Below are positions 1 through 64,000 of a stretch of 64,000 bases of DNA, piece by piece (within the stretch, counting starts at the first letter, position 1; every line of letters begins with the position of its first letter). The position numbers and the translations under genes are program-made. Source of the DNA: Chromatiales bacterium (GTDB taxonomy: Bacteria; Pseudomonadota; Gammaproteobacteria; Steroidobacterales; GCA-2729495); the NCBI GenBank assembly GCA_020831895.1, contig JAFIFS010000046.1, positions 1-64,000 of the forward strand, in the 5' to 3' direction. The notes beneath the pieces were generated by a model. The model was not told the DNA's origin. It saw only the letters and a list, made by a program, of their open reading frames with translations, and made no database searches.

Positions 1-3000
1 CCGCAGCTTCACCTGGTCGTCGACACGGCCCAGCAGTTCCAGCTCCCCGTCCGACCGCCAGCGCGCACGGTCACCCGTCCGGTACATGCGCGCACCCGGC
101 TCTTCCGCGTACGGATCCGCGACGAAGCGCTCCGCCGTCAGATCCTCCCGGCCCGCGTAGCCCAGCGCCACGCCGGAACCACCGATCCACAGCTCGCCCA
201 CCACGCCCACCGGAACCAGCCCACCGTGCGCATCCAGCACGTAGCAGCGGGTGCCGGGGAAAGGCCGCCCGGCCGGCAGGGGCGCTGCCGGATCAGGCTC
301 GCCCTCGAACCAGCAGCTGTCGATGGTGCACTCGGCCAGTCCATAGGAGTTGATCACGCGTGCGCCCGGCGCACAGTGCTCGCGCAGCGCGAGGTACTCG
401 TGTCCGTACCAGAGATCCGAGCCGACGATGGCAAGGCGCAGCCGCCCGAGCCGAGGGTCTCGTTCCGCAAGCTCGGGCAGCAGCAGCCGGATCACCGCCG
501 GCACGAACTCGGCCACGCTGACGGCCTCGGTCGCGATGCGGGCCAGCAGCCGGGGCGGATCCAGCAACTCCTCGCGGGGGCAGATGACAAGATGGCCACC
601 GGTGGTGAGCGCCCGCACCCAGTCGCCGGTGAACACGTCGAAGCCGGCTGCCGCCATCTGCAGGTGCACGTCCTGTGGCGAGAGCTGGTAGACCCGCGAC
701 CAGGCGGCGGCGACGGCGGACAGGTTCGCGTGGCTGACGCTCACAGCGCGCGGCGCGCCAGTCGAGCCCGAGGTGAACAACGCATACGCCTCGGCGTCAG
801 GCTCCAGGCTGGGCGGAGGCCGGGCAGCCTCCTCCCCCGGCCTGTCTGCCAACAGCGCATCGACATTGATCTCCACCACGTGCTGGTTCGACACCGGCGC
901 CTCGCCGACCAGCATGCGGGCTGCGGACTGCGCAAGCAGGCTGGCCAGGCGGGCCGCCGGAAGCGCCGCATCCAGCGGCACGTAGGAGGCTCCGCTGCGC
1001 AGTATCCCGAGCACCGCCACGATGTAGCGGCAGCCCCGCGGCAGGCAGATCGCCACCCGGTCGCCCGGGCCGATGCCTGTACCCGCAAGCTGCGCGGCCA
1101 GCCGGCCCGAGGCACGGTGCAGGGCCCCGTAATCCAGCACGCCGTCGGCGGCGGTGACCGCCAGTGCATGGGGCTGCGCCTGCACGACGCGCTCGAACAG
1201 CGCCGTCACCGCCGGCAGCTGGCCGGGCAGCGGCCCGCCATCGCCCGCTGGCGCCAATGCACCGATATCCAGGCGCGTGACCGGCAGCCCGGGCTCCTCC
1301 AGCGCATGCGACAGCAGCGCGATCAGCGCGTCGGCCCACCGCTGGATCGTCACGGGCCTGAACAGCGAGGTCGCGTACTCGAACTGCAGCTCGAAGCCTG
1401 CGTCGTGCTCGGCAACGCTGAGCGCCAGATCGAAGGCCGAAACCCCGTGGTCGACGAGGCGATCCAGCCGGAACTTCAGGCCCGCGGCGACACGCTCACG
1501 CTCGCCGGTGCGCACCAGGTTGAACAGCACCTGGAACACCGGCGCATGGCTCAGCGCGCGCTCGGGCGCGAGGCGCTCGACCAGCTGCTCGAACGGCAGC
1601 GCCTGGTGCTGCTGCGCGCTGACCAGCTGCCCGCCGATCCGCTCGACGAGCTGCGAGAAGCTCGGCGTATCACCCAGGCCGGTGCGCAGCACGATCGTGT
1701 TGATGAACAGGCCGACCAGGGGCTCGAGGCCCTGCTCGGTGCGTCCCTCGACCGGGGTACCAACCAGCAGGTCGGGCTGGCCGCTCAGCCGGTGCAGCAG
1801 CGCCTTGAACGCGGCCAGCAGTACGACGAAGGTCGTCGTCCGCGACCTGCGCGCAAACTCGCGCACGCGCGCGGCCAGACCGGGGTCCAGGCTGCGTTCG
1901 TGCCAGGCACCCGCGTAGTCCTGCTCAGCGGGCCGCGGAAAGTCGGTGGGCAGGTCCAGCAGCGCTGGTGCGCCGGCCAGCCGGGCCTGCCACCAGTCGA
2001 CCAGCGGCTCGAGCGACTGCCCGGCCAGCTGCTGGCGCTGCCAGGCCGCGAAATCGGTATAGCGCAGCTCAAGCCCGGGCAACGCAGCCGGAACGGCTGT
2101 GCAGCTGGCCTCGTACAGGCGCGCAAGCTCCGCGAACAGGAGCCGGTTGCTGCTCGCATCGGAGACGATGTGATGGATCACCAGCAGCAGCCAGTGGCGC
2201 AGCGGACCCTCGCGCAGCAGCGTCACGCGCAGCAGGGGACCGCTGGCCAGGTCGAAAGACCTGCGGGCCAGCTGGGCCAGCTGGGCCGCGCGCGCCTGCG
2301 GGTCGCCAGCGGCCTCGACCTGCTCCAGCGCCAGGCTGAGCTCCGGCTCGACGACCAGGACAGGCTCACCGGCACGCTCCGGAAAACGGCAGCGCAGCGA
2401 TTCGTGGCGACCGACCAGCACATCCAGCGCCACCTGGAGCGCACCGGGGTTCAGCGGACCTTCGAGGCACAGCAGGCTGGCGATGTTCCAGGCCGGGCTG
2501 CCGGGATCGAGCTGGTCCAGGAACCACAGCCGCTGCTGGGCGAACGAGAGCTGGGCGGCGCCCGCGCCAGCCAGCCGCCTGGGACCGCGGCCCCGGCCAT
2601 CAGCAGGCTGAGCCTCGGCCAGCAGGCTGGCAAACGCCGCAAGATCCGGCGCCGAGTAGAGTTCGCGCAGCCCGGACTCGATACCCAGCCGGTCGCGCAG
2701 GCGGCTCATCAGCCGGATCGCCAGCAGCGAGTGCCCCCCCATGGCGAAGAAGTTGTCCTCACGCTGCACGGCCGGCAGGCCAAGCAGCTCGGCCCAGAGC
2801 AGCGCGATCTGCTGCTCCAGACCCGGTCGCGGCGGCGTTCCGGCGAAGTCCGGCGCTGGCGACGGGTCGATCCTGGGCAGCCGCAGCCGGTCGATCTTGC
2901 CACTCGGCGTCAGCGGCAGGCTGGCACACTCGGCCCAGAGCTCGGGCAGCATGGCTGAAGGGAGCCGACGTGAGGCATGGGCGCGCAGCGCATCGTGATC

Positions 3001-5730
3001 GATGCTTCGCCCCTCGGCCGGAACCAGCCAGGCGGCCAGGCGCGGATTCACGCCGGACTCCGGCTGCAGCTGCACGACGGCGCGGGCAATCTCCGGGCAC
3101 GACTCGAGCACCTGCTCGATCTCGGCCGGCTCGATGCGCAGCCCGCGCAGCTTGAGCTGACGGTCGCGGCGGCCCAGGCACTCGAGGCTGCCGTCGGGCA
3201 GCCAGCGCGCGAGGTCGCCAGTCCGGTAATACGGCCCGCCTTCGCAGGAGCCCGGCAGCGTGTCGAGATAGCGAGCGGCGGTGAGCGCGGGCTGGCGCCA
3301 GTAGCCGGGGCCGACACCGACGCCGCCGACGTGAAGCTCTCCGGGCACGCCCGGGGGCAAAGCACGGCCGCGACTGTCGAGCACGTGGACGCGCACGTTG
3401 GCGACTGGCCTGCCGATCGGCACGCGCGCGACATCCGCAGGCAGCTCACTGACCTCGGCGCAGGTCGCATCCCAGATCTCCGAGGTGCCGTAGGTGTTGA
3501 GCAGCAGCGCGGATCCCAGCGTGTCGCGGAAACGTCGGGCCAGCGCGGGCTGGAGTGGCTCACCGCTGGTGATGCAGACTCGCAGGCTGGCCAGCTGACG
3601 CGCCAGGTCAGGCATATCGTCGAGCAGGCCTTCCAGCAGCGAGGGCACGAGCACCAGCTGCGTCACGCGCTCGCGGGCAAGTGCGCCAGCAAGGGCGGCA
3701 GGATCGCTGGCGTGTTCGTCCGGGATCACGACGAGCGGGATTCCGTGCACCAGTGCGCCGAAGATCTCCCAGTAGGCATCGATGAAGTTGGGGCTCGTGC
3801 GCAGCGCGAAGCGGTCGCCAGGTCCATAGCCCCAGCGCTCCCACATCCAGTGCAGGCGGTTGACGGCACTGCGGTGCGTACCGGGTGCGCCCTTCGGCAA
3901 TCCGGTCGAGCCCGAGGTATAGAGGATCCACGCGATGTCCGTGGCGGCGGCCGGCCGCTCAGGCAAAGCTGCGGCCGGCGCCGGGGCGGGATCATCGACC
4001 AGCAGCCAGGGCCGCCCGCCGGAGGGCAGTCGGCGACGGGTCGCAGCGTCGGTCAGCAGCAGCCGTGGGTCGGCATCCTGCAGGATGTGGGTGAGGCGGT
4101 CGGGCGGGTAGCCGGGATCCAGCGGGACGATCACTGCGCCCGAGCGCAGCACGGCGAGCATCGACGTCACCAGCCTCGCCGAGCGCGGCAGCGCGATGCC
4201 GACCCGATCGCCAGGGCCCAGCCCCGCCGCAACCAACCGCGCCGCCAGCATGCGGGACTCGAGGGCAAGGTCCGCATAGCTGAGCCGTTCGTGGCCATCG
4301 ATGATCGCCAGCGAATCCGGGCTCCGGGCCACCTGCTCCAGAACCCAATGGTCCAGCGACATGGCCGGGTACGGTGCGTCCGTCGCGTTCCAGGCCGCGA
4401 GCCGTGCCTCGCACGCGGGGTCCAGCAGCGGCAGGTCGCCCAGACGCATGGAAGGGTCGCTCGCGATCGCCTGCAGCAGCGTCAGCCAGCAGCCAGGAAG
4501 CGCCGACATCACCGCCTCATCGTAAAGGCCTTCGTTCCAGGCGATGTACCCGCTCACGGCCTGTCCCGGGCCGGCGTCGGCCAGCGTGCACTCCAGATCC
4601 CACCACGACTGGCGCCGCAGCGGCAGCGTCCGGCTCGCGATGCGCAGCGGCGCGGTGACCGGCGCATCGCCCGGCAGGCTGTCGAAGGCGAACAGCACCT
4701 GGACCAGCGGGTGCTCGCGATACCTGCGCTCGGGCGCCAGCTCCGCGACCACCTCGCTGAAGGGCAGCGCACGGTGTGCCACCGCGCCCAGCACTGTCTC
4801 GCGCTCGTCACTCAGCAGTGCCTCGAAGCTGGAGGAGAAGTCTATCCTCGTGCGCAGCGCCGCCAGGTTGACCAGGCAGCCGACCACCCGCCTGAGTTCC
4901 GGCCGGTCGCGCAAGGTCATGGGCGTACCCACAGGGACGTCACCGGCATCAGCCAGCCTGCACAGCAGCAGGCGCCAGCTGGCCAGCAGCGCCATGAACA
5001 GCGTGCAGCCCCGCGCCCGGGCAAGCTCGCGCAGCGCATCGCCCAGCGCTGGCGGGATGCTGAAGGCGCGGCGGGATGCGGACCGCTGGCTGGTATCGGC
5101 CTGCCGTCGGAGCGGGCGCAGTGGCTGCGCTGGCAGACCCTCGAGCTGGCGGCGCCAGTACTCGCGCGCTCGCTTGTCGCCCTCGGCATCGACAGCCTCG
5201 TCCGCAAGGCCTGCGCAGTCGCCGGAGTGGAGGTGCACGGCATCGACATCTGCCGGCGCGGTCGCGTAAAGATGCGCCAGATCATCGCGGATCACCGTCA
5301 CAGACAGGCCATCGGCGAGCAGGTGATGCACAGTGACGATCAGGACATGGTGCTGGTCGGACAGCCGGCACAGGCGCAGGTCCAGCGGAATCCCACCGGA
5401 CAGGTCCAGAACCTTGTTGACCGCGACCGTGGCGAGATCGGCCAGCGCCTGCGCGGGATCGCCTGCCCCACCCAGATCCATGGGGTGCGGCAGCGGAACC
5501 GTGGCCGGCAGCTGCTGCTGAAAAGGTCCGTCAGGCCCGCTACCCAGGCAGCTGCGCAGCGCGGGATGCATCTCGCCCAGCCGCTGCCAGGCCTGCCCCA
5601 GCCGCGCGAGCTGAAGCGGACCATGCAGGTCAAGCAGGAACTGTTCGTTCGCGCTCGCGTCATCGGGGTACAGCGCCTGCAGGAACCAGAGACTCTGCTG
5701 GGCCCGGGAGAGCGGCTTGGCCCCTCCCAT
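1..5730 (-). CDS. Non-ribosomal peptide synthetase, C-A-T-C-A..., 3' end outside the window
   Basis: Cytosolic multimodular peptide synthetase, 1910 codons open to the window edge without a stop. Domain order read from the translation: condensation (HHLLADG near 5310-5330), adenylation (TSGSTG near 3900, YRTGDLARW near 3220), carrier (FFAMGGHSLLA near 2715-2745, Ser is the phosphopantetheine site), second condensation (HHIVSDA near 2165, final Gly replaced by Ala), second adenylation (FTSGSTG near 770, YRTGDRARW near 75) cut off after its A7/A8 region. By hand alignment to GrsA the first A domain reads roughly I-D-W-V-I-S-T-?-D-K, close to the beta-alanine code; the second reads DVGEIGSIDK, the published ornithine-type code. 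The start is ATG, 4 bases after the stop of the upstream NRPS gene, so the two are one transcript. No thioesterase is visible here. Confidence 0.95.
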   Translation of the reverse strand, partial: MGGAKPLSRAQQSLWFLQALYPDDASANEQFLLDLHGPLQLARLGQAWQRLGEMHPALRSCLGSGPDGPFQQQLPATVPLPHPMDLGGAGDPAQALADLATVAVNKVLDLSGGIPLDLRLCRLSDQHHVLIVTVHHLLADGLSVTVIRDDLAHLYATAPADVDAVHLHSGDCAGLADEAVDAEGDKRAREYWRRQLEGLPAQPLRPLRRQADTSQRSASRRAFSIPPALGDALRELARARGCTLFMALLASWRLLLCRLADAGDVPVGTPMTLRDRPELRRVVGCLVNLAALRTRIDFSSSFEALLSDERETVLGAVAHRALPFSEVVAELAPERRYREHPLVQVLFAFDSLPGDAPVTAPLRIASRTLPLRRQSWWDLECTLADAGPGQAVSGYIAWNEGLYDEAVMSALPGCWLTLLQAIASDPSMRLGDLPLLDPACEARLAAWNATDAPYPAMSLDHWVLEQVARSPDSLAIIDGHERLSYADLALESRMLAARLVAAGLGPGDRVGIALPRSARLVTSMLAVLRSGAVIVPLDPGYPPDRLTHILQDADPRLLLTDAATRRRLPSGGRPWLLVDDPAPAPAAALPERPAAATDIAWILYTSGSTGLPKGAPGTHRSAVNRLHWMWERWGYGPGDRFALRTSPNFIDAYWEIFGALVHGIPLVVIPDEHASDPAALAGALARERVTQLVLVPSLLEGLLDDMPDLARQLASLRVCITSGEPLQPALARRFRDTLGSALLLNTYGTSEIWDATCAEVSELPADVARVPIGRPVANVRVHVLDSRGRALPPGVPGELHVGGVGVGPGYWRQPALTAARYLDTLPGSCEGGPYYRTGDLARWLPDGSLECLGRRDRQLKLRGLRIEPAEIEQVLESCPEIARAVVQLQPESGVNPRLAAWLVPAEGRSIDHDALRAHASRRLPSAMLPELWAECASLPLTPSGKIDRLRLPRIDPSPAPDFAGTPPRPGLEQQIALLWAELLGLPAVQREDNFFAMGGHSLLAIRLMSRLRDRLGIESGLRELYSAPDLAAFASLLAEAQPADGRGRGPRRLAGAGAAQLSFAQQRLWFLDQLDPGSPAWNIASLLCLEGPLNPGALQVALDVLVGRHESLRCRFPERAGEPVLVVEPELSLALEQVEAAGDPQARAAQLAQLARRSFDLASGPLLRVTLLREGPLRHWLLLVIHHIVSDASSNRLLFAELARLYEASCTAVPAALPGLELRYTDFAAWQRQQLAGQSLEPLVDWWQARLAGAPALLDLPTDFPRPAEQDYAGAWHERSLDPGLAARVREFARRSRTTTFVVLLAAFKALLHRLSGQPDLLVGTPVEGRTEQGLEPLVGLFINTIVLRTGLGDTPSFSQLVERIGGQLVSAQQHQALPFEQLVERLAPERALSHAPVFQVLFNLVRTGERERVAAGLKFRLDRLVDHGVSAFDLALSVAEHDAGFELQFEYATSLFRPVTIQRWADALIALLSHALEEPGLPVTRLDIGALAPAGDGGPLPGQLPAVTALFERVVQAQPHALAVTAADGVLDYGALHRASGRLAAQLAGTGIGPGDRVAICLPRGCRYIVAVLGILRSGASYVPLDAALPAARLASLLAQSAARMLVGEAPVSNQHVVEINVDALLADRPGEEAARPPPSLEPDAEAYALFTSGSTGAPRAVSVSHANLSAVAAAWSRVYQLSPQDVHLQMAAAGFDVFTGDWVRALTTGGHLVICPREELLDPPRLLARIATEAVSVAEFVPAVIRLLLPELAERDPRLGRLRLAIVGSDLWYGHEYLALREHCAPGARVINSYGLAECTIDSCWFEGEPDPAAPLPAGRPFPGTRCYVLDAHGGLVPVGVVGELWIGGSGVALGYAGREDLTAERFVADPYAEEPGARMYRTGDRARWRSDGELELLGRVDDQVKLR

Positions 5731-5734
5731 CGGT

Positions 5735-8611
5735 TCAGCCTGCTGCCCGGGCTGCATCGACGGGATAACGGCGCGACACAGGCTCCGGGTGCTCGCGCCG
5801 CAGCCACTGGGCAAGCCCGGCAATCGTGGGCGCCTCGAACAGGGCCGTGAGCATGACGGGGTGATCGAGCAGGCGCTGCAGCCCTGTGGTGAGCTGGACG
5901 GCGGCAATCGAATCACCACCCAGCGCGAAGAAGTCGTCGTGCACGCCAATCTGGCCGGCCGGGAGCACCTGCTGCCAGAGTTCGATCAGGTCGGCCTCGA
6001 GCGCATCGGCCGCAGCGACGGGGGCCTGCTCCAGCGCGGGTCGGGTCCAGCCCGGCTCCGGCAGCGCGCGCCGGTCGAGCTTGCCGCTGGCACTCACCGG
6101 CAGCCTCGCGACCGGTACCCAGGCAGCCGGCAGCATCCACGCGGGCAGCTGCGCCGCCAACCAGTCACGCAGGCTGTCCACTGACGGCAAGCCGGCCGGC
6201 GCAGCCAGTGCATCCAGCAGCGCCCGATGCAGCGGGTTGGCGCCACGGCTGGTCTCGCGCTGGCGGCTGACATGCTCCAGGCGCCGCGAAGCCAGCGCAC
6301 CCTGCAACGTCGCGCTGATACGGTAGTCCGGGCAGCGTGGGTCCGATTCACAGCCAATGTGCCAGTGCAGCTCCAGACAGTCACCGGCCTGCACCGGGAC
6401 GGGCCCCGAATCGCCGAGTGGCAGCAGCACCGGCAGCCAGGCCTGCTGGGCCTCGAGGTAGTCGACGCTCGCCCCGGCACCGAAACCGACCACGGTCCAC
6501 AGCAGCAGCCCGTCGAGCAGGCCGTCGCGCGCGATCCGCAGCGTCGCCGCGCCGCTGAATGTGGTCTCCAGCGAGCCGCTGAAGTCCAGCACCTCGAATT
6601 CGGCCACATCGCTGATCAGCTGTTCCGGCGGCAGCCCGCGCACGCACAGGCGCACATCGAAGGGCTCGCCGTTCGCGCCGAAGAGACGCTCGAGGTAAGG
6701 ACGCGCGAGAGCGGCGAAGCGCGGGGACGCCCGTACGGCCGCGGGCAGCTCGACGGCAGCGATTCGCGTGGTGCAACGTTCAGGCACGGCGACGCAGTCG
6801 TCGGCCAGCGCCGGCTGGATGGCATTCCAGAGTGCGACAATGCCGTCGGCGCTGCCGATGTTGCCGATGATGCCCTGGGTCAGCACCTCGACCGGCTCGG
6901 GCAGGTCCAGCGAGGCTGCATCGGCCTCGATCACCGTGATCCGCGCCTCGAGGCCCAGCTGCGCGACGAGTGTGCGTGCGGAGGCAGCGGCCTCGGGCTG
7001 CAGCTCGACCGCGTAGACATGCCTGGCGCCGGCGGCGGCCGCCAGCCGAGCCAGCAGCGCATCGCGGCCGGTGCCCATGTCAAGCACTGCGCGTCCGGCC
7101 ACAGTCCGTGCGAGCGCGTCGCGATAGGCCGCCACCCGTGTGGTCTCGACTCCCATCAGGTCGTAAAGCAGGGGGTCATAAACCTGGTAACCCCCGAGCG
7201 ATGGCCAGAACTCGACCCCGCTGTCCACGTCTGCCTCGTGTTCGAGCCACGCCACCAGTCGCGACTCGCCAGCCGGGTCCTCACGCAGCCCGACCGCGGC
7301 GTCGCGAATGGAGGGGTGCGCCCGCAGCGCATCCTCGATCTCGGACGGCTCGATCCGGTAGCCGTGATGCTTGAACTGGGTATCGAGCCTGCCAGCAAAC
7401 TCAAGCAGTCCCGACTTGTCGCGTTGCGCGAGGTCGCCCGTGCGGAACGCGGGCAGCCTGCGGCCCCCGACCTCGATCTCGACGAAGCGTCGCGCGGTCA
7501 GCTCAGGCTCGGCGGGATAGCCTGCGGCGACGCAGTCTCCGGCCACGCAGATCTCGCCCCTGCCCGGCCCGGCCAGTGGCCGGCCGGCCTCATCCAGCAG
7601 CAGCAGCTCGCGCCCCGCCAGCGGGTAGCCCAGCGGGATACGGCCCGCGCCGTGCTCGGAGGCGCGATGCTCATGCAGGCAGACCTGGCCGCCAGTCTCG
7701 GTCAGCGCGTAGCTGCTGACCAGACGCGGCCCGCCCTCGGGATAGCGGCTGAACCAGGCCTCGAGCTCCGCCGCGCGGACGGGCTCGCCGCTGAGTGACA
7801 CCAGGCGCAAGTCCGCCGGAGCGAGGCGGGCGGCGGCAGAGCTGCCCAGCAGTGTCCGCAGCGCTGTCGGCGTCAGGCTCAGCACGGTCACCCGCGCCTG
7901 CAGCAGCAGCTCGACCAGGGCTCCCGGATCCCTGCGCCGCTCCGGCGGAACGACAACGAGGCAGGCTCCATGCAGCAAGGCACCGAACAGCTCCCACACC
8001 GAGTATCCGAAGGCGCAGGAATGCAGCCAGCTCCAGCGATCGCCTGCCCCGAGGGAAAGCGCCTGCGTCAGCGGGGGGAACAGCCCGGCGAGGTTGCGCT
8101 CGAGCACACGGACCGCGCGCGGCTGACCGGCCGATCCCGAGGTGAACATCACGTAGGCGGTATCGCCGGGTGCGCTGGCACAGGCCACCGTCGCGACTGG
8201 CCCGGCCGGGGCCGCTGCGGACCAGTCGAGCCGCGGGCCATGCCAGGCGACATCGGCATGCTTCGCCTGCCCGAGCAGCAAGTCGGGCGGCACGATCCGG
8301 AGCATCGCGTCCAGCCGGCTGGCGGGCAGGCTGGTATCCAGCGGCATCCAGGCGGCGCCGGTCTTGCGCACGGCCAGCATGGCGACGACGTAATCCAGTG
8401 CGTGGGGCAGCAGGATCGCGACCAGCCTGCCCGGCCCCATGCCCGCATCACGCAGCTTGGCGGCCAGCGTGGTGGCGGCCCGTTCCAGGCCCGCGTAGTC
8501 CAGGCTTCGCGGACCGTCCAGGATGGCCGGCGCTGATGGCCTTTCACAGGCATGACGCCAGACCGCCTGGACCAGGCCCGCCGCCGCAGACTCCATTCGG
8601 GAAACTCTCAC
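5735..8611 (-). CDS. NRPS starter module: adenylation domain interrupted by a PRMT-like methyltransferase, plus carrier domain
   Basis: A 958-residue initiation module with no condensation domain. Residues about 10-425 form an adenylation domain (FTSGSAGQPRAV, YxLTETGG, FRTGDLAQRD, A8 region with HGYRIEPSEIE). About residues 460-755 are an insert with a class I SAM fold (VLDMGTGRDALL near 7050-7090) followed by a beta-barrel-like region, the layout of protein arginine methyltransferases. The adenylation fold then resumes with A9 (LPAWMLP) and A10 (ASGKLDRRALP), then a carrier (FFALGGDSIAAV, Ser near residue 896). The code position 235 is Gly instead of Asp, so the substrate probably lacks a free alpha-amino group. 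The start is GTG at 8611, overlapping the upstream stop as GTGA; ATG at 8596 is an alternative with GAGAG upstream. Confidence 0.93.
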   Translation of the reverse strand: MRVSRMESAAAGLVQAVWRHACERPSAPAILDGPRSLDYAGLERAATTLAAKLRDAGMGPGRLVAILLPHALDYVVAMLAVRKTGAAWMPLDTSLPASRLDAMLRIVPPDLLLGQAKHADVAWHGPRLDWSAAAPAGPVATVACASAPGDTAYVMFTSGSAGQPRAVRVLERNLAGLFPPLTQALSLGAGDRWSWLHSCAFGYSVWELFGALLHGACLVVVPPERRRDPGALVELLLQARVTVLSLTPTALRTLLGSSAAARLAPADLRLVSLSGEPVRAAELEAWFSRYPEGGPRLVSSYALTETGGQVCLHEHRASEHGAGRIPLGYPLAGRELLLLDEAGRPLAGPGRGEICVAGDCVAAGYPAEPELTARRFVEIEVGGRRLPAFRTGDLAQRDKSGLLEFAGRLDTQFKHHGYRIEPSEIEDALRAHPSIRDAAVGLREDPAGESRLVAWLEHEADVDSGVEFWPSLGGYQVYDPLLYDLMGVETTRVAAYRDALARTVAGRAVLDMGTGRDALLARLAAAAGARHVYAVELQPEAAASARTLVAQLGLEARITVIEADAASLDLPEPVEVLTQGIIGNIGSADGIVALWNAIQPALADDCVAVPERCTTRIAAVELPAAVRASPRFAALARPYLERLFGANGEPFDVRLCVRGLPPEQLISDVAEFEVLDFSGSLETTFSGAATLRIARDGLLDGLLLWTVVGFGAGASVDYLEAQQAWLPVLLPLGDSGPVPVQAGDCLELHWHIGCESDPRCPDYRISATLQGALASRRLEHVSRQRETSRGANPLHRALLDALAAPAGLPSVDSLRDWLAAQLPAWMLPAAWVPVARLPVSASGKLDRRALPEPGWTRPALEQAPVAAADALEADLIELWQQVLPAGQIGVHDDFFALGGDSIAAVQLTTGLQRLLDHPVMLTALFEAPTIAGLAQWLRREHPEPVSRRYPVDAARAAG

Positions 8612-9348
8612 GGCTGCAGCGCGCAGTGAATCGCCGTGACCGGCGGGTTGTCCAGGTACTCGCGCCAGTACGCTGCGGGACGCTCGGCCAGGCCGGCGGG
8701 ATCAAGCGCAAGCCCGACCCACTCGATGCGCATGAACCCCGCATCGCGCAGCGCGCGCTCGTAGGTCAGGCGCGCGAAATGGCGCACGTCGAAACTGAAC
8801 AGCCGCCCGGCAGCCAGCATCTGGTAGGTGATCTCCGAACCATCCCGTCGCGGCAGCTCGACGTACTTGCTGAAACCCGCCGCAGGATAGGCATGGCAGG
8901 CACGTGCGGCCTGGTCCGGATTCTCGTTCAGGCCGACGAAGCGCCCGTCGGGCCGCAGATGAGCGGCGATGGCGCGGCAGAGCTGGTGCAGGTCATCACT
9001 GTCGTCGGCATAGTGCAGCAGGTACGCCCCCAGCACGAGATCGAAACGCCCGAGGCCGCTGATCTCCTGCGCCCGGCCCAGGTGATATTCGATCCCCGGG
9101 TCCTGGCCGCCCCGCCGGGCCTGATCGAGCATGGCCGGGGACTCGTCCACGCCGACGACCCGGGTCGCACCCGAGGCGCGCAGCTCGCGGGCCCAAATGC
9201 CGCTGCCACAACCGAGGTCGAGCACGCTGCGGCCCCGGACATCACCCAGCAGGCGGCGCAGGGTGAAGCCCTCGACGTGGCGTCGCAGCGGCGAGCTGCG
9301 GGTTGCCTCGTAGGCCTCTGCAATCGAGTCATATTGCGCAGCGGCCAC
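8608..9348 (-). CDS. Class I SAM-dependent methyltransferase
   Basis: A 246-residue soluble methyltransferase. Motif I is VLDLGCGSGIWARELR near residues 41-56, motif II ends in VGVDESPAML, and the post-I acidic region is present, all typical of the UbiE/SmtA-like fold. The substrate cannot be read from sequence. Its stop overlaps the GTG of the NRPS starter gene by 4 bases (GTGA), and its start lies 15 bases after the deaminase stop, so it is translationally coupled to the NRPS and probably acts as a tailoring enzyme on the peptide or on the starter acid. A role in a housekeeping pathway is possible but less likely given the coupling. Confidence 0.88.
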   Translation of the reverse strand: MAAAQYDSIAEAYEATRSSPLRRHVEGFTLRRLLGDVRGRSVLDLGCGSGIWARELRASGATRVVGVDESPAMLDQARRGGQDPGIEYHLGRAQEISGLGRFDLVLGAYLLHYADDSDDLHQLCRAIAAHLRPDGRFVGLNENPDQAARACHAYPAAGFSKYVELPRRDGSEITYQMLAAGRLFSFDVRHFARLTYERALRDAGFMRIEWVGLALDPAGLAERPAAYWREYLDNPPVTAIHCALQP

Positions 9349-9363
9349 CGCAGGCGCACCCCC

Positions 9364-9837
9364 TCAGCCCGCGCACGCCGGCGCATGCCAGCGGGAGAGC
9401 AGTTCCCGGCTTCGGGCCGCCAGCAGGCCACCGCTGAGCTCGACTCCGGGCACGCTGCCTGCCGGCAGCTCGGGCTGGCCGGACACGGCGGAAAAGTCGG
9501 CAAGACTCGCCGCGTACACGATACGGCCTATGCCTGCATAGGCGCAGGCAGCCACGCACATGGCACAGGGCTCGACCGAGACATACAGCTCGCAGCCACC
9601 AAGCCGCGGCCGGCGCAGCGCGCGGCAGGCTGCCCTGATCGCGACGATCTCGGCATGCGCCGTCGCATCGGGACCTGCAATCAGCCCATTGTGCGCGGAG
9701 GCCAGCAACTCACCGTCGCGCACGATGCAGGCCCCGATGGGAGCCTCACCCGCATTGAGCGCCCGCAGCGCCTGCTCGAGCGCGAGCTCCATGAAGCGCT
9801 GCCCGGCCCCGCCGTGCACGGCGTCGTCCGCTCTCAT
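9364..9837 (-). CDS. Nucleoside/base deaminase, cytidine-deaminase fold
   Basis: A 157-residue zinc deaminase. It shows the HAE catalytic motif ([11 protein letters not shown], near residues 67-77) and the PCxMC zinc motif ([15 protein letters not shown]), with [21 protein letters not shown] at the N-terminus as in guanine deaminase and TadA-like enzymes. The usual length is about 150-165 residues. It lacks enough distinctive sequence to choose between guanine, cytosine or tRNA adenosine as substrate; TadA normally has a longer conserved C-terminus, so a small-molecule deaminase is preferred. Its ATG overlaps the queD stop as ATGA. The context (queD before, NRPS genes after) would allow a role in handling a pterin or purine intermediate, but that is inference. 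Confidence 0.88.
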
Positions 9838-10196
9838 TCATCCTCGCCAGTGTAGATCGCGCCGCTGGTGCAGGTCTCATGCACGGTGACGCGGCAGAGC
9901 TCAGGCAGTACGGGCTTGAGTTCGCGCCAGATCCAGCGCGCGACCATTTCACTGGTCGGGTTCTCGAGGCCCGGAATGTCGTTCAGGTAATGGTGGTCCA
10001 GCCTCTCGTATATTGGCCGGAAACGCGCCTTGATCTCGCCGAAATCCATGATCCAGCCCGTATGCGGGTCCATGCTGCCCCGCACGTGGATCACGCCGCG
10101 CCAGGAATGCCCATGCAGGCGCGCGCACTTGTGGCCTGGCTCCACGTTGGGCAGCCGGTGGGCCGCTTCGAACACGAATTCCTTGAAGATTTCCAT
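9834..10196 (-). CDS. queD: 6-carboxy-5,6,7,8-tetrahydropterin synthase (QueD)
   Basis: Converts 7,8-dihydroneopterin triphosphate to 6-carboxytetrahydropterin, the second step toward queuosine and other 7-deazapurines. The 120-residue sequence tracks E. coli QueD closely along its whole length: [20 protein letters not shown] with the catalytic Cys and zinc histidines, [29 protein letters not shown] and the terminal ETCTSGAIY with the catalytic Glu. I chose the ATG at 10196 because [13 protein letters not shown] matches the family N-terminus and GGAG lies about 9 bases upstream; an in-frame start at 10229 would add an unrelated Arg-rich stretch. It is the first gene of the minus-strand operon leading into the NRPS genes and is divergent from fno. 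Confidence 0.95.
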
Positions 10197-10457
10197 GAAT
10201 GACTCCACCCGGCCGGCGCGTCCTCGCAACCGGGTCGTGTTCCGCAGGGACTGGCGCCGCGCAGCGCCCGGCCAGCCGCTTTGTCGTCACCGCGGGCCCG
10301 CCCGGATCGCGGGCGTGCCCGGACCCGGCCCTTGCCGGCCGGGGCAGCTGGCGACCTGTATTCTGCCACAGCACGTCCGGGCCCTCCCGCACGGGCGGGC
10401 GGCGATGCGGCGCATGCTGGTAATATGGGGGGCCACCTCCAGCGGAGCGAATTCCTG
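10197..10457. other. Divergent intergenic region between queD and the F420 operon
   Basis: 261 bases holding the start signals of two divergent operons. GGAG precedes queD (revcomp near 10205) and CGGAG precedes fno near 10443. I see no convincing sigma-70 hexamer pair, no preQ1-type aptamer and no long inverted repeat. Open frames crossing it are continuations of shadows with Arg/Ala/Pro-rich composition. Confidence 0.5.
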
Positions 10458-11129
10458 ATGAGCGAGTCCCGGAAAATTGGCCTGATCGCCGTCATCGGCG
10501 GCACGGGCGCACTGGGCGGCGGGCTGGCCCGCCGCTGGGCTGCCGACGGTTGTGCGGTGGTCCTGGGCTCCCGCGACGGCCAGAAGGCCGAAGCAGCAGC
10601 CCGCAAGCTGGCTGAATCGCTGCCGGGCGGCGATGTGCGCGGCATGGAGAACTCGGCCGCCGCGCTGGCCGCCGACCTCGTCGTGCTGACGGTCCCGTTC
10701 CCGCAGCAGGAGCCCGTGCTCAAGTCCATTGCCGCTGGCCTGGAGGGCAAGATCCTGGTGGACGCGACAGTCCCCCTGGTACCGCCACGGGTCGGCCGGG
10801 TCCAGCTGCCGCCAGAGGGCGCTGCCGCAATCCGGGCCCAGCGGCTGGTTCCTGCAGCGCGGGTGGTCTCGGCGTTCCAGAACGTCGCTGCCGACCGGCT
10901 CGCAGGTTCAGGCACGGTGGACTGCGACGTGCTCGTCAGCGGTGATGACCCGGAGGCACGCGAGACCGTGGTGACTCTCGCTGCGCGGGCCGGGCTGCGT
11001 GCCTGGCATGCAGGCCCGCTGCAGAATGCGGCCGCGGCCGAGGCACTGACATCGGTGCTGATCTTCCTGAACAAGCGCTATGGCGAGGGCCATGCCGGCC
11101 TGCGCATCACCGGCCTCGACGGGGCCTGA
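10458..11129 (+). CDS. fno: F420H2:NADP+ oxidoreductase (NADPH-dependent F420 reductase)
   Basis: Transfers hydride between NADP(H) and coenzyme F420, here presumably charging F420 from NADPH in the cytosol. The 223-residue sequence has the Rossmann motif IAVIGGTGALGGGLARR right at the N-terminus, VVLGSRD for NADP phosphate binding, VLTVPF, LVDATVPL, SAFQNVAA and the C-terminal NKRYGEGHAGLRITGL of the NpdG/Fno family. The start MSESRKIG at 10458 is chosen because it places the Rossmann strand at residue 8; the longer open frame from 10281 is Arg/Pro-rich filler. It is the first gene of the F420 biosynthesis operon, 37 bases before cofE. Confidence 0.95.
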   Translation: MSESRKIGLIAVIGGTGALGGGLARRWAADGCAVVLGSRDGQKAEAAARKLAESLPGGDVRGMENSAAALAADLVVLTVPFPQQEPVLKSIAAGLEGKILVDATVPLVPPRVGRVQLPPEGAAAIRAQRLVPAARVVSAFQNVAADRLAGSGTVDCDVLVSGDDPEARETVVTLAARAGLRAWHAGPLQNAAAAEALTSVLIFLNKRYGEGHAGLRITGLDGA

Positions 11130-11166
11130 TGGAAGACAGCCGGCGGCACTGGCCGCCGGGGTCACG

Positions 11167-11931
11167 ATGGAGCCGCCAGCGCTGTCTGTCTACCCGCTGC
11201 GTCACCTGCCAGAGGTCAGGCAGGGAGATGACCTGGCGGCGTTGATCGCGAACGCAGCCGGACGGGCGGGCTGGTGCTGGATGCCGGGCGATGTGCTGGC
11301 CGTGGCCCAGAAGATCGTATCCAAGGCAGAAGGCCGCCTGGTGCCGCTGCGCGAGATCCAGCCATCCGCCGCGGCGTTCGAGATGGCGAGCCGCGCCGAC
11401 AAGGACCCGCGAATCGTGGAGCTGATCCTGCGCGAGTCGCGCTCCATCCTGCGGGTCACTCGTGGCGTCATCATCGCGGAACACCGCAGCGGCGTGATCC
11501 TCGCGAATGCCGGAATCGATCGCTCGAACACGGGGGTGGACGAGGAAAGCGTTCTGCTCCTGCCCGAGGATGCCGACGCAAGCGCCGCGCGAATCCGCGC
11601 TGGCCTTGCCTCCGCCCATGAGCTGGCCCCGGCCATCCTGGTGACCGACAGCATCGGCCGGCCCTGGCGGCTGGGCACCACCGGCGTTGCGATCGGCTGC
11701 GCCGGGCTGCCGGCGCTGGTCGATCTGCGCGGGCAACCGGACCGGGCGGGCCGCGCCCTGCAGGTGAGCGAGATCGCACTGGCCGACAGTCTTGCCGCAA
11801 CGGCGGTGCTGACCATGGGAGAGGGCGCGGAATCCACGCCGGCGGCGCTGCTGCGCGGGATGCGCTTGCCGGCAGGCAGTTCAACGGCCCTGGCACTACT
11901 GCGTGCGCCCGGAGAGGACCTGTTCCGGTGA
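11167..11931 (+). CDS. cofE: Coenzyme F420-0:L-glutamate ligase
   Basis: GTP-dependent ligase adding gamma-linked glutamates to F420-0. At 254 residues it matches stand-alone CofE and lacks the C-terminal nitroreductase-like domain of mycobacterial FbiB. Visible family motifs: GDVLAVAQKIVSKAEGR (near residues 40-56), GVILANAGIDRSNTG (118-132) and VTDSIGRPWRLGTTGVAIG (159-177). The ATG at 11167 gives MEPPALSVYPLRHLPEV, the expected N-terminus; an upstream in-frame ATG at 11080 lies inside fno. Its stop overlaps the GTG start of cofD (GTGA). Second gene of the operon. Confidence 0.95.
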   Translation: MEPPALSVYPLRHLPEVRQGDDLAALIANAAGRAGWCWMPGDVLAVAQKIVSKAEGRLVPLREIQPSAAAFEMASRADKDPRIVELILRESRSILRVTRGVIIAEHRSGVILANAGIDRSNTGVDEESVLLLPEDADASAARIRAGLASAHELAPAILVTDSIGRPWRLGTTGVAIGCAGLPALVDLRGQPDRAGRALQVSEIALADSLAATAVLTMGEGAESTPAALLRGMRLPAGSSTALALLRAPGEDLFR

Positions 11932-12914
11932 GCCACGATGAACACTGGCTGCTGCTCTGCGGCGGCGTTGGAGGCGCGAAGCTTGCGCTGGGACTGGCGC
12001 ACGAGCTCCCGCCCGGGTCGCTGACCGTGCTGGTGAACACCGGCGATGATTTCCGCCACCTGGGCCTCTGGATTTCGCCGGACCTCGATACGGTGACCTA
12101 TACCCTGGCTGGCCTGGTCAACCCGGCAACGGGCTGGGGCCTGGCCGGGGATACGTTCCACTGCCTCGAGGGGCTGTCGAGACTCAGCGGGCCCGACTGG
12201 TTCCGCCTGGGCGACAGGGACCTCGCGACGCACCTCGAGCGCACGCGCCGGCTGGCGGCCGGAGAGCGGCTGGGATCGATCACATCGGACCTGGCGAGTC
12301 GCCTCGGTGTCAGCGCCAGGATCTGGCCGATGAGCGACGACCCGGTGGCCACGCTGCTGCATACCGATTCGGGGCTGCTGGAGTTCCAGGACTATTTCGT
12401 CCGCAGGCAGGCCGCGCCGGTCGTGCGGGCCATCGAGTACCACGGCGCCAGTGAAGCCGGACCCGCGCCCGGCCTGGCAAACCTGCTGAAGGACCCGGGG
12501 CTGGCCGGAATCATCATCGCACCATCGAACCCCTGGCTCAGTATCGACCCGATCCTGGCCCTGCCGGGCCTGCGGCAGTCACTCGCCGATGCACGGGCTC
12601 CGGTGGTCGCTGTCAGCCCCCTGATCGCCGGGCAGGCCGTCAAGGGGCCCAGCGCGAAGATCATGCGCGAGCTGGGGCTTCCGCCAGACGCGCAGGGCAT
12701 CGCGCGTCACTATCTGTGCCTGCTCGACGGCTTCATACTGGATGACAGGGATGAAGCCGAGGCGGCAGGCATCGGCCTGCTGGGACTGGAGACGGTGGCT
12801 GCACCCACGCTGATGCGTTCGCTCGACGACCGCCGCAGTCTGGCGCGCGTCGCCTTGGGTCTCGCACGGCGGCTGGGCAACTCAATAGGCAGGCCACACC
12901 GGCAGACAGGTTGA
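11928..12914 (+). CDS. cofD: F420-0 synthase, phospholactyl/phosphoenolpyruvyl transferase
   Basis: Transfers the activated phospho-acid from a GDP donor to the deazaflavin Fo, giving (dehydro-)F420-0. The 328 residues show the GGVGGAKLALGL nucleotide motif near residue 11, VNTGDDFRHLGLWISPDLDTV (36-56) that binds donor and Fo, PSNPWLSIDPIL and SPLIAGQAVKGPSAKIM near 220, all diagnostic of CofD/FbiA. Length is normal. The start is GTG, coupled to the cofE stop; the stop is 7 bases before cofC. Which phospho-acid (2-phospholactate, PEP or 3-phosphoglycerate) is used cannot be settled from sequence by eye. Confidence 0.96.
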   Translation: MSHDEHWLLLCGGVGGAKLALGLAHELPPGSLTVLVNTGDDFRHLGLWISPDLDTVTYTLAGLVNPATGWGLAGDTFHCLEGLSRLSGPDWFRLGDRDLATHLERTRRLAAGERLGSITSDLASRLGVSARIWPMSDDPVATLLHTDSGLLEFQDYFVRRQAAPVVRAIEYHGASEAGPAPGLANLLKDPGLAGIIIAPSNPWLSIDPILALPGLRQSLADARAPVVAVSPLIAGQAVKGPSAKIMRELGLPPDAQGIARHYLCLLDGFILDDRDEAEAAGIGLLGLETVAAPTLMRSLDDRRSLARVALGLARRLGNSIGRPHRQTG

Positions 12915-12921
12915 TCGAACG

Positions 12922-13587
12922 ATGACGCAGCTCCGAGCCCTCGTCCCAGTGAAGCCGTTCGCCCGGGCCAAGAGCCGTCTGGCAGGACGCCTCGGGCGCG
13001 ACGCGTGCGCCGAGCTGGCCCGCTGCATGCTGCGCGACGTGCTGCGCGCGCTCTTCGCCGCCGAGGACATCGCGGGCATCGTACTGCTCAGCAACGAGCC
13101 CGGGCTGGACAGCCTGCCAGAGACGCGGGACTGCGAGATCCGGCGCGAGACCGGAGATTTCTGCAGCTCGCTCGACAGCGAGGCCAGGCGCCTCGCCGCG
13201 GAGGGCAACCAGAGCCTGCTGGTGCTGCCGGCTGACCTGCCTACCGTGGCCGGGCGGGACATCCGCGCACTCTGGCAGAGCCATCACGGCGGGTTGACGC
13301 TGTGCCGGGCCGGCCGCGACGGCGGCAGCAACGCGCTGCTGTTGACCCCGCCGGACGCCATCAGCTTCCGGTTTGGTCCGGACAGCGCTGCCAGGCACGC
13401 CGAGGCTGCGCGGTCAGCCGGGGTGGCCTGCGAAGTCCTGGACCTGCCGGCGTTCGCGAATGACATAGACATGCCGGCGGATCTAGACTGGCTTCTGGAG
13501 CAGCGGATCGCATCGGCCAGCGTGGCCTGGCTGCGCGCGAGCGGGATTGCGGCGCGGCTGCGAGACGCGAGACAGGAGGTCTGCTGA
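12922..13587 (+). CDS. cofC: Phospholactate/phosphoenolpyruvate guanylyltransferase
   Basis: Makes the GDP-linked phospho-acid donor used by CofD. The 221-residue sequence has the nucleotidyltransferase start RALVPVKPFARAKSRLAG, LPADLPTVAGRDI near residue 100 with metal-binding Asp, DGGSNALLL, and FANDIDMPADLDWLL at the C-terminus, as in CofC/FbiD. The gene overlaps fbiC by one base (TGATG), so the two are coupled. Some proteobacterial CofC proteins use 3-phosphoglycerate and make 3PG-F420; a structural comparison of the substrate pocket is needed to say which type this is. Confidence 0.94.
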   Translation: MTQLRALVPVKPFARAKSRLAGRLGRDACAELARCMLRDVLRALFAAEDIAGIVLLSNEPGLDSLPETRDCEIRRETGDFCSSLDSEARRLAAEGNQSLLVLPADLPTVAGRDIRALWQSHHGGLTLCRAGRDGGSNALLLTPPDAISFRFGPDSAARHAEAARSAGVACEVLDLPAFANDIDMPADLDWLLEQRIASASVAWLRASGIAARLRDARQEVC

Positions 13588-15545
13588 TGATGTCCCCAGG
13601 GCGTGACGAGCTGATCGAGCTGGGCCAGGCACCGCTCGACGAACTGATGGCCGGCGCCGCGGCGTTACGCGACGCGGCGCATGGCGCAACGGTGACCTGG
13701 TCACCCAAGGTTTTCATACCACTGACCGAGCTGTGCCGCGACGTCTGCCACTACTGCACCTATGCCAAGACGCCGGGTCGTCTCGCTGCTCCCTACATGA
13801 CACCGGAGCAGGTGCTTGCCATAGCGCGCGCCGGTCAGCAGGCTGGCTGCCGCGAGGCGCTGTTCACGCTCGGCGACAAGCCCGAGCTGCGCTACCGCGT
13901 GGCGCGTGAGGCGCTGGCCAGCCTCGGTCATGCGACGACGACCGACTACCTCTCAGCCATGGCGCGGCTGGTGCTCGAGAAAACTGGCCTCTTGCCTCAC
14001 CTGAACCCCGGCGTGCTCGAAGAGGACGACTATCGGCGTCTGCGTCCACTGGCTCCTTCCATGGGGCTGATGCTCGAATCAGCCTCCCCACGTCTGGCCC
14101 GGCGTGGCGGACCTCACTTCGGATCGCCCGACAAGCAACCCCAGGTGAGGCTTGACTCGCTGCGTGCCGCCGGCAAGGCCGGCGTGGCTATGACCAGCGG
14201 GCTGCTGATCGGCATAGGCGAGACCCGTGAGGAGCGCATCGACAGCCTGCTCGCCCTGCGCACGCTGCATGAGGAGTACGGCCACCTGCAGGAGCTCATC
14301 CTGCAGAACTTCGTACCGAAACCAGGCACGCTGATGGCCGGCGCCCCGGCACCTGCGTTCGAGGAACTGCTGTGGACGGTCGCGATCGCCCGCCACGCTT
14401 TCGGCGGCGGTTTCAGCCTGCAGGCGCCTCCGAACCTCAACGCCGGCCGCCTCGCCCGGCTGGTCGATGCCGGCATCAATGACTGGGGCGGCGTCTCACC
14501 CGTGACGCCGGACCACGTCAATCCGGAGTCACCCTGGCCTCACCTGGCCGAGCTGGAGGCCGCGACAGCCGAGGCCGGCAAGACGCTGGTGCCGCGACTG
14601 ACTCTTTATCCTGCGATGGTTCGGGAGCCGGACCGCTGGATTGCACCCGAACTGCGCACGCACGTGCTGCGCGCGGCCGACAGCAGCGGGTTCGCCCGGG
14701 ACTGCCCATGGTCCCCAGGCAGCGGCCAGCCGCCCCCGCCGGCGATCCCGGCCGGTCCACGGCGCGACCGCTTCATCGAAACCCTTCTCGGGCGTATCGC
14801 CCAGGGCAAACGCCCCGACGAGGCCGACATCAGCCGGCTGTTCTCCGCCCGGGGCCCGGACCTCACGCACGTGATCCGGGCAGCCGACGAAATGCGCGCG
14901 GCCCAGGCAGGTGAGCAGGTGAGCTATGTCGTCAATCGCAACATCAACTACACGAACCTCTGCAGCTACCAGTGCAGTTTCTGTGCGTTCTCCAAAGGCC
15001 GCACGCACGAGGACCTGCGGGGAGCACCCTACGTGCTGGACATGGAGGAGATCGGAAGGCGCAGCGCGGAAGCCTGGGCGCGTGGCGCGAGCGAGGTCTG
15101 CCTGCAGGGAGGGATCCACCCGTCATTCACAGGCCGCACCTACCTGGACATCCTTGCCGCCGTCAAGGCAGCGGCGCCGGGCCTGCACGTGCACGCGTTC
15201 TCGGCGCTAGAGGTCAGCCATGGCGCAAAGACTCTCGGCATCAGCGTCGCGGAGTTCCTCGCCGAGCTTCGGGTCTCGGGCCTGGCCTCGTTGCCTGGCA
15301 CGGCGGCAGAGATCCTGAGCGACGACATCCGCGCAGTGATCTGCCCGGACAAGCTGAACACCGGGGAATGGCTTGCAGTGGCCCGGCAGGCCCACGAACT
15401 GGGCCTGCGGACCACGGCAACCATCATGTTCGGCCACGTGGAGCATCCCGTGCACTGGGCCAGGCACCTTCTCGCGATCCGGGACCTCCAGGCTGAGACC
15501 GGTGGCTTCACCGAATTCGTACCCCTGCCCTTCGTGCACATGTAA
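13587..15545 (+). CDS. fbiC: FO synthase FbiC (CofG-CofH fusion), interrupted by an in-frame TAA in CofH
   Basis: Radical SAM fusion that joins tyrosine and a ribityl-uracil to form Fo, the F420 chromophore. The CofG half has its cluster motif CRDVCHYC near residues 48-55. The CofH half begins after a Pro-rich linker near residue 395 and has CSYQCSFC near residues 457-464. The frame stops with TAA at 15543-15545 directly after PLPFVHM, a point where intact FbiC/CofH proteins continue with a conserved (E/N)xPLY segment. The next codons in the same frame (APLYRGGGARPGPT...) encode exactly the missing part, so the normal protein of about 787 codons is split by a single codon. Fusion length, motifs and operon position are otherwise normal. 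Confidence 0.93.
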   Translation: MMSPGRDELIELGQAPLDELMAGAAALRDAAHGATVTWSPKVFIPLTELCRDVCHYCTYAKTPGRLAAPYMTPEQVLAIARAGQQAGCREALFTLGDKPELRYRVAREALASLGHATTTDYLSAMARLVLEKTGLLPHLNPGVLEEDDYRRLRPLAPSMGLMLESASPRLARRGGPHFGSPDKQPQVRLDSLRAAGKAGVAMTSGLLIGIGETREERIDSLLALRTLHEEYGHLQELILQNFVPKPGTLMAGAPAPAFEELLWTVAIARHAFGGGFSLQAPPNLNAGRLARLVDAGINDWGGVSPVTPDHVNPESPWPHLAELEAATAEAGKTLVPRLTLYPAMVREPDRWIAPELRTHVLRAADSSGFARDCPWSPGSGQPPPPAIPAGPRRDRFIETLLGRIAQGKRPDEADISRLFSARGPDLTHVIRAADEMRAAQAGEQVSYVVNRNINYTNLCSYQCSFCAFSKGRTHEDLRGAPYVLDMEEIGRRSAEAWARGASEVCLQGGIHPSFTGRTYLDILAAVKAAAPGLHVHAFSALEVSHGAKTLGISVAEFLAELRVSGLASLPGTAAEILSDDIRAVICPDKLNTGEWLAVARQAHELGLRTTATIMFGHVEHPVHWARHLLAIRDLQAETGGFTEFVPLPFVHM

Positions 15546-15551
15546 GCGCCT

Positions 15552-15950
15552 TTGTATCGCGGCGGCGGGGCGCGGCCCGGCCCGACCTGGCGCGAGTGCC
15601 TGCTGATGCATGGTATCGCCAGGCTGGTGCTTGGACCCGTGCTGCCGAACCTGCAGGCTTCCTGGGTCAAGCTCGGGCCCGAAGGTGCGGCACGCATGCT
15701 TGCAGCCGGGGTCAACGATCTCGGCGGAACACTGATGAATGAGTCGATCTCGCGGGCAGCGGGCGCCAGCTACGGGCAGGAACTGCCACCGCTCGAGATG
15801 GAACGACTGATCCGCGCAGCCGGCCGTGAACCCCTGCTGCGCACGACGCTTTATGCCCCGGCAGGCCTGGAGCAGCGGGTACGGGCGCTTGCCGCAGCGC
15901 CACTGACGCCGCTAAACCAGCGCCACGCGCGAGAGTATCAGCCCGCCTGA
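15552..15950 (+). CDS. fbiC: C-terminal CofH segment of FbiC, downstream of the in-frame stop
   Basis: About 132 residues in the same frame as fbiC, beginning six bases past the TAA. It reads like the end of an ordinary FbiC: LYRGGGARPGPT, NLQASWVKLGPEGAARML, GVNDLGGTLMNESISRAAG, then a short C-terminus. Conservation of these blocks with no second stop or frameshift argues for a recent mutation, a sequencing or assembly error, or a functional split. The only nearby in-frame initiator is TTG at 15552, with no good Shine-Dalgarno sequence (upstream is GTGCACATGTAAGCGCCT); re-initiation after the TAA could occur because the codons are so close. It should be read together with the preceding entry as one gene. 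Confidence 0.85.
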   Translation: MYRGGGARPGPTWRECLLMHGIARLVLGPVLPNLQASWVKLGPEGAARMLAAGVNDLGGTLMNESISRAAGASYGQELPPLEMERLIRAAGREPLLRTTLYAPAGLEQRVRALAAAPLTPLNQRHAREYQPA

Positions 15951-16009
15951 GCAGTGCCGCGCTGCGCTCTGCTACTCTGTGCGCCCCTCGAGTAGATGCG
16001 GAACGGAAA

Positions 16010-17401
16010 ATGATGCGAAGCACCGGGCTGGTCGCCCTGCTGGCCGGCGCACTGGTCCTCGGCGGCTGCGGCGGGGATGCGAACCGGGAGAGCGGCCTGC
16101 GCCTGATGCATGCTGCACCGGACGCACCGCCGGTCAACCTGCTGATCAACGACGTCACTGTTCGCAGCGGGATCGATTACGGTCAGGGTACGCGGCTGCT
16201 GCTCGTCGGCAGCGGCAGCTACGCGCTGGACATCGATGGCATAGGCCCCGAGGGCAGGATCAAGCTGCTCGATGCCCCGCTGAACCGCGGCCTCGCCAGC
16301 GGAATGGACTACACGCTGGTCGTGGTCGGCAGTATTGCCAACAGCAGCCTGCAGGTGCTGGAACTATCCGGGCTGCGTGGCGATGTTCCGGACGGGCTGA
16401 CAGAACTCAGGCTTCTGCACGCCATCGAGGGCTTCGGGGCGGTGGACGTCTACCTGACCGAACCGGACGCCGAACTCGCGGCCAGCATGCCGGCGGCATC
16501 GCTGTCCGGCTACCTTGATGACAGCGGCGCCCTGCGGGTCGAGGCCGGGACGCGCCAGCTTCGGATCAGCACGGCCGGAAATCCCGGCGAGCTGCTGTTC
16601 GATGCCGGCAACATCAACCTCGCCCCCAACGCAAGGCTGTTCATCGTCGCGCTGGCCAGCACGACGCCAGCCGGCTCGCCACTGGTGCTGGCGATCAATA
16701 CGGGGGGTACCCAGGGTGAACTTCGCGACCGTGCGACGCCCGGGCTGGTCCGCAGCGTCCACCTCTCACCGGATACCGGGCCGCTGGATATCGAGGCACG
16801 CGAGGGCCTGGCGGAGGGTGACCCGACGACAGCCCTGGTCTCGGGCCTGGAGTTTGCGTCTGCCAGCCCCTACCAGGCACTGCCGCCGGGCCAGTACCAG
16901 CTGCGCGCGACCGGCTCGTTGCTGGATCCGGAGGAAGAGTCGCCGGGAGTCCTGGTCGAATTCATCCAGGGAATCCAGCCGGCACAGTCCCTGTCCTTTT
17001 TCATCACTGGCCCGGGTGAACAGGCGCTGCAGCGTCTTCTGCAGGACCGCCGCCGGCCGGTTGCCACCGAGTCGAGGCTGCGCATCCTGCATGCCTCGGT
17101 CGATGCCGGGCTCGTCGACGTCTATGTGAAGCGGCCCGGGCAGGCACTCAGCGACGCCCTGCTCATTTTCCGCAGCGTCAGTCTGCGCGCGGAGACTGGC
17201 CAGCGCCTGCTGCCGCCCGATGAGGAATATCTGGTGGTCGTGACGGCCGCCGGAGACTCGACCCAGCGCCGCCTCGAAATCCCGCTGACGCTGTCGGCGG
17301 GTGACGTCAGGACGCTGGTCGTTCGAGACCCGCCGGGTGGCGGTGAACCGCTGGCGTTCACGTTGCTGGATGACCGCGCAGAACTGCCGCTGGTCCCCTG
17401 A
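16010..17401 (+). CDS. Lipoprotein with repeated DUF4397 domains
   Basis: A 463-residue exported protein. A signal peptide (LVALLAGALVLGGCGG) ends in a lipobox with Cys near residue 21, so it is probably anchored in the outer membrane. Three segments starting with a similar strand pattern are visible: LRLMHAAPDAPPVNLLIN (31), LRLLHAIEGFGAVDVYL (133) and LRILHASVDAGLVDVYV (354). This (H)A(S/A)xDA..VDVY pattern is the hallmark of DUF4397, a beta-sandwich family of unknown function found in secreted proteins. It lies 59 bases after the fbiC remnant on the same strand, so it may be read through from the F420 operon, but it has no obvious link to F420. Confidence 0.85.
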   Translation: MMRSTGLVALLAGALVLGGCGGDANRESGLRLMHAAPDAPPVNLLINDVTVRSGIDYGQGTRLLLVGSGSYALDIDGIGPEGRIKLLDAPLNRGLASGMDYTLVVVGSIANSSLQVLELSGLRGDVPDGLTELRLLHAIEGFGAVDVYLTEPDAELAASMPAASLSGYLDDSGALRVEAGTRQLRISTAGNPGELLFDAGNINLAPNARLFIVALASTTPAGSPLVLAINTGGTQGELRDRATPGLVRSVHLSPDTGPLDIEAREGLAEGDPTTALVSGLEFASASPYQALPPGQYQLRATGSLLDPEEESPGVLVEFIQGIQPAQSLSFFITGPGEQALQRLLQDRRRPVATESRLRILHASVDAGLVDVYVKRPGQALSDALLIFRSVSLRAETGQRLLPPDEEYLVVVTAAGDSTQRRLEIPLTLSAGDVRTLVVRDPPGGGEPLAFTLLDDRAELPLVP

Positions 17402-17421
17402 CCTGTGCTGGCGGTCGAGTC

Positions 17422-19305
17422 CTAGAGTGGCCAGACACGCAGCAGCAGCGGCACGCTGACGAAGACCACAAGCACCTCGAGCGGAAGGCCGAGACGCCAG
17501 TAATCCCCGAACTTGAACCCCCCCGGCCCGAGGATCAACGTATTGTTCTGGTGACCTATAGGGGTCAGGAAGGCACAGGATGCTCCGATCGCAACAGCCA
17601 TCAGGAACGAGTCTGCATTGACCCCCAGCTGCGCGGCCGCGCTGATTGAGATTGGGCACATCACCGCGGCAGTGGCGGCATTGTTCATGAAGTCGGACAG
17701 CGTCATCGTGACGATCAGCACGAGCGCGAGTGCGATCACCGCATTGCCCTGGGCCACCGTATCCAGCAGCACCCGGGCTATGAGGTCGGCCGCGCCGGTG
17801 CTCGCCATCGCATTGGCGACCGGGATCAGGGCGCCAAGCAGCACGATCACCGGCCAGTCGATGGACTCGTAAATCAGTCTCGGCGGCATCACGCGCAGCA
17901 CCATCACCCCGAGCACGCCCGCGGCGAACGAGATAGCGGCGGGCAGCAGCCCGAACGCGGCACCGGCGACGGCCAGGCCCATGATGATGACCGCCAGGGT
18001 AGCCTGGCGCTTGTCGGGTATCCGGATCGCACGCTCGGCCAGCGGCACGCAGGCGAACTCGCTGGCGAAGCCGGAAAGTGACTCCGGCGTGCCCTGCATC
18101 AGAAGCACGTCGCCTGGCTGGATTGCCGTGCTGCGCAGGCGCTTCAGCGAGCGGCGGCCCTGGCGCGAAAAAGCCAGCAGGTTGATGCCATAGCGCGTAC
18201 GCAGTCGGATGTCTGTCGCGGAGCGGCCGATCAGCGCGGAACTGGGGAGCACAGCGAGCTCCAGCAGGATTGTCTCGGCCGACTCCACGACGCGGCTGCG
18301 GGCCGTGTCCTCCCCGGGTTCGTCGCTTTCAGCTGAATCAGCTCCGGACCGCGCTTCTTCCAGCCCGACCCCGGCCGGTGCGTCATCTTCCTGCTCGTCC
18401 TCGTCCGCCGGTTCACGGACATCCTCCTCAAGCTTGAGCCCCAGCGTAGACAGCACCTGCGCCAGCGACTCGGGCTCGGCCTCGATCTCCAGGATGTCTC
18501 CGGCACGCAGCACGCGCGAGGCGCTGGGGATGGACAGCCTGAGCTGGCCACGGATCAATGCGGTGATCTGCGCATCGTTCTCATACAGCGAGCGGTCGAT
18601 CTCGCGCAGTGTCTTGCCGACGGCCTTGCTGTCCTCACCGACCCGGACTTCCGTCAGGTACCGCCCGGTTTCGAAGCCCTCGACACCGGCACGCTCGCGC
18701 GCGGGCACAAGGCGCCAGCCGACGATGACGACAAACAGCACGCCGACCAGCGCAACCCCGGCGCCGACAGGCGTGAAATCGAACATGGCGAAACTGTCGC
18801 CGCTGGTCTCCGCGCGAAAACCCGACACGATCAGATTCGGCGGGGTCCCGATCAGCGTCGTCATGCCACCGAGTATCGAGCCGAAAGCCACCGGCATCAG
18901 CACGCGTCCGGGCGCCAGGCCCTGGCGCTGAGCGACGAGGATGGCGACCGGCATCAGCAGCGCCAGCGCACCGACATTGTTCATGACGGCTGAAAGCAGC
19001 GCCGCGAGCCCGGTCAGCGCAGCGATCGTGAGGGTCGGTCCGGACGCACCGGGCACGACCTTCTGCACCAGCACATCGACGGCCCCCGAATTCTGCAGCG
19101 CGCGGCTCAGCACGAGCACGCAGGCGACGGTGATGACGGCGGGGTGGCCGAAGCCGTCGAAGGCTTCCACGGCTGGCGTGAGGCCGAGCGCAACGCATGC
19201 CAGCAGTGCCGCCATGGCCACCATGTCGTGCCGCCAGCGCCCCCACAGGAACAGCACGATGGTCACCAGCAGCACCGCCAGTACGAGGACCTGCTCGATT
19301 GTCAC
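17422..19305 (-). CDS. SLC13/DASS-type permease with two TrkA-C domains
   Basis: A 627-residue inner membrane transporter of the citrate/sulfate/divalent-anion family. N-terminal hydrophobic helices (FLWGRWRHDMVAMAALLAC, NVGALALLMPVAI, GGMTTLIGTPPNLIV) match the SNT-like motif of the family (TPPN). A cytosolic central part holds two RCK_C-like modules: LTEVRVGEDSKAVGKTLRE (near 215) and LELAVLPSSALIGRSATDI (near 345). The C-terminal half repeats the membrane core (MSDFMNNAATAAVM-like and LTPIGHQNN). Between the RCK modules lies an acidic low-complexity stretch rich in Glu and Asp (about residues 290-335), unusual in length for the family. The substrate is not predictable. It is convergent with the DUF4397 gene. 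Confidence 0.9.
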   Translation of the reverse strand: MTIEQVLVLAVLLVTIVLFLWGRWRHDMVAMAALLACVALGLTPAVEAFDGFGHPAVITVACVLVLSRALQNSGAVDVLVQKVVPGASGPTLTIAALTGLAALLSAVMNNVGALALLMPVAILVAQRQGLAPGRVLMPVAFGSILGGMTTLIGTPPNLIVSGFRAETSGDSFAMFDFTPVGAGVALVGVLFVVIVGWRLVPARERAGVEGFETGRYLTEVRVGEDSKAVGKTLREIDRSLYENDAQITALIRGQLRLSIPSASRVLRAGDILEIEAEPESLAQVLSTLGLKLEEDVREPADEDEQEDDAPAGVGLEEARSGADSAESDEPGEDTARSRVVESAETILLELAVLPSSALIGRSATDIRLRTRYGINLLAFSRQGRRSLKRLRSTAIQPGDVLLMQGTPESLSGFASEFACVPLAERAIRIPDKRQATLAVIIMGLAVAGAAFGLLPAAISFAAGVLGVMVLRVMPPRLIYESIDWPVIVLLGALIPVANAMASTGAADLIARVLLDTVAQGNAVIALALVLIVTMTLSDFMNNAATAAVMCPISISAAAQLGVNADSFLMAVAIGASCAFLTPIGHQNNTLILGPGGFKFGDYWRLGLPLEVLVVFVSVPLLLRVWPL

Positions 19306-19414
19306 TGGCCTGCTGCCCCCTCGTCCGCGTTGCCGCTGGCTTCATGATCTCCGGCTGCCGTGGCGGGTGCCGGGAGGGCGGCAGAATATCAGGATGAGGG
19401 GGGCTGCAACATCT

Positions 19415-20986
19415 TCAGCGCCGGTCGCGCCCGCGCGGGGCCGAATCGCCGCGCCGGGTCGATTCCGGCTGCGGTGTACCAGCCTGTGAACGCCGGTTCG
19501 GGTGTGCCTCGGCTGCCGGCCTGCCAACCGCGCCCGGCTGGGAGTGCGCCCTCTGGCGCACGGGACCAGACCCACGCGGCGGAGCCGTGGCGGGCGATGG
19601 CGCCGCAGGCCGGGGCGGGGCTGAACTCCTCGGCGCACCTGCGATCCGGGGCGCGGACTGGCGCGGCGGTACCGCGGTGCCAGCAGAGCGCCCGCCATCT
19701 CGGAAGGCCGGTGCGCGGTGGCTGGCGGCGCCCCCCGGTGGCCGGGCACCGGGCTGGCGGCGACTCTCGGGGCGCACCTGGGTCGCGGAGCCGGGGCTTG
19801 CCCTTGGCGCCCGCTCAGTACGCAGCATGCGACCCGCGCCGATCTCGGAACGCAACGGCTGGCCGGCCGGCACGGCAGGGCGCTCGGTCGGGCTGACAGC
19901 GCCGCCAGCCGGTCGGCCGGGGACCCGGGGGACGGTGCGATCGATCTGCCGGCTGCGCTCACCCGCCGGCACGCGCGAGACTGATCCTGCCTGCGAGCGC
20001 TGCACGCGGCCGGAACCTGTCGGGGCAGCATGGCGGCGCTCGAGCGCCCGGCTGGCCTGCGGCGCTCGTCCGCCCGTCTCACTGCGCATGCCCGCGACCG
20101 GGCCGCGCAGGCCCGGATCCGGGCGCCGTCTGTGCGTGACGCCCCGACGATGGTGCGGATCGTGTTTCCAGCGGTGGTCAGGCCGTGACCAGTCCCGATG
20201 GCCCCGGTAGGCAGGCCGCCCCGGGGCACGGACGACATGGACGTAGTGCCGGGGCGGGGACAGGATGACGACATGGCTGCGTGGCCAGTGGATGCTGCTG
20301 TAGAAGAAGCCGGTGGACAGCCAGACGCCGTTGCCCCAGAGGAAGCCCGAGTGGAAGGCCGGCAGGTAACCCGCGTGTACGACCCGCCTTGGCGGAGTCC
20401 AGTACCAGGGCGGATGAGCCGGATGCCACCAGCCGCCATAGGCCCAGGCTGGCTGGTAGTAAGGGACGTAAACGATCTCGCGCCGGGCCGGCCTCACCTG
20501 GATATAGGTGCCGCTGTCATGAACCTGCAGGTGCTCGATGGCCGACAGCGTGCCCGCCGCAAGCGCGCGCCGGCGCAACGCCTGGACCGTCGCCAGCACC
20601 TCGGCCTCCTGCAGCAGGAAAGCCTCGCCCAGCATCCGTGTCCACTCGAGGTCTGCATCCATGCGCTTGAGGATTTCCGGGAATGCGGCGAGTGCCGCCA
20701 CGCTGGGCGCCCAGCCACGTTCAGCGGCGGCCGCTGAAGCCGCGTCGCCGCTGAGATCCGGCCGGGTGCCGACCCAGCGTGCTGCAGAGACAACTTCCAG
20801 GGGATAGGTGGAGGCCATCAGGATCTGGCTGAGCAACTCGTCGGGATAGAGCGCGACATGCGCGAGGAGCTGCTCGAGCTCTGCCTGGGTGAAAGCGGGT
20901 GGGTCGCCCTGGGCCGCCGCAGGACGTCCTGCCGCCACCAGCAGGGTGAGCGCCGCCAGGCTTGCCAGCTGCCTGATTCTTTTCAT
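19415..20986 (-). CDS. DUF3300 domain secreted protein with long basic Pro/Arg-rich tail
   Basis: A 523-residue exported protein. After a signal peptide (LAALTLLVAAGRPAAAQ) the DUF3300 domain runs to about residue 260, recognisable by FTQAELEQLLAHVALYPDELLSQILMAS-type start, ASTYPLEVVSAARW, and the Trp/Tyr/His-rich block (YVPYYQPAWAYGGWWHP). Beyond residue 275 the protein is low-complexity, rich in Arg, Pro, Ala, Gly and Ser with many SxPRxPA-type units, as DUF3300 proteins often are. Function is unknown. It stands alone: the next genes on both sides are on the same strand but separated by about 90-110 bases. Confidence 0.85.
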   Translation of the reverse strand: MKRIRQLASLAALTLLVAAGRPAAAQGDPPAFTQAELEQLLAHVALYPDELLSQILMASTYPLEVVSAARWVGTRPDLSGDAASAAAAERGWAPSVAALAAFPEILKRMDADLEWTRMLGEAFLLQEAEVLATVQALRRRALAAGTLSAIEHLQVHDSGTYIQVRPARREIVYVPYYQPAWAYGGWWHPAHPPWYWTPPRRVVHAGYLPAFHSGFLWGNGVWLSTGFFYSSIHWPRSHVVILSPPRHYVHVVRAPGRPAYRGHRDWSRPDHRWKHDPHHRRGVTHRRRPDPGLRGPVAGMRSETGGRAPQASRALERRHAAPTGSGRVQRSQAGSVSRVPAGERSRQIDRTVPRVPGRPAGGAVSPTERPAVPAGQPLRSEIGAGRMLRTERAPRASPGSATQVRPESRRQPGARPPGGAASHRAPAFRDGGRSAGTAVPPRQSAPRIAGAPRSSAPPRPAAPSPATAPPRGSGPVRQRAHSQPGAVGRPAAEAHPNRRSQAGTPQPESTRRGDSAPRGRDRR

Positions 20987-21074
20987 TGGCCTGCCCTCCT
21001 CCGCGCGGGGCCAGCGGTCACGGAACGCTTACATCTCTAGCACAGGGGACTGAACCAGAGATGAACCGGGACAG

Positions 21075-22028
21075 TCAGCGCTGCCGCTGTCGCTTGCATT
21101 GCGTTATGCCACAGTCGCCACAGCGCGGGTTTGCCGTGCAGCAGCCACCGCTGGCCTGATCCGCGTGCGCGGCCAGCATCGCGAGCAGCACCCTGCCGTC
21201 GAGTCCATGGTGTCGCGCCCAGTCCAGCACGCTGGCGCTGGCTGCTTCGGGACTGGGGGTACGGGGAGCGAGGCCTAGCCGCCCCGGCCCGGCGATGCGG
21301 GCCAGCAGGGCCGGGTCAGCGGTCGGGCGCCCGGAATGCCAGTCGATGCCGGCGCACTCCAGCGTGGCGGAAAGCGCCGTAACCAGCCCGGCAGGGTCCT
21401 GCCAGGCCGGGCTGCGGCGAAACCAGTAGCAGGCCTGGGCCATGCCGCCGCCCACCATGTCCGGGAGGTCCTCGAACTCTTCCAGTGCAAACCACGTCTC
21501 GACCAGTTCGGGCGCGAGGAACGCACGGATGCTCGCGCGGTCGACCCGGCGAGGCCCCATGCGGCCGTCAGGCTGACCCGGATACAGCGGGTGCCAGTGC
21601 AGCAGCACGAAGTCACCATCGGGCGCCAGCGCAGCGAGCACCCTTTCACGCCAGGCCTGGTGGACCGCCGGATCCAGATTGTGCAGCAGGCCATGGTCGA
21701 GTACCAGGTCCCACTGGCCCTCAGGGGCCCAGGTCGTGATGTCCGCCTCGATGGTATGCAGCCCAAGGCCGGCATCCCGCGCACGCTCGCGCGTATAGGC
21801 CAGCGCCTGCGGCATGAAGTCGAGCGCAGTCACCGACCAGCCCCGCGAGGCAAGAAACAGCGAGTCGGTACCGGCACCGCAACCGAGATCCAGCGCACGG
21901 CCCGGCGCGCGACGCGCGCAGATCTCGGCAAGGAACAGGGTCGGCGACTCATGTGCCCAGGGCAGCTCCCGCCAGTCGCTCGCCCAGGCATAGGTGGCCG
22001 CGAAAGTGCTGCGTGCATCCTTGCCCAT
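21075..22028 (-). CDS. SAM-dependent methyltransferase with a C-terminal four-cysteine cluster motif
   Basis: A 317-residue protein. Residues 40-200 form a class I methyltransferase (ALDLGCGAGTDSLFLASRG motif I near 43; VTALDFMP; DLVLDHGLLHNL). The unusual part is the C-terminus: CCTANPRCGDCGITQC followed by a basic tail. The spacing Cx6Cx2Cx4C resembles the [4Fe-4S] loop of endonuclease III-type glycosylases (Cx6Cx2Cx5C) and may bind a metal or cluster. It is the last gene of a five-gene operon; only one base separates its ATG from the stop of the isomerase gene. Substrate unknown. Confidence 0.85.
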   Translation of the reverse strand: MGKDARSTFAATYAWASDWRELPWAHESPTLFLAEICARRAPGRALDLGCGAGTDSLFLASRGWSVTALDFMPQALAYTRERARDAGLGLHTIEADITTWAPEGQWDLVLDHGLLHNLDPAVHQAWRERVLAALAPDGDFVLLHWHPLYPGQPDGRMGPRRVDRASIRAFLAPELVETWFALEEFEDLPDMVGGGMAQACYWFRRSPAWQDPAGLVTALSATLECAGIDWHSGRPTADPALLARIAGPGRLGLAPRTPSPEAASASVLDWARHHGLDGRVLLAMLAAHADQASGGCCTANPRCGDCGITQCKRQRQR

Positions 22029-22029
22029 T

Positions 22030-22713
22030 TCAGTTGACCCCGAGGTGACGCAGAAGCTGCCGCGCCAGGGCGATGTTGGAGGAGATCACCGGCACGGGCA
22101 TCCTCTCCTGCGCAATCATGATCGCCGCGAGCGACGGCATGCCGGTGCCCGAGACGACGACCGCATCGATCCCGGAGGTATCCACCCGGGCCAGTGCAGC
22201 GGCGGCATCGGCATTGCCGAGCGCATAGATGCGGTGCGTATCGGCCGACCCTGTATCGACCCTGACGGTCTGAACGACGCGATGGCCGCGGCCGTTCCAC
22301 CAGTCCACAGCGGCTGCGGCGAGTGGCTCCGGATAAGGTATCACCAGCGCGATGCGGCTGGCGTCGCAGGACGCGAGCTCGGCGCCAATGGCATCGCAGG
22401 CCGTGATTACAGGGTAGTCGATGTCGAGCGAGGCAAGCAGACTTGCCTGTCGCCCGGGGCCCAGCAGGTAACTCGAGCCCGTGCAGGCAAACCCGAGCAC
22501 GTTCAGCGGCATGCCGCCGTAGCTCGCGATCGTCGCCGGCAACTGCTCCAGGTAATCCTGCAGCCGCTGCATGCTGTCGGGCGAGGCGCTGTAGAGCCGG
22601 CTGGTCTGCATGTTGACCCGCGAAGGCAGCAGCTGGCGAAACTCCGCCTCCACGGTGGGGTTCGCCTGTGGCGTTGCCACACCCGCCAGCAGTTTCGCCG
22701 GGGGCAGCATCAT
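22030..22713 (-). CDS. Asp/Glu racemase superfamily protein, maleate cis-trans isomerase or arylmalonate decarboxylase-like
   Basis: A 227-residue soluble enzyme. It has the two-cysteine/serine architecture of the superfamily in altered form: the first site lies in LGFACTGSSYLLG (near residue 73, Cys-Thr-Gly-Ser-Ser) and the second position in VVVSGTGMPSL (near 187) has Gly-Thr-Gly where racemases and maleate isomerases carry the second Cys. The loss of the second Cys resembles arylmalonate decarboxylase, which uses one Cys. N-terminal GVATPQANPTVEAEF matches maleate isomerases (TPSSNTVxE). The ATG overlaps the LLM stop as ATGA. Likely acts on a small dicarboxylate or arylmalonate, but no substrate can be named. 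Confidence 0.8.
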   Translation of the reverse strand: MMLPPAKLLAGVATPQANPTVEAEFRQLLPSRVNMQTSRLYSASPDSMQRLQDYLEQLPATIASYGGMPLNVLGFACTGSSYLLGPGRQASLLASLDIDYPVITACDAIGAELASCDASRIALVIPYPEPLAAAAVDWWNGRGHRVVQTVRVDTGSADTHRIYALGNADAAAALARVDTSGIDAVVVSGTGMPSLAAIMIAQERMPVPVISSNIALARQLLRHLGVN

Positions 22714-23723
22714 CCGCCCACTGCCGGCACGATCTCGCGCCCGAGCAGCCGTATCGTGCGTGCTGGCCGGGCATACAGACGCAGCGCCACGCTGTCGAGT
22801 CCTGCCCGTCCCAGTTCCTCGATGTGGCTGAGCAGCGCGTCGGGGCGTGCCGGAGTGATGCAGACCGTCAGTGCGCCGACCAGCCTGTCGAGCAGCGCCA
22901 CGGGTACACCCTCGACCCGGTCACTGCCGCTGACGAAGGCACGTACGAATGCGGGACGACTCAGCATCACCAGTTCCACCTCGGCTGGCTCCAGAAAGTC
23001 CGCCAGCAGCCAGGGCCGGAATATGCCACGGAGCAGGAGCCAGCGCCTCGCCTCGGCACGAGCCAGATCCATGTCGTCGTCGACATGCAATGCGGTGAAC
23101 ACGCTGGCGCCGAAGGCCGGGCGCGCCTTCCGCCGTTCCCTGAGCGCCTCGTCCAGAGAGGCCACTGCCCTGGCGGCAGCGGCTGGCGGCATGTCGCTCA
23201 TCATGACGCCATCGGCGACGCGTGCGGCCATGCCAAGCATCTGCTGCTGGCTGGCGCCGACCAGCAGGAGCGGCGCCGGCGCCCTGGACCAGCCGAAACG
23301 CACGCCGGCAACCTGGTAGATCTCCCCGGAGTGGCTGACAGGCTCGCCGCTGGCTGCCTGGCGCAGAATCGCGACGGCCTCGGCCACCGCGCGCACGCGC
23401 CGGTGCGGCTTGATGCCCAGGGAATCGAGCGCCTCGCCACCGCCACCCAGTACGAGGCGCGCCCTGCCCCCGGCAAGCTCGTTCAGCGCCAGCAGCGCGG
23501 AGGCGATGCGCACCGGGTGCGTGTCAAACGGGTTGACCGCAACCGGCCCCAGCCGGAGCCTGCGCGTCGCCATCGCCATCGGGACCAGGTTGGTGAAAGG
23601 GTCGCGGGAGTCCGGCAGACTCGATACCCAGGCGCCCTGCAGGCCGAAGCGCTCGGCCAGCACACCCAGTCCGGCGAGTTCCCGGGCCTCGGCGCGGGCA
23701 TCAAGGATCACGTCGAGCTTCAC
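22710..23723 (-). CDS. LLM-class oxidoreductase, F420-type (paralog A)
   Basis: A 337-residue bacterial luciferase-like TIM-barrel enzyme, probably using reduced F420 (or FMN) to reduce or oxidise an organic substrate. Blocks seen: LGVLAERFGLQGAWVSSL, RDPFTNLVPMAMATRRLRLGP-type segment, VRIASALLALNELAGGRARLVLGGGGEAL and VADGVMMSDMP. These match two other proteins in this window (31234-32265 and 32388-33425), so the three form one paralogous subfamily. The start is GTG at 23723, overlapping the upstream LLM stop (GTGA); the longer frame to 23816 adds an Arg-rich N-terminus and is rejected. Third gene of the minus-strand operon. Confidence 0.9.
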   Translation of the reverse strand: MKLDVILDARAEARELAGLGVLAERFGLQGAWVSSLPDSRDPFTNLVPMAMATRRLRLGPVAVNPFDTHPVRIASALLALNELAGGRARLVLGGGGEALDSLGIKPHRRVRAVAEAVAILRQAASGEPVSHSGEIYQVAGVRFGWSRAPAPLLLVGASQQQMLGMAARVADGVMMSDMPPAAAARAVASLDEALRERRKARPAFGASVFTALHVDDDMDLARAEARRWLLLRGIFRPWLLADFLEPAEVELVMLSRPAFVRAFVSGSDRVEGVPVALLDRLVGALTVCITPARPDALLSHIEELGRAGLDSVALRLYARPARTIRLLGREIVPAVGG

Positions 23724-24754
23724 AGCAGCACCTCGGCGAGAAGCTCCAGCGCCTCGACTGACGAGGTGGCTGCGAGCAGCGCGCCGACGTGGCCCGCGCG
23801 TCCGGCCTCGCGCCATGTTTCGAGCCGCTCGCGAATCCTTCCCGGCGGCCCGACCAGCGCAATCTCGTCGACCAGCCGGTCGGGTACGGCGGCAGCAGCA
23901 GCGTCGCGTTCCCCGGACAGGTAGAGCGACTGGATCCGGTCGGCCGCGGCCTCGTATCCCATGCGCACGACGTAGTCCTTGTAGAAGTTCCGGTGACGCG
24001 GACCCATGCCACCCACATACAGCGCCAGATGTGCGCGCACCGGAGCACGGCAGGCTGCGAGATCTTTTCCTGGCACCACTGGCACGAAAGGCGCGACCGT
24101 GAACGCCGCGGGGTCGCGTCCTGACCGGCTGAACCCCTGATCCAGGTGAGGGCCGAGCAGATCGAAGCGCTCCGGGTTCATCCAGATCGGAAACACTCCG
24201 TCGGCGACCTCAGCGGCCGTGCGCAAGCCCGCGGGCGTAACGGCAGCCGTGTAGATCGGCAGGGCGGGGTCGCCATGCAGTATGCTCTTCAGCGGCTTGC
24301 CAAGGCCCGTAGCCCCGGGCCCGTCCCACGGGATGCGGTAGTGCTCGCCCCGGTGGGTCAGCGGTGCATCACGCGCGAGGATCTTGCGGATGATCGCGAT
24401 GTACTCACGGGTGCGCGCCATCGGCTTGCCGTAGGGCACGCCATACCATCCCTCCACCACAGCCGGGCCTGATGGCCCGATGCCCAGCAGGAAACGGCCC
24501 CCGGAGAGCGCGTTCAGCGTCATCGCGGTCATGGCGGCGCAGGTCGGGGTGCGCGCCGGTATCTGCATGATCGCGGTACCTACCCGTATCCGGGTGGTGC
24601 GCGCGAGGATGAAGGCAGCCGGTGAGACTGCATCGCTGCCATAGGCTTCCGATGTCCATACCGAGTCGTAGCCCATCGACTCGGCCGCCATCACCAGCGG
24701 CCAGGGAACGTCGATGGCAGCCGGCGAGTACCCGGCAACTAAGCCGAGCTTCAA
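23720..24754 (-). CDS. LLM-class F420-dependent oxidoreductase, second subfamily
   Basis: A 344-residue luciferase-like enzyme of a different subfamily from the three paralogs. Family features: MAAESMGYDSVWTSEAYGSD near residue 22, IRVGTAIMQIPARTPTCAAM, LSGGRFLLGIGPSGPAVVEGW near 85, and PIYTAAVTPAGLRTAAEVADG near 168, the layout of F420-dependent enzymes such as glucose-6-phosphate dehydrogenase relatives in actinobacteria. The start is TTG at 24754, overlapping the stop of the coiled-coil gene as TTGA, so it is translationally coupled despite the weak initiator. The physiological substrate is unknown; the linked isomerase and methyltransferase suggest a small-molecule pathway. Confidence 0.9.
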   Translation of the reverse strand: MKLGLVAGYSPAAIDVPWPLVMAAESMGYDSVWTSEAYGSDAVSPAAFILARTTRIRVGTAIMQIPARTPTCAAMTAMTLNALSGGRFLLGIGPSGPAVVEGWYGVPYGKPMARTREYIAIIRKILARDAPLTHRGEHYRIPWDGPGATGLGKPLKSILHGDPALPIYTAAVTPAGLRTAAEVADGVFPIWMNPERFDLLGPHLDQGFSRSGRDPAAFTVAPFVPVVPGKDLAACRAPVRAHLALYVGGMGPRHRNFYKDYVVRMGYEAAADRIQSLYLSGERDAAAAAVPDRLVDEIALVGPPGRIRERLETWREAGRAGHVGALLAATSSVEALELLAEVLL

Positions 24755-25302
24755 CGGTGCCCGGGCAGCGCCCTGCCGCCCGCCTGTTCCGTACGAATGC
24801 GCCCGAGCTCCGCCTCCAGCTCATCACGTTCCGACTTGATGCGGAGGAGCTCATCGCTGGCGGCATCGGAACTGTACCGGGCAATGTCGAGTTCGTTGCG
24901 CAGGTCGCCCAGCTCGACAAGCGTCCGGGCATGGGCCTCGGAGGTATCCGAAAGCTTGCGCCTGAGGCCGGCTGTCTTCGAGCACTCGTTGCGCAGGCGG
25001 GACTTGAGGTCCTGGGCTTCGCTCTCCAGGCGGGACAGCCGCCGGACCAGATCGTCACGCTCACCCAGTGCCTGCTCTGCCTGCTGCACCCGGCCAGAGG
25101 CGCGGGCCGTAGCTTCCCCGGCATTCTTCTGCGCGACCCGCAGACCTGCTTCCAGGGCACGAACCTGGTGCTGGAGCTTTCGCGCGCGCCGGTCATCCAG
25201 GACCTTGCCCACGGTCGTCATGAGGCGGCCAACCACGAGACCCAGCACGAACGCACAGGCGAGCAGGGTCCAGAAAGCGATATCTGCCATCTTCCCGTCC
25301 AC
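24751..25302 (-). CDS. Membrane-anchored coiled-coil protein
   Basis: A 183-residue protein with one N-terminal membrane segment (IAFWTLLACAFVLGLVVGRLM) followed by about 140 residues of heptad-rich, charged sequence (QVRALEAGLRVAQKNAGEA, LVRRLSRLESEAQDLKSRLR, SERDELEAELGRIR) that should form a long cytosolic coiled coil. No enzymatic motif is visible. Start: GTG at 25302 or ATG at 25290; the ATG gives MADIAFW and is preceded by GGACGGGAAG. It is the first gene of the operon with two LLM enzymes, the isomerase and the methyltransferase, coupled to the next gene by TTGA. It may scaffold or localise those enzymes, which is a guess from position only. Confidence 0.75.
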   Translation of the reverse strand: MDGKMADIAFWTLLACAFVLGLVVGRLMTTVGKVLDDRRARKLQHQVRALEAGLRVAQKNAGEATARASGRVQQAEQALGERDDLVRRLSRLESEAQDLKSRLRNECSKTAGLRRKLSDTSEAHARTLVELGDLRNELDIARYSSDAASDELLRIKSERDELEAELGRIRTEQAGGRALPGHR

Positions 25303-25498
25303 CCCTTTGCAGCGGACCGGTCAGCGCACCGGGTCCCGCGCATCACTGGCAGCCGGTCCGGCTGCCTGCTCGTCACAATCGCTGAGACGATCATCGTACC
25401 AGCTGGACCGGCCAGCGGTCGCCCCGGGTAACGCGGGCCTCGAACGGCACGGTTGCGGCTGCCGTGTCATGTCCGCGCGGGGCCGCTGGTTGATGCCG

Positions 25499-26119
25499 TC
25501 AGGACCCCTGATCCGTTGCCAGCGGCCCGGGATGCGTCGCGACCCACGGGAAGTATTCCGTGATCCGCATAGCGGGCCGTCCGCCGACCAGCAGACGGTA
25601 GCATCGGGCGAGGAACTCGCCCTCGCTGGCCATGGCAGCCTCCTCGGGGAGTCCGTCGCGGCGCAGGCGCCCGAACCACAGCCCCTCGCGGCGGCTTTCC
25701 ACCGCGGCGGCATCGAGAATCTGTCCCAGCCCCCCGGAGGACCCGGACAGTGCGTCCTGCAGGCCTGCAGGCAGTCGGCCGGGCAGAATGAGCGACTCGG
25801 CGTACAGGAAGAATCTCCCGCTGGTCGCGCCACTCAGAATCACGGTCCGCTCAATGACGGGGCCGTCGAAGGGGGAGCCCAGCCAGTCATCCTGCAGGCT
25901 GCGCTCGACCTGCCGCTGCCGGACCAGTCGCACGCTGACGGGCTCGAGCGCCCATGCCTCCAGCAGTCGGGTCACCGTGCCATCCGCAACGAGCAGCACC
26001 CGCTGCCAAGGTGTCAGTCGCGCGACTTCGACTGGCTGGACGCCCGGTGGCCGCGCACCGTGGTAGAGCGGGGCCGCAGGGTCGAAGGAGGTTTGCGTGG
26101 CGGTCGTCGTGGACTCCAT
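25499..26119 (-). CDS. Chorismate lyase-like protein (UbiC/DUF98 fold)
   Basis: A 206-residue protein with the chorismate pyruvate-lyase pattern: LTPWQRVLLVADGTVTRLLEAW followed by PVSVRLVRQRQV, then RTVILSGATSGRFFLYAESLIL and a C-terminal RCYRLLVGGRPAMRITEYFP. In characterised members these segments carry the Arg and Glu that bind chorismate and produce 4-hydroxybenzoate (UbiC) or 3-/4-hydroxybenzoate in secondary metabolism. I prefer the ATG at 26119 (MESTTTATQTSFDPA); an upstream TTG at 26149 is possible. It is divergent from the tandem hydrolase gene and separated from the coiled-coil gene by about 200 bases. It could supply a hydroxybenzoate for ubiquinone or for an aryl precursor. Confidence 0.82.
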   Translation of the reverse strand: MESTTTATQTSFDPAAPLYHGARPPGVQPVEVARLTPWQRVLLVADGTVTRLLEAWALEPVSVRLVRQRQVERSLQDDWLGSPFDGPVIERTVILSGATSGRFFLYAESLILPGRLPAGLQDALSGSSGGLGQILDAAAVESRREGLWFGRLRRDGLPEEAAMASEGEFLARCYRLLVGGRPAMRITEYFPWVATHPGPLATDQGS

Positions 26120-26197
26120 CGTTGTAATGTACCGGACCGGGCCAGCCAAGGGTCAACGACAGCCCAGTCCGGGTCAGCAATGAGCGAAGGCAGCAAG

Positions 26198-27847
26198 ATG
26201 AGCAACCAGCCGAGCCGGCATTTCGTCACCATCAGGAGCCCCAGTGGCACGCGGCAGGTGCATTACCGGCGCAGCGGCCACGGCCCGCTGCTGCTGCTGC
26301 TGCACCAGTCACCGCAATCCTCCCGCGAGATGATGCCGCTGATGCGCGACTGGTCGCGGTCATTCACGCTTGCCGCACCCGATACTCCGGGCTATGGCCT
26401 GTCTGACCCGCTGCCCGACCCGGGGGAAGGGCTGGCAGCCTTCGCGCGCGCGACCCTGGAGTTCGCCGATGCAATCGGCGCAAGACGATTCGGCATATAT
26501 GGCTTTCACACCGGCGCAAGCATCGGCATGGCGCTGGCCTCGATGGCTCCGGAGCGAGTGACCGCTCTGGCCTGCAACGGCCTCATCCTGCCGGAGCCCC
26601 ACGAGCGGGCCGAACTGCTCGATCACTACCTGCCCCCGCTGGTGCCACGCTGGGACGGCGCCCACCTGGGCTGGGCCTGGGCACGGCTGCGCGAACAGGC
26701 GCTGTTCTTTCCCTGGTACCGGCGCGAGAGCGCAGCGCGACGTGACTGCGACCTGCCTGGGCCGGAGAACCTCCAGCAAAGCCTGATCGAACTGCTGACT
26801 TCCGGGGATCACTACGCCAGCGCCTATCGAGGCGCGTTCGCGCACGACACCCGGGCGGACCTGGCGCGGCTCAGCACCCCGGCGCTGGTGATCGCCTCGG
26901 CGCACGACCCACTCGCCGGGCATATCCCGCGTCTGGACGGCGGCTGCAGTGCCGAGCGACGGATTGCCCCCGACGCCGGCGCAGCCCTGGCCGCCGCCTA
27001 TGCGCACCTGCTTGCCAACCCCGGGGATCCGCCCGGTCGGGCAACCTCGGTTCCGGGCGGTGACCGGTGGCGCGAACTGGTGGCCGATGGTCACGGCGGA
27101 CAAGCCTGTCTGCTGCACACGGGCGCTGCCGACGGGCAGCCACTGCTGCTGCTCCATGCGCCTGGCTCCGCCGCCGAGCTGCTGGCCGCTGAAGCAGGAT
27201 CGCTGCCCGGGAAGTTTCACATTGTCATGCCTGACCTTCCGGGCCACGGAGCCAGTGACAGGCTGCCGGGAGACAGCCCGGACCTGGTGGAGGCGACGCT
27301 GGGCACGCTGGAGTCGATCCTGCATCAGTCCCCGGCCAGTACGCGTAGCGCAGGCATCGAAGCCGGCGGGCTGCTGGTCGCCGAGGCAGCGCGCCGCGCG
27401 GGCAGGCCCACGACCTCATTGCTCGTGGACCCGCCCCTCTGGAAGGCCGAGTACCGTGCAGAGTGGCGCACGCAGGGTCTGCCGCCGCTGACCCCGGCCT
27501 GGCATGGCGGGCACCTGGCGGAGTACTGGCACCTGGTCCGCGACAGCTGCCTGTTCTTTCCCTGGTATCGACGCAGCCGGGATGCCATCCTCCAGCAGGT
27601 GCCGGCACTTGAAGACCGCCTGATGCAAGAGCGCGTGGTCGCCATGCTGCAATCGCATGGCCACTGGCAGGCGCTGCTCGATGGCCTGCTTGCACAGGAC
27701 TGGCGCGAATACACGGGTTTGCTGCCTGCCTCCCGCATCGCCTGGACCAACGCACAGGCCTCGGTGGCAGGGAAGCGGATGAGCGAGGCGCCAGAGCCAC
27801 GGCGGCACTTCCCGGAGCTTTCCGCGGCGCTGTCGGCACTCGAGTGA
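26198..27847 (+). CDS. Tandem duplicated alpha/beta hydrolase fusion
   Basis: About 549 residues containing two complete alpha/beta hydrolase folds. Domain 1 (about 1-290): GPLLLLLHQSPQSSREMM oxyanion region, DTPGYGLSD, and the elbow IYGFHTGASIG. Domain 2 (about 300-549): PLLLLHAPGSAAELL, DLPGHGASD and the elbow AGIEAGGLL. Each carries the same lid element (GxHL...W..LR(E/D)..LFFPWYRR), near 26660-26730 and 27505-27565, which proves internal duplication. At the nucleophile position domain 1 has His (a GxHTG variant known in this family) and domain 2 has Glu, so neither is a classical serine hydrolase. The start ATG at 26198 has GAAGG upstream; ATG at 26180 is an alternative. Substrate unknown. 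Confidence 0.88.
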   Translation: MSNQPSRHFVTIRSPSGTRQVHYRRSGHGPLLLLLHQSPQSSREMMPLMRDWSRSFTLAAPDTPGYGLSDPLPDPGEGLAAFARATLEFADAIGARRFGIYGFHTGASIGMALASMAPERVTALACNGLILPEPHERAELLDHYLPPLVPRWDGAHLGWAWARLREQALFFPWYRRESAARRDCDLPGPENLQQSLIELLTSGDHYASAYRGAFAHDTRADLARLSTPALVIASAHDPLAGHIPRLDGGCSAERRIAPDAGAALAAAYAHLLANPGDPPGRATSVPGGDRWRELVADGHGGQACLLHTGAADGQPLLLLHAPGSAAELLAAEAGSLPGKFHIVMPDLPGHGASDRLPGDSPDLVEATLGTLESILHQSPASTRSAGIEAGGLLVAEAARRAGRPTTSLLVDPPLWKAEYRAEWRTQGLPPLTPAWHGGHLAEYWHLVRDSCLFFPWYRRSRDAILQQVPALEDRLMQERVVAMLQSHGHWQALLDGLLAQDWREYTGLLPASRIAWTNAQASVAGKRMSEAPEPRRHFPELSAALSALE

Positions 27848-27896
27848 GCCCGCCCTCGCTTCCCGGATAGCTCGTACAGGACTGGCAGCCCTGAAG

Positions 27897-27924
27897 TTGA
27901 CCGGGGCTCCGGCCGTCGTATACT
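27897..27924 (+). promoter_or_regulatory. Sigma-70 type promoter for the outer membrane protein gene
   Basis: TTGACC at 27897-27902, a 16-base spacer, then TATACT at 27919-27924. This is a near-consensus hexamer pair and the best promoter in the window. Transcription would begin near 27931, leaving a leader of about 160 bases before the ATG at 28092. Confidence 0.7.
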
Positions 27925-27930
27925 GCGTCG

Positions 27931-27944
27931 GGCAAAGCTTTGCC
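27931..27944. repeat. Perfect 14-base palindrome at the predicted transcription start
   Basis: GGCAAAGCTTTGCC is a perfect inverted repeat positioned about +1 to +14 of the promoter just upstream. It could be an operator or a stabilising hairpin at the 5' end of the long leader. No matching site was noticed elsewhere in the window. Confidence 0.5.
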
Positions 27945-28091
27945 GGTCCGGCTTGGGGGTAACGGATCCAGGGTCAGGATACTGCCGGTTCGTGTGGCCA
28001 TGGCGTTGATACGCGGTGCCGCCCCTAACGTCTGCAGTCGAGACTAACCTGGCGCCAGACTTTCACTGAACCTTTCTAAGGAGCCTTCGTG

Positions 28092-28658
28092 ATGAAACGA
28101 ATTCTTATGGCAGCCGTACTTGGCGTCAGCGCAGTGACGCTCGCGCATGCGGACACCCACAAGGGCTGGAGCATCGGCGCCGCTGCCGTGTTTGCCGACT
28201 TCAACGACGACGAGAATTTCTTCGATGACAGCTCGGTGGGCTTCAAGCTGTCAGCCGGCTACCGGTTCAACAAGTACTTCGGGCTGGAGGGCGCTTACGT
28301 CAACACGGGCGACTTCTCGGGCGCGGTGCCCGAGGAGCTTGGCGAGCTCGTCTCCGGCAACGTGGAGCTGTCGTTCCGTGGCTTCACGGCCCATGCGGTC
28401 GGCTTCATTCCCGTGCCCGTCGAGGACCTGCAGCCCTTCATCCGCGTGGGCTACTTCGACTTCAGCCGCGACATCTCGGATTCCGTGACGACCCTCGGAC
28501 TAGGCAGCAACGACGGACTTGCTGTCGGTGTCGGCACGTTCATCAGGATCTCCGACGACTTCGACATCCGGGCAGAGTTCGACTGGTACGACGCCCAGGA
28601 TGCCGATCTATGGTCGATCAACCTGGGCCTGCAGTACCGGTTCGGCGCCCCCAGGTAA
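28092..28658 (+). CDS. Small outer membrane beta-barrel protein (OmpA/OmpW-like)
   Basis: A 188-residue exported protein. The signal peptide (MKRILMAAVLGVSAVTLAHA) ends in an AxA-type site near residue 20. The mature part alternates hydrophobic and polar residues in eight or so predicted strands (WSIGAAAVFADF, VGFKLSAGYRFNKYFGLEGAYV, FTAHAVGFIPV, LQPFIRVGYFDFS, FDIRAEFDWYDA) and ends LGLQYRFGAPR, where the aromatic third from the strand end fits the outer membrane insertion signal. AAGGAG at 28078-28083 sits 8 bases before the ATG at 28092, which is preferred over the in-frame GTG at 28089. Single-gene transcript: strong promoter upstream and strong terminator downstream. Confidence 0.9.
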   Translation: MKRILMAAVLGVSAVTLAHADTHKGWSIGAAAVFADFNDDENFFDDSSVGFKLSAGYRFNKYFGLEGAYVNTGDFSGAVPEELGELVSGNVELSFRGFTAHAVGFIPVPVEDLQPFIRVGYFDFSRDISDSVTTLGLGSNDGLAVGVGTFIRISDDFDIRAEFDWYDAQDADLWSINLGLQYRFGAPR

Positions 28659-28673
28659 GCCTCACGTGGTAAC

Positions 28674-28707
28674 CGGGCCCGGCCGGTGGCCGGGCCCGTT
28701 TTTTTTT
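28674..28707 (+). terminator. Rho-independent terminator
   Basis: A perfect 11-base-pair GC stem (arm 28674-28684, loop GGT, arm 28688-28698) is followed directly by nine T residues at 28699-28707. It lies 16 bases after the stop of the outer membrane protein gene and is the clearest intrinsic terminator in the window. Confidence 0.95.
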
Positions 28708-28796
28708 CGCGTTCGAAACAGCATCACTGACCGGCGCTTGTATTATCTTCCCTACAGGTGCATCCTTTCCGGCTGTTGAATCCGGAGGGGAAACCA

Positions 28797-29303
28797 ATGT
28801 CCGCAACAGCACCCACGATCGAGGACACCAGCAAGCGCCGCTCGTTCCTGGCTTCCACCGGAATCGTCCTCCTCCTGATCCTGCGCTACCTTTACGGGCT
28901 GTTCTTCACATTCTCGACCTGGAACAAGTGGAACACAGGGGTGCTCTGGACCGACCGGCTGCAGGTGACCTTCAGCAACCGTCTGGAAGAGCTGCAGCCG
29001 GGGGACCTCGGCTACTGGTTCCTGGAGAACATCGGCATCCCGTGGTATCCGCTCATCGCAGTCTACGTGACTTTTGCCTGGACGCTGGTGACGATCGGGC
29101 TGATGTTCGGACTGATGACGCGCGCCGCCGCCCTGCTGGCTGCCTTCATCTGCGTCACGATCGGCGTGGGCGGATACTACGACGCCTCCCTGATCCCGCT
29201 GACGCTGATCCCCCTGCTGATCGCCTACTTCCCCACCGGGCGCTGGTTCGGTCTTGACCGCTACCTGCACCGGCGCCGGCCGGACTCCATCTGGTTCCGC
29301 TGA
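28797..29303 (+). CDS. DoxX-like integral membrane protein
   Basis: A 168-residue inner membrane protein with about four membrane helices: SFLASTGIVLLLILRYLYG, WYPLIAVYVTFAWTLVTIG, LMFGLMTRAAALLAAFICVT and LIPLTLIPLLIAYF. The order, the length and the late GRWFGLDRYL segment match the DoxX/thiosulfate quinone oxidoreductase-like family, whose members are linked to redox or membrane stress but mostly uncharacterised. The ATG at 28797 is preceded by GGAGGGG, a strong ribosome site, and removes a short upstream extension. It is convergent with the GntR regulator; only six bases separate the two stops. Confidence 0.8.
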   Translation: MSATAPTIEDTSKRRSFLASTGIVLLLILRYLYGLFFTFSTWNKWNTGVLWTDRLQVTFSNRLEELQPGDLGYWFLENIGIPWYPLIAVYVTFAWTLVTIGLMFGLMTRAAALLAAFICVTIGVGGYYDASLIPLTLIPLLIAYFPTGRWFGLDRYLHRRRPDSIWFR

Positions 29304-29309
29304 TGCGCC

Positions 29310-30140
29310 TCAGCTGACTATGCGCCAACGTTCCCCGGCGGCGCCTCGTCGACGCAGCATGGTGGTTCGGTACTCGTAGCGGTCCGGGTGGAACAGGGAC
29401 TCCATCAGGCAAACGGTGCGGTCTTCCCGGTCCGTGACCATGCTCTTCATGGCCAGCAGGGGCATCCCGACAGGGACCTGCAGATAGGCAGCCGCCTCCT
29501 CGTCCGCCGACCGGGCGGTGATAGCCTGCTCGGCGCGGCCCAGCTCCAGCGCCATCTCTTCCAGCGCTGCCGGTATCCCACCGGTACGCTCGGCGAGCTC
29601 GGCAAGGCGCTCTCCATGCTGTGGCCAGGTCCACGCAGTCAGTATCGCGAACGGCTGACCCCGGAAGCTGCGCCGGCGCTGTATCCGGAACAGCTGCAGG
29701 TCACCCGTGGAAGGAAAGAATCCGAGCACCCGGCGCGGGGCCCGGCACAAACCCGCCGCAAGCGTCTCGTGGTCCGTATCAGTTCCCGGCGGTACCCGGC
29801 CGGCAGCGACAAGCCCGCCGATGTTGTAGCGATCCCTGTGTTCCACAGGAGCCGCGACGGGGAAAGTACCGACCCCTCGGCGACGCACCACGAGCCCGTC
29901 AATTTCCAGGTTTTCCAGCGTGCGGCGCACAGTCACGCGTGACACCCCGAAATCCTGCGCGAGCTGGTGCTCCCCGGGCAAGGGGCGGTCAGGCGGATAG
30001 ATGCCACCGCGGATCTTGTCCCTCAGGGCCAGGTACATCTGGTGATAGAGCGGCGTGACAGTCCTCTGGGCAGAGCCCAGCCTGCGTCGCCCGCTGGTGG
30101 CGGCGGACGCAGGCCCGGTCTCGCGCCCGCGCTGCTTCAT
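29310..30140 (-). CDS. GntR-family transcriptional regulator, HutC/UTRA type
   Basis: A 276-residue DNA-binding regulator. The winged helix lies at about residues 30-95 (PLYHQMYLALRDKIRGGIYP, LAQDFGVSRVTVRRTLENL, GLVVRRRGVGTFP), followed by a UTRA-type ligand domain (LQLFRIQRRRSFRGQPFAILTAW, then AYLQVPVGMPLLAMKSMV and a final DRYEYRTTMLRR). Such regulators respond to small metabolites and usually repress neighbouring catabolic genes. It is divergent from the DUF1838 gene across a 200-base gap that contains an 8-base-pair inverted repeat, so DUF1838 is the likely target. The start ATG at 30140 has GAGGG about 10 bases upstream. Confidence 0.9.
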   Translation of the reverse strand: MKQRGRETGPASAATSGRRRLGSAQRTVTPLYHQMYLALRDKIRGGIYPPDRPLPGEHQLAQDFGVSRVTVRRTLENLEIDGLVVRRRGVGTFPVAAPVEHRDRYNIGGLVAAGRVPPGTDTDHETLAAGLCRAPRRVLGFFPSTGDLQLFRIQRRRSFRGQPFAILTAWTWPQHGERLAELAERTGGIPAALEEMALELGRAEQAITARSADEEAAAYLQVPVGMPLLAMKSMVTDREDRTVCLMESLFHPDRYEYRTTMLRRRGAAGERWRIVS

Positions 30141-30281
30141 GTCTGCACCCTCATCTTCCCGGCGGTCAATACCCGGATGATTCTAACAGCGTGGAACCAC
30201 CCACCGAACAGAGCGCGCCAACGCCGGGCGCGCGCCTGCCTGCGGTCAGCCGCTTCCGTTACACTCGAAGTCTTGGGTTCA

Positions 30282-30300
30282 GGCCCGGACATTCCGGGCC
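30282..30300. repeat. Inverted repeat upstream of the DUF1838 gene
   Basis: GGCCCGGA-CAT-TCCGGGCC, two perfect 8-base arms around a 3-base centre, 41 bases before the DUF1838 start and on the side facing the divergent GntR gene. It is a candidate operator for that regulator or a small leader hairpin; there is no T tract, so it is not a terminator. Confidence 0.45.
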
Positions 30301-30340
30301 AGCAACGCTGTCGGCTTCAACGCATTGAGGAAGCAGTGCC

Positions 30341-31216
30341 ATGGTCATGCCATTCGAGACAAAGATCGACTTCAAGAGCCCTCGCTGGAACCGGGATGCC
30401 TGGTCCCGCATCCAGGGTGACATGGATCCGGAGAAGGAGCGGATCGGCTACTGCAGCGGGCTGGTACTGGGTGTGAAGCCCGGCGAGAAGGTTCGCGAGC
30501 TGCTCGGATTCGAGACCTTTCTTGCCACCCGTCTGATCCCGCTGCCGGACGGCAACATCCGCCGGCTCAACAAGGAAGTGATCTACTACACCGACGTCCG
30601 GCACGGGCGCCCCGGTGACATCATCGAGGAGTGGAAGAACCCCTGGACGGAGGAAACCGTCAATGTGGTACAGGTGTTCAACGATCCGTTCAACTACACG
30701 ATCAGCGACTACCTGATCCTGGCGCCGGAGGATTTCCCGGGTGATCGGAGCAAGCTGCCCAAGATCCCGCTGATCTTCCCGTGGCAGGAGCTGACCGACG
30801 ACATCCTGGTGCTGCAGACGGACATGCACCTCAACTACCCGAGCCCGCTGCAGCCCGACAAGTGGCCGCGCGAATCCGCCGGCACGCATGCGCAGGTCTC
30901 GGAGATGATGCGCTACTTCGTCTCACGCAGGGACCTGGAAAACCCGGCGCTGAGCGCGGTGCCCTACCACGGCACCTGGCACCGCGTGACGCCCTGGCTG
31001 CCCTGGATGCTCATGGGCCAGACTCCGGGACACTGCGTCTACACCTCGACAATGGCCAGCCTGGAGTCGGTCGAGCAGCTCCCGCGCAAGGTGCTGGACT
31101 ATACGGAGAAGCACCGCCCGGAAATGCTGAAGGCTCCAACCGAGGACTACGGCCCGAGCCATTCCAGTCTCGAGCACTACGCGCGCGACCAGAAGCCGGC
31201 CCCGGTTAAGACCTGA
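30341..31216 (+). CDS. DUF1838 family protein
   Basis: A 291-residue soluble protein of the DUF1838 family (function unknown). Recognisable segments are YCSGLVLGVKPGEKVRELLGFETF near residue 37, VNVVQVFNDPFNY, the Trp-rich end (TWHRVTPWLPWMLMGQTPGHCVYTS near 223) and the charged C-terminus. No signal peptide and no known cofactor motif are visible. GAGGAAG lies about 8 bases before the ATG. The gene is bounded by a divergent GntR regulator and a convergent LLM-class enzyme, and the whole island 22-33 kb is rich in F420-type oxidoreductases, so a role in the same catabolic chemistry is plausible but unproven. Confidence 0.85.
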   Translation: MVMPFETKIDFKSPRWNRDAWSRIQGDMDPEKERIGYCSGLVLGVKPGEKVRELLGFETFLATRLIPLPDGNIRRLNKEVIYYTDVRHGRPGDIIEEWKNPWTEETVNVVQVFNDPFNYTISDYLILAPEDFPGDRSKLPKIPLIFPWQELTDDILVLQTDMHLNYPSPLQPDKWPRESAGTHAQVSEMMRYFVSRRDLENPALSAVPYHGTWHRVTPWLPWMLMGQTPGHCVYTSTMASLESVEQLPRKVLDYTEKHRPEMLKAPTEDYGPSHSSLEHYARDQKPAPVKT

Positions 31217-31233
31217 CCCGGCGCTGCCGGCCC

Positions 31234-32265
31234 TCAGCCTTCGCCCTGCACCTGCCCGCCGATGGCGGGCAGGATTTTCTCGCCGATCAGCCGGATCGAT
31301 CGCGCCGGCTCCTGGCGCAGCTCCAGGGCCACGTGCGTCAGCCCGGCATCCTGCATCGCGCGCAGGTGGCCGATGATGGACGGCAGATCGCCATGGTCGC
31401 CGGTCAGCGTAAGGTTCTCGACCAGCGCGTCAAGGATGCGGTCGGGCACTCCGGGCACCACGGGCTCAGCCATCTGCGCAGCGGCGTAGATCCGTTCGCG
31501 GTTCGCCTCGATGATGTCGTAGTCCTCGTCGCAAAGGAACGCCGTGATCACCCAGCGGCGAAACAGGCCACGGTAACCAAGCCACTGCCGGGCCTCGCGG
31601 ACCGCCTGGGCACGATCCTCATGCACGTGCCAAGCCATGAAATTGCTGAACATGAAGGCCCCGGCATCACGCCCGGCGGCGGCAGCGGCTACCCGGACGC
31701 GCTCTATGGTCGCCGCAGCCAGGCCTGGGGGAAGGTCGCTCATCATGATGCCATCAGCGGCCCTGGCCGCCATGCGCAGCATCTGCGGCTTGTTCGCCGC
31801 GACGAATATGGGCGGGGGCGTGGCCGTGGCCCAGGCAGGCCGGTAAGCCTTCACACGGAACAAGCGCCCCGCGTAGTCCAGAGCGCGGTCGGGTCTTGAC
31901 GCCTTCAGTATCTCAACGCATTCGCGCACGGCGCCTACACGAGGCTCCGGCCGGATGCCCAGAGCCTGCAGCGCCTCCCCGCCCCCTCCAACCACGATGG
32001 CAGCGCGGCCATCCGCAAGCTCGTTCAGCGTCAGCAGGCCGGTGGCGATCCGCAGCGGATGAATGTCCCAGGGATTCACGGCGACCGGGCCAAGCCGGAT
32101 GCGGCGCGTTGCACGTGCCAGCAGCACCAGGTTGGCGAAGGGGTCACGTGAATCCAGGTAACTGGCAGTCCAGATCCCGTTGATGCCATATTCCTCGGCC
32201 ATGCTGCCCAGCAAGGCCAGCTCATCGGCCGACAGACGAGAATCGAGGATCAGGTCGATCTTCAT
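31234..32265 (-). CDS. LLM-class oxidoreductase, F420-type (paralog B)
   Basis: A 343-residue luciferase-like enzyme closely resembling the proteins at 22710-23723 and 32388-33425. It shares LGSMAEEYGINGIWTAS, SRDPFANLVLLARATRRIRLGP, NPWDIHPLRIATGLLTLNEL, the Gly-rich VVGGGGEALQALGI and GIMMSDLPPG. A TIM barrel with a Gly-rich loop after strand three suits F420 or FMN binding. The ATG at 32265 is chosen because MKIDLILDSR begins the first barrel strand and GAGGA lies about 10 bases upstream; the longer frame to 32358 is filler. It is divergent from paralog C across a 122-base shared control region. Confidence 0.9.
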   Translation of the reverse strand: MKIDLILDSRLSADELALLGSMAEEYGINGIWTASYLDSRDPFANLVLLARATRRIRLGPVAVNPWDIHPLRIATGLLTLNELADGRAAIVVGGGGEALQALGIRPEPRVGAVRECVEILKASRPDRALDYAGRLFRVKAYRPAWATATPPPIFVAANKPQMLRMAARAADGIMMSDLPPGLAAATIERVRVAAAAAGRDAGAFMFSNFMAWHVHEDRAQAVREARQWLGYRGLFRRWVITAFLCDEDYDIIEANRERIYAAAQMAEPVVPGVPDRILDALVENLTLTGDHGDLPSIIGHLRAMQDAGLTHVALELRQEPARSIRLIGEKILPAIGGQVQGEG

Positions 32266-32387
32266 GCGCCAAGCATCCTCCCCGAACGGCCTTGCGGCAA
32301 GGGCGGCGATCGACAGCCGGACAGGCGCCCCGCCAGGGCACGGCCCGGGCTGGCACAAGGCTGCCCGTCATGCTCTGATCGCATCTC

Positions 32388-33425
32388 ATGGACATCCAGT
32401 TCGTTTTTGAGCCTGACTCGCCGGAACGCCTGCGGGACCTCGGCCTGCTGGCCGAGAGTCTCGGCTTCGGCGCGGTCTGGCTGCCCAATATCCTGTCCGC
32501 GCGGGACCCGTTCCTCGCGCTCTCGCTTCTGGCACGCGCCTCGCGCCGCATCCGGCTTGGCCCAGTGGCGATCAGCCCCTTTGAACTGCATCCGGCAAAG
32601 ATCGCGAGCTCACTGCTCTGCCTCAACGAGCTGGCCCGCGGACGGGCCAGCCTCGTCCTGGGCGGGGGTGGGGGAACGATGATCGCGCTGGGCCTGAAGC
32701 CCGACCGGGGCAGCACGGCGCCGCGCATGCTGCGCGGGGTCCGTGAGGGCCTTGAGATCCTGCGTGGCGCTACCGGCGGCGGGCCGGTCAACCACCACGG
32801 AGAACTGTTCCGCGTCAATGACTACAGGCCATCCTGGGCCGGGGAACGTCCGCCCCTGCTCTATGTAGCGGCCAGCAAGCCCAGGATGCTGCAGCTGGCC
32901 GGGCAACTCGCCGATGGCGTTATGTTCAGTGACGTGATGCCGGAGGACCTGCCGGCAGCGCTGCGGTCCCTGGATACGGGCCTGGCGGCCTCGGGTCGTG
33001 CCCGCAAGCACTTCCGTGTGAACAACCTGGTCGCCTGGCACGTGAAACCTTCGCGCGAGGAGGCCTACCGGGAAGCACGAACCCGGCTCTGGGTAAGGGG
33101 CATCTGGGACCCTGCCCGTCTGGCTCATTGCCTGCCCGAGGACGAGATCGCGCTCGTCATGGCCAGGCTGCCCCAGCTGGCGGCCGCATACTCCATGGGC
33201 AGGGACCCTGCGGACCTGCTGCCGGATGCCGTACTGGACCGGATGGTCGATGGCCTCACGCTGACCGGGGCCGTGCGCGATATCGACCGGCTGAGCGAGC
33301 GACTGCTGGCCTTCGTGAGCGCGGGCATCGGGGAACTCAGCCTGAGACTCTACGGCGAGCCCGGCGATGCGCTGCGACGGGTTGCCGAGCGCGTGCAGCC
33401 TGCGCTGCGCCAGGCAAGGACCTGA
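32388..33425 (+). CDS. LLM-class oxidoreductase, F420-type (paralog C)
   Basis: A 345-residue enzyme of the same subfamily as paralogs A and B: MDIQFVFEPDSPERLRDLGL start, LLAESLGFGAVWLPN, RDPFLALSLLARASRRIRLG, PAKIASSLLCLNEL and LVLGGGGGTMIALGL with five glycines. It departs from the others in lacking the DS before RDPF and in having NILSA there, so its substrate pocket probably differs. It is divergent from paralog B; the two starts face each other, which suggests co-regulation. No partner gene follows closely on the plus strand. Confidence 0.9.
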   Translation: MDIQFVFEPDSPERLRDLGLLAESLGFGAVWLPNILSARDPFLALSLLARASRRIRLGPVAISPFELHPAKIASSLLCLNELARGRASLVLGGGGGTMIALGLKPDRGSTAPRMLRGVREGLEILRGATGGGPVNHHGELFRVNDYRPSWAGERPPLLYVAASKPRMLQLAGQLADGVMFSDVMPEDLPAALRSLDTGLAASGRARKHFRVNNLVAWHVKPSREEAYREARTRLWVRGIWDPARLAHCLPEDEIALVMARLPQLAAAYSMGRDPADLLPDAVLDRMVDGLTLTGAVRDIDRLSERLLAFVSAGIGELSLRLYGEPGDALRRVAERVQPALRQART

Positions 33426-33530
33426 GGCGGCGTTACAGTCTGCTACAAACTGTTACCCGGCCGAGAAGAACCGCTGGCGTGCCCCGGGCAGTATGGCCAT
33501 CAATAAGATGACCAACCCGGAGCCAAAGAC

Positions 33531-33629
33531 ATGTCCTTCCTGAACACCGACCTCGAATCCATCGGCGAAGTCCTGCTCATCGCCATAGTCCTGCTGGCAC
33601 CGCTGGCTGCACTGATCGCGACCGTCTGA
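33531..33629 (+). CDS. Possible 32-residue single-pass membrane peptide
   Basis: MSFLNTDLESIGEVLLIAIV is followed by LLAPLAALIATV and a TGA. The first ten residues are polar and acidic; the last twenty form one hydrophobic helix. A GGAG sits 8 bases before the ATG. A stem-loop follows 11 bases after the stop. Nothing else explains this 324-base gap between paralog C and the MFS gene. I do not recognise a family; small one-helix subunits of transporters or oxidases have this shape. Translation is unproven. Confidence 0.4.
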   Translation: MSFLNTDLESIGEVLLIAIVLLAPLAALIATV

Positions 33630-33640
33630 GACTTCGGCGC

Positions 33641-33668
33641 GGGTGCTGCGGCCATCGCGGCAGCACCC
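33641..33668. repeat. Stem-loop after the small ORF
   Basis: Arms GGGTGCTGC (33641-33649) and GCAGCACCC (33660-33668) pair perfectly around a 10-base loop. No T tract follows, so it may be an RNA-stabilising hairpin or a weak terminator between the small ORF and the MFS gene. Confidence 0.5.
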
Positions 33669-33749
33669 AGTAACCGTGCAGCGTGCCCCGGGCTCCGGTA
33701 CAGTGCGCCATCTGGTCCCTCGACCACAGCGCCCTGCCTGGAGCCCTAG

Positions 33750-34895
33750 ATGAGTGATCACGCCTCGGTAGACCGGCCGCAGACCATCGCTGCGGCCATA
33801 CTGCTGAGCTGCCTTGGCGTACTCGCCGTGATGCTGATGCCGGTGTTGATCGGCGCCCTGGTCGCCGGTGGCCTGGCCGACGCGCAGGCAGGCTACATCG
33901 GCGCCGGAGAGGCGCTGGGCACGGCGCTCGGCTGCGTGCTGGCTGCCTTCTGGATCCACCGGGTCAACTGGCGGCTCGCCGGCGCGTTCGCCGCGCTGGT
34001 CGTGATCAGCGGCAACCTGCTCACCGCCCTGGTGGCTGACTTCTCCCTGCTGCTGGCCCTGCGTTTCCTGACGGGGCTACTCGGCGGTGGCACCGCCTTC
34101 GCCGTTGCCATGACCGTACTTGGCAGCACAACGCAGAAGGACCGCAACTTCGCCTTCGCAATCGCCGCGCAGGTGATGGTGGGTGTGCTCGCCTTCCAGC
34201 TCAACATTCCGAGGGGAATCTGGGGCCTGCCGGGCGTCGTCGTCCCGGTCGCCATTTTCGCGGGCCTGATCCTGCTGACCGTGCCCTGGGTTCCTGCGCG
34301 CCCGGCGCTGGTGGCAGCGGGTACTGAAACCGCCGCGTCCCGGCCGATTCCCGGTCTGGCATGGCTCGCCCTGCTGACCATGCTGATCTGGTGCACTGGC
34401 CTCGGTGCGATCTGGGCTTTCATCCAGCTGATCGGGGAACGCGGCGGGATCGATGCAGTTGCGGTCGGCCAGGCGCTGGGCCTGTCGACGCTGCTGGGTA
34501 CCAGCGGTGCGCTGGCAGCTTCCTGGCTGGCAGGGCGCGTGGGGCGGATGGGACCGGTCACCCTCGCGCTGCTGGTCCAGGTCGCCATGCTGACGATCCT
34601 GCGCGGGGAGATGGTCTGGCTGCAGTTCCTGCTGACGGCCGCCACGTTCCAGATTTTCTGGAACATGATCGGGCCATACATGATGGGTGCCATTGCCAGC
34701 GCCGATCACACGGGGCGCGCCAGCGTGCTGATCCCGGCTGCCCAGATCGGTGGCTTCTTTGTCGGCCCCGTCCTGGCAGGCCTTTTCCTGGTCGAAGGCG
34801 CAGGCTACTGGCCGGCCAACATCGTCGCGATCACCTGCTGCCTGGCGGCGCTGGCGCTGTTCGTGCCGGTAGCGAGACAGCTCGCGGCACGCTGA
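33750..34895 (+). CDS. Major facilitator superfamily transporter
   Basis: A 381-residue inner membrane transporter with about 12 hydrophobic helices (first: AAAILLSCLGVLAVMLMPVLIGALV; last: IVAITCCLAALALFVPVA). The loop 2-3 motif is degenerate (GCVLAAFWIHRVNWRLAG instead of GxxaDrxGrr). A matching charged element appears between helices 8 and 9 (WLAGRVGRMGP). These features point to a drug or small-solute efflux type of MFS but no substrate can be named. It is convergent with the ZIP gene, 17 bases apart. Confidence 0.88.
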   Translation: MSDHASVDRPQTIAAAILLSCLGVLAVMLMPVLIGALVAGGLADAQAGYIGAGEALGTALGCVLAAFWIHRVNWRLAGAFAALVVISGNLLTALVADFSLLLALRFLTGLLGGGTAFAVAMTVLGSTTQKDRNFAFAIAAQVMVGVLAFQLNIPRGIWGLPGVVVPVAIFAGLILLTVPWVPARPALVAAGTETAASRPIPGLAWLALLTMLIWCTGLGAIWAFIQLIGERGGIDAVAVGQALGLSTLLGTSGALAASWLAGRVGRMGPVTLALLVQVAMLTILRGEMVWLQFLLTAATFQIFWNMIGPYMMGAIASADHTGRASVLIPAAQIGGFFVGPVLAGLFLVEGAGYWPANIVAITCCLAALALFVPVARQLAAR

Positions 34896-34912
34896 GACCG
34901 GCAGGGGGCGAC

Positions 34913-35650
34913 TCAGCCAAGCGCGAGCCAGAGAAGCAGCATGCCACCCACGAGGCCCAGCCTGCTCGCCAGGCGCTGCCTGCCCTCGCGGGTCTCCTCC
35001 GCGTCGTGCGCATGGGCACCCGCCCCGTGGAGCACCACGTGCAGTATCGAGCCTGCGACGAAAGCCTGGAACCAGGCCAGGGCAGGTGCGTCGAGCGCAG
35101 CCAGCAGGCCGTCTCCGGCCAGGTAACCCGAGAGGGTCGCGGCCGACAGCAGCAGCAGAACGCCCAGCGCACGCGGCGTTCCGAAAGCCGGCGCAAGCAG
35201 GTACCACAGCGCAAGCCCTTTCGGCAGGTTGTGCAGCACGACGGAGAGCGCCAGGTGCTCACCTGCACCGAGTCCATGACCATGGCTGTGGCCATGGCTG
35301 TGGCTGTGGCTGTGACCAGCCTCACCGCCAAGCAGTATCAGCCCATCTATGACTGCGTGCAGCGCGAGTCCCGTGATCGCCAGTACCAGCACGGCCATGT
35401 GGATCCGGTGCACGGCCGCGGTAAAGAGGCGCTCCACCGCTGTGGGAAACAGCAGGCCGAGGCCGGCCAGCACCCAGGCGGAAGGCCCGGCGATCGCAAT
35501 GGCCTCCGGCAGTATGCTGAAAACGGAGAGCCCAACTATCGTGACCAGCGTCAGCCCGTCGAGAAACGCCATGGGCCCGGCACGATGACGCGCCAGCCGG
35601 AACAGCAGGGGGCCCGCGAGCAGGGCCAGAATCGCAGCTACGAGCAGCAC
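34913..35650 (-). CDS. ZIP-family divalent metal transporter
   Basis: A 245-residue inner membrane protein of the ZIP type, which imports zinc or related divalent metals. Helix IV holds HAVIDGLILLGGEAG with the conserved His and Asp, and helix V has LSVVLHNLPKGLALWYLL, the HNxPxG-type metal signature. Between them is a His-rich cytosolic loop (HSHSHSHGHSHGHG) encoded by a short DNA repeat. Start GTG at 35650 with GGGAG about 6 bases upstream. The 280-base region upstream contains a candidate zinc-regulator site. Confidence 0.85.
   Translation of the reverse strand: MLLVAAILALLAGPLLFRLARHRAGPMAFLDGLTLVTIVGLSVFSILPEAIAIAGPSAWVLAGLGLLFPTAVERLFTAAVHRIHMAVLVLAITGLALHAVIDGLILLGGEAGHSHSHSHGHSHGHGLGAGEHLALSVVLHNLPKGLALWYLLAPAFGTPRALGVLLLLSAATLSGYLAGDGLLAALDAPALAWFQAFVAGSILHVVLHGAGAHAHDAEETREGRQRLASRLGLVGGMLLLWLALG
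35275..35318. repeat. Low-complexity GGCTGT/CCATGG repeat encoding a His-rich loop
   Basis: Near-tandem copies of (C)ATGGCTGTG / GGCTGTG over about 44 bases. On the coding (minus) strand these read CACAGC and CATGGC units and give the alternating His-Ser/His-Gly run of the ZIP transporter. Copy number is likely variable between strains. Confidence 0.6.
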
Positions 35651-35892
35651 GCTATCTCCCGGTGGTCAGTGGTGCCCGGGAACCCTGCCGGACATCGGGT
35701 TCATCTGCCGGCAAGTCCCTGGTCGGATGGCGCTGATGCCCTGGTCGTCAGGGGCTGCACGGCACTCTTCCCACAGACGCTGCTGGCCGGCCGGAGCCGG
35801 GCTGATCGCGTGCCGGAAGGAAGCTCAGGTGCTTCCGGGTTAAGCTTGCCACTGCGCGCAGGCGGCTCCCTGATTCCAGCTGCCCGGCCAAT

Positions 35893-35905
35893 GTAACATT
35901 ATTGC
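35893..35905. promoter_or_regulatory. Candidate Zur-like operator
   Basis: GTAACATTATTGC is an imperfect A/T-centred palindrome with the G(Y)AA..TT(R)C ends seen in proteobacterial zinc-uptake regulator sites. It lies about 245 bases upstream of the ZIP gene and next to the end of the MarR gene. The distance and degeneracy make this tentative. Confidence 0.25.
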
Positions 35906-35930
35906 ACACGGGCCATGCGAAACTGGAGCC

Positions 35931-36455
35931 TCAGGACGGCTGCGGGCCGTCCGGGTCGCTGGCCGCCAGCAGCAGCTTGCGCAGGGAGGCGGCCAGCGCA
36001 CGGCGCTCGTCCAGGCCAATGCTCTCCAGCTGCTCCTCGGCTGCCGCCATCCGCGCAGTCAGCGCCCGCTCGACGAGTTCAAGCCCCGCAGGGCTCAGGA
36101 TGATGGCAACCCCACGGCGATCTTCGGCCCGGGGCAGGCGACTGACCAGCCCCTTGTCGACGAGCCGGTCGATGCGGGTCGTCATCGCCCCGCTGGTCAG
36201 CAGCGCCGCGCGCGCCAGGGCGTGGGCCGGAAGCTGGAACGGCGGCCCCTGCCTGCGCAGGGCCGAGAGCACATCGTACTCCCAGAGCCTGAGGTCCAGC
36301 GGCGCGAGCGCCCGCTCCGTGCCCTGCTGCAGCAGCTTAGCCAGGCGCTGGATACGCACGACAACCCCGATGCCGGACCAGTCACGGTCCGGCTCCAGCT
36401 CGTTCCACTGTCCGAGCAGCTCATCGACGATGTCATCAGCCATGGAGATATCCAC
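35931..36455 (-). CDS. MarR-family transcriptional regulator
   Basis: A winged-helix repressor of about 170 residues. The DNA-binding core is LRLWEYDVLSALRRQG, then LARAALLTSGAMTTRIDRLVDKGLVSRLPRAEDRRGVAI-type wing with the DRR motif, followed by a C-terminal dimer helix (RALTARMAAAEEQLESIG). Start either GTG at 36455 or ATG at 36443; the ATG gives MADDIVDELL, but neither has ideal ribosome-site spacing. About 30 bases upstream lies CTTGACATCAAG, a palindrome of the type bound by MarR proteins, which overlaps a divergent promoter. So it likely represses itself and the small gene at 36568. Confidence 0.9.
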   Translation of the reverse strand: MDISMADDIVDELLGQWNELEPDRDWSGIGVVVRIQRLAKLLQQGTERALAPLDLRLWEYDVLSALRRQGPPFQLPAHALARAALLTSGAMTTRIDRLVDKGLVSRLPRAEDRRGVAIILSPAGLELVERALTARMAAAEEQLESIGLDERRALAASLRKLLLAASDPDGPQPS

Positions 36456-36482
36456 TCTCCCGGTTGGCCGGGAGGAAACTAC

Positions 36483-36511
36483 CTTGACATCAAGCTATTT
36501 TGCCCTATCTT
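36483..36511 (+). promoter_or_regulatory. Sigma-70 promoter with overlapping MarR-type operator
   Basis: TTGACA at 36484-36489 is a perfect -35 hexamer; TATCTT at 36506-36511 after 16 bases is a fair -10. The -35 lies inside the palindrome CTTGACATCAAG (36483-36494), the type of site bound by MarR repressors. The arrangement would let the divergent MarR protein block transcription of the small plus-strand gene at 36568. Confidence 0.6.
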
Positions 36512-36567
36512 CTTGCGCATCCGCCCGGAAAGTGGCGGCAGGTCGAACCTGTTGAGGACCCGGCACG

Positions 36568-36735
36568 ATGGACATGGAAGACGATCTCGGTTTCGAGTCT
36601 ATGGACGACACGCATGGCGAGAGCCAGCCTGGGCAGACGGCGTTCCGGCTCGCTGCGTGGCGTCGTATCGAGGAGGAGCGCGAACTGCGGCAGCTGAAGA
36701 AAGCGCTTGAGGACTTCGACGACTACATAGTCTGA
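36568..36735 (+). CDS. Small acidic protein resembling the PA3496 family
   Basis: A 55-residue cytosolic protein too short for routine calling. It starts acidic (MDMEDDLGFESMDDTHGES) and ends in a helix AWRRIEEERELRQLKKALED followed by FDDYIV. The RRIEexxExRxLxxxLeDFD ending is what PA3496-like small proteins of pseudomonads show; those have been proposed to affect envelope integrity, but the biochemical role is unknown. GAGGA sits about 10 bases before the ATG, and the promoter/operator at 36483-36511 is placed properly upstream. Confidence 0.7.
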   Translation: MDMEDDLGFESMDDTHGESQPGQTAFRLAAWRRIEEERELRQLKKALEDFDDYIV

Positions 36736-36772
36736 GGCGCCGCCCCCAGCTCAAGTGCCCGAGGGTTTCACC

Positions 36773-36967
36773 ATGGGACGCCAACAGAAAACGGACCCGG
36801 ATCTGGAACAGCTGGCGGACCTGGAGGACGGCGGTCTGCCGGGCCAGCACCTGGTGCGTCGGTTCCTGGTGACACACGAACGCAGCGGCAGAGGACTGCC
36901 GCGGCGGCCGCGAGAGGCCACTGGCGGACGTCGGCGGCGCCCAGACCGTCAGCCGGAAGACCTCTGA
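36773..36967 (+). CDS. Small basic hypothetical protein
   Basis: A 64-residue open frame starting MGRQQKTDPDLEQLADLEDG and ending in an Arg/Pro-rich tail. GAGGG lies 7 bases before the ATG at 36773; a GTG at 36755 is also in frame. It lies 37 bases after the PA3496-like gene on the same strand, so it may be its operon partner. I recognise no family; the first half looks like real protein but the Arg-rich tail could equally be high-GC noise. Confidence 0.4.
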   Translation: MGRQQKTDPDLEQLADLEDGGLPGQHLVRRFLVTHERSGRGLPRRPREATGGRRRRPDRQPEDL

Positions 36968-36988
36968 GGCCGGAACAACGCAACGCGC

Positions 36989-37945
36989 TCAGCCCGCCGG
37001 CCCGGCCACGCCCAGCCAGCCGATGTATCCGAAATAGGCCGCCAGCAACAGGCCAGCCTGGAGCCGCCTGATGCTGTGACGCCGCGCCATGAACAGCCAA
37101 AGGCCCAGCGCAAATCCCGCCATCACCAGCCCGTCTGCCGGACCCAGGTCCCCGGCACCCAGCGGGCGCAGCAACGCGGTGATGCCCAGGATCGACAGAA
37201 TGTTGAAGATGTTCGAGCCGACGATGTTTCCAACAGCCATGTCCGCATGGCGCCTGACGGCTGCGATTACCGAAGTCGCGAGCTCAGGCAGGCTGGTTCC
37301 GAGTGCGACCACGGTAAGCCCGATGACCGCTGTGCTGACACCAATCATGGTCGCAACCGATACGGCACCGTCGACGATCAGCCGCGCTCCGAACGCCAGG
37401 CCCAGTGCTCCGGTGGCTACCATCACGAGGCCCCGCCACCGCGATCTGGCAGGCGACTGCGGGAAGTCGCCCGCTGCAGCCTGAACCGCGGCGCGCACGC
37501 GGCGCGCCCTGAACAGCGTCCACGCTGTGTAGCAGACGATGCCGCCGGCCAGGAGTGCGCCTTCGGCGCGCGATATCCGGCCATCCATGAGCAGCCAGAC
37601 CAGCAGCAGGGAACTGCCGAGCATGATGGGCATGTCGATCCGGACCAGCTGCTCATGTATCCGCAAGGCCCCGATCATGCCAGTCACGCCGATGATCAGG
37701 CCGATGTTGCAGATGTTGGAGCCGATGACGTTGGCGATCGCAATGTCATCCTGGCCGGTCAGGGCTGCATTGATGGACACGGCAAGCTCGGGTGCGCTGG
37801 TACCGAAGGATACGACGGTGAGACCGATCACCAGCGGTGTGATGCCGAGCGCCAGCGCGAGGTCGGCAGCCCCACGCACCAGCAGTTCACCGGCAGCATA
37901 GAGCAGCAGCAGGCCGACAGCGAGTTGCAGCAGGGCGATCAGCAC
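36989..37945 (-). CDS. CaCA-family Na+/Ca2+ (cation/proton) exchanger, YrbG-like
   Basis: A 318-residue inner membrane exchanger with two homologous halves. Alpha-repeat 1: VVSFGTSAPELAVSINAALTGQDDIAIANVIGSN-type block near residue 45, with the GTSAPE ion-binding signature. Alpha-repeat 2: VVALGTSLPELATSVIAAVRRHADMAVGNIVGSN near residue 210. About ten helices, normal length. The start GTG at 37945 is chosen because it gives the typical length; the frame is open to an ATG at 38086, but that would overlap the upstream gene and lacks a ribosome site. It is the last gene of the NAGGN-linked minus-strand run. Confidence 0.88.
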   Translation of the reverse strand: MLIALLQLAVGLLLLYAAGELLVRGAADLALALGITPLVIGLTVVSFGTSAPELAVSINAALTGQDDIAIANVIGSNICNIGLIIGVTGMIGALRIHEQLVRIDMPIMLGSSLLLVWLLMDGRISRAEGALLAGGIVCYTAWTLFRARRVRAAVQAAAGDFPQSPARSRWRGLVMVATGALGLAFGARLIVDGAVSVATMIGVSTAVIGLTVVALGTSLPELATSVIAAVRRHADMAVGNIVGSNIFNILSILGITALLRPLGAGDLGPADGLVMAGFALGLWLFMARRHSIRRLQAGLLLAAYFGYIGWLGVAGPAG

Positions 37946-38036
37946 AAGAAGAGTCCAGCCGGGGAGCCCGGCGGCATTCTGGCATATCGTCGGCGAGGGC
38001 AGGCAATGCAGGTCCAGCCTGCTGACGTAGAATGTG

Positions 38037-39626
38037 TCAGCGACGGCTCGCAGGCGCCAGCGACAGGAAGCGGCTGCGGTGCACATCGAGGAGGTTGTCG
38101 GTCCATCCCCGGACCTGGCTGGATACCAGGTTGCGTGAGCTGTGGTGGTAGAGGGGAATCAGAGCGGTGTCGTCAAGCGCACGCTGCTCCGCCGCCCGCA
38201 GCAGGGCTGTCCTGCGCACAAGGTCGGTCTCCAGCGCCGCCTCGCCGGTCAGGCGGTCATACTCCGCATCCTGGTAGGCACCAAAATTGTTGGCTCCTGT
38301 GCCGGATTCGAGCAGCAGGGTGAAGCTTTGCGGATCACTCCAGATGGCAAACCAGCTGGCCAGTGCGAGATCAAAGTCGCCGGACTGCAGGCTGGAATAG
38401 TGAATCGCGGTCTCGCTGCGATCCAGCGACACAGCCACACCGACCTCGCGCCACATCGACTGCAGCGCCACTGCAAGACGCCGGTCATTCTCGGACAGGG
38501 GCAGGCGCAGCTGCAGCCGGTCAGCGGCCAGCCCATCGGCCGCTGCTGCGGCAAGCAACCCGCGTGACTCGGCCAGGCGCTGCTCCCGGGGATGGCGGGC
38601 AAAGTCAGGCTCTGCGGGCTCCCCGTAGTTGCCGGTCCCGGGAGGCACAAGACTCAGGGCGGCCTGCTCACCGCTGCCCAGGATGCGTTGGGCGAGCACC
38701 TCGCGATCTACAGCGAGCGAAAGTGCACGCCGCACGCGCGCGTCCGCCAGGACCGTGCGGCGATGGTTGATCGCAATGAAGCCCAGCCCGAGTTGCGGTG
38801 CCGTACGAACCTCGGAGCCCAGCGACTCGCGGAGGCTCGCGGCCCGGCTGGCGGGAAAATCGAGCACCACGTGCAGCTCGCCGGTGCGAAAACGCCTGAC
38901 GAGACCGTCACGGTCTTCCTGGACATGATAGATGACGCCCCCGAGCGCAACCGAGCCAGCATCCCAGAACATTGGATTGCGCACCAGCTCGACGCGGGCG
39001 TTGGGGATGCGGTCTTCCAGCAGGAAGGGGCCGTTGACCACCATGTGCTGCGGCCGGGTCCAGTCGTCCCCATGCTCTGCGATCACGTGCATGGGCACTG
39101 GCATTGCGGCAAAGTGCATCAGCAGGCCAGGTAAGTAAGCCACAGGATGCTCGAGCCGTATCTCGAGAAGATCATCCCGCGGCGCCGAGATGCCCAGCGG
39201 GCCGTCGCCCCCGGCGGCATGGAATGCTGCCGCACCATCGATGACAAAGAAGAAATCCGCATAGGCGCTCGCGGTGGCTGGATCCAGCATCCGCCGGAAG
39301 GACTGCACAAAATCCCTCGCGGTCACGCGGCGACCGTCGGACCACTGATGCGGGCGAAGCTGGAAAGCCCAGAGCAACCCGTCGTCGGAGACCTCCCATC
39401 CGGAAGCAGCACCCGGCTGCACGCTGCCGTCCGGACCCTCGGTGGTCAGGCCGACGAACATGTCGCCGACGATGCGGTTCTCCCAGATTCCGGTGATACG
39501 GTGAGGATCCAGCGAAGCAGGTTCTCCGGGGCTCCCGACATGCAGCGGCCCCTCCTCCGCCGGGAGCACGCCGGGAAAGCACAGGAGCAGGCACAGGAGC
39601 CAGCCGGCAAGCCGGTCAGGTGGCAT
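38037..39626 (-). CDS. Peptide/oligopeptide ABC transporter substrate-binding protein (SBP_bac_5)
   Basis: A 529-residue exported binding protein. A signal peptide (LAGWLLCLLLCFPGVLPAEE) precedes the mature domain. Family landmarks: PASLDPHRITGIWENRIVGDMFVGL near residue 45, WSDGRRVTARDFVQSFRRMLDP near 100, VNGPFLLEDRIPN near 205, and a C-terminal PLYHHSSRNLVSSQVRGW. It resembles the OppA group that binds peptides. No permease or ATPase genes are nearby. The ATG at 39626 overlaps the peptidase stop by 11 bases, so it is in the NAGGN operon and may bind NAGGN-related peptides or their breakdown products. Confidence 0.88.
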   Translation of the reverse strand: MPPDRLAGWLLCLLLCFPGVLPAEEGPLHVGSPGEPASLDPHRITGIWENRIVGDMFVGLTTEGPDGSVQPGAASGWEVSDDGLLWAFQLRPHQWSDGRRVTARDFVQSFRRMLDPATASAYADFFFVIDGAAAFHAAGGDGPLGISAPRDDLLEIRLEHPVAYLPGLLMHFAAMPVPMHVIAEHGDDWTRPQHMVVNGPFLLEDRIPNARVELVRNPMFWDAGSVALGGVIYHVQEDRDGLVRRFRTGELHVVLDFPASRAASLRESLGSEVRTAPQLGLGFIAINHRRTVLADARVRRALSLAVDREVLAQRILGSGEQAALSLVPPGTGNYGEPAEPDFARHPREQRLAESRGLLAAAAADGLAADRLQLRLPLSENDRRLAVALQSMWREVGVAVSLDRSETAIHYSSLQSGDFDLALASWFAIWSDPQSFTLLLESGTGANNFGAYQDAEYDRLTGEAALETDLVRRTALLRAAEQRALDDTALIPLYHHSSRNLVSSQVRGWTDNLLDVHRSRFLSLAPASRR

Positions 39627-40746
39627 CGTCCGCCTGGCGCTGGGGCTGGCGCGTGAATCCCTTGAGCGGACCCATGGAATCACGGTCACGGAGGATGTTG
39701 ACCTCGCTGCAGCTGTAGTGAGCCACCAGCCTCGCCAGGCTCAGCAGCGCATCCTGGTGGATGCGCTCGTAGCCATGGCTCGCATCGATGCCAAACGTGA
39801 TCAATGCGGTGCGGATGTCGTTGCCTGCCTCGATCGCCGAGGCGCTGTCACAGCGATACCAGCGAAAGACGTCGCGCTGGTACGGTATGCGTTCGTGCTC
39901 GCAGATATCGATCAGCTTCTGCGTGAGGTGGTACTCGAACGGGCCTGTCATGTCCGCCATTGCGATCGTGACGCCGAACTCGCTGCTGTTCTGGCCAGGG
40001 GCCGTGGTCCCGTTGTCGATGGTGACCATGGAGGCGATATCGCCATGCAGGACAGCGGAAGCGCCGGAACCCACCTCCTCGGCTATGGAGAAAAGGAAGT
40101 AGCAGTCCACGGGAAGATCTGCCCCGGCGTCGCGCAAGGCCTTGATTGCGGCAAACATCACCGCGACGCCAGCCTTGTCGTCGAGGTGACGCGAGTTGAT
40201 ATAACCATTGTCAAGGAACTCGGGCTGCGGGTCGATCGCAACGAAGTCACCGATCGCGATACCCTGGGAGGCGAGGTCCTCGGCGTTGCTGACGCGCAGG
40301 TCCACCCGCAATTCCACGTTGTGCCACGACACCGGCTGCTCGTCGATCTCGTTGCCAAACGCATGGCCGGAAGCCTTGAGCGGCAGGATCGTCCCCCGCC
40401 AGCTGTGCCTGCGCGTGAACAAGGTACAGCGCGCACCCTCGGCGAAACGGCTGGACCAGTGACCGATAGGCACCAGCTCGAGCCGCCCGTTGGGCTTAAG
40501 CGCCCGCACCTGCGCTCCCAGGGTGTCCAGGTGGGCGATGAGCGCGCGGGCAGGCTTGTGCGTGCGGCCTTCGAGCACCGCACGGATGGCCCCGCGGCGG
40601 GTCAGCTCATAAGGCACACCAAGGCTGTCTAGTTCCTCGCAGCATGCGCGCACGATCTGGTCCGTATAGCCACTCGGGCTGGGGATCGCGAGCAGCCGGG
40701 CGAGCATCGAGCACAGGTAGCCCATGTCGATCCGCATGGCCGTCAT
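39616..40746 (-). CDS. M42-family peptidase of the NAGGN osmoprotectant system
   Basis: A 376-residue cytosolic metallo-aminopeptidase. Metal ligands are visible: ALIAHLDTLGA (His and Asp near residue 72), NSRHLDDKAGVAV (Asp near 190), FSIAEEVGSGAS (catalytic Glu pair near 218) and the late FGIDASHGYERIH. The sequence fits the subfamily always linked to N-acetylglutaminylglutamine amide synthesis; it may process or degrade the dipeptide osmolyte. The ATG overlaps the stop of the upstream small gene (ATGA). It is the fourth gene of the operon after asnO, ngg and the 119-residue protein. Confidence 0.93.
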   Translation of the reverse strand: MTAMRIDMGYLCSMLARLLAIPSPSGYTDQIVRACCEELDSLGVPYELTRRGAIRAVLEGRTHKPARALIAHLDTLGAQVRALKPNGRLELVPIGHWSSRFAEGARCTLFTRRHSWRGTILPLKASGHAFGNEIDEQPVSWHNVELRVDLRVSNAEDLASQGIAIGDFVAIDPQPEFLDNGYINSRHLDDKAGVAVMFAAIKALRDAGADLPVDCYFLFSIAEEVGSGASAVLHGDIASMVTIDNGTTAPGQNSSEFGVTIAMADMTGPFEYHLTQKLIDICEHERIPYQRDVFRWYRCDSASAIEAGNDIRTALITFGIDASHGYERIHQDALLSLARLVAHYSCSEVNILRDRDSMGPLKGFTRQPQRQADDAT

Positions 40747-41102
40747 TGCATGTCCTGCTGGGTCTCCCGGGCGCGCTCCTTGCGCCGGGCGGGCACCGGA
40801 TCATCGTCGATTTCGCCCGAATGCACATCCAGGTAGACCCGCCGGAAGTAATCCAGCGAGGCACCCAGAGCCGACTCCAGCCGCTGCAGCCTGAACTCGA
40901 GGTGGCGGCCCTGGAGCTGGTCCGGGTTGTTGCCCAGCAGCTCCTCGTAGGTCTGCACACGCTCGGCAAGCGCGCGGCACTGCCAGGCGAACTCGTGCGC
41001 CGTCGAGCCCTCAGGCGGCAGGTTCGGCCGGATGCGGCGGACCAGGGTCTGGCAGCGCTGCAGCAGGGCGTGGCGTGAAAACTCTCCGTTCTCCGTAGTC
41101 AT
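40743..41102 (-). CDS. Small conserved-position protein in the NAGGN operon
   Basis: A 119-residue soluble, mostly helical protein (SRHALLQRCQTLVRRIRPNL, QCRALAERVQTYEELLGN, LEFRLQRLESALGASLDYF) with an acidic-then-basic C-terminus. No catalytic motif is visible. It sits between ngg and the M42 peptidase and overlaps the peptidase start by 4 bases (ATGA), so it is translated with it. Function unknown; its position suggests a helper in osmolyte synthesis. Confidence 0.8.
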   Translation of the reverse strand: MTTENGEFSRHALLQRCQTLVRRIRPNLPPEGSTAHEFAWQCRALAERVQTYEELLGNNPDQLQGRHLEFRLQRLESALGASLDYFRRVYLDVHSGEIDDDPVPARRKERARETQQDMQ

Positions 41103-41132
41103 GAAGTGTCCTCGAAAAATGCTCCAGATAGC

Positions 41133-42878
41133 TTATGAACTACCCGCCGTCTGGGGGAACAGCAGGTCGATGAAACGTTCAGCCGTCGGTTGCGGCTCGT
41201 GGTTGGCGAGACCTGGTCGCTCGTTGGCCTCGATCAGCACATAGTCTTCACCAGCCGGGTCCGCCACGATCAGGTCGAGGCCCACCACCGGGATGTCCAG
41301 CGCCCGGGATGCCTGGCAGGCGACCTTGGTCAGCACAGGAGAGAGCTGCGCCGTCACGTCGTGCAGCGTGCCCCCGGTGTGCAGGTTCGCAGTCTCGCGC
41401 ACCTGCACGGCCTCGCCCTTGCCAGGTATGTCCTCGAGCGAGCGGCCCTGGCGGCGCAGGCAGCGCCTTGTCTCCTCGTCCACCGGTATCCGGCTCTCGC
41501 CGCCAGTCGCTGCCGCGCGCCGGCGGCTCTGCTTGTCGATCAGCCGCGCCACGCTGTGCCTGCCCGTCCCGACGATGGCCGCGGGGCGCCGCACGGCAGC
41601 AGCAACCACCCGGTGGCCGATCACGACAATCCGCAGGTCGTCACCGCTGACGTACTCCTCGAGGATCACCTCCGGGCAGTAGCGCAAGGCCAGGGTGATC
41701 GCCTGATCGAGCTCGTCGGCCGTGCTGACGTTGACGCTGATCCCGAGGCCCTGCTCGCCGACCGCAGGCTTGACGACCAGCCGCCCGCACTGCCCGAGGA
41801 ACGCCTCGTTCGGGGCGGCCTCTCCGGCCTGCTGCTGGCGCGGCACCCGCAGCCCCGCGGCCGACAGCACGCGATGCGTGACCCGCTTGTTTTCGCAGCG
41901 GCTCATCGCTATGGCCGACGTCAGTTCGCTCAGGGATTCACGACAGACGATACGGCGCCCACCCAGGTGCAGGGCAAAGTACCCGTTCTCGGCATCCAGC
42001 ACGTCGACGCCGATGCCGCGCCGCAAGGCCTCATGGGTGATGATCTGCGCGTAGGGATTGAGCCGCGTCTCCGGCCTGGGCCCCATGAACAGCGGCTCGT
42101 TGATCGCGTTGCGTTTCTTGATGCAGAACACCGGCACGCGCTCGAACCCCATGTCCTCGTACAGCCTGATCACGGCGGTGTTGTCATGCATCACCGAAAG
42201 ATCCATGTAGCTGCGGCCACGGGCGAGAAAGTGGTCCGCGATGTGCGCGACCAGCGCACGCCCGATGCCGGGCTGGCTGGCCTGCGGATCGACAGCAAGA
42301 CACCACATGCTGGACCCGTTCTCCGGATCACCGAAAGCCTCGGCATGATCGATGCCGGTCACCGTCCCGATGACCGAGCCGGTCTCGGCATCTTCCGCGA
42401 CCAGGTAGGTAAGTTTCCGGGAGCGGCGATGCGACCAGATCAGCTCGGGGTCGGCCGAGACCATGCCGCGGGTCGTCAGCAGCCGGTGTATATCCTCCGC
42501 ATCCCGGGAGGTCTGCAGGCGGCGGATGACGAAGCCCTCGGGAAGCACGCGCGCGGGCCGGTAGGTAGACAACCACAGACGGTAGGTATGCGAGGGGTCG
42601 AGGAAAAGCTCCTGGGGGGCCAGCGAGACCACGACGTGCGGGTCCTGGACATACAGGGCGAGGTTGCGCCGGCCCTCGACCTCATCGCAGATGGTCCGCG
42701 CCAGCGCCTCGTTGTCCCGGAAGGTATGGGCAAAGATCATGCGGCCCCAGCCACAGTCCACCGTCGCGTCCGCCCGCAGGGACTCGCCCTGGTGGCTTGG
42801 CCGGTCACCCCGCCTCGGCCCGATGGTGGCGCTGCTGCGCCGCTGGATACGGTGACGGGCACGATCGCTGGTCATCAT
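41133..42878 (-). CDS. ngg: N-acetylglutaminylglutamine synthetase
   Basis: A 581-residue two-domain enzyme that builds the dipeptide core of the osmolyte NAGGN. Residues about 115-270 are a GNAT acetyltransferase (YLVAEDAETGSVIGTVTGID, WCLAVDPQASQPGIGRALVAHIADHF with the acetyl-CoA loop). Residues about 290-575 are an ATP-grasp ligase (LVVKPAVGEQGLGISVNV, VILEEYVSGDDLRIVVIGH, DLIVADPAGEDYVLIEANERPG). The two activities N-acetylate glutamine and ligate a second glutamine. The start is ATG-ATG with AGGA about 9 bases upstream, 8 bases after asnO. Confidence 0.95.
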   Translation of the reverse strand: MMTSDRARHRIQRRSSATIGPRRGDRPSHQGESLRADATVDCGWGRMIFAHTFRDNEALARTICDEVEGRRNLALYVQDPHVVVSLAPQELFLDPSHTYRLWLSTYRPARVLPEGFVIRRLQTSRDAEDIHRLLTTRGMVSADPELIWSHRRSRKLTYLVAEDAETGSVIGTVTGIDHAEAFGDPENGSSMWCLAVDPQASQPGIGRALVAHIADHFLARGRSYMDLSVMHDNTAVIRLYEDMGFERVPVFCIKKRNAINEPLFMGPRPETRLNPYAQIITHEALRRGIGVDVLDAENGYFALHLGGRRIVCRESLSELTSAIAMSRCENKRVTHRVLSAAGLRVPRQQQAGEAAPNEAFLGQCGRLVVKPAVGEQGLGISVNVSTADELDQAITLALRYCPEVILEEYVSGDDLRIVVIGHRVVAAAVRRPAAIVGTGRHSVARLIDKQSRRRAAATGGESRIPVDEETRRCLRRQGRSLEDIPGKGEAVQVRETANLHTGGTLHDVTAQLSPVLTKVACQASRALDIPVVGLDLIVADPAGEDYVLIEANERPGLANHEPQPTAERFIDLLFPQTAGSS

Positions 42879-42886
42879 CGGTGTCC

Positions 42887-44650
42887 TCAGAACCCGTGCG
42901 TCTGCAGCCAGATCTCGAGGCTGCCCAGCTGCCAGAGCTTGGATCCCTGCAGGGGCGTCAGGTGAGCCTGGGGTTCGGCCAGGAGCTCTGCGACATGCTT
43001 CGGCTGGAACAGGCCGCGCTCGCGCGCGGCCCGGCTGCCGAGCGCATCAGCCACCATCTCCAGCACGGGCCCGTCGAGGTACTTGAGTTCGGGCACCGGG
43101 AAGTATCCCTTCGGCCGGTCGATGACCTCGGACGGGATCACGCTGCGAGCGGCTTCCTTCAGGATGTGCTTCCCTCCGCCGCTGACCTTCATCTCCGGCG
43201 GTATGCGGGCGGCCATCTCGACCAGTTCGTAATCCAGGAACGGTACCCGCGCCTCGAGCCCGGCCGCCATAGTCATGTTGTCCACGCGCTTGACCGGATC
43301 GTCGACCAGCATGACGAGAGTGTCGATGTGCAGCGCCTTGTCGACGGCGAGCTCCGCCTGCGCAGTGGAGAACCAGTCCCGGACAAAGGTCCGGCTGTGG
43401 TCGTCGTCCACGAAGCGGGCATCGAGCACATCGGCCATCTCGTCATGGTGGCGGTCGAAGAACACGCGCGCGTAGTCATCCACCGGGGACTGACTGGCGA
43501 GCAGGGGCGGATACCAGAAGTAGCCGCCGAAGACTTCGTCGGCACCCTGCCCGCTCTGCACCACCTTGACGTGCCTGGCCACCTCCTGGCTCAGCAGGTA
43601 GAAGCCGATGTTGTCATGGCTGACCATGGGCTCGGACATCGCGCGGAAACAGTCCGGCAGATTCTCCAGCAGCTGGCTGGAGCTGACCTCTATCTTGTGG
43701 TGCCGGGTCCCGAACTCGCGGGCGATCAGGTCCGAATAGGGGTACTCGTTACCCGCTTCCCCGCCCGCCGACTCGAAGCCCACGGTGAAGGTATTGAGCC
43801 CGTCCGCACCGTTGCGCGCAAGCAGGCCGACGACCAGGCTGGAATCGACACCCCCGGACAGCAACACGCCCACCGGCACGTCCGCGACCATCCGCCGCTG
43901 TACGGCGCGGTCCAGCGTCTCGAGCAGCTCGTCCCGCAGCTCGTTGAAGCCGTCCGCCTGCGCATGACGGAATTCAGGCTCCCACCAGCGCTGTTCCTCG
44001 CGCCGGCCATCCGGATGTATCAGCATCCACGTGGCCGGCGGCAGCTTGCGAATACCCTGGAGTATGGTGCGTGGAGCCGGCACGATCGAGTGGAAGCTCA
44101 GGTAGTGATGCAGGGCAACAGTGTCCAGACTGCCAGGCGACTCTAGCGCTGATGCCAGCGCCGGCAGTGTCGAGGCAAACCGGAATACTCCGGGACACTC
44201 GGCGTAGTAGCAGGGCTTGATGCCCAGCCGGTCGCGGGCAACGAACACGCGTCCGCTGGCCTTCTCGTGGATCGCGAAGGCGAACATGCCGTTGAAGCGC
44301 TCGAGGCAACGATGGCCCCACTCGGCATAGGCCTTGAGGATGACCTCGGTATCGCTGGTCGATACGAAACGGTGCCCCCGCTGCTCAAGCTCCCTGCGCA
44401 GGGCGGGGTAGTTGTAGATGCAGCCATTGAACACGATGACAAGCCCGAGCGCCTCATCCTCCATGGGCTGCGCGCCACGCTCGGACAGATCGATGATCCT
44501 GAGTCGCCGGTGACCCAGCGCCACATGCCCGGCTGCGTGCAGGCCTTCACCGTCAGGACCACGGGCCTGCTGCAGGCGGGTCATGCGTCCGACTGCAGCA
44601 ATGTCGGCAGCCTGGCCATCGAAGCGAATTTCTCCAGCGATTCCACACAT
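42887..44650 (-). CDS. asnO: N-acetylglutaminylglutamine amidotransferase (asparagine synthase-like)
   Basis: A 587-residue class II amidotransferase that amidates N-acetylglutaminylglutamine to the final NAGGN osmolyte. The N-terminal glutaminase starts MCGIAGEIRF with nucleophile Cys2 and has the HRRLRIIDLS and FNGCIYNYPALR segments. The synthetase half has the SGGVDSS pyrophosphatase loop (VLLSGGVDSSLVVGLL near residue 263) and SGQGADEVFGGYFWYP near 368. Length and motifs match the NAGGN-specific subgroup, and the context (ngg, M42 peptidase, MarR) confirms it. It lies 18 bases after the marR stop. Confidence 0.95.
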   Translation of the reverse strand: MCGIAGEIRFDGQAADIAAVGRMTRLQQARGPDGEGLHAAGHVALGHRRLRIIDLSERGAQPMEDEALGLVIVFNGCIYNYPALRRELEQRGHRFVSTSDTEVILKAYAEWGHRCLERFNGMFAFAIHEKASGRVFVARDRLGIKPCYYAECPGVFRFASTLPALASALESPGSLDTVALHHYLSFHSIVPAPRTILQGIRKLPPATWMLIHPDGRREEQRWWEPEFRHAQADGFNELRDELLETLDRAVQRRMVADVPVGVLLSGGVDSSLVVGLLARNGADGLNTFTVGFESAGGEAGNEYPYSDLIAREFGTRHHKIEVSSSQLLENLPDCFRAMSEPMVSHDNIGFYLLSQEVARHVKVVQSGQGADEVFGGYFWYPPLLASQSPVDDYARVFFDRHHDEMADVLDARFVDDDHSRTFVRDWFSTAQAELAVDKALHIDTLVMLVDDPVKRVDNMTMAAGLEARVPFLDYELVEMAARIPPEMKVSGGGKHILKEAARSVIPSEVIDRPKGYFPVPELKYLDGPVLEMVADALGSRAARERGLFQPKHVAELLAEPQAHLTPLQGSKLWQLGSLEIWLQTHGF

Positions 44651-44668
44651 GATCCTGGGGTCGTCTCC

Positions 44669-45235
44669 TCAGTCTCTTCGGGCCGGCAGGGTTTCCGCGC
44701 CGGGGCAGTGCCGCAGATCCGGCTCGGCTACCAGCAGCGGAGCTGCGTCCAGTTTGTCTGCGGACATCATGCCGACCAGTTGCTCCAGCACCCCAGCGAT
44801 CTGCTCCTGCTCCGCGCGGCTCAGCGCCCGGAAGCGCAGCAGGAAGTCTTCCTGCAGCGACGGGGGTGCGCCGGCCAGCAACTCGCGCCCCGAGGGCGTG
44901 ACCTCGAGCAGCAGCCGCCGCCGGTCCTCCTGGTGCCGCTCCCGGGTGATCAGCCGCTGGGCCTCGAGTCGATCCAGGATGCCCGACAGGGTTCCGGGCC
45001 GGAGGCTGACTGCGGCTGCCAGTTCACCCGCCGACTGCGGACCCGCCTCCTGCAGCTGGCGCAGGCAGATCAGCTGCGGGCCCGTGATCCCGTGGTCACC
45101 GACAAGCTGGCGGCTGTACAGATCGACCGCCTGCATGATCCGACGCAGCGCGCGGAGCACACTGTCTTCGGGGCCAGGCAAGTCCTGCCCTGCGCGCTGG
45201 CGGCTGGCGTAGCGCGATGAGCCTTGATCAGTCAT
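44669..45235 (-). CDS. MarR-family regulator of the NAGGN operon
   Basis: A 188-residue winged-helix repressor: LVGDHGITGPQLICLRQLQEAG, ELAAAVSLRPGTLSGILDRLEAQRLITRERHQEDRRRLLLEVT, with the DRR wing, and a C-terminal dimer region. It is the first gene of the NAGGN operon, 18 bases before asnO, and a 29-base palindrome lies 31 bases upstream of its start. It likely represses the operon and itself and responds to an osmotic or metabolic signal. The C-terminal tail beyond residue 155 is longer than in most MarR proteins. Confidence 0.9.
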   Translation of the reverse strand: MTDQGSSRYASRQRAGQDLPGPEDSVLRALRRIMQAVDLYSRQLVGDHGITGPQLICLRQLQEAGPQSAGELAAAVSLRPGTLSGILDRLEAQRLITRERHQEDRRRLLLEVTPSGRELLAGAPPSLQEDFLLRFRALSRAEQEQIAGVLEQLVGMMSADKLDAAPLLVAEPDLRHCPGAETLPARRD

Positions 45236-45265
45236 CGGGTGTTGGGCGGGATGCCGCGATGCTTA

Positions 45266-45294
45266 GTTAGTACACGAATATTTCGCATACTAAC
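45266..45294. promoter_or_regulatory. Palindromic operator upstream of marR-asnO-ngg
   Basis: GTTAGTA at 45266-45272 and TACTAAC at 45288-45294 are perfect inverted arms; inside them CGAA (45275-45278) and TTCG (45282-45285) also pair, leaving only the two bases at each shoulder and the centre unmatched. The 29-base, AT-rich element stands out in a GC-rich region and has the size of a MarR dimer site. On the minus strand it would overlap the marR promoter. Confidence 0.75.
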
Positions 45295-45352
45295 AGAAAT
45301 GGCCGCTGATGGCAGCCCCCGCAGGCCGCCGCCCAGCCCGCGGCCGGACCGA

Positions 45353-46378
45353 TCAGGCAGGCCTTGCCTCGACGATACCATGCGCGGTTCCGGTGCCGCT
45401 CACGCCGGACAGCCGCAGCCCGGCCTGGCCAAGCAGCCGCGCATACTCTTCGACGGTGCGTTCCCGACCACCCGTCAGCACCAGCATCGATATGTCAAGC
45501 AGCCGCGCCGCGGGGGAATCATCGTCCGGCCGGATCACGCACTCGATCAGCAGCAGCCTCGCGTTAGGCTGCATCGCAGCCCGACAGTTGGCCAGGATTT
45601 CCAGCGCCCGGGCATCGTCCCAGTCGTGCACGATGTCCTTGAGCAGGTACAGGTCGCCGCCAGCCGGTACAGCCTCGAAGAAGTTTCCGGCCGCACAGGT
45701 GATGCGCCCGGCCAGCGGGTCACCCCCGGCGACAGGCGGCACACCAGCGATCACCTCAGGCAGGTCGAACAGCACGCCGTGCAGCGCCGGGTGGCGACGG
45801 AGGATCTCGCGCAGCACGATGCCATGACCGCCCGCGACATCGATGACTATGCGCGCATCACCAGGTTCGAGTACCTGCGCAACTGCCGCCGCGACCGGCG
45901 CGCTCATTGCCGTCATGTGCGCGTTGAACAGCGCCATCGCGTCGGGGTGGGCCCGCAGGTAGTCAAAGAAAGGCTGGCCATTGACCTGCTCGAAGGCAGT
46001 CACACCGCTGCGGACGGCCTGCAGCATGCCGCCCCAGGCCTGCCACCACCAGGGCTGGCCGTAGTGCATGACCCAGGGACGCAGTGAATCCGGTCGATCC
46101 GAGCGCAGCAGCTCCCCGGCCGGAGTCAGCCGATAGCGCCCGTCAGGCTGCTCCTCCAGGACACCCACTGCCGCAAGCGCCCTGAGCAGGCGCGCCAGCG
46201 CCTGTGGCTGCACGCCACAGGCCAGCGCCAGGGACGCGGCGCTGGCCGGACCCTCGCGAGCAACACGGTCCGCGATCTGAAGCTCCGCGGCCACGTAGAC
46301 CATCTGGGTCACCCTGTAACCGCCGACCAGCTGCTCGATCAGCGCGCGCGCTCCGCGTTCCGTGCCATCCGCCATCAT
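45353..46378 (-). CDS. O-methyltransferase, acetylserotonin/caffeate OMT type
   Basis: A 341-residue SAM-dependent methyltransferase of the Methyltransf_2 family. An N-terminal winged-helix dimer domain (LQIADRVAREGPASAASLALACGV, RLLRALAAVGVLEEQPDGRYRLT) precedes the catalytic domain with VIDVAGGHGIVLREILRRHP (motif I, near residue 175), GNFFEAVPAGGDLYLLKDIVHDWDD (LKDIVHDWDD carries the base His). These enzymes methylate hydroxyls of aromatic or polyketide substrates. The substrate is not predictable; it lies upstream of marR but beyond the palindromic operator, so it is probably a separate unit, divergent from the PatZ-like gene. Confidence 0.88.
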   Translation of the reverse strand: MMADGTERGARALIEQLVGGYRVTQMVYVAAELQIADRVAREGPASAASLALACGVQPQALARLLRALAAVGVLEEQPDGRYRLTPAGELLRSDRPDSLRPWVMHYGQPWWWQAWGGMLQAVRSGVTAFEQVNGQPFFDYLRAHPDAMALFNAHMTAMSAPVAAAVAQVLEPGDARIVIDVAGGHGIVLREILRRHPALHGVLFDLPEVIAGVPPVAGGDPLAGRITCAAGNFFEAVPAGGDLYLLKDIVHDWDDARALEILANCRAAMQPNARLLLIECVIRPDDDSPAARLLDISMLVLTGGRERTVEEYARLLGQAGLRLSGVSGTGTAHGIVEARPA

Positions 46379-46506
46379 CCGTGTCCTGTGTCCAGTTCCG
46401 CATCAGTCTTGACCCGGACACCGGCCGGGTCGATCCTGCAGCAAGCATAGCGGCTTGCCGCTGATCACTTGTTGCAAATCTGGAATGATCTCGAGCGAAA
46501 CCTGCA

Positions 46507-49170
46507 ATGGGCGTTCTTCATCTTGATGCACTGCTACGCCCCGCCTCGGTGGCGCTGGTCGGCGCCTCCGGCCGCGCGGGCAGCGTCGGGGCGAAGGTAC
46601 TGGCCAACCTGAAGTCCGCTGGATTCGGCGGCAGCATCTATCCCGTCAATCCGCGGCACAGCCACCTGGACGACATGCGATGCTGGCCCGATGTGCAAAG
46701 CCTGCCCCTGGCACCCGACCTGGCGGTGATCTGCATTCCGGCACCCGGCGTCCCAGCATGCATAGACGCGCTCGGACAAGCAGGCTGTCACGCTGCGGTC
46801 ATCATCACCGCGGGTTTCGACGAGCGCGGACAACAAGCCCTGCTCGATGCCGCTCGGCCTTACGGCCTGCGCCTGCTTGGCCCGAACTGCCTTGGACTGC
46901 TGGTGCCCGGGATCGGGCTCAACGCAAGCTTTGCGCCCGGCAGCGCGCTGGCCGGGCAGCTGGCCTTCATCAGCCAGTCAGGCGCCATGGCTACCATCGT
47001 TCTCGACTGGGCCAACCAGGCAGGAATCGGTTTTTCGCATTTCATCTCGCTTGGCAACGCGGTGGATGTGGACTTCGGCGACCTGCTTGACTGGCTGGGC
47101 AGCGACCCCGCGACCAGCGCGGTCCTCGTCTACCTCGAGTCGGTGACGCAGGCCCGCAAGTTCATGTCGTCCGCACGGGCGGCAGCGCGCAACAAGCCCG
47201 TGATCGTGCTGAAGGGAGGACGCAGCGCCGCCGGACAGCAGGCCGCCCAGTCTCACACCGGCGCCCTGACCAGCAGCGACGCCGTCTACTCAGCTGCATT
47301 CCAGCGTGCAGGGATGCTCCGGGTCCACGAGTTCGCCGACCTGTTCGCTGCCGCGGAGACACTGGCACGCTGCCGGCCCATCCGGGGCGACCGCTTGCTG
47401 GTGCTGACGAATGGCGGGGGACCAGGGGTGCTGGCTACGGATCTGCACGTGATGGCGGGCGGGCGCATGGCCGTGCTGGGAGAGGTGACGGTCGCGCAGC
47501 TCAGGCAGGTGCTACCCCAGGCCTGGTCGGGGCAGAACCCGCTGGACATCGTTGGTGATGCCGAGGCTGGTCGCTACCTTGGCGCACTCGAGGCCCTCGA
47601 GGATTGCCCCGACATCGATGCGCTGCTCCTGCTGCACGCACCCACGGCAGTCGCCGGCAGCGAAGAGACCGCAGAGCAGCTGCTGCCGGCACTGCGCGCA
47701 TTGCGCTGGCCGGTCCTGACCTGCTGGCCTGGCGGGATTCAGGCCCGCGCCGCCCGCGCGCGATGCGCAGCCGCAGGTATCGCGGCGTTCCCTGCTCCCG
47801 AGGATGCCGTGCGCGGACTCCATCATCTGCTCGAGTACCAGCGTAACCAGGACGCCCTGATCGAAACGCCGTCCTGGCCGGCAGAAGACGGCGAGATAGA
47901 CCTGGACCGGGCACGAGCCCTCGTGCAGCGCTGTCTTTCGCGCGGGATCCGGCAGCCGGATACCGCCGAGTCACTGGAACTGCTGGAGGCCTTCGGGATC
48001 CCTGCCGCCGCCGGGCTCCGGGCCGGGGATCCCGCGTCCGCTGCGGACGCCGCTGCGCAACTCGGCGGGCCGGTGGCGCTCAAGCTGCTCTCGCGGGATA
48101 TCAGCCACAAGAGCGACGTCGGTGGCGTTGTGCTGGATCTCGAAAGCCCGCAGTCCGTCGCCGAGGCAGCCAGGCGCATGCAGGAGCGCATCGCGAACAG
48201 CCATCCTGAAGCTGCGCTGGAAGGCTTTCTGGTCCAGCGGATGGTGCGCAGGGCCGGCAGCCATGAACTGCTGGCCGGCATCGCCACCGATCCGGTGTTC
48301 GGTCCAGTCATCGTGTTCGGACAGGGCGGCACCGCGGTCGAGGTCATCGCGGACCGCAGCATCGGTCTCCCGCCACTGAACCTGTCGCTGGCGCGCCAGC
48401 TCATCGAGAGAACATCCGTCTCACGCCTGCTGGCTGGCTACCGTGACCAGCCACCCGCCGACATCGCGGCAATCAGCGATGTGCTGGTCCGGCTTGCGTG
48501 TATCGTCATCGAGCTGCCGCAGCTCGCCCAGCTCGACATCAACCCCCTGCTGGCCGGACCTCGCGGCGTATGCGCACTGGACGCGCGCATCGTGCTGGAG
48601 CCCGCTGCGGGGCCCGCCGGGCAGCGGCTCGCCATACGGCCCTACCCGAGCCAGCTCGAGGGCGAGCTGCGGTGTGCCGGCCAGGTGCTGCGCGTGCGCC
48701 CCATCCGCCCCGAAGACGAACCCGCATACCGCGCCTTCCTTGCGCGCATGGGGCCTGAGGACCTGCGCATGCGCTTCTTCGGCATGGTGCGGGCCCTGTC
48801 GCACAGCGAGCTCGCCCGTGATACGCAGATCGACTACGACCGGGAAATGGCGCTGGTCGCAACCGGCTCCGGGCCGCCAGGGACGGCCGAGATCCTCGGC
48901 ATCGTCCGGACGATCGCCGACCGGGCCAATACACGCGCGGAGTTCGCGCTGGCGGTCGACTCCAGGCTGAAAAGGGCCGGGCTCGGCACCGCACTGATGT
49001 CCCGCATGCTGGATTACTGCCGGGCTCGAGGTCTGCGTGAGGTGGTCGGGTTCGTACTGCGTGACAACCAGCCCATGCTGGCTCTGGCCAGGCGCCTCGG
49101 CTTCAGCCGTGATGCAATAGACGAGGACCAGTTCCGCGTCAGCCTGCGGCTGGACAAGCGCCACGGGTGA
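46507..49170 (+). CDS. Acyl-CoA synthetase (NDP-forming)-like / GNAT protein acetyltransferase (PatZ type)
   Basis: An 887-residue fusion. Residues about 8-130 are a CoA-binding Rossmann domain (PASVALVGASGRAGSVG), 150-290 a succinyl-CoA-ligase-like domain (GQLAFISQSGAMATIVLDWA), 300-460 the next flavodoxin-like domain, about 490-700 an ATP-grasp (VALKLLSRDISHKSDVGGVVLDL) and 720-880 a GNAT domain (LGIVRTIADRANTRAEFALAV). Proteins of this build (PatZ/YfiQ/Pka) acetylate lysines of metabolic enzymes such as acetyl-CoA synthetase; the His in domain 2 that marks active ADP-forming ligases is not obvious here, which fits a regulatory acetyltransferase. Confidence 0.9.
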   Translation: MGVLHLDALLRPASVALVGASGRAGSVGAKVLANLKSAGFGGSIYPVNPRHSHLDDMRCWPDVQSLPLAPDLAVICIPAPGVPACIDALGQAGCHAAVIITAGFDERGQQALLDAARPYGLRLLGPNCLGLLVPGIGLNASFAPGSALAGQLAFISQSGAMATIVLDWANQAGIGFSHFISLGNAVDVDFGDLLDWLGSDPATSAVLVYLESVTQARKFMSSARAAARNKPVIVLKGGRSAAGQQAAQSHTGALTSSDAVYSAAFQRAGMLRVHEFADLFAAAETLARCRPIRGDRLLVLTNGGGPGVLATDLHVMAGGRMAVLGEVTVAQLRQVLPQAWSGQNPLDIVGDAEAGRYLGALEALEDCPDIDALLLLHAPTAVAGSEETAEQLLPALRALRWPVLTCWPGGIQARAARARCAAAGIAAFPAPEDAVRGLHHLLEYQRNQDALIETPSWPAEDGEIDLDRARALVQRCLSRGIRQPDTAESLELLEAFGIPAAAGLRAGDPASAADAAAQLGGPVALKLLSRDISHKSDVGGVVLDLESPQSVAEAARRMQERIANSHPEAALEGFLVQRMVRRAGSHELLAGIATDPVFGPVIVFGQGGTAVEVIADRSIGLPPLNLSLARQLIERTSVSRLLAGYRDQPPADIAAISDVLVRLACIVIELPQLAQLDINPLLAGPRGVCALDARIVLEPAAGPAGQRLAIRPYPSQLEGELRCAGQVLRVRPIRPEDEPAYRAFLARMGPEDLRMRFFGMVRALSHSELARDTQIDYDREMALVATGSGPPGTAEILGIVRTIADRANTRAEFALAVDSRLKRAGLGTALMSRMLDYCRARGLREVVGFVLRDNQPMLALARRLGFSRDAIDEDQFRVSLRLDKRHG

Positions 49171-49262
49171 AACTGTGACCCTGGTCATGGGGCTCCTGAA
49201 TACGGTCATACTATAAGGGTGGGCGACGAGCGGATACGCCGCCCCGTCCGCCGAGGTCCGCC

Positions 49263-50303
<1,041 letters not shown>

Positions 50304-50317
50304 GCCTGAGCCTGCGC

Positions 50318-51163
50318 TCACAGGCCCGGGGCAGCCCACCGCCCTTCCGGCTGTCTGGCCAGCGCGTCGCTCACGGCCCCAACAGGGCCCTCACCCGATC
50401 CGGCGAGAGGCAGATCGGCGGCCCCTGCGGGCGCGCCCAGCAACCACCCCTGGGCGCTGTCACACCCGAGACCCTTGAGCAGGAACAGCGTTTCCCTGTC
50501 CTCGACCCCCTCGGCACAGACCGCCATGCCGAGGTCGTGCGCCATATGCACGATCCCGCGAACCAGCTGCTTCGCACGATCATCACGCCCGATCTGCTGA
50601 ACCAGCTCCTGGTCGACCTTGAGCCCAACGAAAGGCAGACGCAGCAGCTGCACGAGGGAAATGCTGCCCTTGCCGAAATCGTCGATGACGAGCGGGAAGC
50701 CGCAGGCCATGAGCTCCTGGAGAATGTCGAGCGTCGCGGGCACCGTAACCATCGCGCCCTGCTCACTGAGTTCGAGGATCATGCGCTCCGGCGGTATGCC
50801 GTACTCATCCAGCAGGCGCAGCAACCTCGCCGGGAAGCCCCGGTCACGAAGCAGGTGGCCAGCGATGTTGACTGCAAGCGGAAGCCGGATCCCGCGCTGC
50901 TGCCAGGCAAAGAGCTGCTCCACTGCACGCTGGAACACGAAGTCGGTGACTGCCGGCATCAGCCCGTTGCGGCTGGCCAGCGGCAGGAACTCCCCGGGTG
51001 GCAGCAGGCCGCGGTCCGGGTGGCTCCAGCGGACCAGTGCCTCCGCGGTCAGCAGCAGCGGATCGGACTTGCGGATATCGAACACGGGTTGATACTGCAG
51101 CAACAGCTGCTCGTGCTCGAGCCCTGCCGCCAGGGAGTCGGCCGGGTTCTGGGGGTCTGCCAT
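50318..51163 (-). CDS. EAL-domain cyclic di-GMP phosphodiesterase
   Basis: A 281-residue stand-alone EAL protein expected to hydrolyse c-di-GMP to pGpG. The signature EALVRWSHPDRG is near residue 40, VNIAGHL carries the metal Asn, LELSEQG the Glu, DDFGKGSISL the Asp pair, LKVDQELV the Lys, CAEGVED the Glu and QGWLL the Gln, so all metal and catalytic positions appear present. Loop 6 reads DDFGKG instead of the usual DDFGTG, which may alter dimerisation or activity. Start is ATG at 51163 or GTG at 51178. It is convergent with the GGDEF gene, 14 bases apart. Confidence 0.9.
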   Translation of the reverse strand: MADPQNPADSLAAGLEHEQLLLQYQPVFDIRKSDPLLLTAEALVRWSHPDRGLLPPGEFLPLASRNGLMPAVTDFVFQRAVEQLFAWQQRGIRLPLAVNIAGHLLRDRGFPARLLRLLDEYGIPPERMILELSEQGAMVTVPATLDILQELMACGFPLVIDDFGKGSISLVQLLRLPFVGLKVDQELVQQIGRDDRAKQLVRGIVHMAHDLGMAVCAEGVEDRETLFLLKGLGCDSAQGWLLGAPAGAADLPLAGSGEGPVGAVSDALARQPEGRWAAPGL

Positions 51164-51271
51164 TCCTGACTGCTCCACCCGGTCGCCATGACGGGTCTGC
51201 GCAGCCTCAAGTTACCGGACCGGGCAGCCGAGGCCCGGCTCCGCTTCACAGTTCTGGCTATCCGTCGCGGA

Positions 51272-51676
51272 TCATGGCAGCTGGATCTTGCCGCCGCCCG
51301 GCGCACCCATGGCCGGGATGCCGCCGCCCATTCCGCCTGTCTCCGGCACGATCAGCGAGGATGCGGCATCGCGACGCATGTCCTCCATGCGCCGGACAGT
51401 CTCGTGGAGCGCCTGGCCAGCGGCTTCGCCGAACCTGGCCACGGCATCGGCGAGGTCGGTAGCCTCGATCTCGAAACTGAGCGGCAGAGGCCCCATCCGG
51501 GTCATCAGCTGTGTCTGGCCCACGTAGAGCATCGGCCTCTCAGAATCCGGCGAACCGTCTGCCCTGACCGGAGTCAGGCGCTGGACCGTACCCACACGCC
51601 GGTCCGTGAACACCTCCTCCAGGTAGAGTTCAGCGGCATCCATGCTCAGGTCCATGTTGTTCAGGTCTTCGGCCAT
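51272..51676 (-). CDS. Hypothetical cytosolic protein
   Basis: A 134-residue protein of unknown function with a compact N-terminal part (AAELYLEEVFTDRRVGTVQRL, LYVGQTQLMTRMGPLPLSFEI), a helical middle (LADAVARFGEAAGQALHETVRRM) and a Gly/Pro-rich end GGGKIQLP. GGAG precedes the ATG. It looks like genuine protein: strand-helix alternation and normal codon use. It is divergent from srkA, with about 106 bases between the starts. Confidence 0.7.
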   Translation of the reverse strand: MAEDLNNMDLSMDAAELYLEEVFTDRRVGTVQRLTPVRADGSPDSERPMLYVGQTQLMTRMGPLPLSFEIEATDLADAVARFGEAAGQALHETVRRMEDMRRDAASSLIVPETGGMGGGIPAMGAPGGGKIQLP

Positions 51677-51782
51677 TTCATGCTCCGTGTGGCAGTCGGG
51701 TCGCGTGCCCGGAAGGATAACAGGTCAGCGATGCCCAGCGCAGACAGCTGGCCGGCGCAAAGCTGCTAGCCTATGCGACGCA

Positions 51783-52772
51783 ATGACCGATCAGACCAAC
51801 TACCGGGAGCTGGGCCCGGCGCAGATTCTCGACGCAGTGGACTCACTGGGCCTGCGCAGCGACGGCCGCCTGCTGCCGCTCAACAGCTACGAAAACCGCG
51901 TTTACCGGGTGGGCATCGAGGAGGGGCAGCCCATCGTGGTGAAGTTCTACCGGCCAGGCAGGTGGAGCGACGAGGCGATCCTCGAGGAGCACGCGTTTGC
52001 CGCAGAACTCGCCGGCGACGAGCTGCCCGTGGTGGCGCCGCTGGCACACGAGGGAAGGACTCTGCACCACGCGCAGGGATTCAGGTTTGCAGTCAGCCCA
52101 TGCCGTGGCGGACACGCACCGGAACTCGACCGCAGCGAGCTGCTCCTCCAGCTCGGACGGCTGGTCGCAAGGATTCACCTGCATGGCGCAAGACGGCAGC
52201 GCTTCCGGCACCGCCCGCGGCTGTCGCTTGAGACGCATGGCAGGATCCCGGCCAGATTCCTGCTCGAGAGAGAATTCATCCCGGCCGAGCTCTCGAGGGT
52301 CTACAGCGGCCTGTGCGGCCACCTCTTCCAGCTGGTCGGGGCCTGCCTCGACCGGGCGGGCACATCGAGAGAGATCTGCCTGCACGGGGACTTTCACCCG
52401 GGTAATGTCCTGGTGGATGGTGAACGCCTGCATATCGTCGACCTGGACGACTCGATGAGCGGACCCGCGATTCAGGACCTCTGGATGTTTCTCTCCGGCG
52501 GGCGGTCCGAGCAGATTCCCCAGCTGGCCGCATTGCTGGCCGGCTACACGGAATTCCGGGCATTCGATGCCCGCGAACTGCACCTTGTGGAAGCGCTGCG
52601 CACGCTGCGCATGATCCACTATGCTGCCTGGCTGGCAAGGCGCCACGAGGAGCCGGCATTCAAGCAGGCCTTCCCCTGGTTCAACACGCCGCGGTACTGG
52701 GATGAACACATACTGGCCCTGCGCGAGCAGGCCTCGTTGATGGAGGAACCACCACTGCCATGGCAAGCATGA
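51783..52772 (+). CDS. srkA: Stress response kinase SrkA (YihE)
   Basis: A 329-residue cytosolic Ser/Thr kinase of the aminoglycoside-phosphotransferase fold that protects cells during stress. Landmarks: LNSYENRVYRVGIEEGQPIVVKFYRPGRW (ATP Lys near residue 57), the catalytic loop CLHGDFHPGNVL near residue 202 and the metal motif IVDLDDSMSGPAIQDLWMF near 220. Length and motifs are those of YihE. ATG at 51783 is the start; longer in-frame extensions run into the divergent gene. It is followed 22 bases later by the VOC gene, possibly an operon. Confidence 0.95.
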   Translation: MTDQTNYRELGPAQILDAVDSLGLRSDGRLLPLNSYENRVYRVGIEEGQPIVVKFYRPGRWSDEAILEEHAFAAELAGDELPVVAPLAHEGRTLHHAQGFRFAVSPCRGGHAPELDRSELLLQLGRLVARIHLHGARRQRFRHRPRLSLETHGRIPARFLLEREFIPAELSRVYSGLCGHLFQLVGACLDRAGTSREICLHGDFHPGNVLVDGERLHIVDLDDSMSGPAIQDLWMFLSGGRSEQIPQLAALLAGYTEFRAFDARELHLVEALRTLRMIHYAAWLARRHEEPAFKQAFPWFNTPRYWDEHILALREQASLMEEPPLPWQA

Positions 52773-52794
52773 CCCGTCACCGGACGACAGGCCA

Positions 52795-53784
52795 GTGAGC
52801 ACCGGGCAAGGCATTCCGGTCGGCGTCACCGCCCCGGCCTCCCGCTGGGCATCCGAGCACAGGCGCGAGGGCAGGCATACGGGCCGCAGGCTGCTGCGGC
52901 ATATCGCGATCATTACCCACTGCGTCGCAGACATCGGGCTTGCGGAGTCGAGCTGGTCGGAGTGGCTGGGTTACCGGACCGTGGCCAGTGGCCGGCTCGG
53001 CGACGCCTTGTGCAGGGCCTGGGACAGCCCGGCGGCAGCAGGCTCGCGCTGGCGCCTGATGCAGCCAGCCAGCGGTGCCAACTGCCTGATCCGATTCATA
53101 GAGAGTCCTGCGGCGGAGCTTGTGCACAGCCAGGGATGGAACGCGACCGAGCTGCTGGTCCAGGATCCCGACAGCCTCGCGCGGCAGCTGGCTGACGGCT
53201 CGCCATTCAGCATTCTTGGGGGACCGTGCGACCTGTATCCGCAGGCTCGTGCACCACGGGCGATGCAGACACGGGGCCCGAATGGAGAGCTGGTGTACTT
53301 CACGCGCATACTCCCCGGGGGCAGCCGATATGGCATGAAGGGCGCGCGCTCGCCGGTGGACAGAGCGTTCATCGTGACCACCGGCGGCCCGTCGCTGGAG
53401 GCCATGCAGGACTTCTACGCCGGGGAAATGGGCCTGCGGGTGATGGACCGGATGCCCTTCCTCAACCCGATCATGGCCGATGCGTGCGGGGTCTCGCCAC
53501 GAACGGTCTTTCCGACCTCGGTGGCACGGATACCCGGGCGCAGCTTCCTCGTGGAGATGGACGAATACCCCGAGCAGATCCCGCTGCGGAAAACCCCCGA
53601 TGGCGGCCTGCCGCCCGGCATGGCGATGGTCGCCTTCGAGCTGCAGACGTTGACAGGGCTGGACCTGCCCCTGCGAAGCCCGCCGACTGCGGTCGAAGAA
53701 CCACCCTACGCCGGACGGCGTGTTTCCGTAACCCGGGGCGCCGCGGGGGAATGGCTGGAGCTTATCGAGGGACTGAGCGGCTGA
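52795..53784 (+). CDS. VOC-family protein (glyoxalase/dioxygenase-like), two-domain
   Basis: A 329-residue protein with two vicinal-oxygen-chelate modules. The first begins near residue 34 (LRHIAIITHCVADIGLAESSWSEWLGY) and ends with ANCLIRFIESP; the second begins near 185 (VDRAFIVTTGGPSLEAMQDFYAGEMGL) and ends with SVTRGAAGEWLELIE, where the final Glu may be a metal ligand. Not all canonical His/Glu ligands are visible, so the activity is uncertain; isomerase, ring-cleaving dioxygenase or binding roles remain possible. Start GTG at 52795. Confidence 0.8.
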   Translation: MSTGQGIPVGVTAPASRWASEHRREGRHTGRRLLRHIAIITHCVADIGLAESSWSEWLGYRTVASGRLGDALCRAWDSPAAAGSRWRLMQPASGANCLIRFIESPAAELVHSQGWNATELLVQDPDSLARQLADGSPFSILGGPCDLYPQARAPRAMQTRGPNGELVYFTRILPGGSRYGMKGARSPVDRAFIVTTGGPSLEAMQDFYAGEMGLRVMDRMPFLNPIMADACGVSPRTVFPTSVARIPGRSFLVEMDEYPEQIPLRKTPDGGLPPGMAMVAFELQTLTGLDLPLRSPPTAVEEPPYAGRRVSVTRGAAGEWLELIEGLSG

Positions 53785-53804
53785 GCGGTGGGCCTGCGCC
53801 AGGC

Positions 53805-54323
53805 TTATGGCCTGCGGATCACGCCACACGCAATGCGCGGACCGGCATCGCCGGCCGGGTCCGTGACGTGATCATCGGGGCCTGCATGGATCACGAGGGA
53901 CGTGCCCTCGCCCTCAAGCAGGCCGTTGGCAGCGCCGGGCAGCAAGGAGACGAAGGTGTTGTACACCTCGACCTTGAGTTCACCGGAAGCCGGCACGTGC
54001 AGGTTCGGCATGTCGCCCGCATGCGGGCCCTCTGGCGAGGCGAGACCATGGCGGACGCCGGCAGGATTGAAATGCCCGCCTGCACTGAGGAAGGGCGGTT
54101 CACAGACCCCCTTCTCATGGACATGAAACGCAAGGCTGCCCTCGGGCAGGCCGTAGAGCGTCGCCTCAAGCAGTACGCCACCGGGCAGCTGGCGCAGCGT
54201 TACCATCCCGTGCGACTCGCCTTCCAGTCCCGTCATTGCCGCATGAGCCACCGGGGCATCTGCGTCGGCGGGCAGGGCCATAGGCAAAAGCACGAGCAGC
54301 AGCGCCGGAAGACGTTTCAGCAT
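53805..54323 (-). CDS. sodC: Cu/Zn superoxide dismutase, periplasmic
   Basis: A 172-residue exported enzyme converting superoxide to hydrogen peroxide. A signal peptide (LPALLLVLLPMALPADA) precedes the mature beta-barrel. Copper/zinc ligands are visible: AFHVHEKGVC (two His), SAGGHFNPAGVRHG (His pair), GPHAGDMPNL (His, Asp) and LVIHAGPDDH (His). Two Cys (in KGVCEP and IACGVI) can form the structural disulfide. It faces VOC convergently and is divergent from the CPBP gene. Confidence 0.95.
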   Translation of the reverse strand: MLKRLPALLLVLLPMALPADADAPVAHAAMTGLEGESHGMVTLRQLPGGVLLEATLYGLPEGSLAFHVHEKGVCEPPFLSAGGHFNPAGVRHGLASPEGPHAGDMPNLHVPASGELKVEVYNTFVSLLPGAANGLLEGEGTSLVIHAGPDDHVTDPAGDAGPRIACGVIRRP

Positions 54324-54415
54324 GATCAGAGACCCTGTGGTTGCAGCAAGGCTGTCAGGTTAGTGACTCACCCCGGGCAACGCAACGCTGCGCAGCCACC
54401 CTGCGGAGCCAGGCG

Positions 54416-55186
54416 GTGAACGGAGCTGCGGCATCGCGGCGGCAAACGGGCTGGTGGCTGCACCTGGGCCTGCTCGGCGCCTACCCGGTCGCGATCGGGC
54501 TGGTCGGCTGGCAGCAGGCCCGTGCCGCGGCCGGTCCGGCGCTGCCAGCCAGCGGCGGCCCGCTGCTGTTCGCGCTGGGCATCGAGATGATGTTGTTCTC
54601 CGCCGTGTTCGGGACCGCATGGATAGCCTCCCGCGCATCGGGCGACCAGCTGCTGCTGCGCTGGCCGGGCTGGCGCAGCGCTGCCTGGCAGGGACTGGCC
54701 TGGTCGGTCGCGCTGCGTCTTGGCCTTGGATCACTTGTAATGGCAGCAGCCTTTCTGGCCCGGCTGGCCGGCCACGACCCGCTGGTCGTCACCGACGCAC
54801 TGCAGCCGGATACGGAGCAGCTGGTCGACATCAGCGCGCTGTCTGCCGATCCGGTCTACCTGCTGGTGAACATGACGGTGGTCAGCTTCGTCGTCGCCGG
54901 GCTGCGCGAAGAACTCTGGCGCGCCGGCATGCTGGCGGCGCTGGGCGTACTGTTTCCCAATGCCTGGAACAGCGCTGCGGGCCGGGCCGCAGGCGTGCTT
55001 CTGGTCGCGCTGCTGTTCGGGCTCGGGCACCTCGCCCAGGGCTGGGGTGGCGTGCTGCTGACCACACTGCTCGGCGCCGCGCTTGGTGCAATCATGGTCT
55101 TTCACCGCTCACTCTGGCAGGCGGTCTTTGCTCACGGTTTCTTCAATGCGACCAGCTTCCTGCTGCTGCGCATGCTGCCGCCCTGA
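54416..55186 (+). CDS. CPBP (Abi) family intramembrane metalloprotease
   Basis: An inner membrane protein of about 256 residues with roughly seven helices. The CPBP signatures are present in order: GLREELWRAGMLAALG (EExxR-type first motif, near residue 160), FGLGHLAQGWGG (second, His) and FAHGFFNATSF (third, His and Asn). Such proteins are Rce1-like proteases or self-immunity factors for bacteriocins; nothing nearby indicates a bacteriocin. GTG at 54416 with GGAG upstream is the favoured start; an in-frame TTG at 54341 is possible. Confidence 0.85.
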   Translation: MNGAAASRRQTGWWLHLGLLGAYPVAIGLVGWQQARAAAGPALPASGGPLLFALGIEMMLFSAVFGTAWIASRASGDQLLLRWPGWRSAAWQGLAWSVALRLGLGSLVMAAAFLARLAGHDPLVVTDALQPDTEQLVDISALSADPVYLLVNMTVVSFVVAGLREELWRAGMLAALGVLFPNAWNSAAGRAAGVLLVALLFGLGHLAQGWGGVLLTTLLGAALGAIMVFHRSLWQAVFAHGFFNATSFLLLRMLPP

Positions 55187-55258
55187 GCATCTTGAGCAGC
55201 CTGTTGCCGTATCATGGCGGCCTGGCCGCAACGCGGAACGCGGCCCGGGACAAGCACC

Positions 55259-57187
55259 ATGATCCTGCTACGCATGGAAGACATCTGCCTCGCCTTCGGC
55301 GACCAGCCCCTGCTGGTCGAGGCGGCGTTCACGATCGAGGCGGGCGAACGCGTCTGCCTCATTGGCCGCAACGGCGCGGGCAAGACCTCGCTCTTCCGAC
55401 TGATCACCGGCACGCTGCAGCCCGACAGCGGCGTCGTGGAACGGCGCAACGACCTGCGCATCAGCCAGCTGGACCAGCAGCTGCCTGCCGCCGGCTCCTC
55501 AACCGTGCGCGAACTGGTCGCTACAGGCCTGGACAGCCTGCGCGAAATCATTGACCAGTACGAGGCGCTGGCCTCACGCGCATCGACCCCGCGCGAGCTG
55601 CACGAGCTTGAAGCCCTGCAGCAACGCCTCGATGCCGAGGGGGGCTGGAATATCGAACAACGCATCGACACGATGCTGACCGAGCTCGGCCTCCCCGGGG
55701 AAAAGCGCCTGAGCGAACTCTCCGGCGGCTGGCGCCGGCGTGTCGCCCTGGCCCGGGCACTGGTCAGCCGCCCGGACTTGCTGCTGCTCGACGAGCCAAC
55801 CAATCATCTGGACCTGAGCACGATCGAGTGGCTCGAGCAGACCGTGCGCGGCTACCAGGGCAGCGTGCTTTTCATCACGCATGACCGCGCATTCCTTGAC
55901 CGTCTCGCAACCCGGATCGTCGAACTGGACCGGGGCCGTCTACTGAGCTGGCCCGGCAACTACCGCAGCTTTCTCCGGCGCAAGGAAGAGGCTCTGGACG
56001 ACGAAGCCACCCAAAACGCCCGCTTCGACCGGAAACTGGCCGAAGAGGAAGCCTGGATCCGGCAGGGCATCAAGGCCCGCCGCCACCGCAACCAGAACCG
56101 CGTGCGGGCACTGATGCAGATGCGCGAGGAGCGCGCGCGGCGGCTGGCGCCGCAGGGCCGGGCTCACATCTCGATCGACGAGGCGGAGCAGTCCGGCCGC
56201 AAGGTCATCACAGCGCGCAATGTCAGTCACGGCTATGGCGATGAACTGCTGATACGCGATTTCTCCTGTCGCATACGGCGCGGAGACCGCGTCGGGCTGA
56301 TCGGCAACAACGGCGTCGGCAAGAGCACGCTGCTTCGCATCCTGATGGGAGAGATTACGCCCCGCTTCGGCACTGTGCAGCTGGGCACCAACCTGCAGGT
56401 GGGCTACTTCGACCAGCTGCGGGCAGACCTCGATCTCGAGAAGACGGTGGCCGAGGTGGTCGGTGACGGACGCGACTATGTAGAGATCAATGGTGGCCGT
56501 CGCCATGTCATCGGCTACCTCAAGGGATTCCTTTTCAGCCCGAAGCGGGCCCTGCAGCCAGTCAAAGCCCTCTCCGGGGGGGAGCGCAACCGGATCATCC
56601 TCGCGCGACTGTTCGCGACACCGACCAACCTGCTGGTGCTGGACGAACCGACCAACGACCTGGATGTCGAGACCCTGGAGGTCCTCGAGGACCGCCTGGC
56701 CGAGTACAGCGGCACGCTGATAGCCGTCAGCCATGACCGGGAATTTCTCGACAATGTCGTGACCAGCACGCTGGTCTTCGAGGACGACGGGATGGTGCGC
56801 GAATACGTCGGCGGCTACAGCGACTGGCTGCGACAGGGCCGCGGACTGGCCAGTGAGGACCAGGTCCGCCGCGGGGCGACGGCGGGACGCGGCGGAAACG
56901 AACGGCGGGGTGGGCAACGCCCGAACAAGCTCAGCTACAAGCTGCAGCGCGAGCTGGACGGGCTGCCACGCCGGATCGAGGCACTCGAGAGCCGGGTGGC
57001 GGACCTGCAGGCAATGACAGCCGACCCCGGATTCTATGAACGTCCGGGGAGCGAGACCGGGGCAGCGCTGGAGGCGCTGGCCAAGGCCACGGCGGAGCTC
57101 GAAGGTCTGACCAGCCGCTGGGTGGAACTGGAAGACCAGCGCAGCCAGATCTCCGACAGCGCATCGGCGAGTCCCGGCTCACCATGA
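55259..57187 (+). CDS. uup: ABC-F ATPase Uup
   Basis: A 642-residue soluble ATPase with two ABC domains and no membrane segment, acting on ribosomes. Domain 1: LIGRNGAGKTSLFRLI (Walker A), LSGGWRRRVALARAL (signature), LLLLDEPTNHLDL (Walker B). Domain 2: LIGNNGVGKSTLLRIL, LSGGERNRIILARL, LLVLDEPTNDLDV. The linker (residues about 225-300) and the C-terminal coiled coil (KLQRELDGLPRRIEALESRVADLQ) are the Uup type. ATG at 55259 begins MILLRMEDICLAFG, the usual N-terminus. The stop overlaps the start of the phosphoesterase gene by 4 bases (ATGA). Confidence 0.95.
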   Translation: MILLRMEDICLAFGDQPLLVEAAFTIEAGERVCLIGRNGAGKTSLFRLITGTLQPDSGVVERRNDLRISQLDQQLPAAGSSTVRELVATGLDSLREIIDQYEALASRASTPRELHELEALQQRLDAEGGWNIEQRIDTMLTELGLPGEKRLSELSGGWRRRVALARALVSRPDLLLLDEPTNHLDLSTIEWLEQTVRGYQGSVLFITHDRAFLDRLATRIVELDRGRLLSWPGNYRSFLRRKEEALDDEATQNARFDRKLAEEEAWIRQGIKARRHRNQNRVRALMQMREERARRLAPQGRAHISIDEAEQSGRKVITARNVSHGYGDELLIRDFSCRIRRGDRVGLIGNNGVGKSTLLRILMGEITPRFGTVQLGTNLQVGYFDQLRADLDLEKTVAEVVGDGRDYVEINGGRRHVIGYLKGFLFSPKRALQPVKALSGGERNRIILARLFATPTNLLVLDEPTNDLDVETLEVLEDRLAEYSGTLIAVSHDREFLDNVVTSTLVFEDDGMVREYVGGYSDWLRQGRGLASEDQVRRGATAGRGGNERRGGQRPNKLSYKLQRELDGLPRRIEALESRVADLQAMTADPGFYERPGSETGAALEALAKATAELEGLTSRWVELEDQRSQISDSASASPGSP

Positions 57188-58212
57188 GCCTGGTCGGCCG
57201 GCTGCCGGCCGGACCTCTCGACATCATCGGCGACGTGCACGGGGAAATCGATGCGCTGAGGCCCCTGCTGGCCAGGCTTGGCTACCCGCCGGACGGCGCA
57301 CACCCGGAGGGAAGACGGCTGGTGTTTCTCGGTGACCTGGTCGATCGCGGCCCGGAGAGCACGGCGGTCCTCGACCTCGTGATCAGGCTGTCCTCGGCGG
57401 GACACGCGCACTGCGTGCTGGGCAACCACGAGCTCAGCCTGTTGCGCGGGCTGCGCAAGGACGGTAACGACTGGTTCTTTGACGGGAACGGTGAAGCTGA
57501 CCGGCAGCGGCGGCGGCGCCAGCTGCGCTTCCTCGCCGGGCTGCCGCTCGTGCTGGAAAGGCCCGGGCTGCGCGTGGTTCATGCATGCTGGAACGCCCAC
57601 GCGATCGCGGCGGTACGGGAAGCGGGGGAGCTGGATGCTGCCCGGCTCCACGACACCATGGCCCGTGATGCCAGCATCGATGACCCGGCCCTGCTCGCGC
57701 AGCTCAGGGGCGAACATACGGCCTACGGACGCTGCCTTCGTGACCCGGACTGGCGTCCGGTATATCTCCCGGCCCTTGCGGCGGCCGATGTCCGCTACCA
57801 GATGAGCAACCCGGTCCGGGTACTGACCTCGGGCGAGGAAGCGGAATCAGGCAAACCATTCTGGGCCAGCGGTCGCTGGCGTATGCTCCGGCGCGTAGCC
57901 TGGTGGGGGCGCTACCGCGACCCCGTGCCTGTCATCATCGGGCATTACTGGCGTAGATGGAATGAAGCAGCACCGCTGCTGGACGAGCGTTTCGGCCCGG
58001 ACATCTTCGCTGGAGTGGAGCCGCACCAGTGGATGGGTCCATTGCGCAACGTCTACTGCGTGGACTTCAGCGCGGGCTCCCGGGCGAGCGAGCGGCGGAG
58101 CGGTCAGCTGAGCTTTGCCGGAAGGCTGGCCGCGCTGCGGGTACCGGAGTGGGAAGTTGTCCACGATGAAGGTGAGCGCGCCATGATCGGGCCCCCGGGC
58201 GGCGCCGTCTAG
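57184..58212 (+). CDS. Calcineurin-like metallophosphoesterase (PPP type)
   Basis: A 342-residue protein with the PPP-family metal motifs: LDIIGDVHGEID (D-x-H, near residue 13), LVFLGDLVDRGPES (GDxVDRG, near 43), and CVLGNHELSLL (GNHE, near 79), followed by two late His sites (VVHACWNAH and VIIGHYW). It should hydrolyse phosphate esters; protein, nucleotide or diadenosine tetraphosphate substrates are all possible. It is coupled to uup by ATGA, and the C-terminal third is longer than in PrpE-like phosphatases. Confidence 0.88.
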   Translation: MSLVGRLPAGPLDIIGDVHGEIDALRPLLARLGYPPDGAHPEGRRLVFLGDLVDRGPESTAVLDLVIRLSSAGHAHCVLGNHELSLLRGLRKDGNDWFFDGNGEADRQRRRRQLRFLAGLPLVLERPGLRVVHACWNAHAIAAVREAGELDAARLHDTMARDASIDDPALLAQLRGEHTAYGRCLRDPDWRPVYLPALAAADVRYQMSNPVRVLTSGEEAESGKPFWASGRWRMLRRVAWWGRYRDPVPVIIGHYWRRWNEAAPLLDERFGPDIFAGVEPHQWMGPLRNVYCVDFSAGSRASERRSGQLSFAGRLAALRVPEWEVVHDEGERAMIGPPGGAV

Positions 58213-58567
58213 GCCCCGCGGCTGCGAACGCGGCGTGCCGGTTCGCCCCTCGGCGAGCGGCGCGCCGAATCTCGAAAAAGATGAGCCGGGCTGCCTATAC
58301 TTGATCATCACCGCTGTTGATCCCGGGTGCGACCGGCCCCTGCAGTCCCGGCCTGGCCGCCTTCGCGGAGCACCGGCGGCAGTCCCCGGGCCAGAGCACC
58401 GGCCGGAATCGCTTTATTCGGCAGGAATTCCGGTCTAGCATTCGGCGCTTTGCGTCGCGCCCGGGAGCCGCACCGGGCTGGTTTACCGCGCAGTCGCGGT
58501 GGGGCGCGCACACTGCGGGACCCGGTGTCCACAGGGATTTTGGCGTTGAGCGGTTCGGGAGTGTGAC
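58213..58567. other. Intergenic region upstream of the mrp operon
   Basis: 355 bases without a convincing gene. A TATACT at 58296-58301 could be a -10 box (a weak TCGAAA lies at -35 spacing), which would give a leader of about 260 bases before mrpE. GGGAG near 58560 serves mrpE. No terminator or clear palindrome was found. The ORFs that cross it are Arg/Pro-rich noise in both strands. Confidence 0.4.
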
Positions 58568-59053
58568 GTGTCAAGGTACGTGTTCAGTCTGACGTTGCTG
58601 CTGACGATCGTCTGGCTCCTGTTTTCAGGCATGTGGACCTACGTGATCATCCTGTCGCTCGGAGCGGCCTCGGTGCTCGTGACCGTGTGGCTGGTCGGCC
58701 GGATGAATCTGCTGGGGCGTGACAGCGAGGCGTTCCACATGCTCCCGGCAGCGCTGCGTTACTGGCCGTGGCTGATGGGCCAGATCGTGCTGGCAAACCT
58801 GGATGTCGCGCGGCGCATCTTCCGGGGTCCAGCGTCGATCGACCCGCGGATCGCGCGCGTGCGCACACTGCAGCAGACGCATGTTGGCCGTACCATAATG
58901 GCCAACTCGATCACCCTCACGCCGGGCACGGTCACCCTTAAGGTGACCGAGCAGGAGATCGAGTATTACGCACTGACAGCAGAGGCAGTCGAAGACCTCG
59001 AGACAGGCGAGATGAACCGCCGCTCGCTGCGGTTCGAAGAGGACCTGTCATGA
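58568..59053 (+). CDS. mrpE: Mrp cation/H+ antiporter subunit E
   Basis: A 161-residue inner membrane subunit. Two N-terminal helices (LTLLLTIVWLLFSGMWTYVIILSLG) precede LVGRMNLLGRDSEAFH and a cytosolic ferredoxin-like part (SITLTPGTVTLKVTEQEIEYYAL) typical of MrpE. Start is GTG at 58568 with GGGAG 6 bases upstream. Its stop overlaps the mrpF start (ATGA). It opens the operon; order E-F-G then a MrpA-C-like gene, B, C, D, D matches the short Mrp cluster of proteobacteria. Confidence 0.93.
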   Translation: MSRYVFSLTLLLTIVWLLFSGMWTYVIILSLGAASVLVTVWLVGRMNLLGRDSEAFHMLPAALRYWPWLMGQIVLANLDVARRIFRGPASIDPRIARVRTLQQTHVGRTIMANSITLTPGTVTLKVTEQEIEYYALTAEAVEDLETGEMNRRSLRFEEDLS

Positions 59054-59349
59054 TGTTCTTCGCGGTGGCACTGGCGATCCTGTTTACCCTCGGACTCGCG
59101 CTGGCGCGGGCGTTCATCGGACCGACGATCCATGATCGCATCCTTGCAGTCAACGTCGTCGGCACCAAGGCCGTGCTCATGATTGCGGTGGTCGGGTTCA
59201 TCGTCGGGCGGCCCGAGTTCATAGACATCGCCATCGTTTACGCACTGCTGAACTACATCGGCATCATCGCCGTGCTGCGTGTATTCGAGTCAGGCAGCCT
59301 GGCCGCCGAGCCGGTCGAAGAGCCCGAGCAGGCCAGGAGAGGCCGATGA
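59050..59349 (+). CDS. mrpF: Mrp cation/H+ antiporter subunit F
   Basis: A 99-residue inner membrane subunit with three helices (FFAVALAILFTLGLALARAFIG, VGTKAVLMIAVVGFIVG, IAIVYALLNYIGIIAVL). RAFIGPTIHDRILAVNVVGTKA is the conserved MrpF segment, with the Asp in the loop after helix 1. Overlaps mrpE and mrpG by 4 bases each. Confidence 0.93.
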   Translation: MMFFAVALAILFTLGLALARAFIGPTIHDRILAVNVVGTKAVLMIAVVGFIVGRPEFIDIAIVYALLNYIGIIAVLRVFESGSLAAEPVEEPEQARRGR

Positions 59350-59678
59350 TCGGCGTGGTACTCGACATACTGAGCTGGTCCCTGCTGATGTCCGGTTCCG
59401 CGCTGCTGGTCATCGGCGGGATCGGCCTGATCCGGATGCCGGACTTCTACTCGCGAATCCAGGCCGCAGGACTCACCGACACCCTGTGCTCGATCCTGAT
59501 CCTGCTCGGGCTGACCCTGCAGGCCGACAGCATTCCGCTCGCGGCGAAACTTCTGTTCACGCTGGCTTTTCTGCTGTTTACCGGCCCGACCGCGGCCCAT
59601 GCACTGGCCAAGGCGGCGCGGCATGACGGGCTCGAGCCCTGGCGTCGTGCGCCGGGAGGTGCGTCATCGAAGCGCTGA
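59346..59678 (+). CDS. mrpG: Mrp cation/H+ antiporter subunit G
   Basis: A 110-residue inner membrane subunit. Helix 1 is LLMSGSALLVIGGIGLIRMPDFYSRIQAAG, which holds the MrpG core (GxiGxxRmPDxysRxHAAG); two further helices follow (LCSILILLGLTL and LLFTLAFLLFTGPTAAHAL). Its stop lies inside the next gene, which begins 12 bases before it. Confidence 0.93.
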   Translation: MIGVVLDILSWSLLMSGSALLVIGGIGLIRMPDFYSRIQAAGLTDTLCSILILLGLTLQADSIPLAAKLLFTLAFLLFTGPTAAHALAKAARHDGLEPWRRAPGGASSKR

Positions 59679-60253
59679 TTGGCATCGTTCTGCTGACGTT
59701 TCTCGCGATTATCGCGGTGGCCATCGTGCGCATCCGGAACCTGCTGGCGGTGACGATGCTGACCGGCATATACAGCCTCATCGTCGCCGTCCTGTTCGTG
59801 CTGCTGGACGCACCGGACGTGGCGCTGACCGAGGCCGCCGTCGGAGCCGGCCTGATGGTGATCCTCATGCTGGGCACCATCGCCCTGACCACGCAGGAGG
59901 AGCGGCGCCAAAGCATGAGGCACAACCTGCTCGCCCTGGTGGTGGTGGCCATCACCGGTGCCGCCCTGATTTACGCCACACTGGACATGCCACTTTTTGG
60001 TGACCCTGAAGCACCGGCACATGTCCACCTGTCGCCACGGTTCACTCAGGAATCGCCGGACGAGATCGGCATCCCCAACATGGTTACCTCGGTGCTGGCC
60101 AGCTACCGCGGTATCGATACGCTGGGCGAGGCGGTGGTGGTGTTTGCCGCCGCTGTGGGCGTACTGCTCGTGCTCGGCACCGGTGCGGTACGCGGGCGTG
60201 GGCACGGTAATCGAGGGCGGGCACGCCGCGAGGACCAGGACGAAGCGCCATGA
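59666..60253 (+). CDS. MrpA C-terminal-like subunit (MbhD/MbhE-type), non-canonical start
   Basis: A membrane protein of about 195 residues corresponding to the C-terminal part of MrpA, here a separate gene: IGIVLLTFLAIIAVAIVRIRNLLAVTML, DAPDVALTEAAVGAGLMVILML and later MVTSVLASYRGIDTLGEAVVV match DUF4040/MbhD and MbhE. The frame needs a start near 59666 to include helix 1. That codon is ATC, placed 6 bases after an excellent GGGAGG at 59654-59659; no ATG, GTG or TTG occurs between the upstream stop at 59624 and GTG at 59717, which would cut off the first helix. A rare start or a base error is implied. Confidence 0.85.
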   Translation: MEALIGIVLLTFLAIIAVAIVRIRNLLAVTMLTGIYSLIVAVLFVLLDAPDVALTEAAVGAGLMVILMLGTIALTTQEERRQSMRHNLLALVVVAITGAALIYATLDMPLFGDPEAPAHVHLSPRFTQESPDEIGIPNMVTSVLASYRGIDTLGEAVVVFAAAVGVLLVLGTGAVRGRGHGNRGRARREDQDEAP

Positions 60254-60672
60254 ACCGTTACATCGTCCTGAGGGTCATCACTTCCCTGATGATCCCCATC
60301 ATCCTGATCTACGCCTTCTATGTGCAGTTCCACGGCGAGTACAGCCCGGGCGGTGGCTTCCAGGCGGGCATCGTGTTCACGGCGGCTTTCGTGATCTATA
60401 CGCTCCTCTACGGGCTGGAATCGGCGCAGCGTGCCATTCCGCCCGAGGCAGCGCATGCGCTGTCCGCGATCGGGGTGCTCCTGTTCGCCGCCTTCGGCTT
60501 CGCGAGCATCCTGCTCGGCGGCAATTTCCTCGAGTACAAGGTGCTGCTCCCGAACGACCAGGCGGGCGAGACCTTCGGCATCATCGGGATCGAGCTTGGC
60601 GTCGGCATCACCGTGGCGGCGGTGGGCCTGACGCTCTTCTACTCCTTCGCTGGCCGGAGGGGCGGCGAATGA
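60250..60672 (+). CDS. mrpB: Mrp cation/H+ antiporter subunit B
   Basis: A 140-residue inner membrane subunit with four helices. YVQFHGEYSPGGGFQAGIVFTAAFVIYTLLYG is the MnhB signature (HGxxxPGGGFQAG). Overlaps the preceding gene (ATGA) and the next start by 4 bases. Part of the core antiporter with MrpC and MrpD. Confidence 0.94.
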   Translation: MNRYIVLRVITSLMIPIILIYAFYVQFHGEYSPGGGFQAGIVFTAAFVIYTLLYGLESAQRAIPPEAAHALSAIGVLLFAAFGFASILLGGNFLEYKVLLPNDQAGETFGIIGIELGVGITVAAVGLTLFYSFAGRRGGE

Positions 60673-61022
60673 CCTGGCTCGGCCTTTACAACTACTGGAT
60701 CGTCGTCGTGCTGATGATGGCCGGCTTCTACATTGTGATCGCCCAGGGCAATCTGGTGAAGAAGATCATCGGCCTGAATATTTTCCAGACCTCGGCCTTC
60801 ATCTTCTTCATCAGCCTCGCCTGGCGCGAGGATGGCACCGCTCCCATCGTGCTGCCCGGCGTCACTGCGTACGCCAATCCCCTGCCGCACGTACTGATCC
60901 TGACAGCCATCGTAGTGGGCGTAGCCCTGACCGCGATGGGTCTTGCGCTGGTGGTGCGGATACACGAAGCCTATGGGTCCATTGAAGAAGACGACATTCA
61001 CCAGCAGGACGAAGAACGGTGA
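60669..61022 (+). CDS. mrpC: Mrp cation/H+ antiporter subunit C
   Basis: A 117-residue NuoK-like inner membrane subunit with three helices. Key segment: GFYIVIAQGNLVKKIIGLNIFQTSAFIFFIS, then ALTAIVVGVALTAMGLALVVRIHE at the end, the NuoK/MrpC pattern with a buried Lys/Glu path. ATG at 60669 overlaps the mrpB stop; its own stop overlaps the mrpD GTG start. Confidence 0.94.
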   Translation: MTWLGLYNYWIVVVLMMAGFYIVIAQGNLVKKIIGLNIFQTSAFIFFISLAWREDGTAPIVLPGVTAYANPLPHVLILTAIVVGVALTAMGLALVVRIHEAYGSIEEDDIHQQDEER

Positions 61023-62506
61023 CCGAACACCTGCCTGCGCTCCAGGTGGTGATCGCACTGACCGCCGCCCCCCTGGTGATGTTGCTGAATCGCCTGCCGC
61101 GGCTCGCCTGGGGCGTTACGCTGGCAGCATGCTGGGCCACGCTGGCCATTGCGCTGCTGCTGCTCCTGCAGGTATCCGATGGCGGCGAGATACGCTACGA
61201 GATGGGCGGCTGGGCGCCCCCCTGGGGCATCGAGTATCGCGTTGACGGGGCCAATGCCTGGGTACTGCTGATCATCGGCCTTGTCAGTGCGGTCGTGATG
61301 CCCTTCGCCCGGCGCAGCGTCGAGCAGGAGATCCCGGCGGACCGGCTGGGACTCTTCTACTCTGCCTTCCTCCTGGCCAATGCCGGCCTCCTCGGTATCG
61401 CGATCACGAACGACGCCTTCAACATATTCGTGTTCTTCGAAATTTCGGCACTGGCCTCCTACGCGCTGATCGCGATGGGTCGTGACCGCCGCGCGGTCCT
61501 GTCTTCCTACCAGTACCTGATCATGGGCACGATCGGCACCACCTTCCTGCTGATCGGGATCGGGTTCCTCTACATCATGACGGGGACCCTGAATCTCAGT
61601 GATCTCGCTACCCGCCTGGAGGGGGTGACGGATACTCGCACCATCCGCGCCGCATTCGGCTTCATCGCCGTCGGAATATCGCTCAAGCTGGCACTGTTCC
61701 CGCTGCACCTGTGGTTGCCCAACGCCTACAGCTACGCTCCGTCGATGGTGACCGTGTTTCTCTCGGCGACAGCCACGAAGGTGGCGATCTACGTGCTGCT
61801 GCGCTTCGTCTACACGGTTTTCGGCTTCGAGTTCAGCTTCGTCGAGCTCTCCATGGCCTGGGTACTGATGCCGCTGGCCCTGCTCGGCATCGTGATCCCC
61901 TCACTGGTTGCGGTCTTTCAGGACGATGTCAAACGGCTGCTGGCCTACTCAAGCGTTGCCCAGGTCGGGTACATGATCCTGGGCATCAGCCTTGCCAGCG
62001 CCCTGGGCCTCATGGCCTCTACCGTACACCTGTTCAACCATGCCATCACCAAGGCTGCGCTGTTCATGGCGGTCGGCTGCCTGGTGTACCGTCTCGGGGG
62101 CGTGTCGCTGAGCCGCGTGGCAGGCGCTGCCGAGCGCATGCCCTGGACAATGGCTGCATTCGTGGTTGCCGGCCTGAGCCTCATTGGCGTGCCGCTGACG
62201 GCCGGGTTCGTGACCAAATGGCACCTGCTTCAGGCCGCCTTGATGGATGGCTTCTGGCCGGTGGCTGCGCTGCTGCTCGCCACCTCCCTGATCGCGGCCA
62301 TCTACATCTGGAAGGTAGTCGAGGCCGCCTACTTCCGCGCGCCGCCGGACGATGCCCGCGAGGTGCGCGAGGCTCCGCTCTCACTGCTCGTGCCAACCTG
62401 GACACTGACCGCGATGACGATCATCTTCGGTGTCTGGGCACAGCTCCCGATCAGCGCCGCGCGTAATGCGGCGGAGGCACTGCTGGGGGCACCCCAGCCA
62501 TGGTGA
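61019..62506 (+). CDS. mrpD: Mrp cation/H+ antiporter subunit D
   Basis: A 495-residue NuoM/N-like antiporter subunit with about 14 helices. Proton path residues are in place: FFEISALASYALIA (the key Glu in helix 5), KLALFPLHLWLPNAYSYAPSMV (Lys and His of helix 7), and VFQDDVKRLLAYSSVAQVGYMILG in the central broken helix. It should pump cations against protons with the other subunits. Start is GTG at 61019. Confidence 0.94.
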   Translation: MTEHLPALQVVIALTAAPLVMLLNRLPRLAWGVTLAACWATLAIALLLLLQVSDGGEIRYEMGGWAPPWGIEYRVDGANAWVLLIIGLVSAVVMPFARRSVEQEIPADRLGLFYSAFLLANAGLLGIAITNDAFNIFVFFEISALASYALIAMGRDRRAVLSSYQYLIMGTIGTTFLLIGIGFLYIMTGTLNLSDLATRLEGVTDTRTIRAAFGFIAVGISLKLALFPLHLWLPNAYSYAPSMVTVFLSATATKVAIYVLLRFVYTVFGFEFSFVELSMAWVLMPLALLGIVIPSLVAVFQDDVKRLLAYSSVAQVGYMILGISLASALGLMASTVHLFNHAITKAALFMAVGCLVYRLGGVSLSRVAGAAERMPWTMAAFVVAGLSLIGVPLTAGFVTKWHLLQAALMDGFWPVAALLLATSLIAAIYIWKVVEAAYFRAPPDDAREVREAPLSLLVPTWTLTAMTIIFGVWAQLPISAARNAAEALLGAPQPW

Positions 62507-63978
62507 GCGACGCGACGCTCGTTTACCTGGCGCTCGCCGTACCGCTGGCCGGCATGTTCGCACTGATCGCAGCCAGCCGCTGGCCCGCCCTTCGGGACTC
62601 GCTGGTCGTCGTGACCGCCGTCGCGATGTTCGGTGTCGTGGTCCAGTTGCTGCCACGCGTACTCAGGGGCGAGCGGCCGTCGGCGAGTCTGATCGAGCTT
62701 TTCCCGGGGCTCGAGATCGCCTTCCTTGTCGAGCCCCTCGGCATGATGTTCGCGCTGCTGGCCTCCGGGCTGTGGATCATCACGGCGCTGTATGCCATCG
62801 GATACATGCGGGGCGCACGCGAGTTGCACCATACGCGCTTCCATGTGTTCTTCTGCATCGCACTCTTCAGCGCCACCGGCATCGCGTTCTCTTCGAACAT
62901 GTTCTCTCTGTTCGTGTTTTACGAGGCTCTGACCCTCTCCACCTACCCGCTGGTGGCGCACAAGGGCAACGAGGCAGCAAAAAAAGGCGCCAGGACATAC
63001 CTCGGCCTGCTTCTGGGCACGTCCGTGGGCCTGTTGCTGCCAGCAGTGATTGCCACCTGGTGGCTTGCGGGAACGCTGGAGTTCACGCCGGGCGGGATCA
63101 TGGCCGGGAACGTGAATCCCGCCATAGGCGGCCTGCTGCTCGTGCTCTTCATGTACGGAATCGGCAAGGCGGCACTGATGCCCTTCCATCGCTGGCTGCC
63201 CTCCGCCATGGTGGCCCCGACGCCCGTCTCGGCGCTGCTGCACGCAGTGGCAGTAGTCAAGGCTGGAGTGTTCACGGTGCTGAAGGTCAGCGTGTACCTG
63301 TTCGGACTCGATTACCTGCGCGAGCTGGCGACTACGGACATCATCCTCTATGTGGCAGTGTTCACGCTGATCGCAGCTTCGCTGATTGCGATGCAGCAGG
63401 ACAACCTTAAGGCCAGGCTTGCTTACTCCACCGTGAGCCAGCTGTCCTATATCGTTACCGCTGCGATGCTGGTCAGCGAATTCGCGGCACTGGGCGGCGG
63501 CATGCACATCGTCATGCATGCCTTCGGCAAGATCACGCTGTTCTTTTGTGCAGGCGCGATCTACGTGGCCACCAAGAAGACAGAGATCAGCGACATGCAC
63601 GGCCTGGGGCGACGCATGCCGGTGACCTTCGCAGCGTTCTTCATAGGAGCGCTCTGCGTCATCGGTGTTCCGCCCACGGGCGGCGTCTGGAGCAAGTGGC
63701 ACCTGTTCATGGGCGCCTATGACTCAGGTCACCAGCTGGTGGTGCTGGCCCTCATCGTCAGCACGCTGCTGAATATTGCCTACCTGCTGCCCCCGGTCGT
63801 TAACGCATTCCTGCTGCCACCAAAGGAAGGCGATCAGGGCGGGGGCATACGCGAGGCCCCTCTGCTGTGCGTGGTCCCGCTGAGCCTGACGGCGCTCGGC
63901 TGCATCGCGCTGTTCGTGCTGGCAGGTCCGCTGGCCGGGTTGCTGCGCCCCTATCTTGCAGTGTCAGGCGGCTGGTAG
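62500..63978 (+). CDS. Second MrpD/NuoN-type antiporter subunit
   Basis: A 492-residue proton-conducting membrane protein that starts 7 bases before the end of mrpD. It has FVFYEALTLSTYPLVAHKG (Glu of helix 5), GKAALMPFHRWLPSAMVAPTPVSALLHAVAVVKAG (Lys, His and the MbhH-like LHAVAVVKAG), and MQQDNLKARLAYSTVSQLSYIV. It is not a close copy of MrpD. Two D-type subunits plus a stand-alone MrpA-C piece, with no full-length MrpA, resembles the modular Mbh/Mrp arrangement rather than the Bacillus heptamer. Confidence 0.92.
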   Translation: MVSDATLVYLALAVPLAGMFALIAASRWPALRDSLVVVTAVAMFGVVVQLLPRVLRGERPSASLIELFPGLEIAFLVEPLGMMFALLASGLWIITALYAIGYMRGARELHHTRFHVFFCIALFSATGIAFSSNMFSLFVFYEALTLSTYPLVAHKGNEAAKKGARTYLGLLLGTSVGLLLPAVIATWWLAGTLEFTPGGIMAGNVNPAIGGLLLVLFMYGIGKAALMPFHRWLPSAMVAPTPVSALLHAVAVVKAGVFTVLKVSVYLFGLDYLRELATTDIILYVAVFTLIAASLIAMQQDNLKARLAYSTVSQLSYIVTAAMLVSEFAALGGGMHIVMHAFGKITLFFCAGAIYVATKKTEISDMHGLGRRMPVTFAAFFIGALCVIGVPPTGGVWSKWHLFMGAYDSGHQLVVLALIVSTLLNIAYLLPPVVNAFLLPPKEGDQGGGIREAPLLCVVPLSLTALGCIALFVLAGPLAGLLRPYLAVSGGW

Positions 63979-64000
63979 ATGCGCCGCCGGAAGACGGAGT
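63979..64000 (+). CDS. Start of the next mrp-operon gene, cut by the window edge
   Basis: ATG at 63979 directly follows the TAG of the second D-type subunit and opens MRRRKTE in frame. Only seven codons are visible, so the product is unknown; the Arg/Lys-rich start is typical of a cytosolic end before a first membrane helix. Confidence 0.4.

What the first reader, a model, noticed from the sequence alone, without database searches (positions are those of the whole stretch)
6295..7180. PRMT-like methyltransferase inserted into an NRPS starter adenylation domain
Within the NRPS gene 5735-8611 the adenylation domain is interrupted between its A8 region (near 7340-7400) and A9/A10 (near 6075-6150) by about 300 residues. 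The insert has the protein arginine methyltransferase layout: a YDxxLYDLMG..TR.AAYRDAL lead-in, a SAM motif VLDMGTG, AGARHVYAVE, RITVIEADA, then a beta-barrel-like part containing LLWTVVGFG and a late GDCLELHWHI. N-methyltransferase inserts between A8 and A9 are known in NRPS; I know of no established case with a PRMT-type fold and barrel. The usual catalytic double-Glu loop reads LTQGIIGNIGSADG, so the first acidic residue is Gln, which may mean altered chemistry. Coordinates are given high-to-low because the gene is on the minus strand.
Basis: partly seen in the sequence, partly recalled or inferred. Interest (0 to 1): 0.85.

Follow-up and report, generated by a model that had tools for sequence, protein, structure and literature searches.

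The report
PRMT-fold methyltransferase inside peptide-synthetase loading module
A methyltransferase with the full fold of the protein-arginine-methylating enzymes sits inside the loading domain of a peptide-building enzyme; such inserts are already known, but this one belongs to a lineage that has lost the usual catalytic residues and sits in a gene cluster, conserved across a whole bacterial family, that looks as if it builds a pteridine-capped peptide next to the genes for coenzyme F420.

Summary
NRPS1 (window 5738-8611, minus strand) is a starter A-T module whose A domain is interrupted between a8 and a9 by ~320 residues. AlphaFold2 (pLDDT 92.7) and Foldseek give PRMTs over the full length, barrel included. 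The claim of no precedent does not hold: the same domain, 36-39% identical and in the same site, lies in the cryptophycin producer's CrpC-like NRPS and in the Tistrella pTM3 NRPS, and a published paper calls LynB3-OMT PRMT-like. What is new is the lineage. In all 31 same-family rows checked the PRMT double-Glu is replaced (SE...E to QG...D; one row QS...D), while all 23 outgroup rows keep both Glu. The A domain has also lost the Asp that binds the alpha-amine (D235G in all 30 readable rows). The module lies in a superoperon found in nearly all genomes of this uncultured gammaproteobacterial family: QueD, a deaminase, a ToxA-type N-methyltransferase, a NRPS line ending in FolE, divergent from Fno-CofE-CofD-CofC-CofGH. 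Best model: the starter is a carrier-bound pteridine (lumazine) carboxylic acid that this domain methylates. The fold, homology and losses are shown; substrate and reaction are inferred.

The parts
5738..8611 (-). NRPS1: starter module A(N)-[PRMT-fold MT]-A(C)-T, 958 aa, GTG start, no C domain (stop 5735-5737)
7292..8557 (-). A domain N-terminal part, a1-a8 (residues 19-440). Specificity code GYWSSSSGQK; Asp235 replaced by Gly (AFGYSVWE at 7991-8014)
6257..7231 (-). Inserted PRMT-fold methyltransferase (residues ~461-785): N-terminal helices, SAM Rossmann domain, beta barrel
   Evidence: AF2 pLDDT 92.7; Foldseek PRMTs E 1e-22, TM 0.64-0.78; phmmer/hmmsearch PRMTs
7067..7087 (-). SAM motif I VLDMGTG
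6842..6880 (-). Former double-Glu loop TQGIIGNIGSADG: S to Q, first Glu to Gly, second Glu to Asp
6428..6445 (-). QAWLPV, at the position of the PRMT THW loop (His absent)
6032..6181 (-). A domain C-terminal part with a10 (GKLDRR)
5801..5992 (-). Carrier (T) domain with GGDSI
1..5738 (-). NRPS2, C-A2([I/V]DWVISTDAK)-T-C-A3(DVGEIGSIDK)..., cut by the contig edge at window position 1; start codon not assigned
8608..9348 (-). Stand-alone class I methyltransferase, ToxA family (azapteridinedione N-MT)
9364..9837 (-). Zinc deaminase of the CDA/TadA/guan(os)ine deaminase superfamily (HAE, PCAMC motifs intact)
9834..10196 (-). QueD, 6-carboxytetrahydropterin synthase (TIGR03367 over its cut-off)
10281..11129 (+). 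NADPH-dependent F420 reductase (Fno/NpdG), start of the divergent F420 operon
11080..11931 (+). CofE
11928..12914 (+). CofD
12922..13587 (+). CofC
13587..15545 (+). CofGH-type FO synthase

Best explanation
The insert is a PRMT-fold, SAM-dependent methyltransferase of the side-chain-methylating ('Ms') type. It works in cis: the interrupted A domain activates a starter acid and loads it on the adjacent T domain, and the insert methylates that carrier-bound starter before the first condensation. In this lineage the starter is most likely not an amino acid but a pteridine-6-carboxylic acid, probably a lumazine. FolE and QueD would make 6-carboxytetrahydropterin, the deaminase would turn the pterin into a lumazine, and the ToxA-type enzyme would add one ring N-methyl. 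The PRMT-fold domain, with its Glu pair rebuilt as Gln-Gly...Asp, would add another methyl to a ring N (or O). The product would be a methyl-lumazine-capped peptide (starter-betaAla-Orn-?-Gly-?). Shown: fold, insertion site, homology, loss of both Glu and of Asp235, gene neighbourhood. Inferred: cis action, substrate, order of steps, methylated atom.
For: PRMT fold. Same insert at the same site in known O-methyltyrosine pathway producers (PMC10127204). SAM motif and acidic SAM-ribose residue conserved. Loop QG...D in 31 of 31 same-family rows (one with S for G) against E...E in 23 of 23 others; the same-family clade has 100/100 support. D235G in all 30 readable same-family A domains, Asp kept in both reference A domains. 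QueD equivalog. FolE directly after the last T domain in 17 genomes, including the window's own genome (contig C93, two tandem copies), with extra FolE paralogues per genome. MT and deaminase in 31 of 32 loci. MT hits ToxA structures at E 2.5e-36, next family 1e-14; ToxA N-methylates reumycin in vitro (PMC6667456). Lumazine-6-carboxylate peptides exist in fungi (PMC4377984).
Against: No substrate, reaction or product was measured. Genera g4, g7 and g9 keep MT, deaminase and NRPS but have no QueD in the cluster; G016 shows no PTPS-family gene at all and G006/G008 only a distant one. FolE is not adjacent in G006, G008, G014, G016 or G022. QueD is the only copy in the window genome and could serve queuosine, since QueC is present. 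The deaminase's substrate is unknown. The starter code has no characterised match that I know of.
Confidence: 0.45

Rival explanations
1. Ordinary side-chain O-methyltransferase insert acting on a carrier-bound aromatic amino acid such as tyrosine, as proposed for CrpC-, didemnin- and LynB3-type modules.
For: Homologous insert at the same site in those pathways; PMC10127204.
Against: Both catalytic Glu that all those relatives keep are lost. The A domain lost Asp235 and its code is not Tyr-like: GYWSSSSGQK against DASTIAGIGK/DASTLAAVCK.
Confidence: 0.1
2. The insert is catalytically dead and kept as a structural or SAM-sensing part of the loading module.
For: Both residues of the PRMT catalytic pair are changed and the THW His is absent.
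Against: The SAM-binding residues are invariant across genera. The replacement QG...D is itself fixed rather than drifting. A-domain inserts of this family are methylating domains in described systems.
Confidence: 0.15
3. Methylation of a simple keto or hydroxy acid starter, for example O-methylation of an enol, in which no general base is needed; compare Glu to Gln in the unrelated O-MT LynB2.
For: Gly at position 235 fits an acid without alpha-amine (known for hydroxy-acid A domains, recalled). LynB2-OMT uses Gln in place of Glu for an enol (PMC10127204).
Against: Does not explain the conserved QueD, deaminase, ToxA-type MT and FolE.
Confidence: 0.13
4. The starter is another GTP-derived heterocyclic acid, such as 7-carboxy-7-deazaguanine, or a deazaflavin-related acid tied to the F420 genes.
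For: FolE and QueD also start the deazaguanine pathway, QueC is encoded, and the F420 operon is syntenic.
Against: No QueE-like gene was seen in the cluster; ToxA acts on a pteridine-like dione; no gene links FO to the NRPS.
Confidence: 0.17

Closest known systems
LynB3-OMT / LynB5 (lyngbyapeptin B NRPS; PMC10127204)
   Same: PRMT-like methyltransferase placed within an A domain; presumed side-chain O-methylation
CrpC-like NRPS of Nostoc sp. ATCC 53789 (cryptophycin producer; L138)
   Same: Homologous insert (36% identity) at the same a8-a9 site
   Different: Keeps SE...E, Asp235 kept with code DASTIAGIGK, elongation module
Tistrella mobilis pTM3 NRPS (didemnin producer; L137)
   Same: Homologous insert (39%) at the same site
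   Different: Keeps SE...E, Asp235 kept, a long further segment follows the insert before a10 (residues 1292-1761; presumably the N-MT)
KtzH (Ms) and ColG (Ms-Mb) interrupted A domains (PMC11355689)
   Same: Side-chain methyltransferase inserted between a8 and a9
   Different: Act on serine; whether their Ms is PRMT-type was not tested here
Class I PRMTs (PRMT1, PRMT6, CARM1)
   Same: Full-length fold with SAM domain and beta barrel
   Different: Double Glu and THW His absent; not a protein methyltransferase by context
Penilumamides / terrelumamides (fungal lumazine peptides; PMC4377984)
   Same: Methylated lumazine-6-carboxylic acid as N-terminal cap of a peptide
   Different: Fungal compounds; penilumamide cluster uncharacterised as of 2023 (PMC9861175); not shown to be made here
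Pepteridine cluster of Photorhabdus (PMC5384830)
   Same: NRPS-like parts together with FolE and PTPS-type pteridine genes
   Different: Acylated pterin made with a pyruvate-dehydrogenase-like complex; not an A-domain-activated pteridine acid

Membership tests
PRMT fold (class I PRMT) | SAM Rossmann domain followed by beta barrel, full-length match | tested here: met
PRMT fold (class I PRMT) | Double-Glu loop binding the guanidine | tested here: not met
   E to G and E to D
PRMT fold (class I PRMT) | THW loop with catalytic His | tested here: not met
   QAW in its place
PRMT fold (class I PRMT) | Methylates protein arginine | not testable with these tools
   needs biochemistry; context argues against it
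Side-chain methyltransferase insert (Ms) of interrupted A domains, PRMT-like branch | Insertion between a8 and a9 | tested here: met
Side-chain methyltransferase insert (Ms) of interrupted A domains, PRMT-like branch | Sequence homology to known inserts of this branch | tested here: met
   36-39% over the whole domain; tree
Side-chain methyltransferase insert (Ms) of interrupted A domains, PRMT-like branch | Glu pair conserved in the branch | tested here: not met
   23 of 23 relatives have E...E, 31 of 31 same-family rows do not
Side-chain methyltransferase insert (Ms) of interrupted A domains, PRMT-like branch | A domain activates an amino acid (Asp235) | tested here: not met
   Gly235 in all 30 readable rows
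Backbone N-methyltransferase insert (Mb, TioS type) | Similarity of the insert to the TioS M domain | tested here: not met
   No TioS (5wmm) hit for the insert among the matches listed at E up to 1 (best 60 of 68); 5wmm matches only the A part
Lumazine peptide pathway | Pteridine acid activated and capped on a peptide | not testable with these tools
   gene content only

The most novel reading that the evidence does not exclude
An uncultured gammaproteobacterial family makes, as a near-universal trait, a methylated pteridine(lumazine)-capped nonribosomal peptide. An A domain without Asp235 activates a pteridine-6-carboxylic acid as starter, and a PRMT-fold domain, stripped of its double Glu, methylates the pteridine ring on the carrier protein. 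The pathway is coupled to F420 biosynthesis.
Probability: 0.4. Interest if true: 0.85.

Novelty: new variant of a known kind. Interest (0 to 1): 0.62.

Why it matters
It moves the question from 'a PRMT in an NRPS', which has precedents, to a testable case of a PRMT fold whose catalytic pair was rebuilt together with the substrate pocket of the A domain that carries it. If the starter is a pteridine carboxylic acid, it would be a bacterial NRPS that loads a pteridine, would suggest how lumazine peptides can be assembled (the penilumamide cluster was uncharacterised as of 2023, PMC9861175), and would explain why an NRPS is conserved beside the F420 genes across a whole family, which is unusual for secondary metabolism.

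Tried and rejected
Ordinary NRPS N-MT (TioS type): rejected, no match of the insert to 5wmm. Large plus-strand ORFs 226-2958 and 2977-5850 as genes: rejected, no Pfam or NCBIfam family; they are antisense to NRPS2. First translation of window 1-5738 was out of frame; corrected. First cluster-wide A-domain code extraction missed most downstream domains because of a narrow pattern; redone. The BFVD search added nothing specific. Considered: QueD as dedicated to the pathway in every genome; weakened by its absence from the cluster in g4, g7 and g9. The key review of interrupted A domains (PMC8341866) was not held, and KtzH and ColG sequences could not be fetched, so their place relative to this branch is untested. 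A census over the class and phylum found the QG...D form only in the window's family.

Full report
What is there. The minus-strand gene 5738-8611 encodes 958 residues: an A domain with no C domain before it, an insert, the last part of the A domain with a10, and a T domain. The insert lies between a8 (GRLDTQFKHHGYRIEP) and a10 (GKLDRR). Its sequence hits in the PDB are PRMTs (PRMT4.2 and PRMT6, E about 2e-8; with the family profile PRMT6 at 8e-25). AlphaFold2 on the insert with 33 relatives gives mean pLDDT 92.7. The 50 best Foldseek matches in the PDB are all PRMTs, aligned over 330-370 columns with TM-scores (normalised by query, or by target for single-domain PRMTs) mostly 0.64-0.78, so the barrel is included. 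The model of the whole module has pLDDT 86.4 but pTM 0.56, so relative domain placement is uncertain.

Is it without precedent? No. PMC10127204 reports that in LynB3 a methyltransferase within the A domain resembles arginine methyltransferases and presumably O-methylates tyrosine. A protein search of plasmids found the same domain, in the same site of an A domain, in Nostoc sp. ATCC 53789 (cryptophycin producer, gene order PKS-NRPS-NRPS as for crpB-crpC-crpD; 36% identity) and in Tistrella mobilis plasmid pTM3 (39%; that this is the didemnin cluster is from memory). A PKS carries one (L046), and actinobacterial and two further proteobacterial genomes carry it as a separate gene, in several cases beside NRPS genes. 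Side-chain MT inserts between a8 and a9 are a recognised class (KtzH, ColG; PMC11355689).

What is different. All relatives outside the window's family keep both PRMT glutamates at the expected spacing (23 of 23). In the family the columns read Q (31 of 31), G (30 of 31, one S) and D (31 of 31). The family's inserts form one clade with 100/100 support and a long stem. The SAM motif and the acidic residue after strand 2 are invariant or nearly so, so SAM binding is probably kept. In the A domain, position 235, normally the Asp that holds the alpha-amine, is Gly in all 30 readable family rows, code G[FY][WF]S.S[ST]G[QRN]K, while both reference A domains keep Asp. Position numbering follows GrsA and rests on my knowledge of that code.

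Neighbourhood. 34 of 37 family genomes have the insert (G015, G021 and G032 do not; in G020 it is split across contigs), and it is in an NRPS-type frame throughout. The order QueD-deaminase-MT-NRPS1 on one side and Fno-CofE-CofD-CofC-CofGH divergently on the other recurs with little change: MT 31, deaminase 31, CofE 28, Fno 26, CofD 26, CofC 24, QueD 23 and CofGH 22 of 32 loci, many gaps being contig ends. The downstream line has the same codes in many genera: [IV]DWVISTDAK, close to beta-alanine; DVGEIGSIDK, ornithine; DAQHVGGTVK, unassigned; DILQLGLIWK, glycine; DAQHVGGTVK again (code assignments from memory). Two genera differ at module 3 and after. No thioesterase domain was seen by pattern. 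Directly after the last T domain stands FolE, GTP cyclohydrolase I, in 17 genomes, among them the window's own genome on contig C93, where it is doubled. Family genomes hold 2-4 FolE copies.

The stand-alone MT matches ToxA structures at E 2.5e-36 over its whole length, while the next family is at 1e-14. ToxA N-methylates reumycin, an azapteridinedione, in vitro (PMC6667456). QueD passes the curated cut-off for 6-carboxytetrahydropterin synthase. The deaminase has the zinc motifs and scores below the TadA cut-off.

Synthesis. GTP cyclohydrolase I, 6-carboxytetrahydropterin synthase, a deaminase, a pteridine-type N-MT and a starter A domain without an amine anchor all point to a pteridine-6-carboxylic acid, probably a lumazine, as starter. 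The PRMT-fold domain would then methylate it on the T domain. Methylated lumazine-6-carboxylic acid peptides exist in fungi (PMC4377984), and the penilumamide gene cluster was uncharacterised as of 2023 (PMC9861175). My probabilities: PRMT-fold methyltransferase domain, 0.97; active methyltransferase on the carrier-bound starter, 0.75; starter without alpha-amine, 0.8; starter a pteridine carboxylate, 0.45. The role of F420 is unknown: the synteny is shown, the link is not.

Limits. Genomes of the family are mostly MAGs from a family that the tools leave unnamed; its public records are labelled Gammaproteobacteria, Chromatiales and the like. The window ends at a contig edge inside NRPS2, so the rest of the line in this genome is inferred from contigs C51 and C93 and from relatives.

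Noticed in passing
window 9834-15545: An F420 operon (Fno, CofE, CofD, CofC, CofGH) stands divergently beside the NRPS operon in nearly all family genomes; the functional link is unknown.
   Followed up: partly
L171 (G000 C93:7000-9775): Two tandem FolE genes directly after a terminal T domain in the window's own genome; a third FolE lies elsewhere (C80).
   Followed up: yes
G016, G008, G006 NRPS tails; G002 tail (L141): No thioesterase or reductase pattern at the end of the assembly line; chain release is unexplained.
   Followed up: partly
L046:2082-12842(-): The same PRMT-fold methyltransferase inside a large PKS/AMP-ligase protein of another family, with intact SE...E.
   Followed up: partly
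L109, L111, L119-L128, L139: Stand-alone actinobacterial versions of the domain (ORFs of about 370-620 aa); L109 and L111 lie between large NRPS genes.
   Followed up: partly
L163, L164: Stand-alone copies of the domain next to NRPS genes in two other proteobacterial genomes (G656, G575), SELIGVIGSSEG loop.
   Followed up: partly
L079: Public record titled Rheinheimera tuosuensis carries the family's cluster; the MAG label may be wrong.
   Followed up: no
window 226-2958 and 2977-5850 (+): Very long plus-strand ORFs antisense to NRPS2 with no family match; probably GC-rich shadow frames.
   Followed up: yes

Follow-up and report, generated by a model that had tools for sequence, protein, structure and literature searches.

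A two-domain alpha/beta-hydrolase-like protein with a conserved histidine at its first nucleophile elbow and a degenerate second domain

The two-domain gene and its predicted structure

The window analyzed here is a stretch of 64,000 nucleotides from a contig of a Chromatiales bacterium. It encodes a two-domain His-elbow alpha/beta-hydrolase-like protein of 549 amino acids at 26198..27847 (+), with an alternative ATG start at 26180. The longest open reading frame (ORF) in this frame starts at 24797, and homologues begin near 26198. Domain 1 (26198..27052, +) is an alpha/beta-hydrolase fold with an elbow His, identified by structural matches and by Pfam family PF00561 (E 1.1e-14, 55.1 bits against a gathering score of 25.8). 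Domain 2 (27053..27844, +) is a degenerate copy of the fold and probably a non-catalytic partner; it was modeled separately and matches PF12697, also above the cut-off (E 1.4e-6, 29.6 bits, gathering score 26.3). Aligned with one another, the two domains share 28% identity (E 2e-19). These matches bear out the original prediction of one ORF with two homologous hydrolase domains.

The elbow of domain 1 reads GFHTG, with His104 at 26507..26509 (+), and the second elbow reads GIEAG, with Glu388 at 27359..27361 (+). A Ser, Asp, or Cys nucleophile is absent from both. The lid of each domain ends in LFFPWYRR, located at 26702..26725 (+) in domain 1, at the end of helix 155-169, and at 27551..27574 (+) in domain 2. 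Both elbows and both lids stand in the ORF translation as first described. The exact match between the lids is partly coincidence, since domain 1 keeps FFPW nearly without change and both domains likewise keep PW, whereas YRR is variable. No NCBIfam equivalog cut-off is reached; the best partial match is PcaDC (75.9 bits, cut-off 390), and PcaD scores 56.2 (cut-off 255.85).

The full-length model has a mean pLDDT of 89.5 and a pTM of 0.91. According to DSSP of the model, His104 lies between beta5 (98-103) and helix 105-116, which is the nucleophile elbow. Asp237 (26906..26908, +) lies just after beta7 (229-234), the usual place of the acid, and both assignments agree with row conservation. After strand 253-257, the window protein has a loop free of His. 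The original prediction was to fall if a normal Ser or Asp nucleophile lay elsewhere; for domain 1, such a hidden nucleophile was rejected on the model, which has His104 at the elbow and the Asp in place.

The core strand order, with the elbow after beta5, is found by DSSP in both domains (Z up to 25.6 and 22.3). The best structural match of domain 1 is 3kxp (Z 25.6, 3.2 A, 245 residues), followed by the enol-lactonase 2xua (Z 25.4, 2.6 A, 241 residues), DxnB2 (4lyd; Z 24.6, 2.8 A, 243 residues), and BphD (2og1; Z 24.1, 3.0 A, 254 residues). These four matches are ties. Domain 2 modeled alone has a mean pLDDT of 85.9, and its best match is 1a88 (Z 22.3, 2.7 A, 238 residues).

The protein shares with the alpha/beta-hydrolase superfamily (PF00561 / PF12697) the common fold, the oxyanion segment after beta3, the elbow turn, and the acid Asp after beta7. 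It differs in the elbow His, in the absence of the triad His after beta8 from domain 1, and in the fused degenerate copy. The ordinary triad and elbow of these hydrolases are described in PMC7034887. The structures matched by domain 1 include the C-C (meta-cleavage product) hydrolases BphD, MhpC, HsaD, and DxnB2. This class relies on a Ser nucleophile together with a triad His, as seen in structure titles that name S105A, S112A, S114A, and H265Q mutants, whereas domain 1 has neither. Solved structures that rank high by sequence include fluoroacetate dehalogenases and soluble epoxide hydrolases, which use an Asp nucleophile (titles name Asp110 mutants) and have no His elbow in the printed alignments. 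By titles and printed alignments, no member of the His-elbow family was recognized among the solved structures listed.

Conservation of the elbows and the wider family

In 58 of 60 related genomes, the protein search gave matches (E <= 0.001, single-domain matches included), and 40 two-domain ORFs were recovered from loci taken out of related genomes. When genome contigs were scanned with guidance from a profile, 197 of 242 pattern matches proved to be relatives. Of these, the best 80, together with the window protein, form the 81 rows used for conservation. The 80 kept relatives are from Gammaproteobacteria and some Alphaproteobacteria, mostly metagenome-assembled. Two-domain homologues, for which the original prediction had proposed a search, thus exist in dozens of genomes, and neither the two-domain layout nor the elbow His is a product of chance. 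In a phylum-wide sample of 398 genomes, the profile reached 1e-20 in only 25, and in most of these through just the N-terminal part common to ordinary hydrolases. Single-sequence scans of viral contigs and genome contigs were unproductive. Two contigs titled Klebsiella pneumoniae (L091 and L103) carry the two-domain gene; these titles look mislabeled, because the records are metagenome-assembled and the genes resemble those of other loci.

Domain 1 has an invariant elbow His, retains the acid Asp behind beta7, and has lost the His after beta8. His104 is present in 80/80 rows that reach the position (the remaining row is a fragment with a gap), Thr105 and Gly106 are as fixed as His104, and Asp237 is present in 81/81 rows. 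This agrees with the earlier claim of an unusual elbow residue in the first domain of a double hydrolase, and that residue is not Ser, Asp, or Cys in any of the 80. The patterns used for fetching sat in the HQSP and FFPW stretches and not in the elbow, so conservation of those stretches is biased and that of the elbow is not.

In domain 2, conservation of the elbow is lost and the lid is kept. Position 388 is G in 36 of the 81 rows, W in 26, N in 8, E in 6, Q in 3, and R and K in one each. An alignment of 78 rows was made by removing three of the 81: a fragment and two rows whose length was odd or whose letters were partly unresolved. Of its 34 invariant columns, domain 1 holds 28 and domain 2 holds 6, and the domain 2 lid residues Trp444, Arg448, Pro455, and Trp456 are invariant in it. 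As far as sequence conservation can tell, the two elbows are unequal, with one His-elbow domain and one degenerate partner. The idea of a tandem His/Glu pair as a functional unit did not survive, as Glu occupies the second elbow in so few rows. Domain 2 looks like a partner that has no catalysis of its own but whose lid is still important, and Glu388 appears incidental.

A similar loss is found in the Ndr family (NDRG), which has an alpha/beta-hydrolase fold without a working triad, like domain 2. NDRG proteins are catalytically dead alpha/beta hydrolases. The family was matched weakly, below cut-off, and by two single-domain relatives only. To our knowledge, no two-domain fusion occurs in the Ndr family.

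Single-domain relatives of domain 1 bear GHHTGA, GSHTGA, or GTHTGA at the elbow, and one of them is encoded in the window's own genome. In a mixed alignment of 128 domains, 78 rows are from domain 1 and 50 are single-domain. The elbow His is present in 102 of the 128 (78 domain-1, 24 single-domain), and the acid Asp in 101 of these 102 (23/24 for the single-domain rows). The column of the beta8 His was set by 21 controls, 20 with an Asp elbow and one with a Ser elbow, mainly from one clade. The triad His after beta8 is found in 20/21 controls vs 3/102 His-elbow rows (0/78 domain-1, 3/24 single-domain). One more single-domain His-elbow row has a His nearby but outside this column, and some His lies within 4 columns of the beta8 site in 5/78 domain-1 rows. 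Judged from these alignments, domain 1 belongs to a wider family in which the elbow His and the acid Asp are kept and the triad His is mostly lost.

Other elbow residues in the mixed alignment are Ala (3), Leu (1), and Trp (1), the last in a domain-2-like fragment. Ala or Leu replaces the elbow His in four single-domain relatives (L046, L047, L063, and L171), so some relatives do without the His. The domain arrangement also varies. A two-domain relative in G038:C114 (L042, ORF 4293-6503, -) has GTHTGA at both elbows. Two Azospirillum plasmid proteins (L177 7227-8843 and L189 6227-7846) have the degenerate domain ahead of the His-elbow domain; A. lipoferum is among the carriers of this reversed order.

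A quick tree places domain 1 among the single-domain His-elbow rows. The domain-2 sequences group together (22 rows, support 98), as do the ordinary hydrolases (20 rows, support 100). Several branches are long, including that of the window's domain 2 (1.79), which makes their placement unsure.

Gene neighborhood

A DUF1838 gene lies downstream at 30341..31216 (+) and is a recurrent neighbor. It is found in 16 of 81 loci, in most of them downstream and on the same strand. Where coordinates are comparable, DUF1838 is within 10 kb in 15 of 28 two-domain places, always downstream and co-directional. The window's 2.8 Mb genome has 14 DUF1838 copies, and the family is present in 28 of 40 relatives and in 0 of 14 control genomes. 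The neighborhood signal stems partly from the shared ancestry of the genomes, and, with DUF1838 so abundant in them, the binomial figure calculated for the 28 places is not to be read as a probability.

Plasmids provide independent support for the association with DUF1838 and luciferase-like genes. On a Novosphingobium P6W plasmid, a single-domain elbow-His gene is followed by DUF1838 after 80 bases. On a Streptomyces plasmid, such a gene is followed by a luciferase-like (LLM) oxidoreductase after 45 bases. The other plasmid cases examined have neither gene directly adjacent. On two sphingomonad plasmids, the two-domain gene is located beside MFS, TonB-receptor, FAD-oxidoreductase, and isopropylmalate-dehydratase-like genes, neighbors that suggest a role in catabolism. 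Open-literature searches for tandem pseudoenzymes and for plasmid pJE1 were unproductive.

In the window, two luciferase-like (LLM class) oxidoreductase genes are at 22710..24754 (-), and two further ones are divergent, at 31234-32358 (-) and 32388-33425 (+). In line with the first pair is a gene for an arylmalonate decarboxylase / EutA-like protein (22033-22713, -), which scores below equivalog cut-offs.

The divergent neighbor of the two-domain gene, at 25499..26149 (-), is a chorismate lyase-like gene (PF01947), probably a source of 4-hydroxybenzoate. Direct detection shows it next to the two-domain gene and pointing away from it in the window and in 13 of the 80 named loci. Of 40 family genomes, 30 have a single match each and 10 have none, and the gene occurs in three genomes (G001, G009, and G033) that have no two-domain match. 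It was considered as a pathway partner, but on these grounds it may be a housekeeping gene that shares the divergent spacer.

Genes for coenzyme F420 biosynthesis (cofE, cofD, cofC, and cofGH) are found at 11080..15545 (+), a cluster in a genome that is gammaproteobacterial to judge by its relatives. In cofGH, the CofH half has an in-frame TAA at 15543-15545, after which the frame is open to 15950; the stop is either real or an assembly error. Dependence of the hydrolase on F420 was rejected. Two-domain copies are present in five genomes without a cofE match (G015, G021, G037, G048, and G052), so the hydrolase does not need F420. At 5735-8611 (-) is a single-module protein with an AMP-binding domain, a methyltransferase-like stretch, and a phosphopantetheine carrier domain.

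Mechanism and alternatives

Our first choice is a fusion of an active His-elbow domain with a degenerate partner, in which a His104-Asp237 dyad replaces the Ser-His-Asp triad. It is held tentatively, at a little under even chances. The elbow imidazole would stand in for the missing base, and His104 would act as a general acid/base on a substrate held beneath the lid. The reaction may belong to a catabolic pathway, as a lyase step, a lactone opening, or a C-C cleavage; that pathway would also use DUF1838 and often luciferase-like oxidoreductases. Domain 2 may stabilize domain 1 or provide part of the lid or pocket. General acid/base action ranks first, a covalent acyl-His intermediate is its main mechanistic rival, and a pure binding role is possible.

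The triad is destroyed in both domains, and in a few relatives Ala or Leu replaces the elbow His. Both observations would fit a binding protein or pseudoenzyme, in which the fold binds a ligand as a sensor or carrier. Against this reading, the elbow His and the acid Asp stay near-invariant both in domain 1 and in single-domain rows with a His elbow, whereas the elbow of domain 2 in the same chain drifts. The genes also often sit among catabolic enzymes, and non-catalytic binding is considered unlikely, though it is the strongest of the alternatives.

A covalent role for His104 comes close behind and is slightly less likely again. The imidazole would attack a carbonyl, an acyl-imidazole would form in the ordinary oxyanion hole, and water would resolve it. 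Acyl-imidazoles are self-activated, so a second His would be unnecessary, in keeping with the loss of the separate base. In the model, the His is exactly at the nucleophile position, and domain 1 retains the oxyanion segment HQSP, a stretch whose conservation is biased because it lay in a fetching pattern. Against this, we know of no covalent His nucleophile in the alpha/beta-hydrolase fold, and none was found in the open literature searched. Within that open literature, no paper on a His-elbow alpha/beta hydrolase or a GxHTG motif was found, nor any assay of a family member.

A metal enzyme is improbable. His104, the lid residue His156, and Asp237 could form a two-His-one-carboxylate site, and all three are invariant in the 78-row two-domain alignment. 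Among single-domain His-elbow rows, however, His156 is kept in 16/24 and is Gln or Tyr in 8/24, whereas Asp237 stays in all but one. A division of labor between His and Glu in two catalytic domains, to which the conserved lids of both would lend themselves, is strongly disfavored by the variable second elbow and is the most doubtful reading of all.

A broader claim, held with somewhat less confidence than the dyad itself, is that the family may represent a new catalytic class within the fold. The catalytic His would in effect have moved from the beta8 loop to the elbow and formed a dyad with the old Asp, and one branch would have become fused to a pseudo-hydrolase. If the dyad is true, a branch of one of the largest enzyme folds does without the nucleophile that defines the fold. 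The Ala and Leu elbows, the double-His tandem, and the His elbows that have or lack the beta8 His would then form a natural series on the rebuilding of a triad. The recurrent DUF1838 partner is also a handle on the little-studied DUF1838 family. The open-literature search returned a single paper, which names a DUF1838 gene only in a table, that of an antibiotic cluster (PMC5031334).
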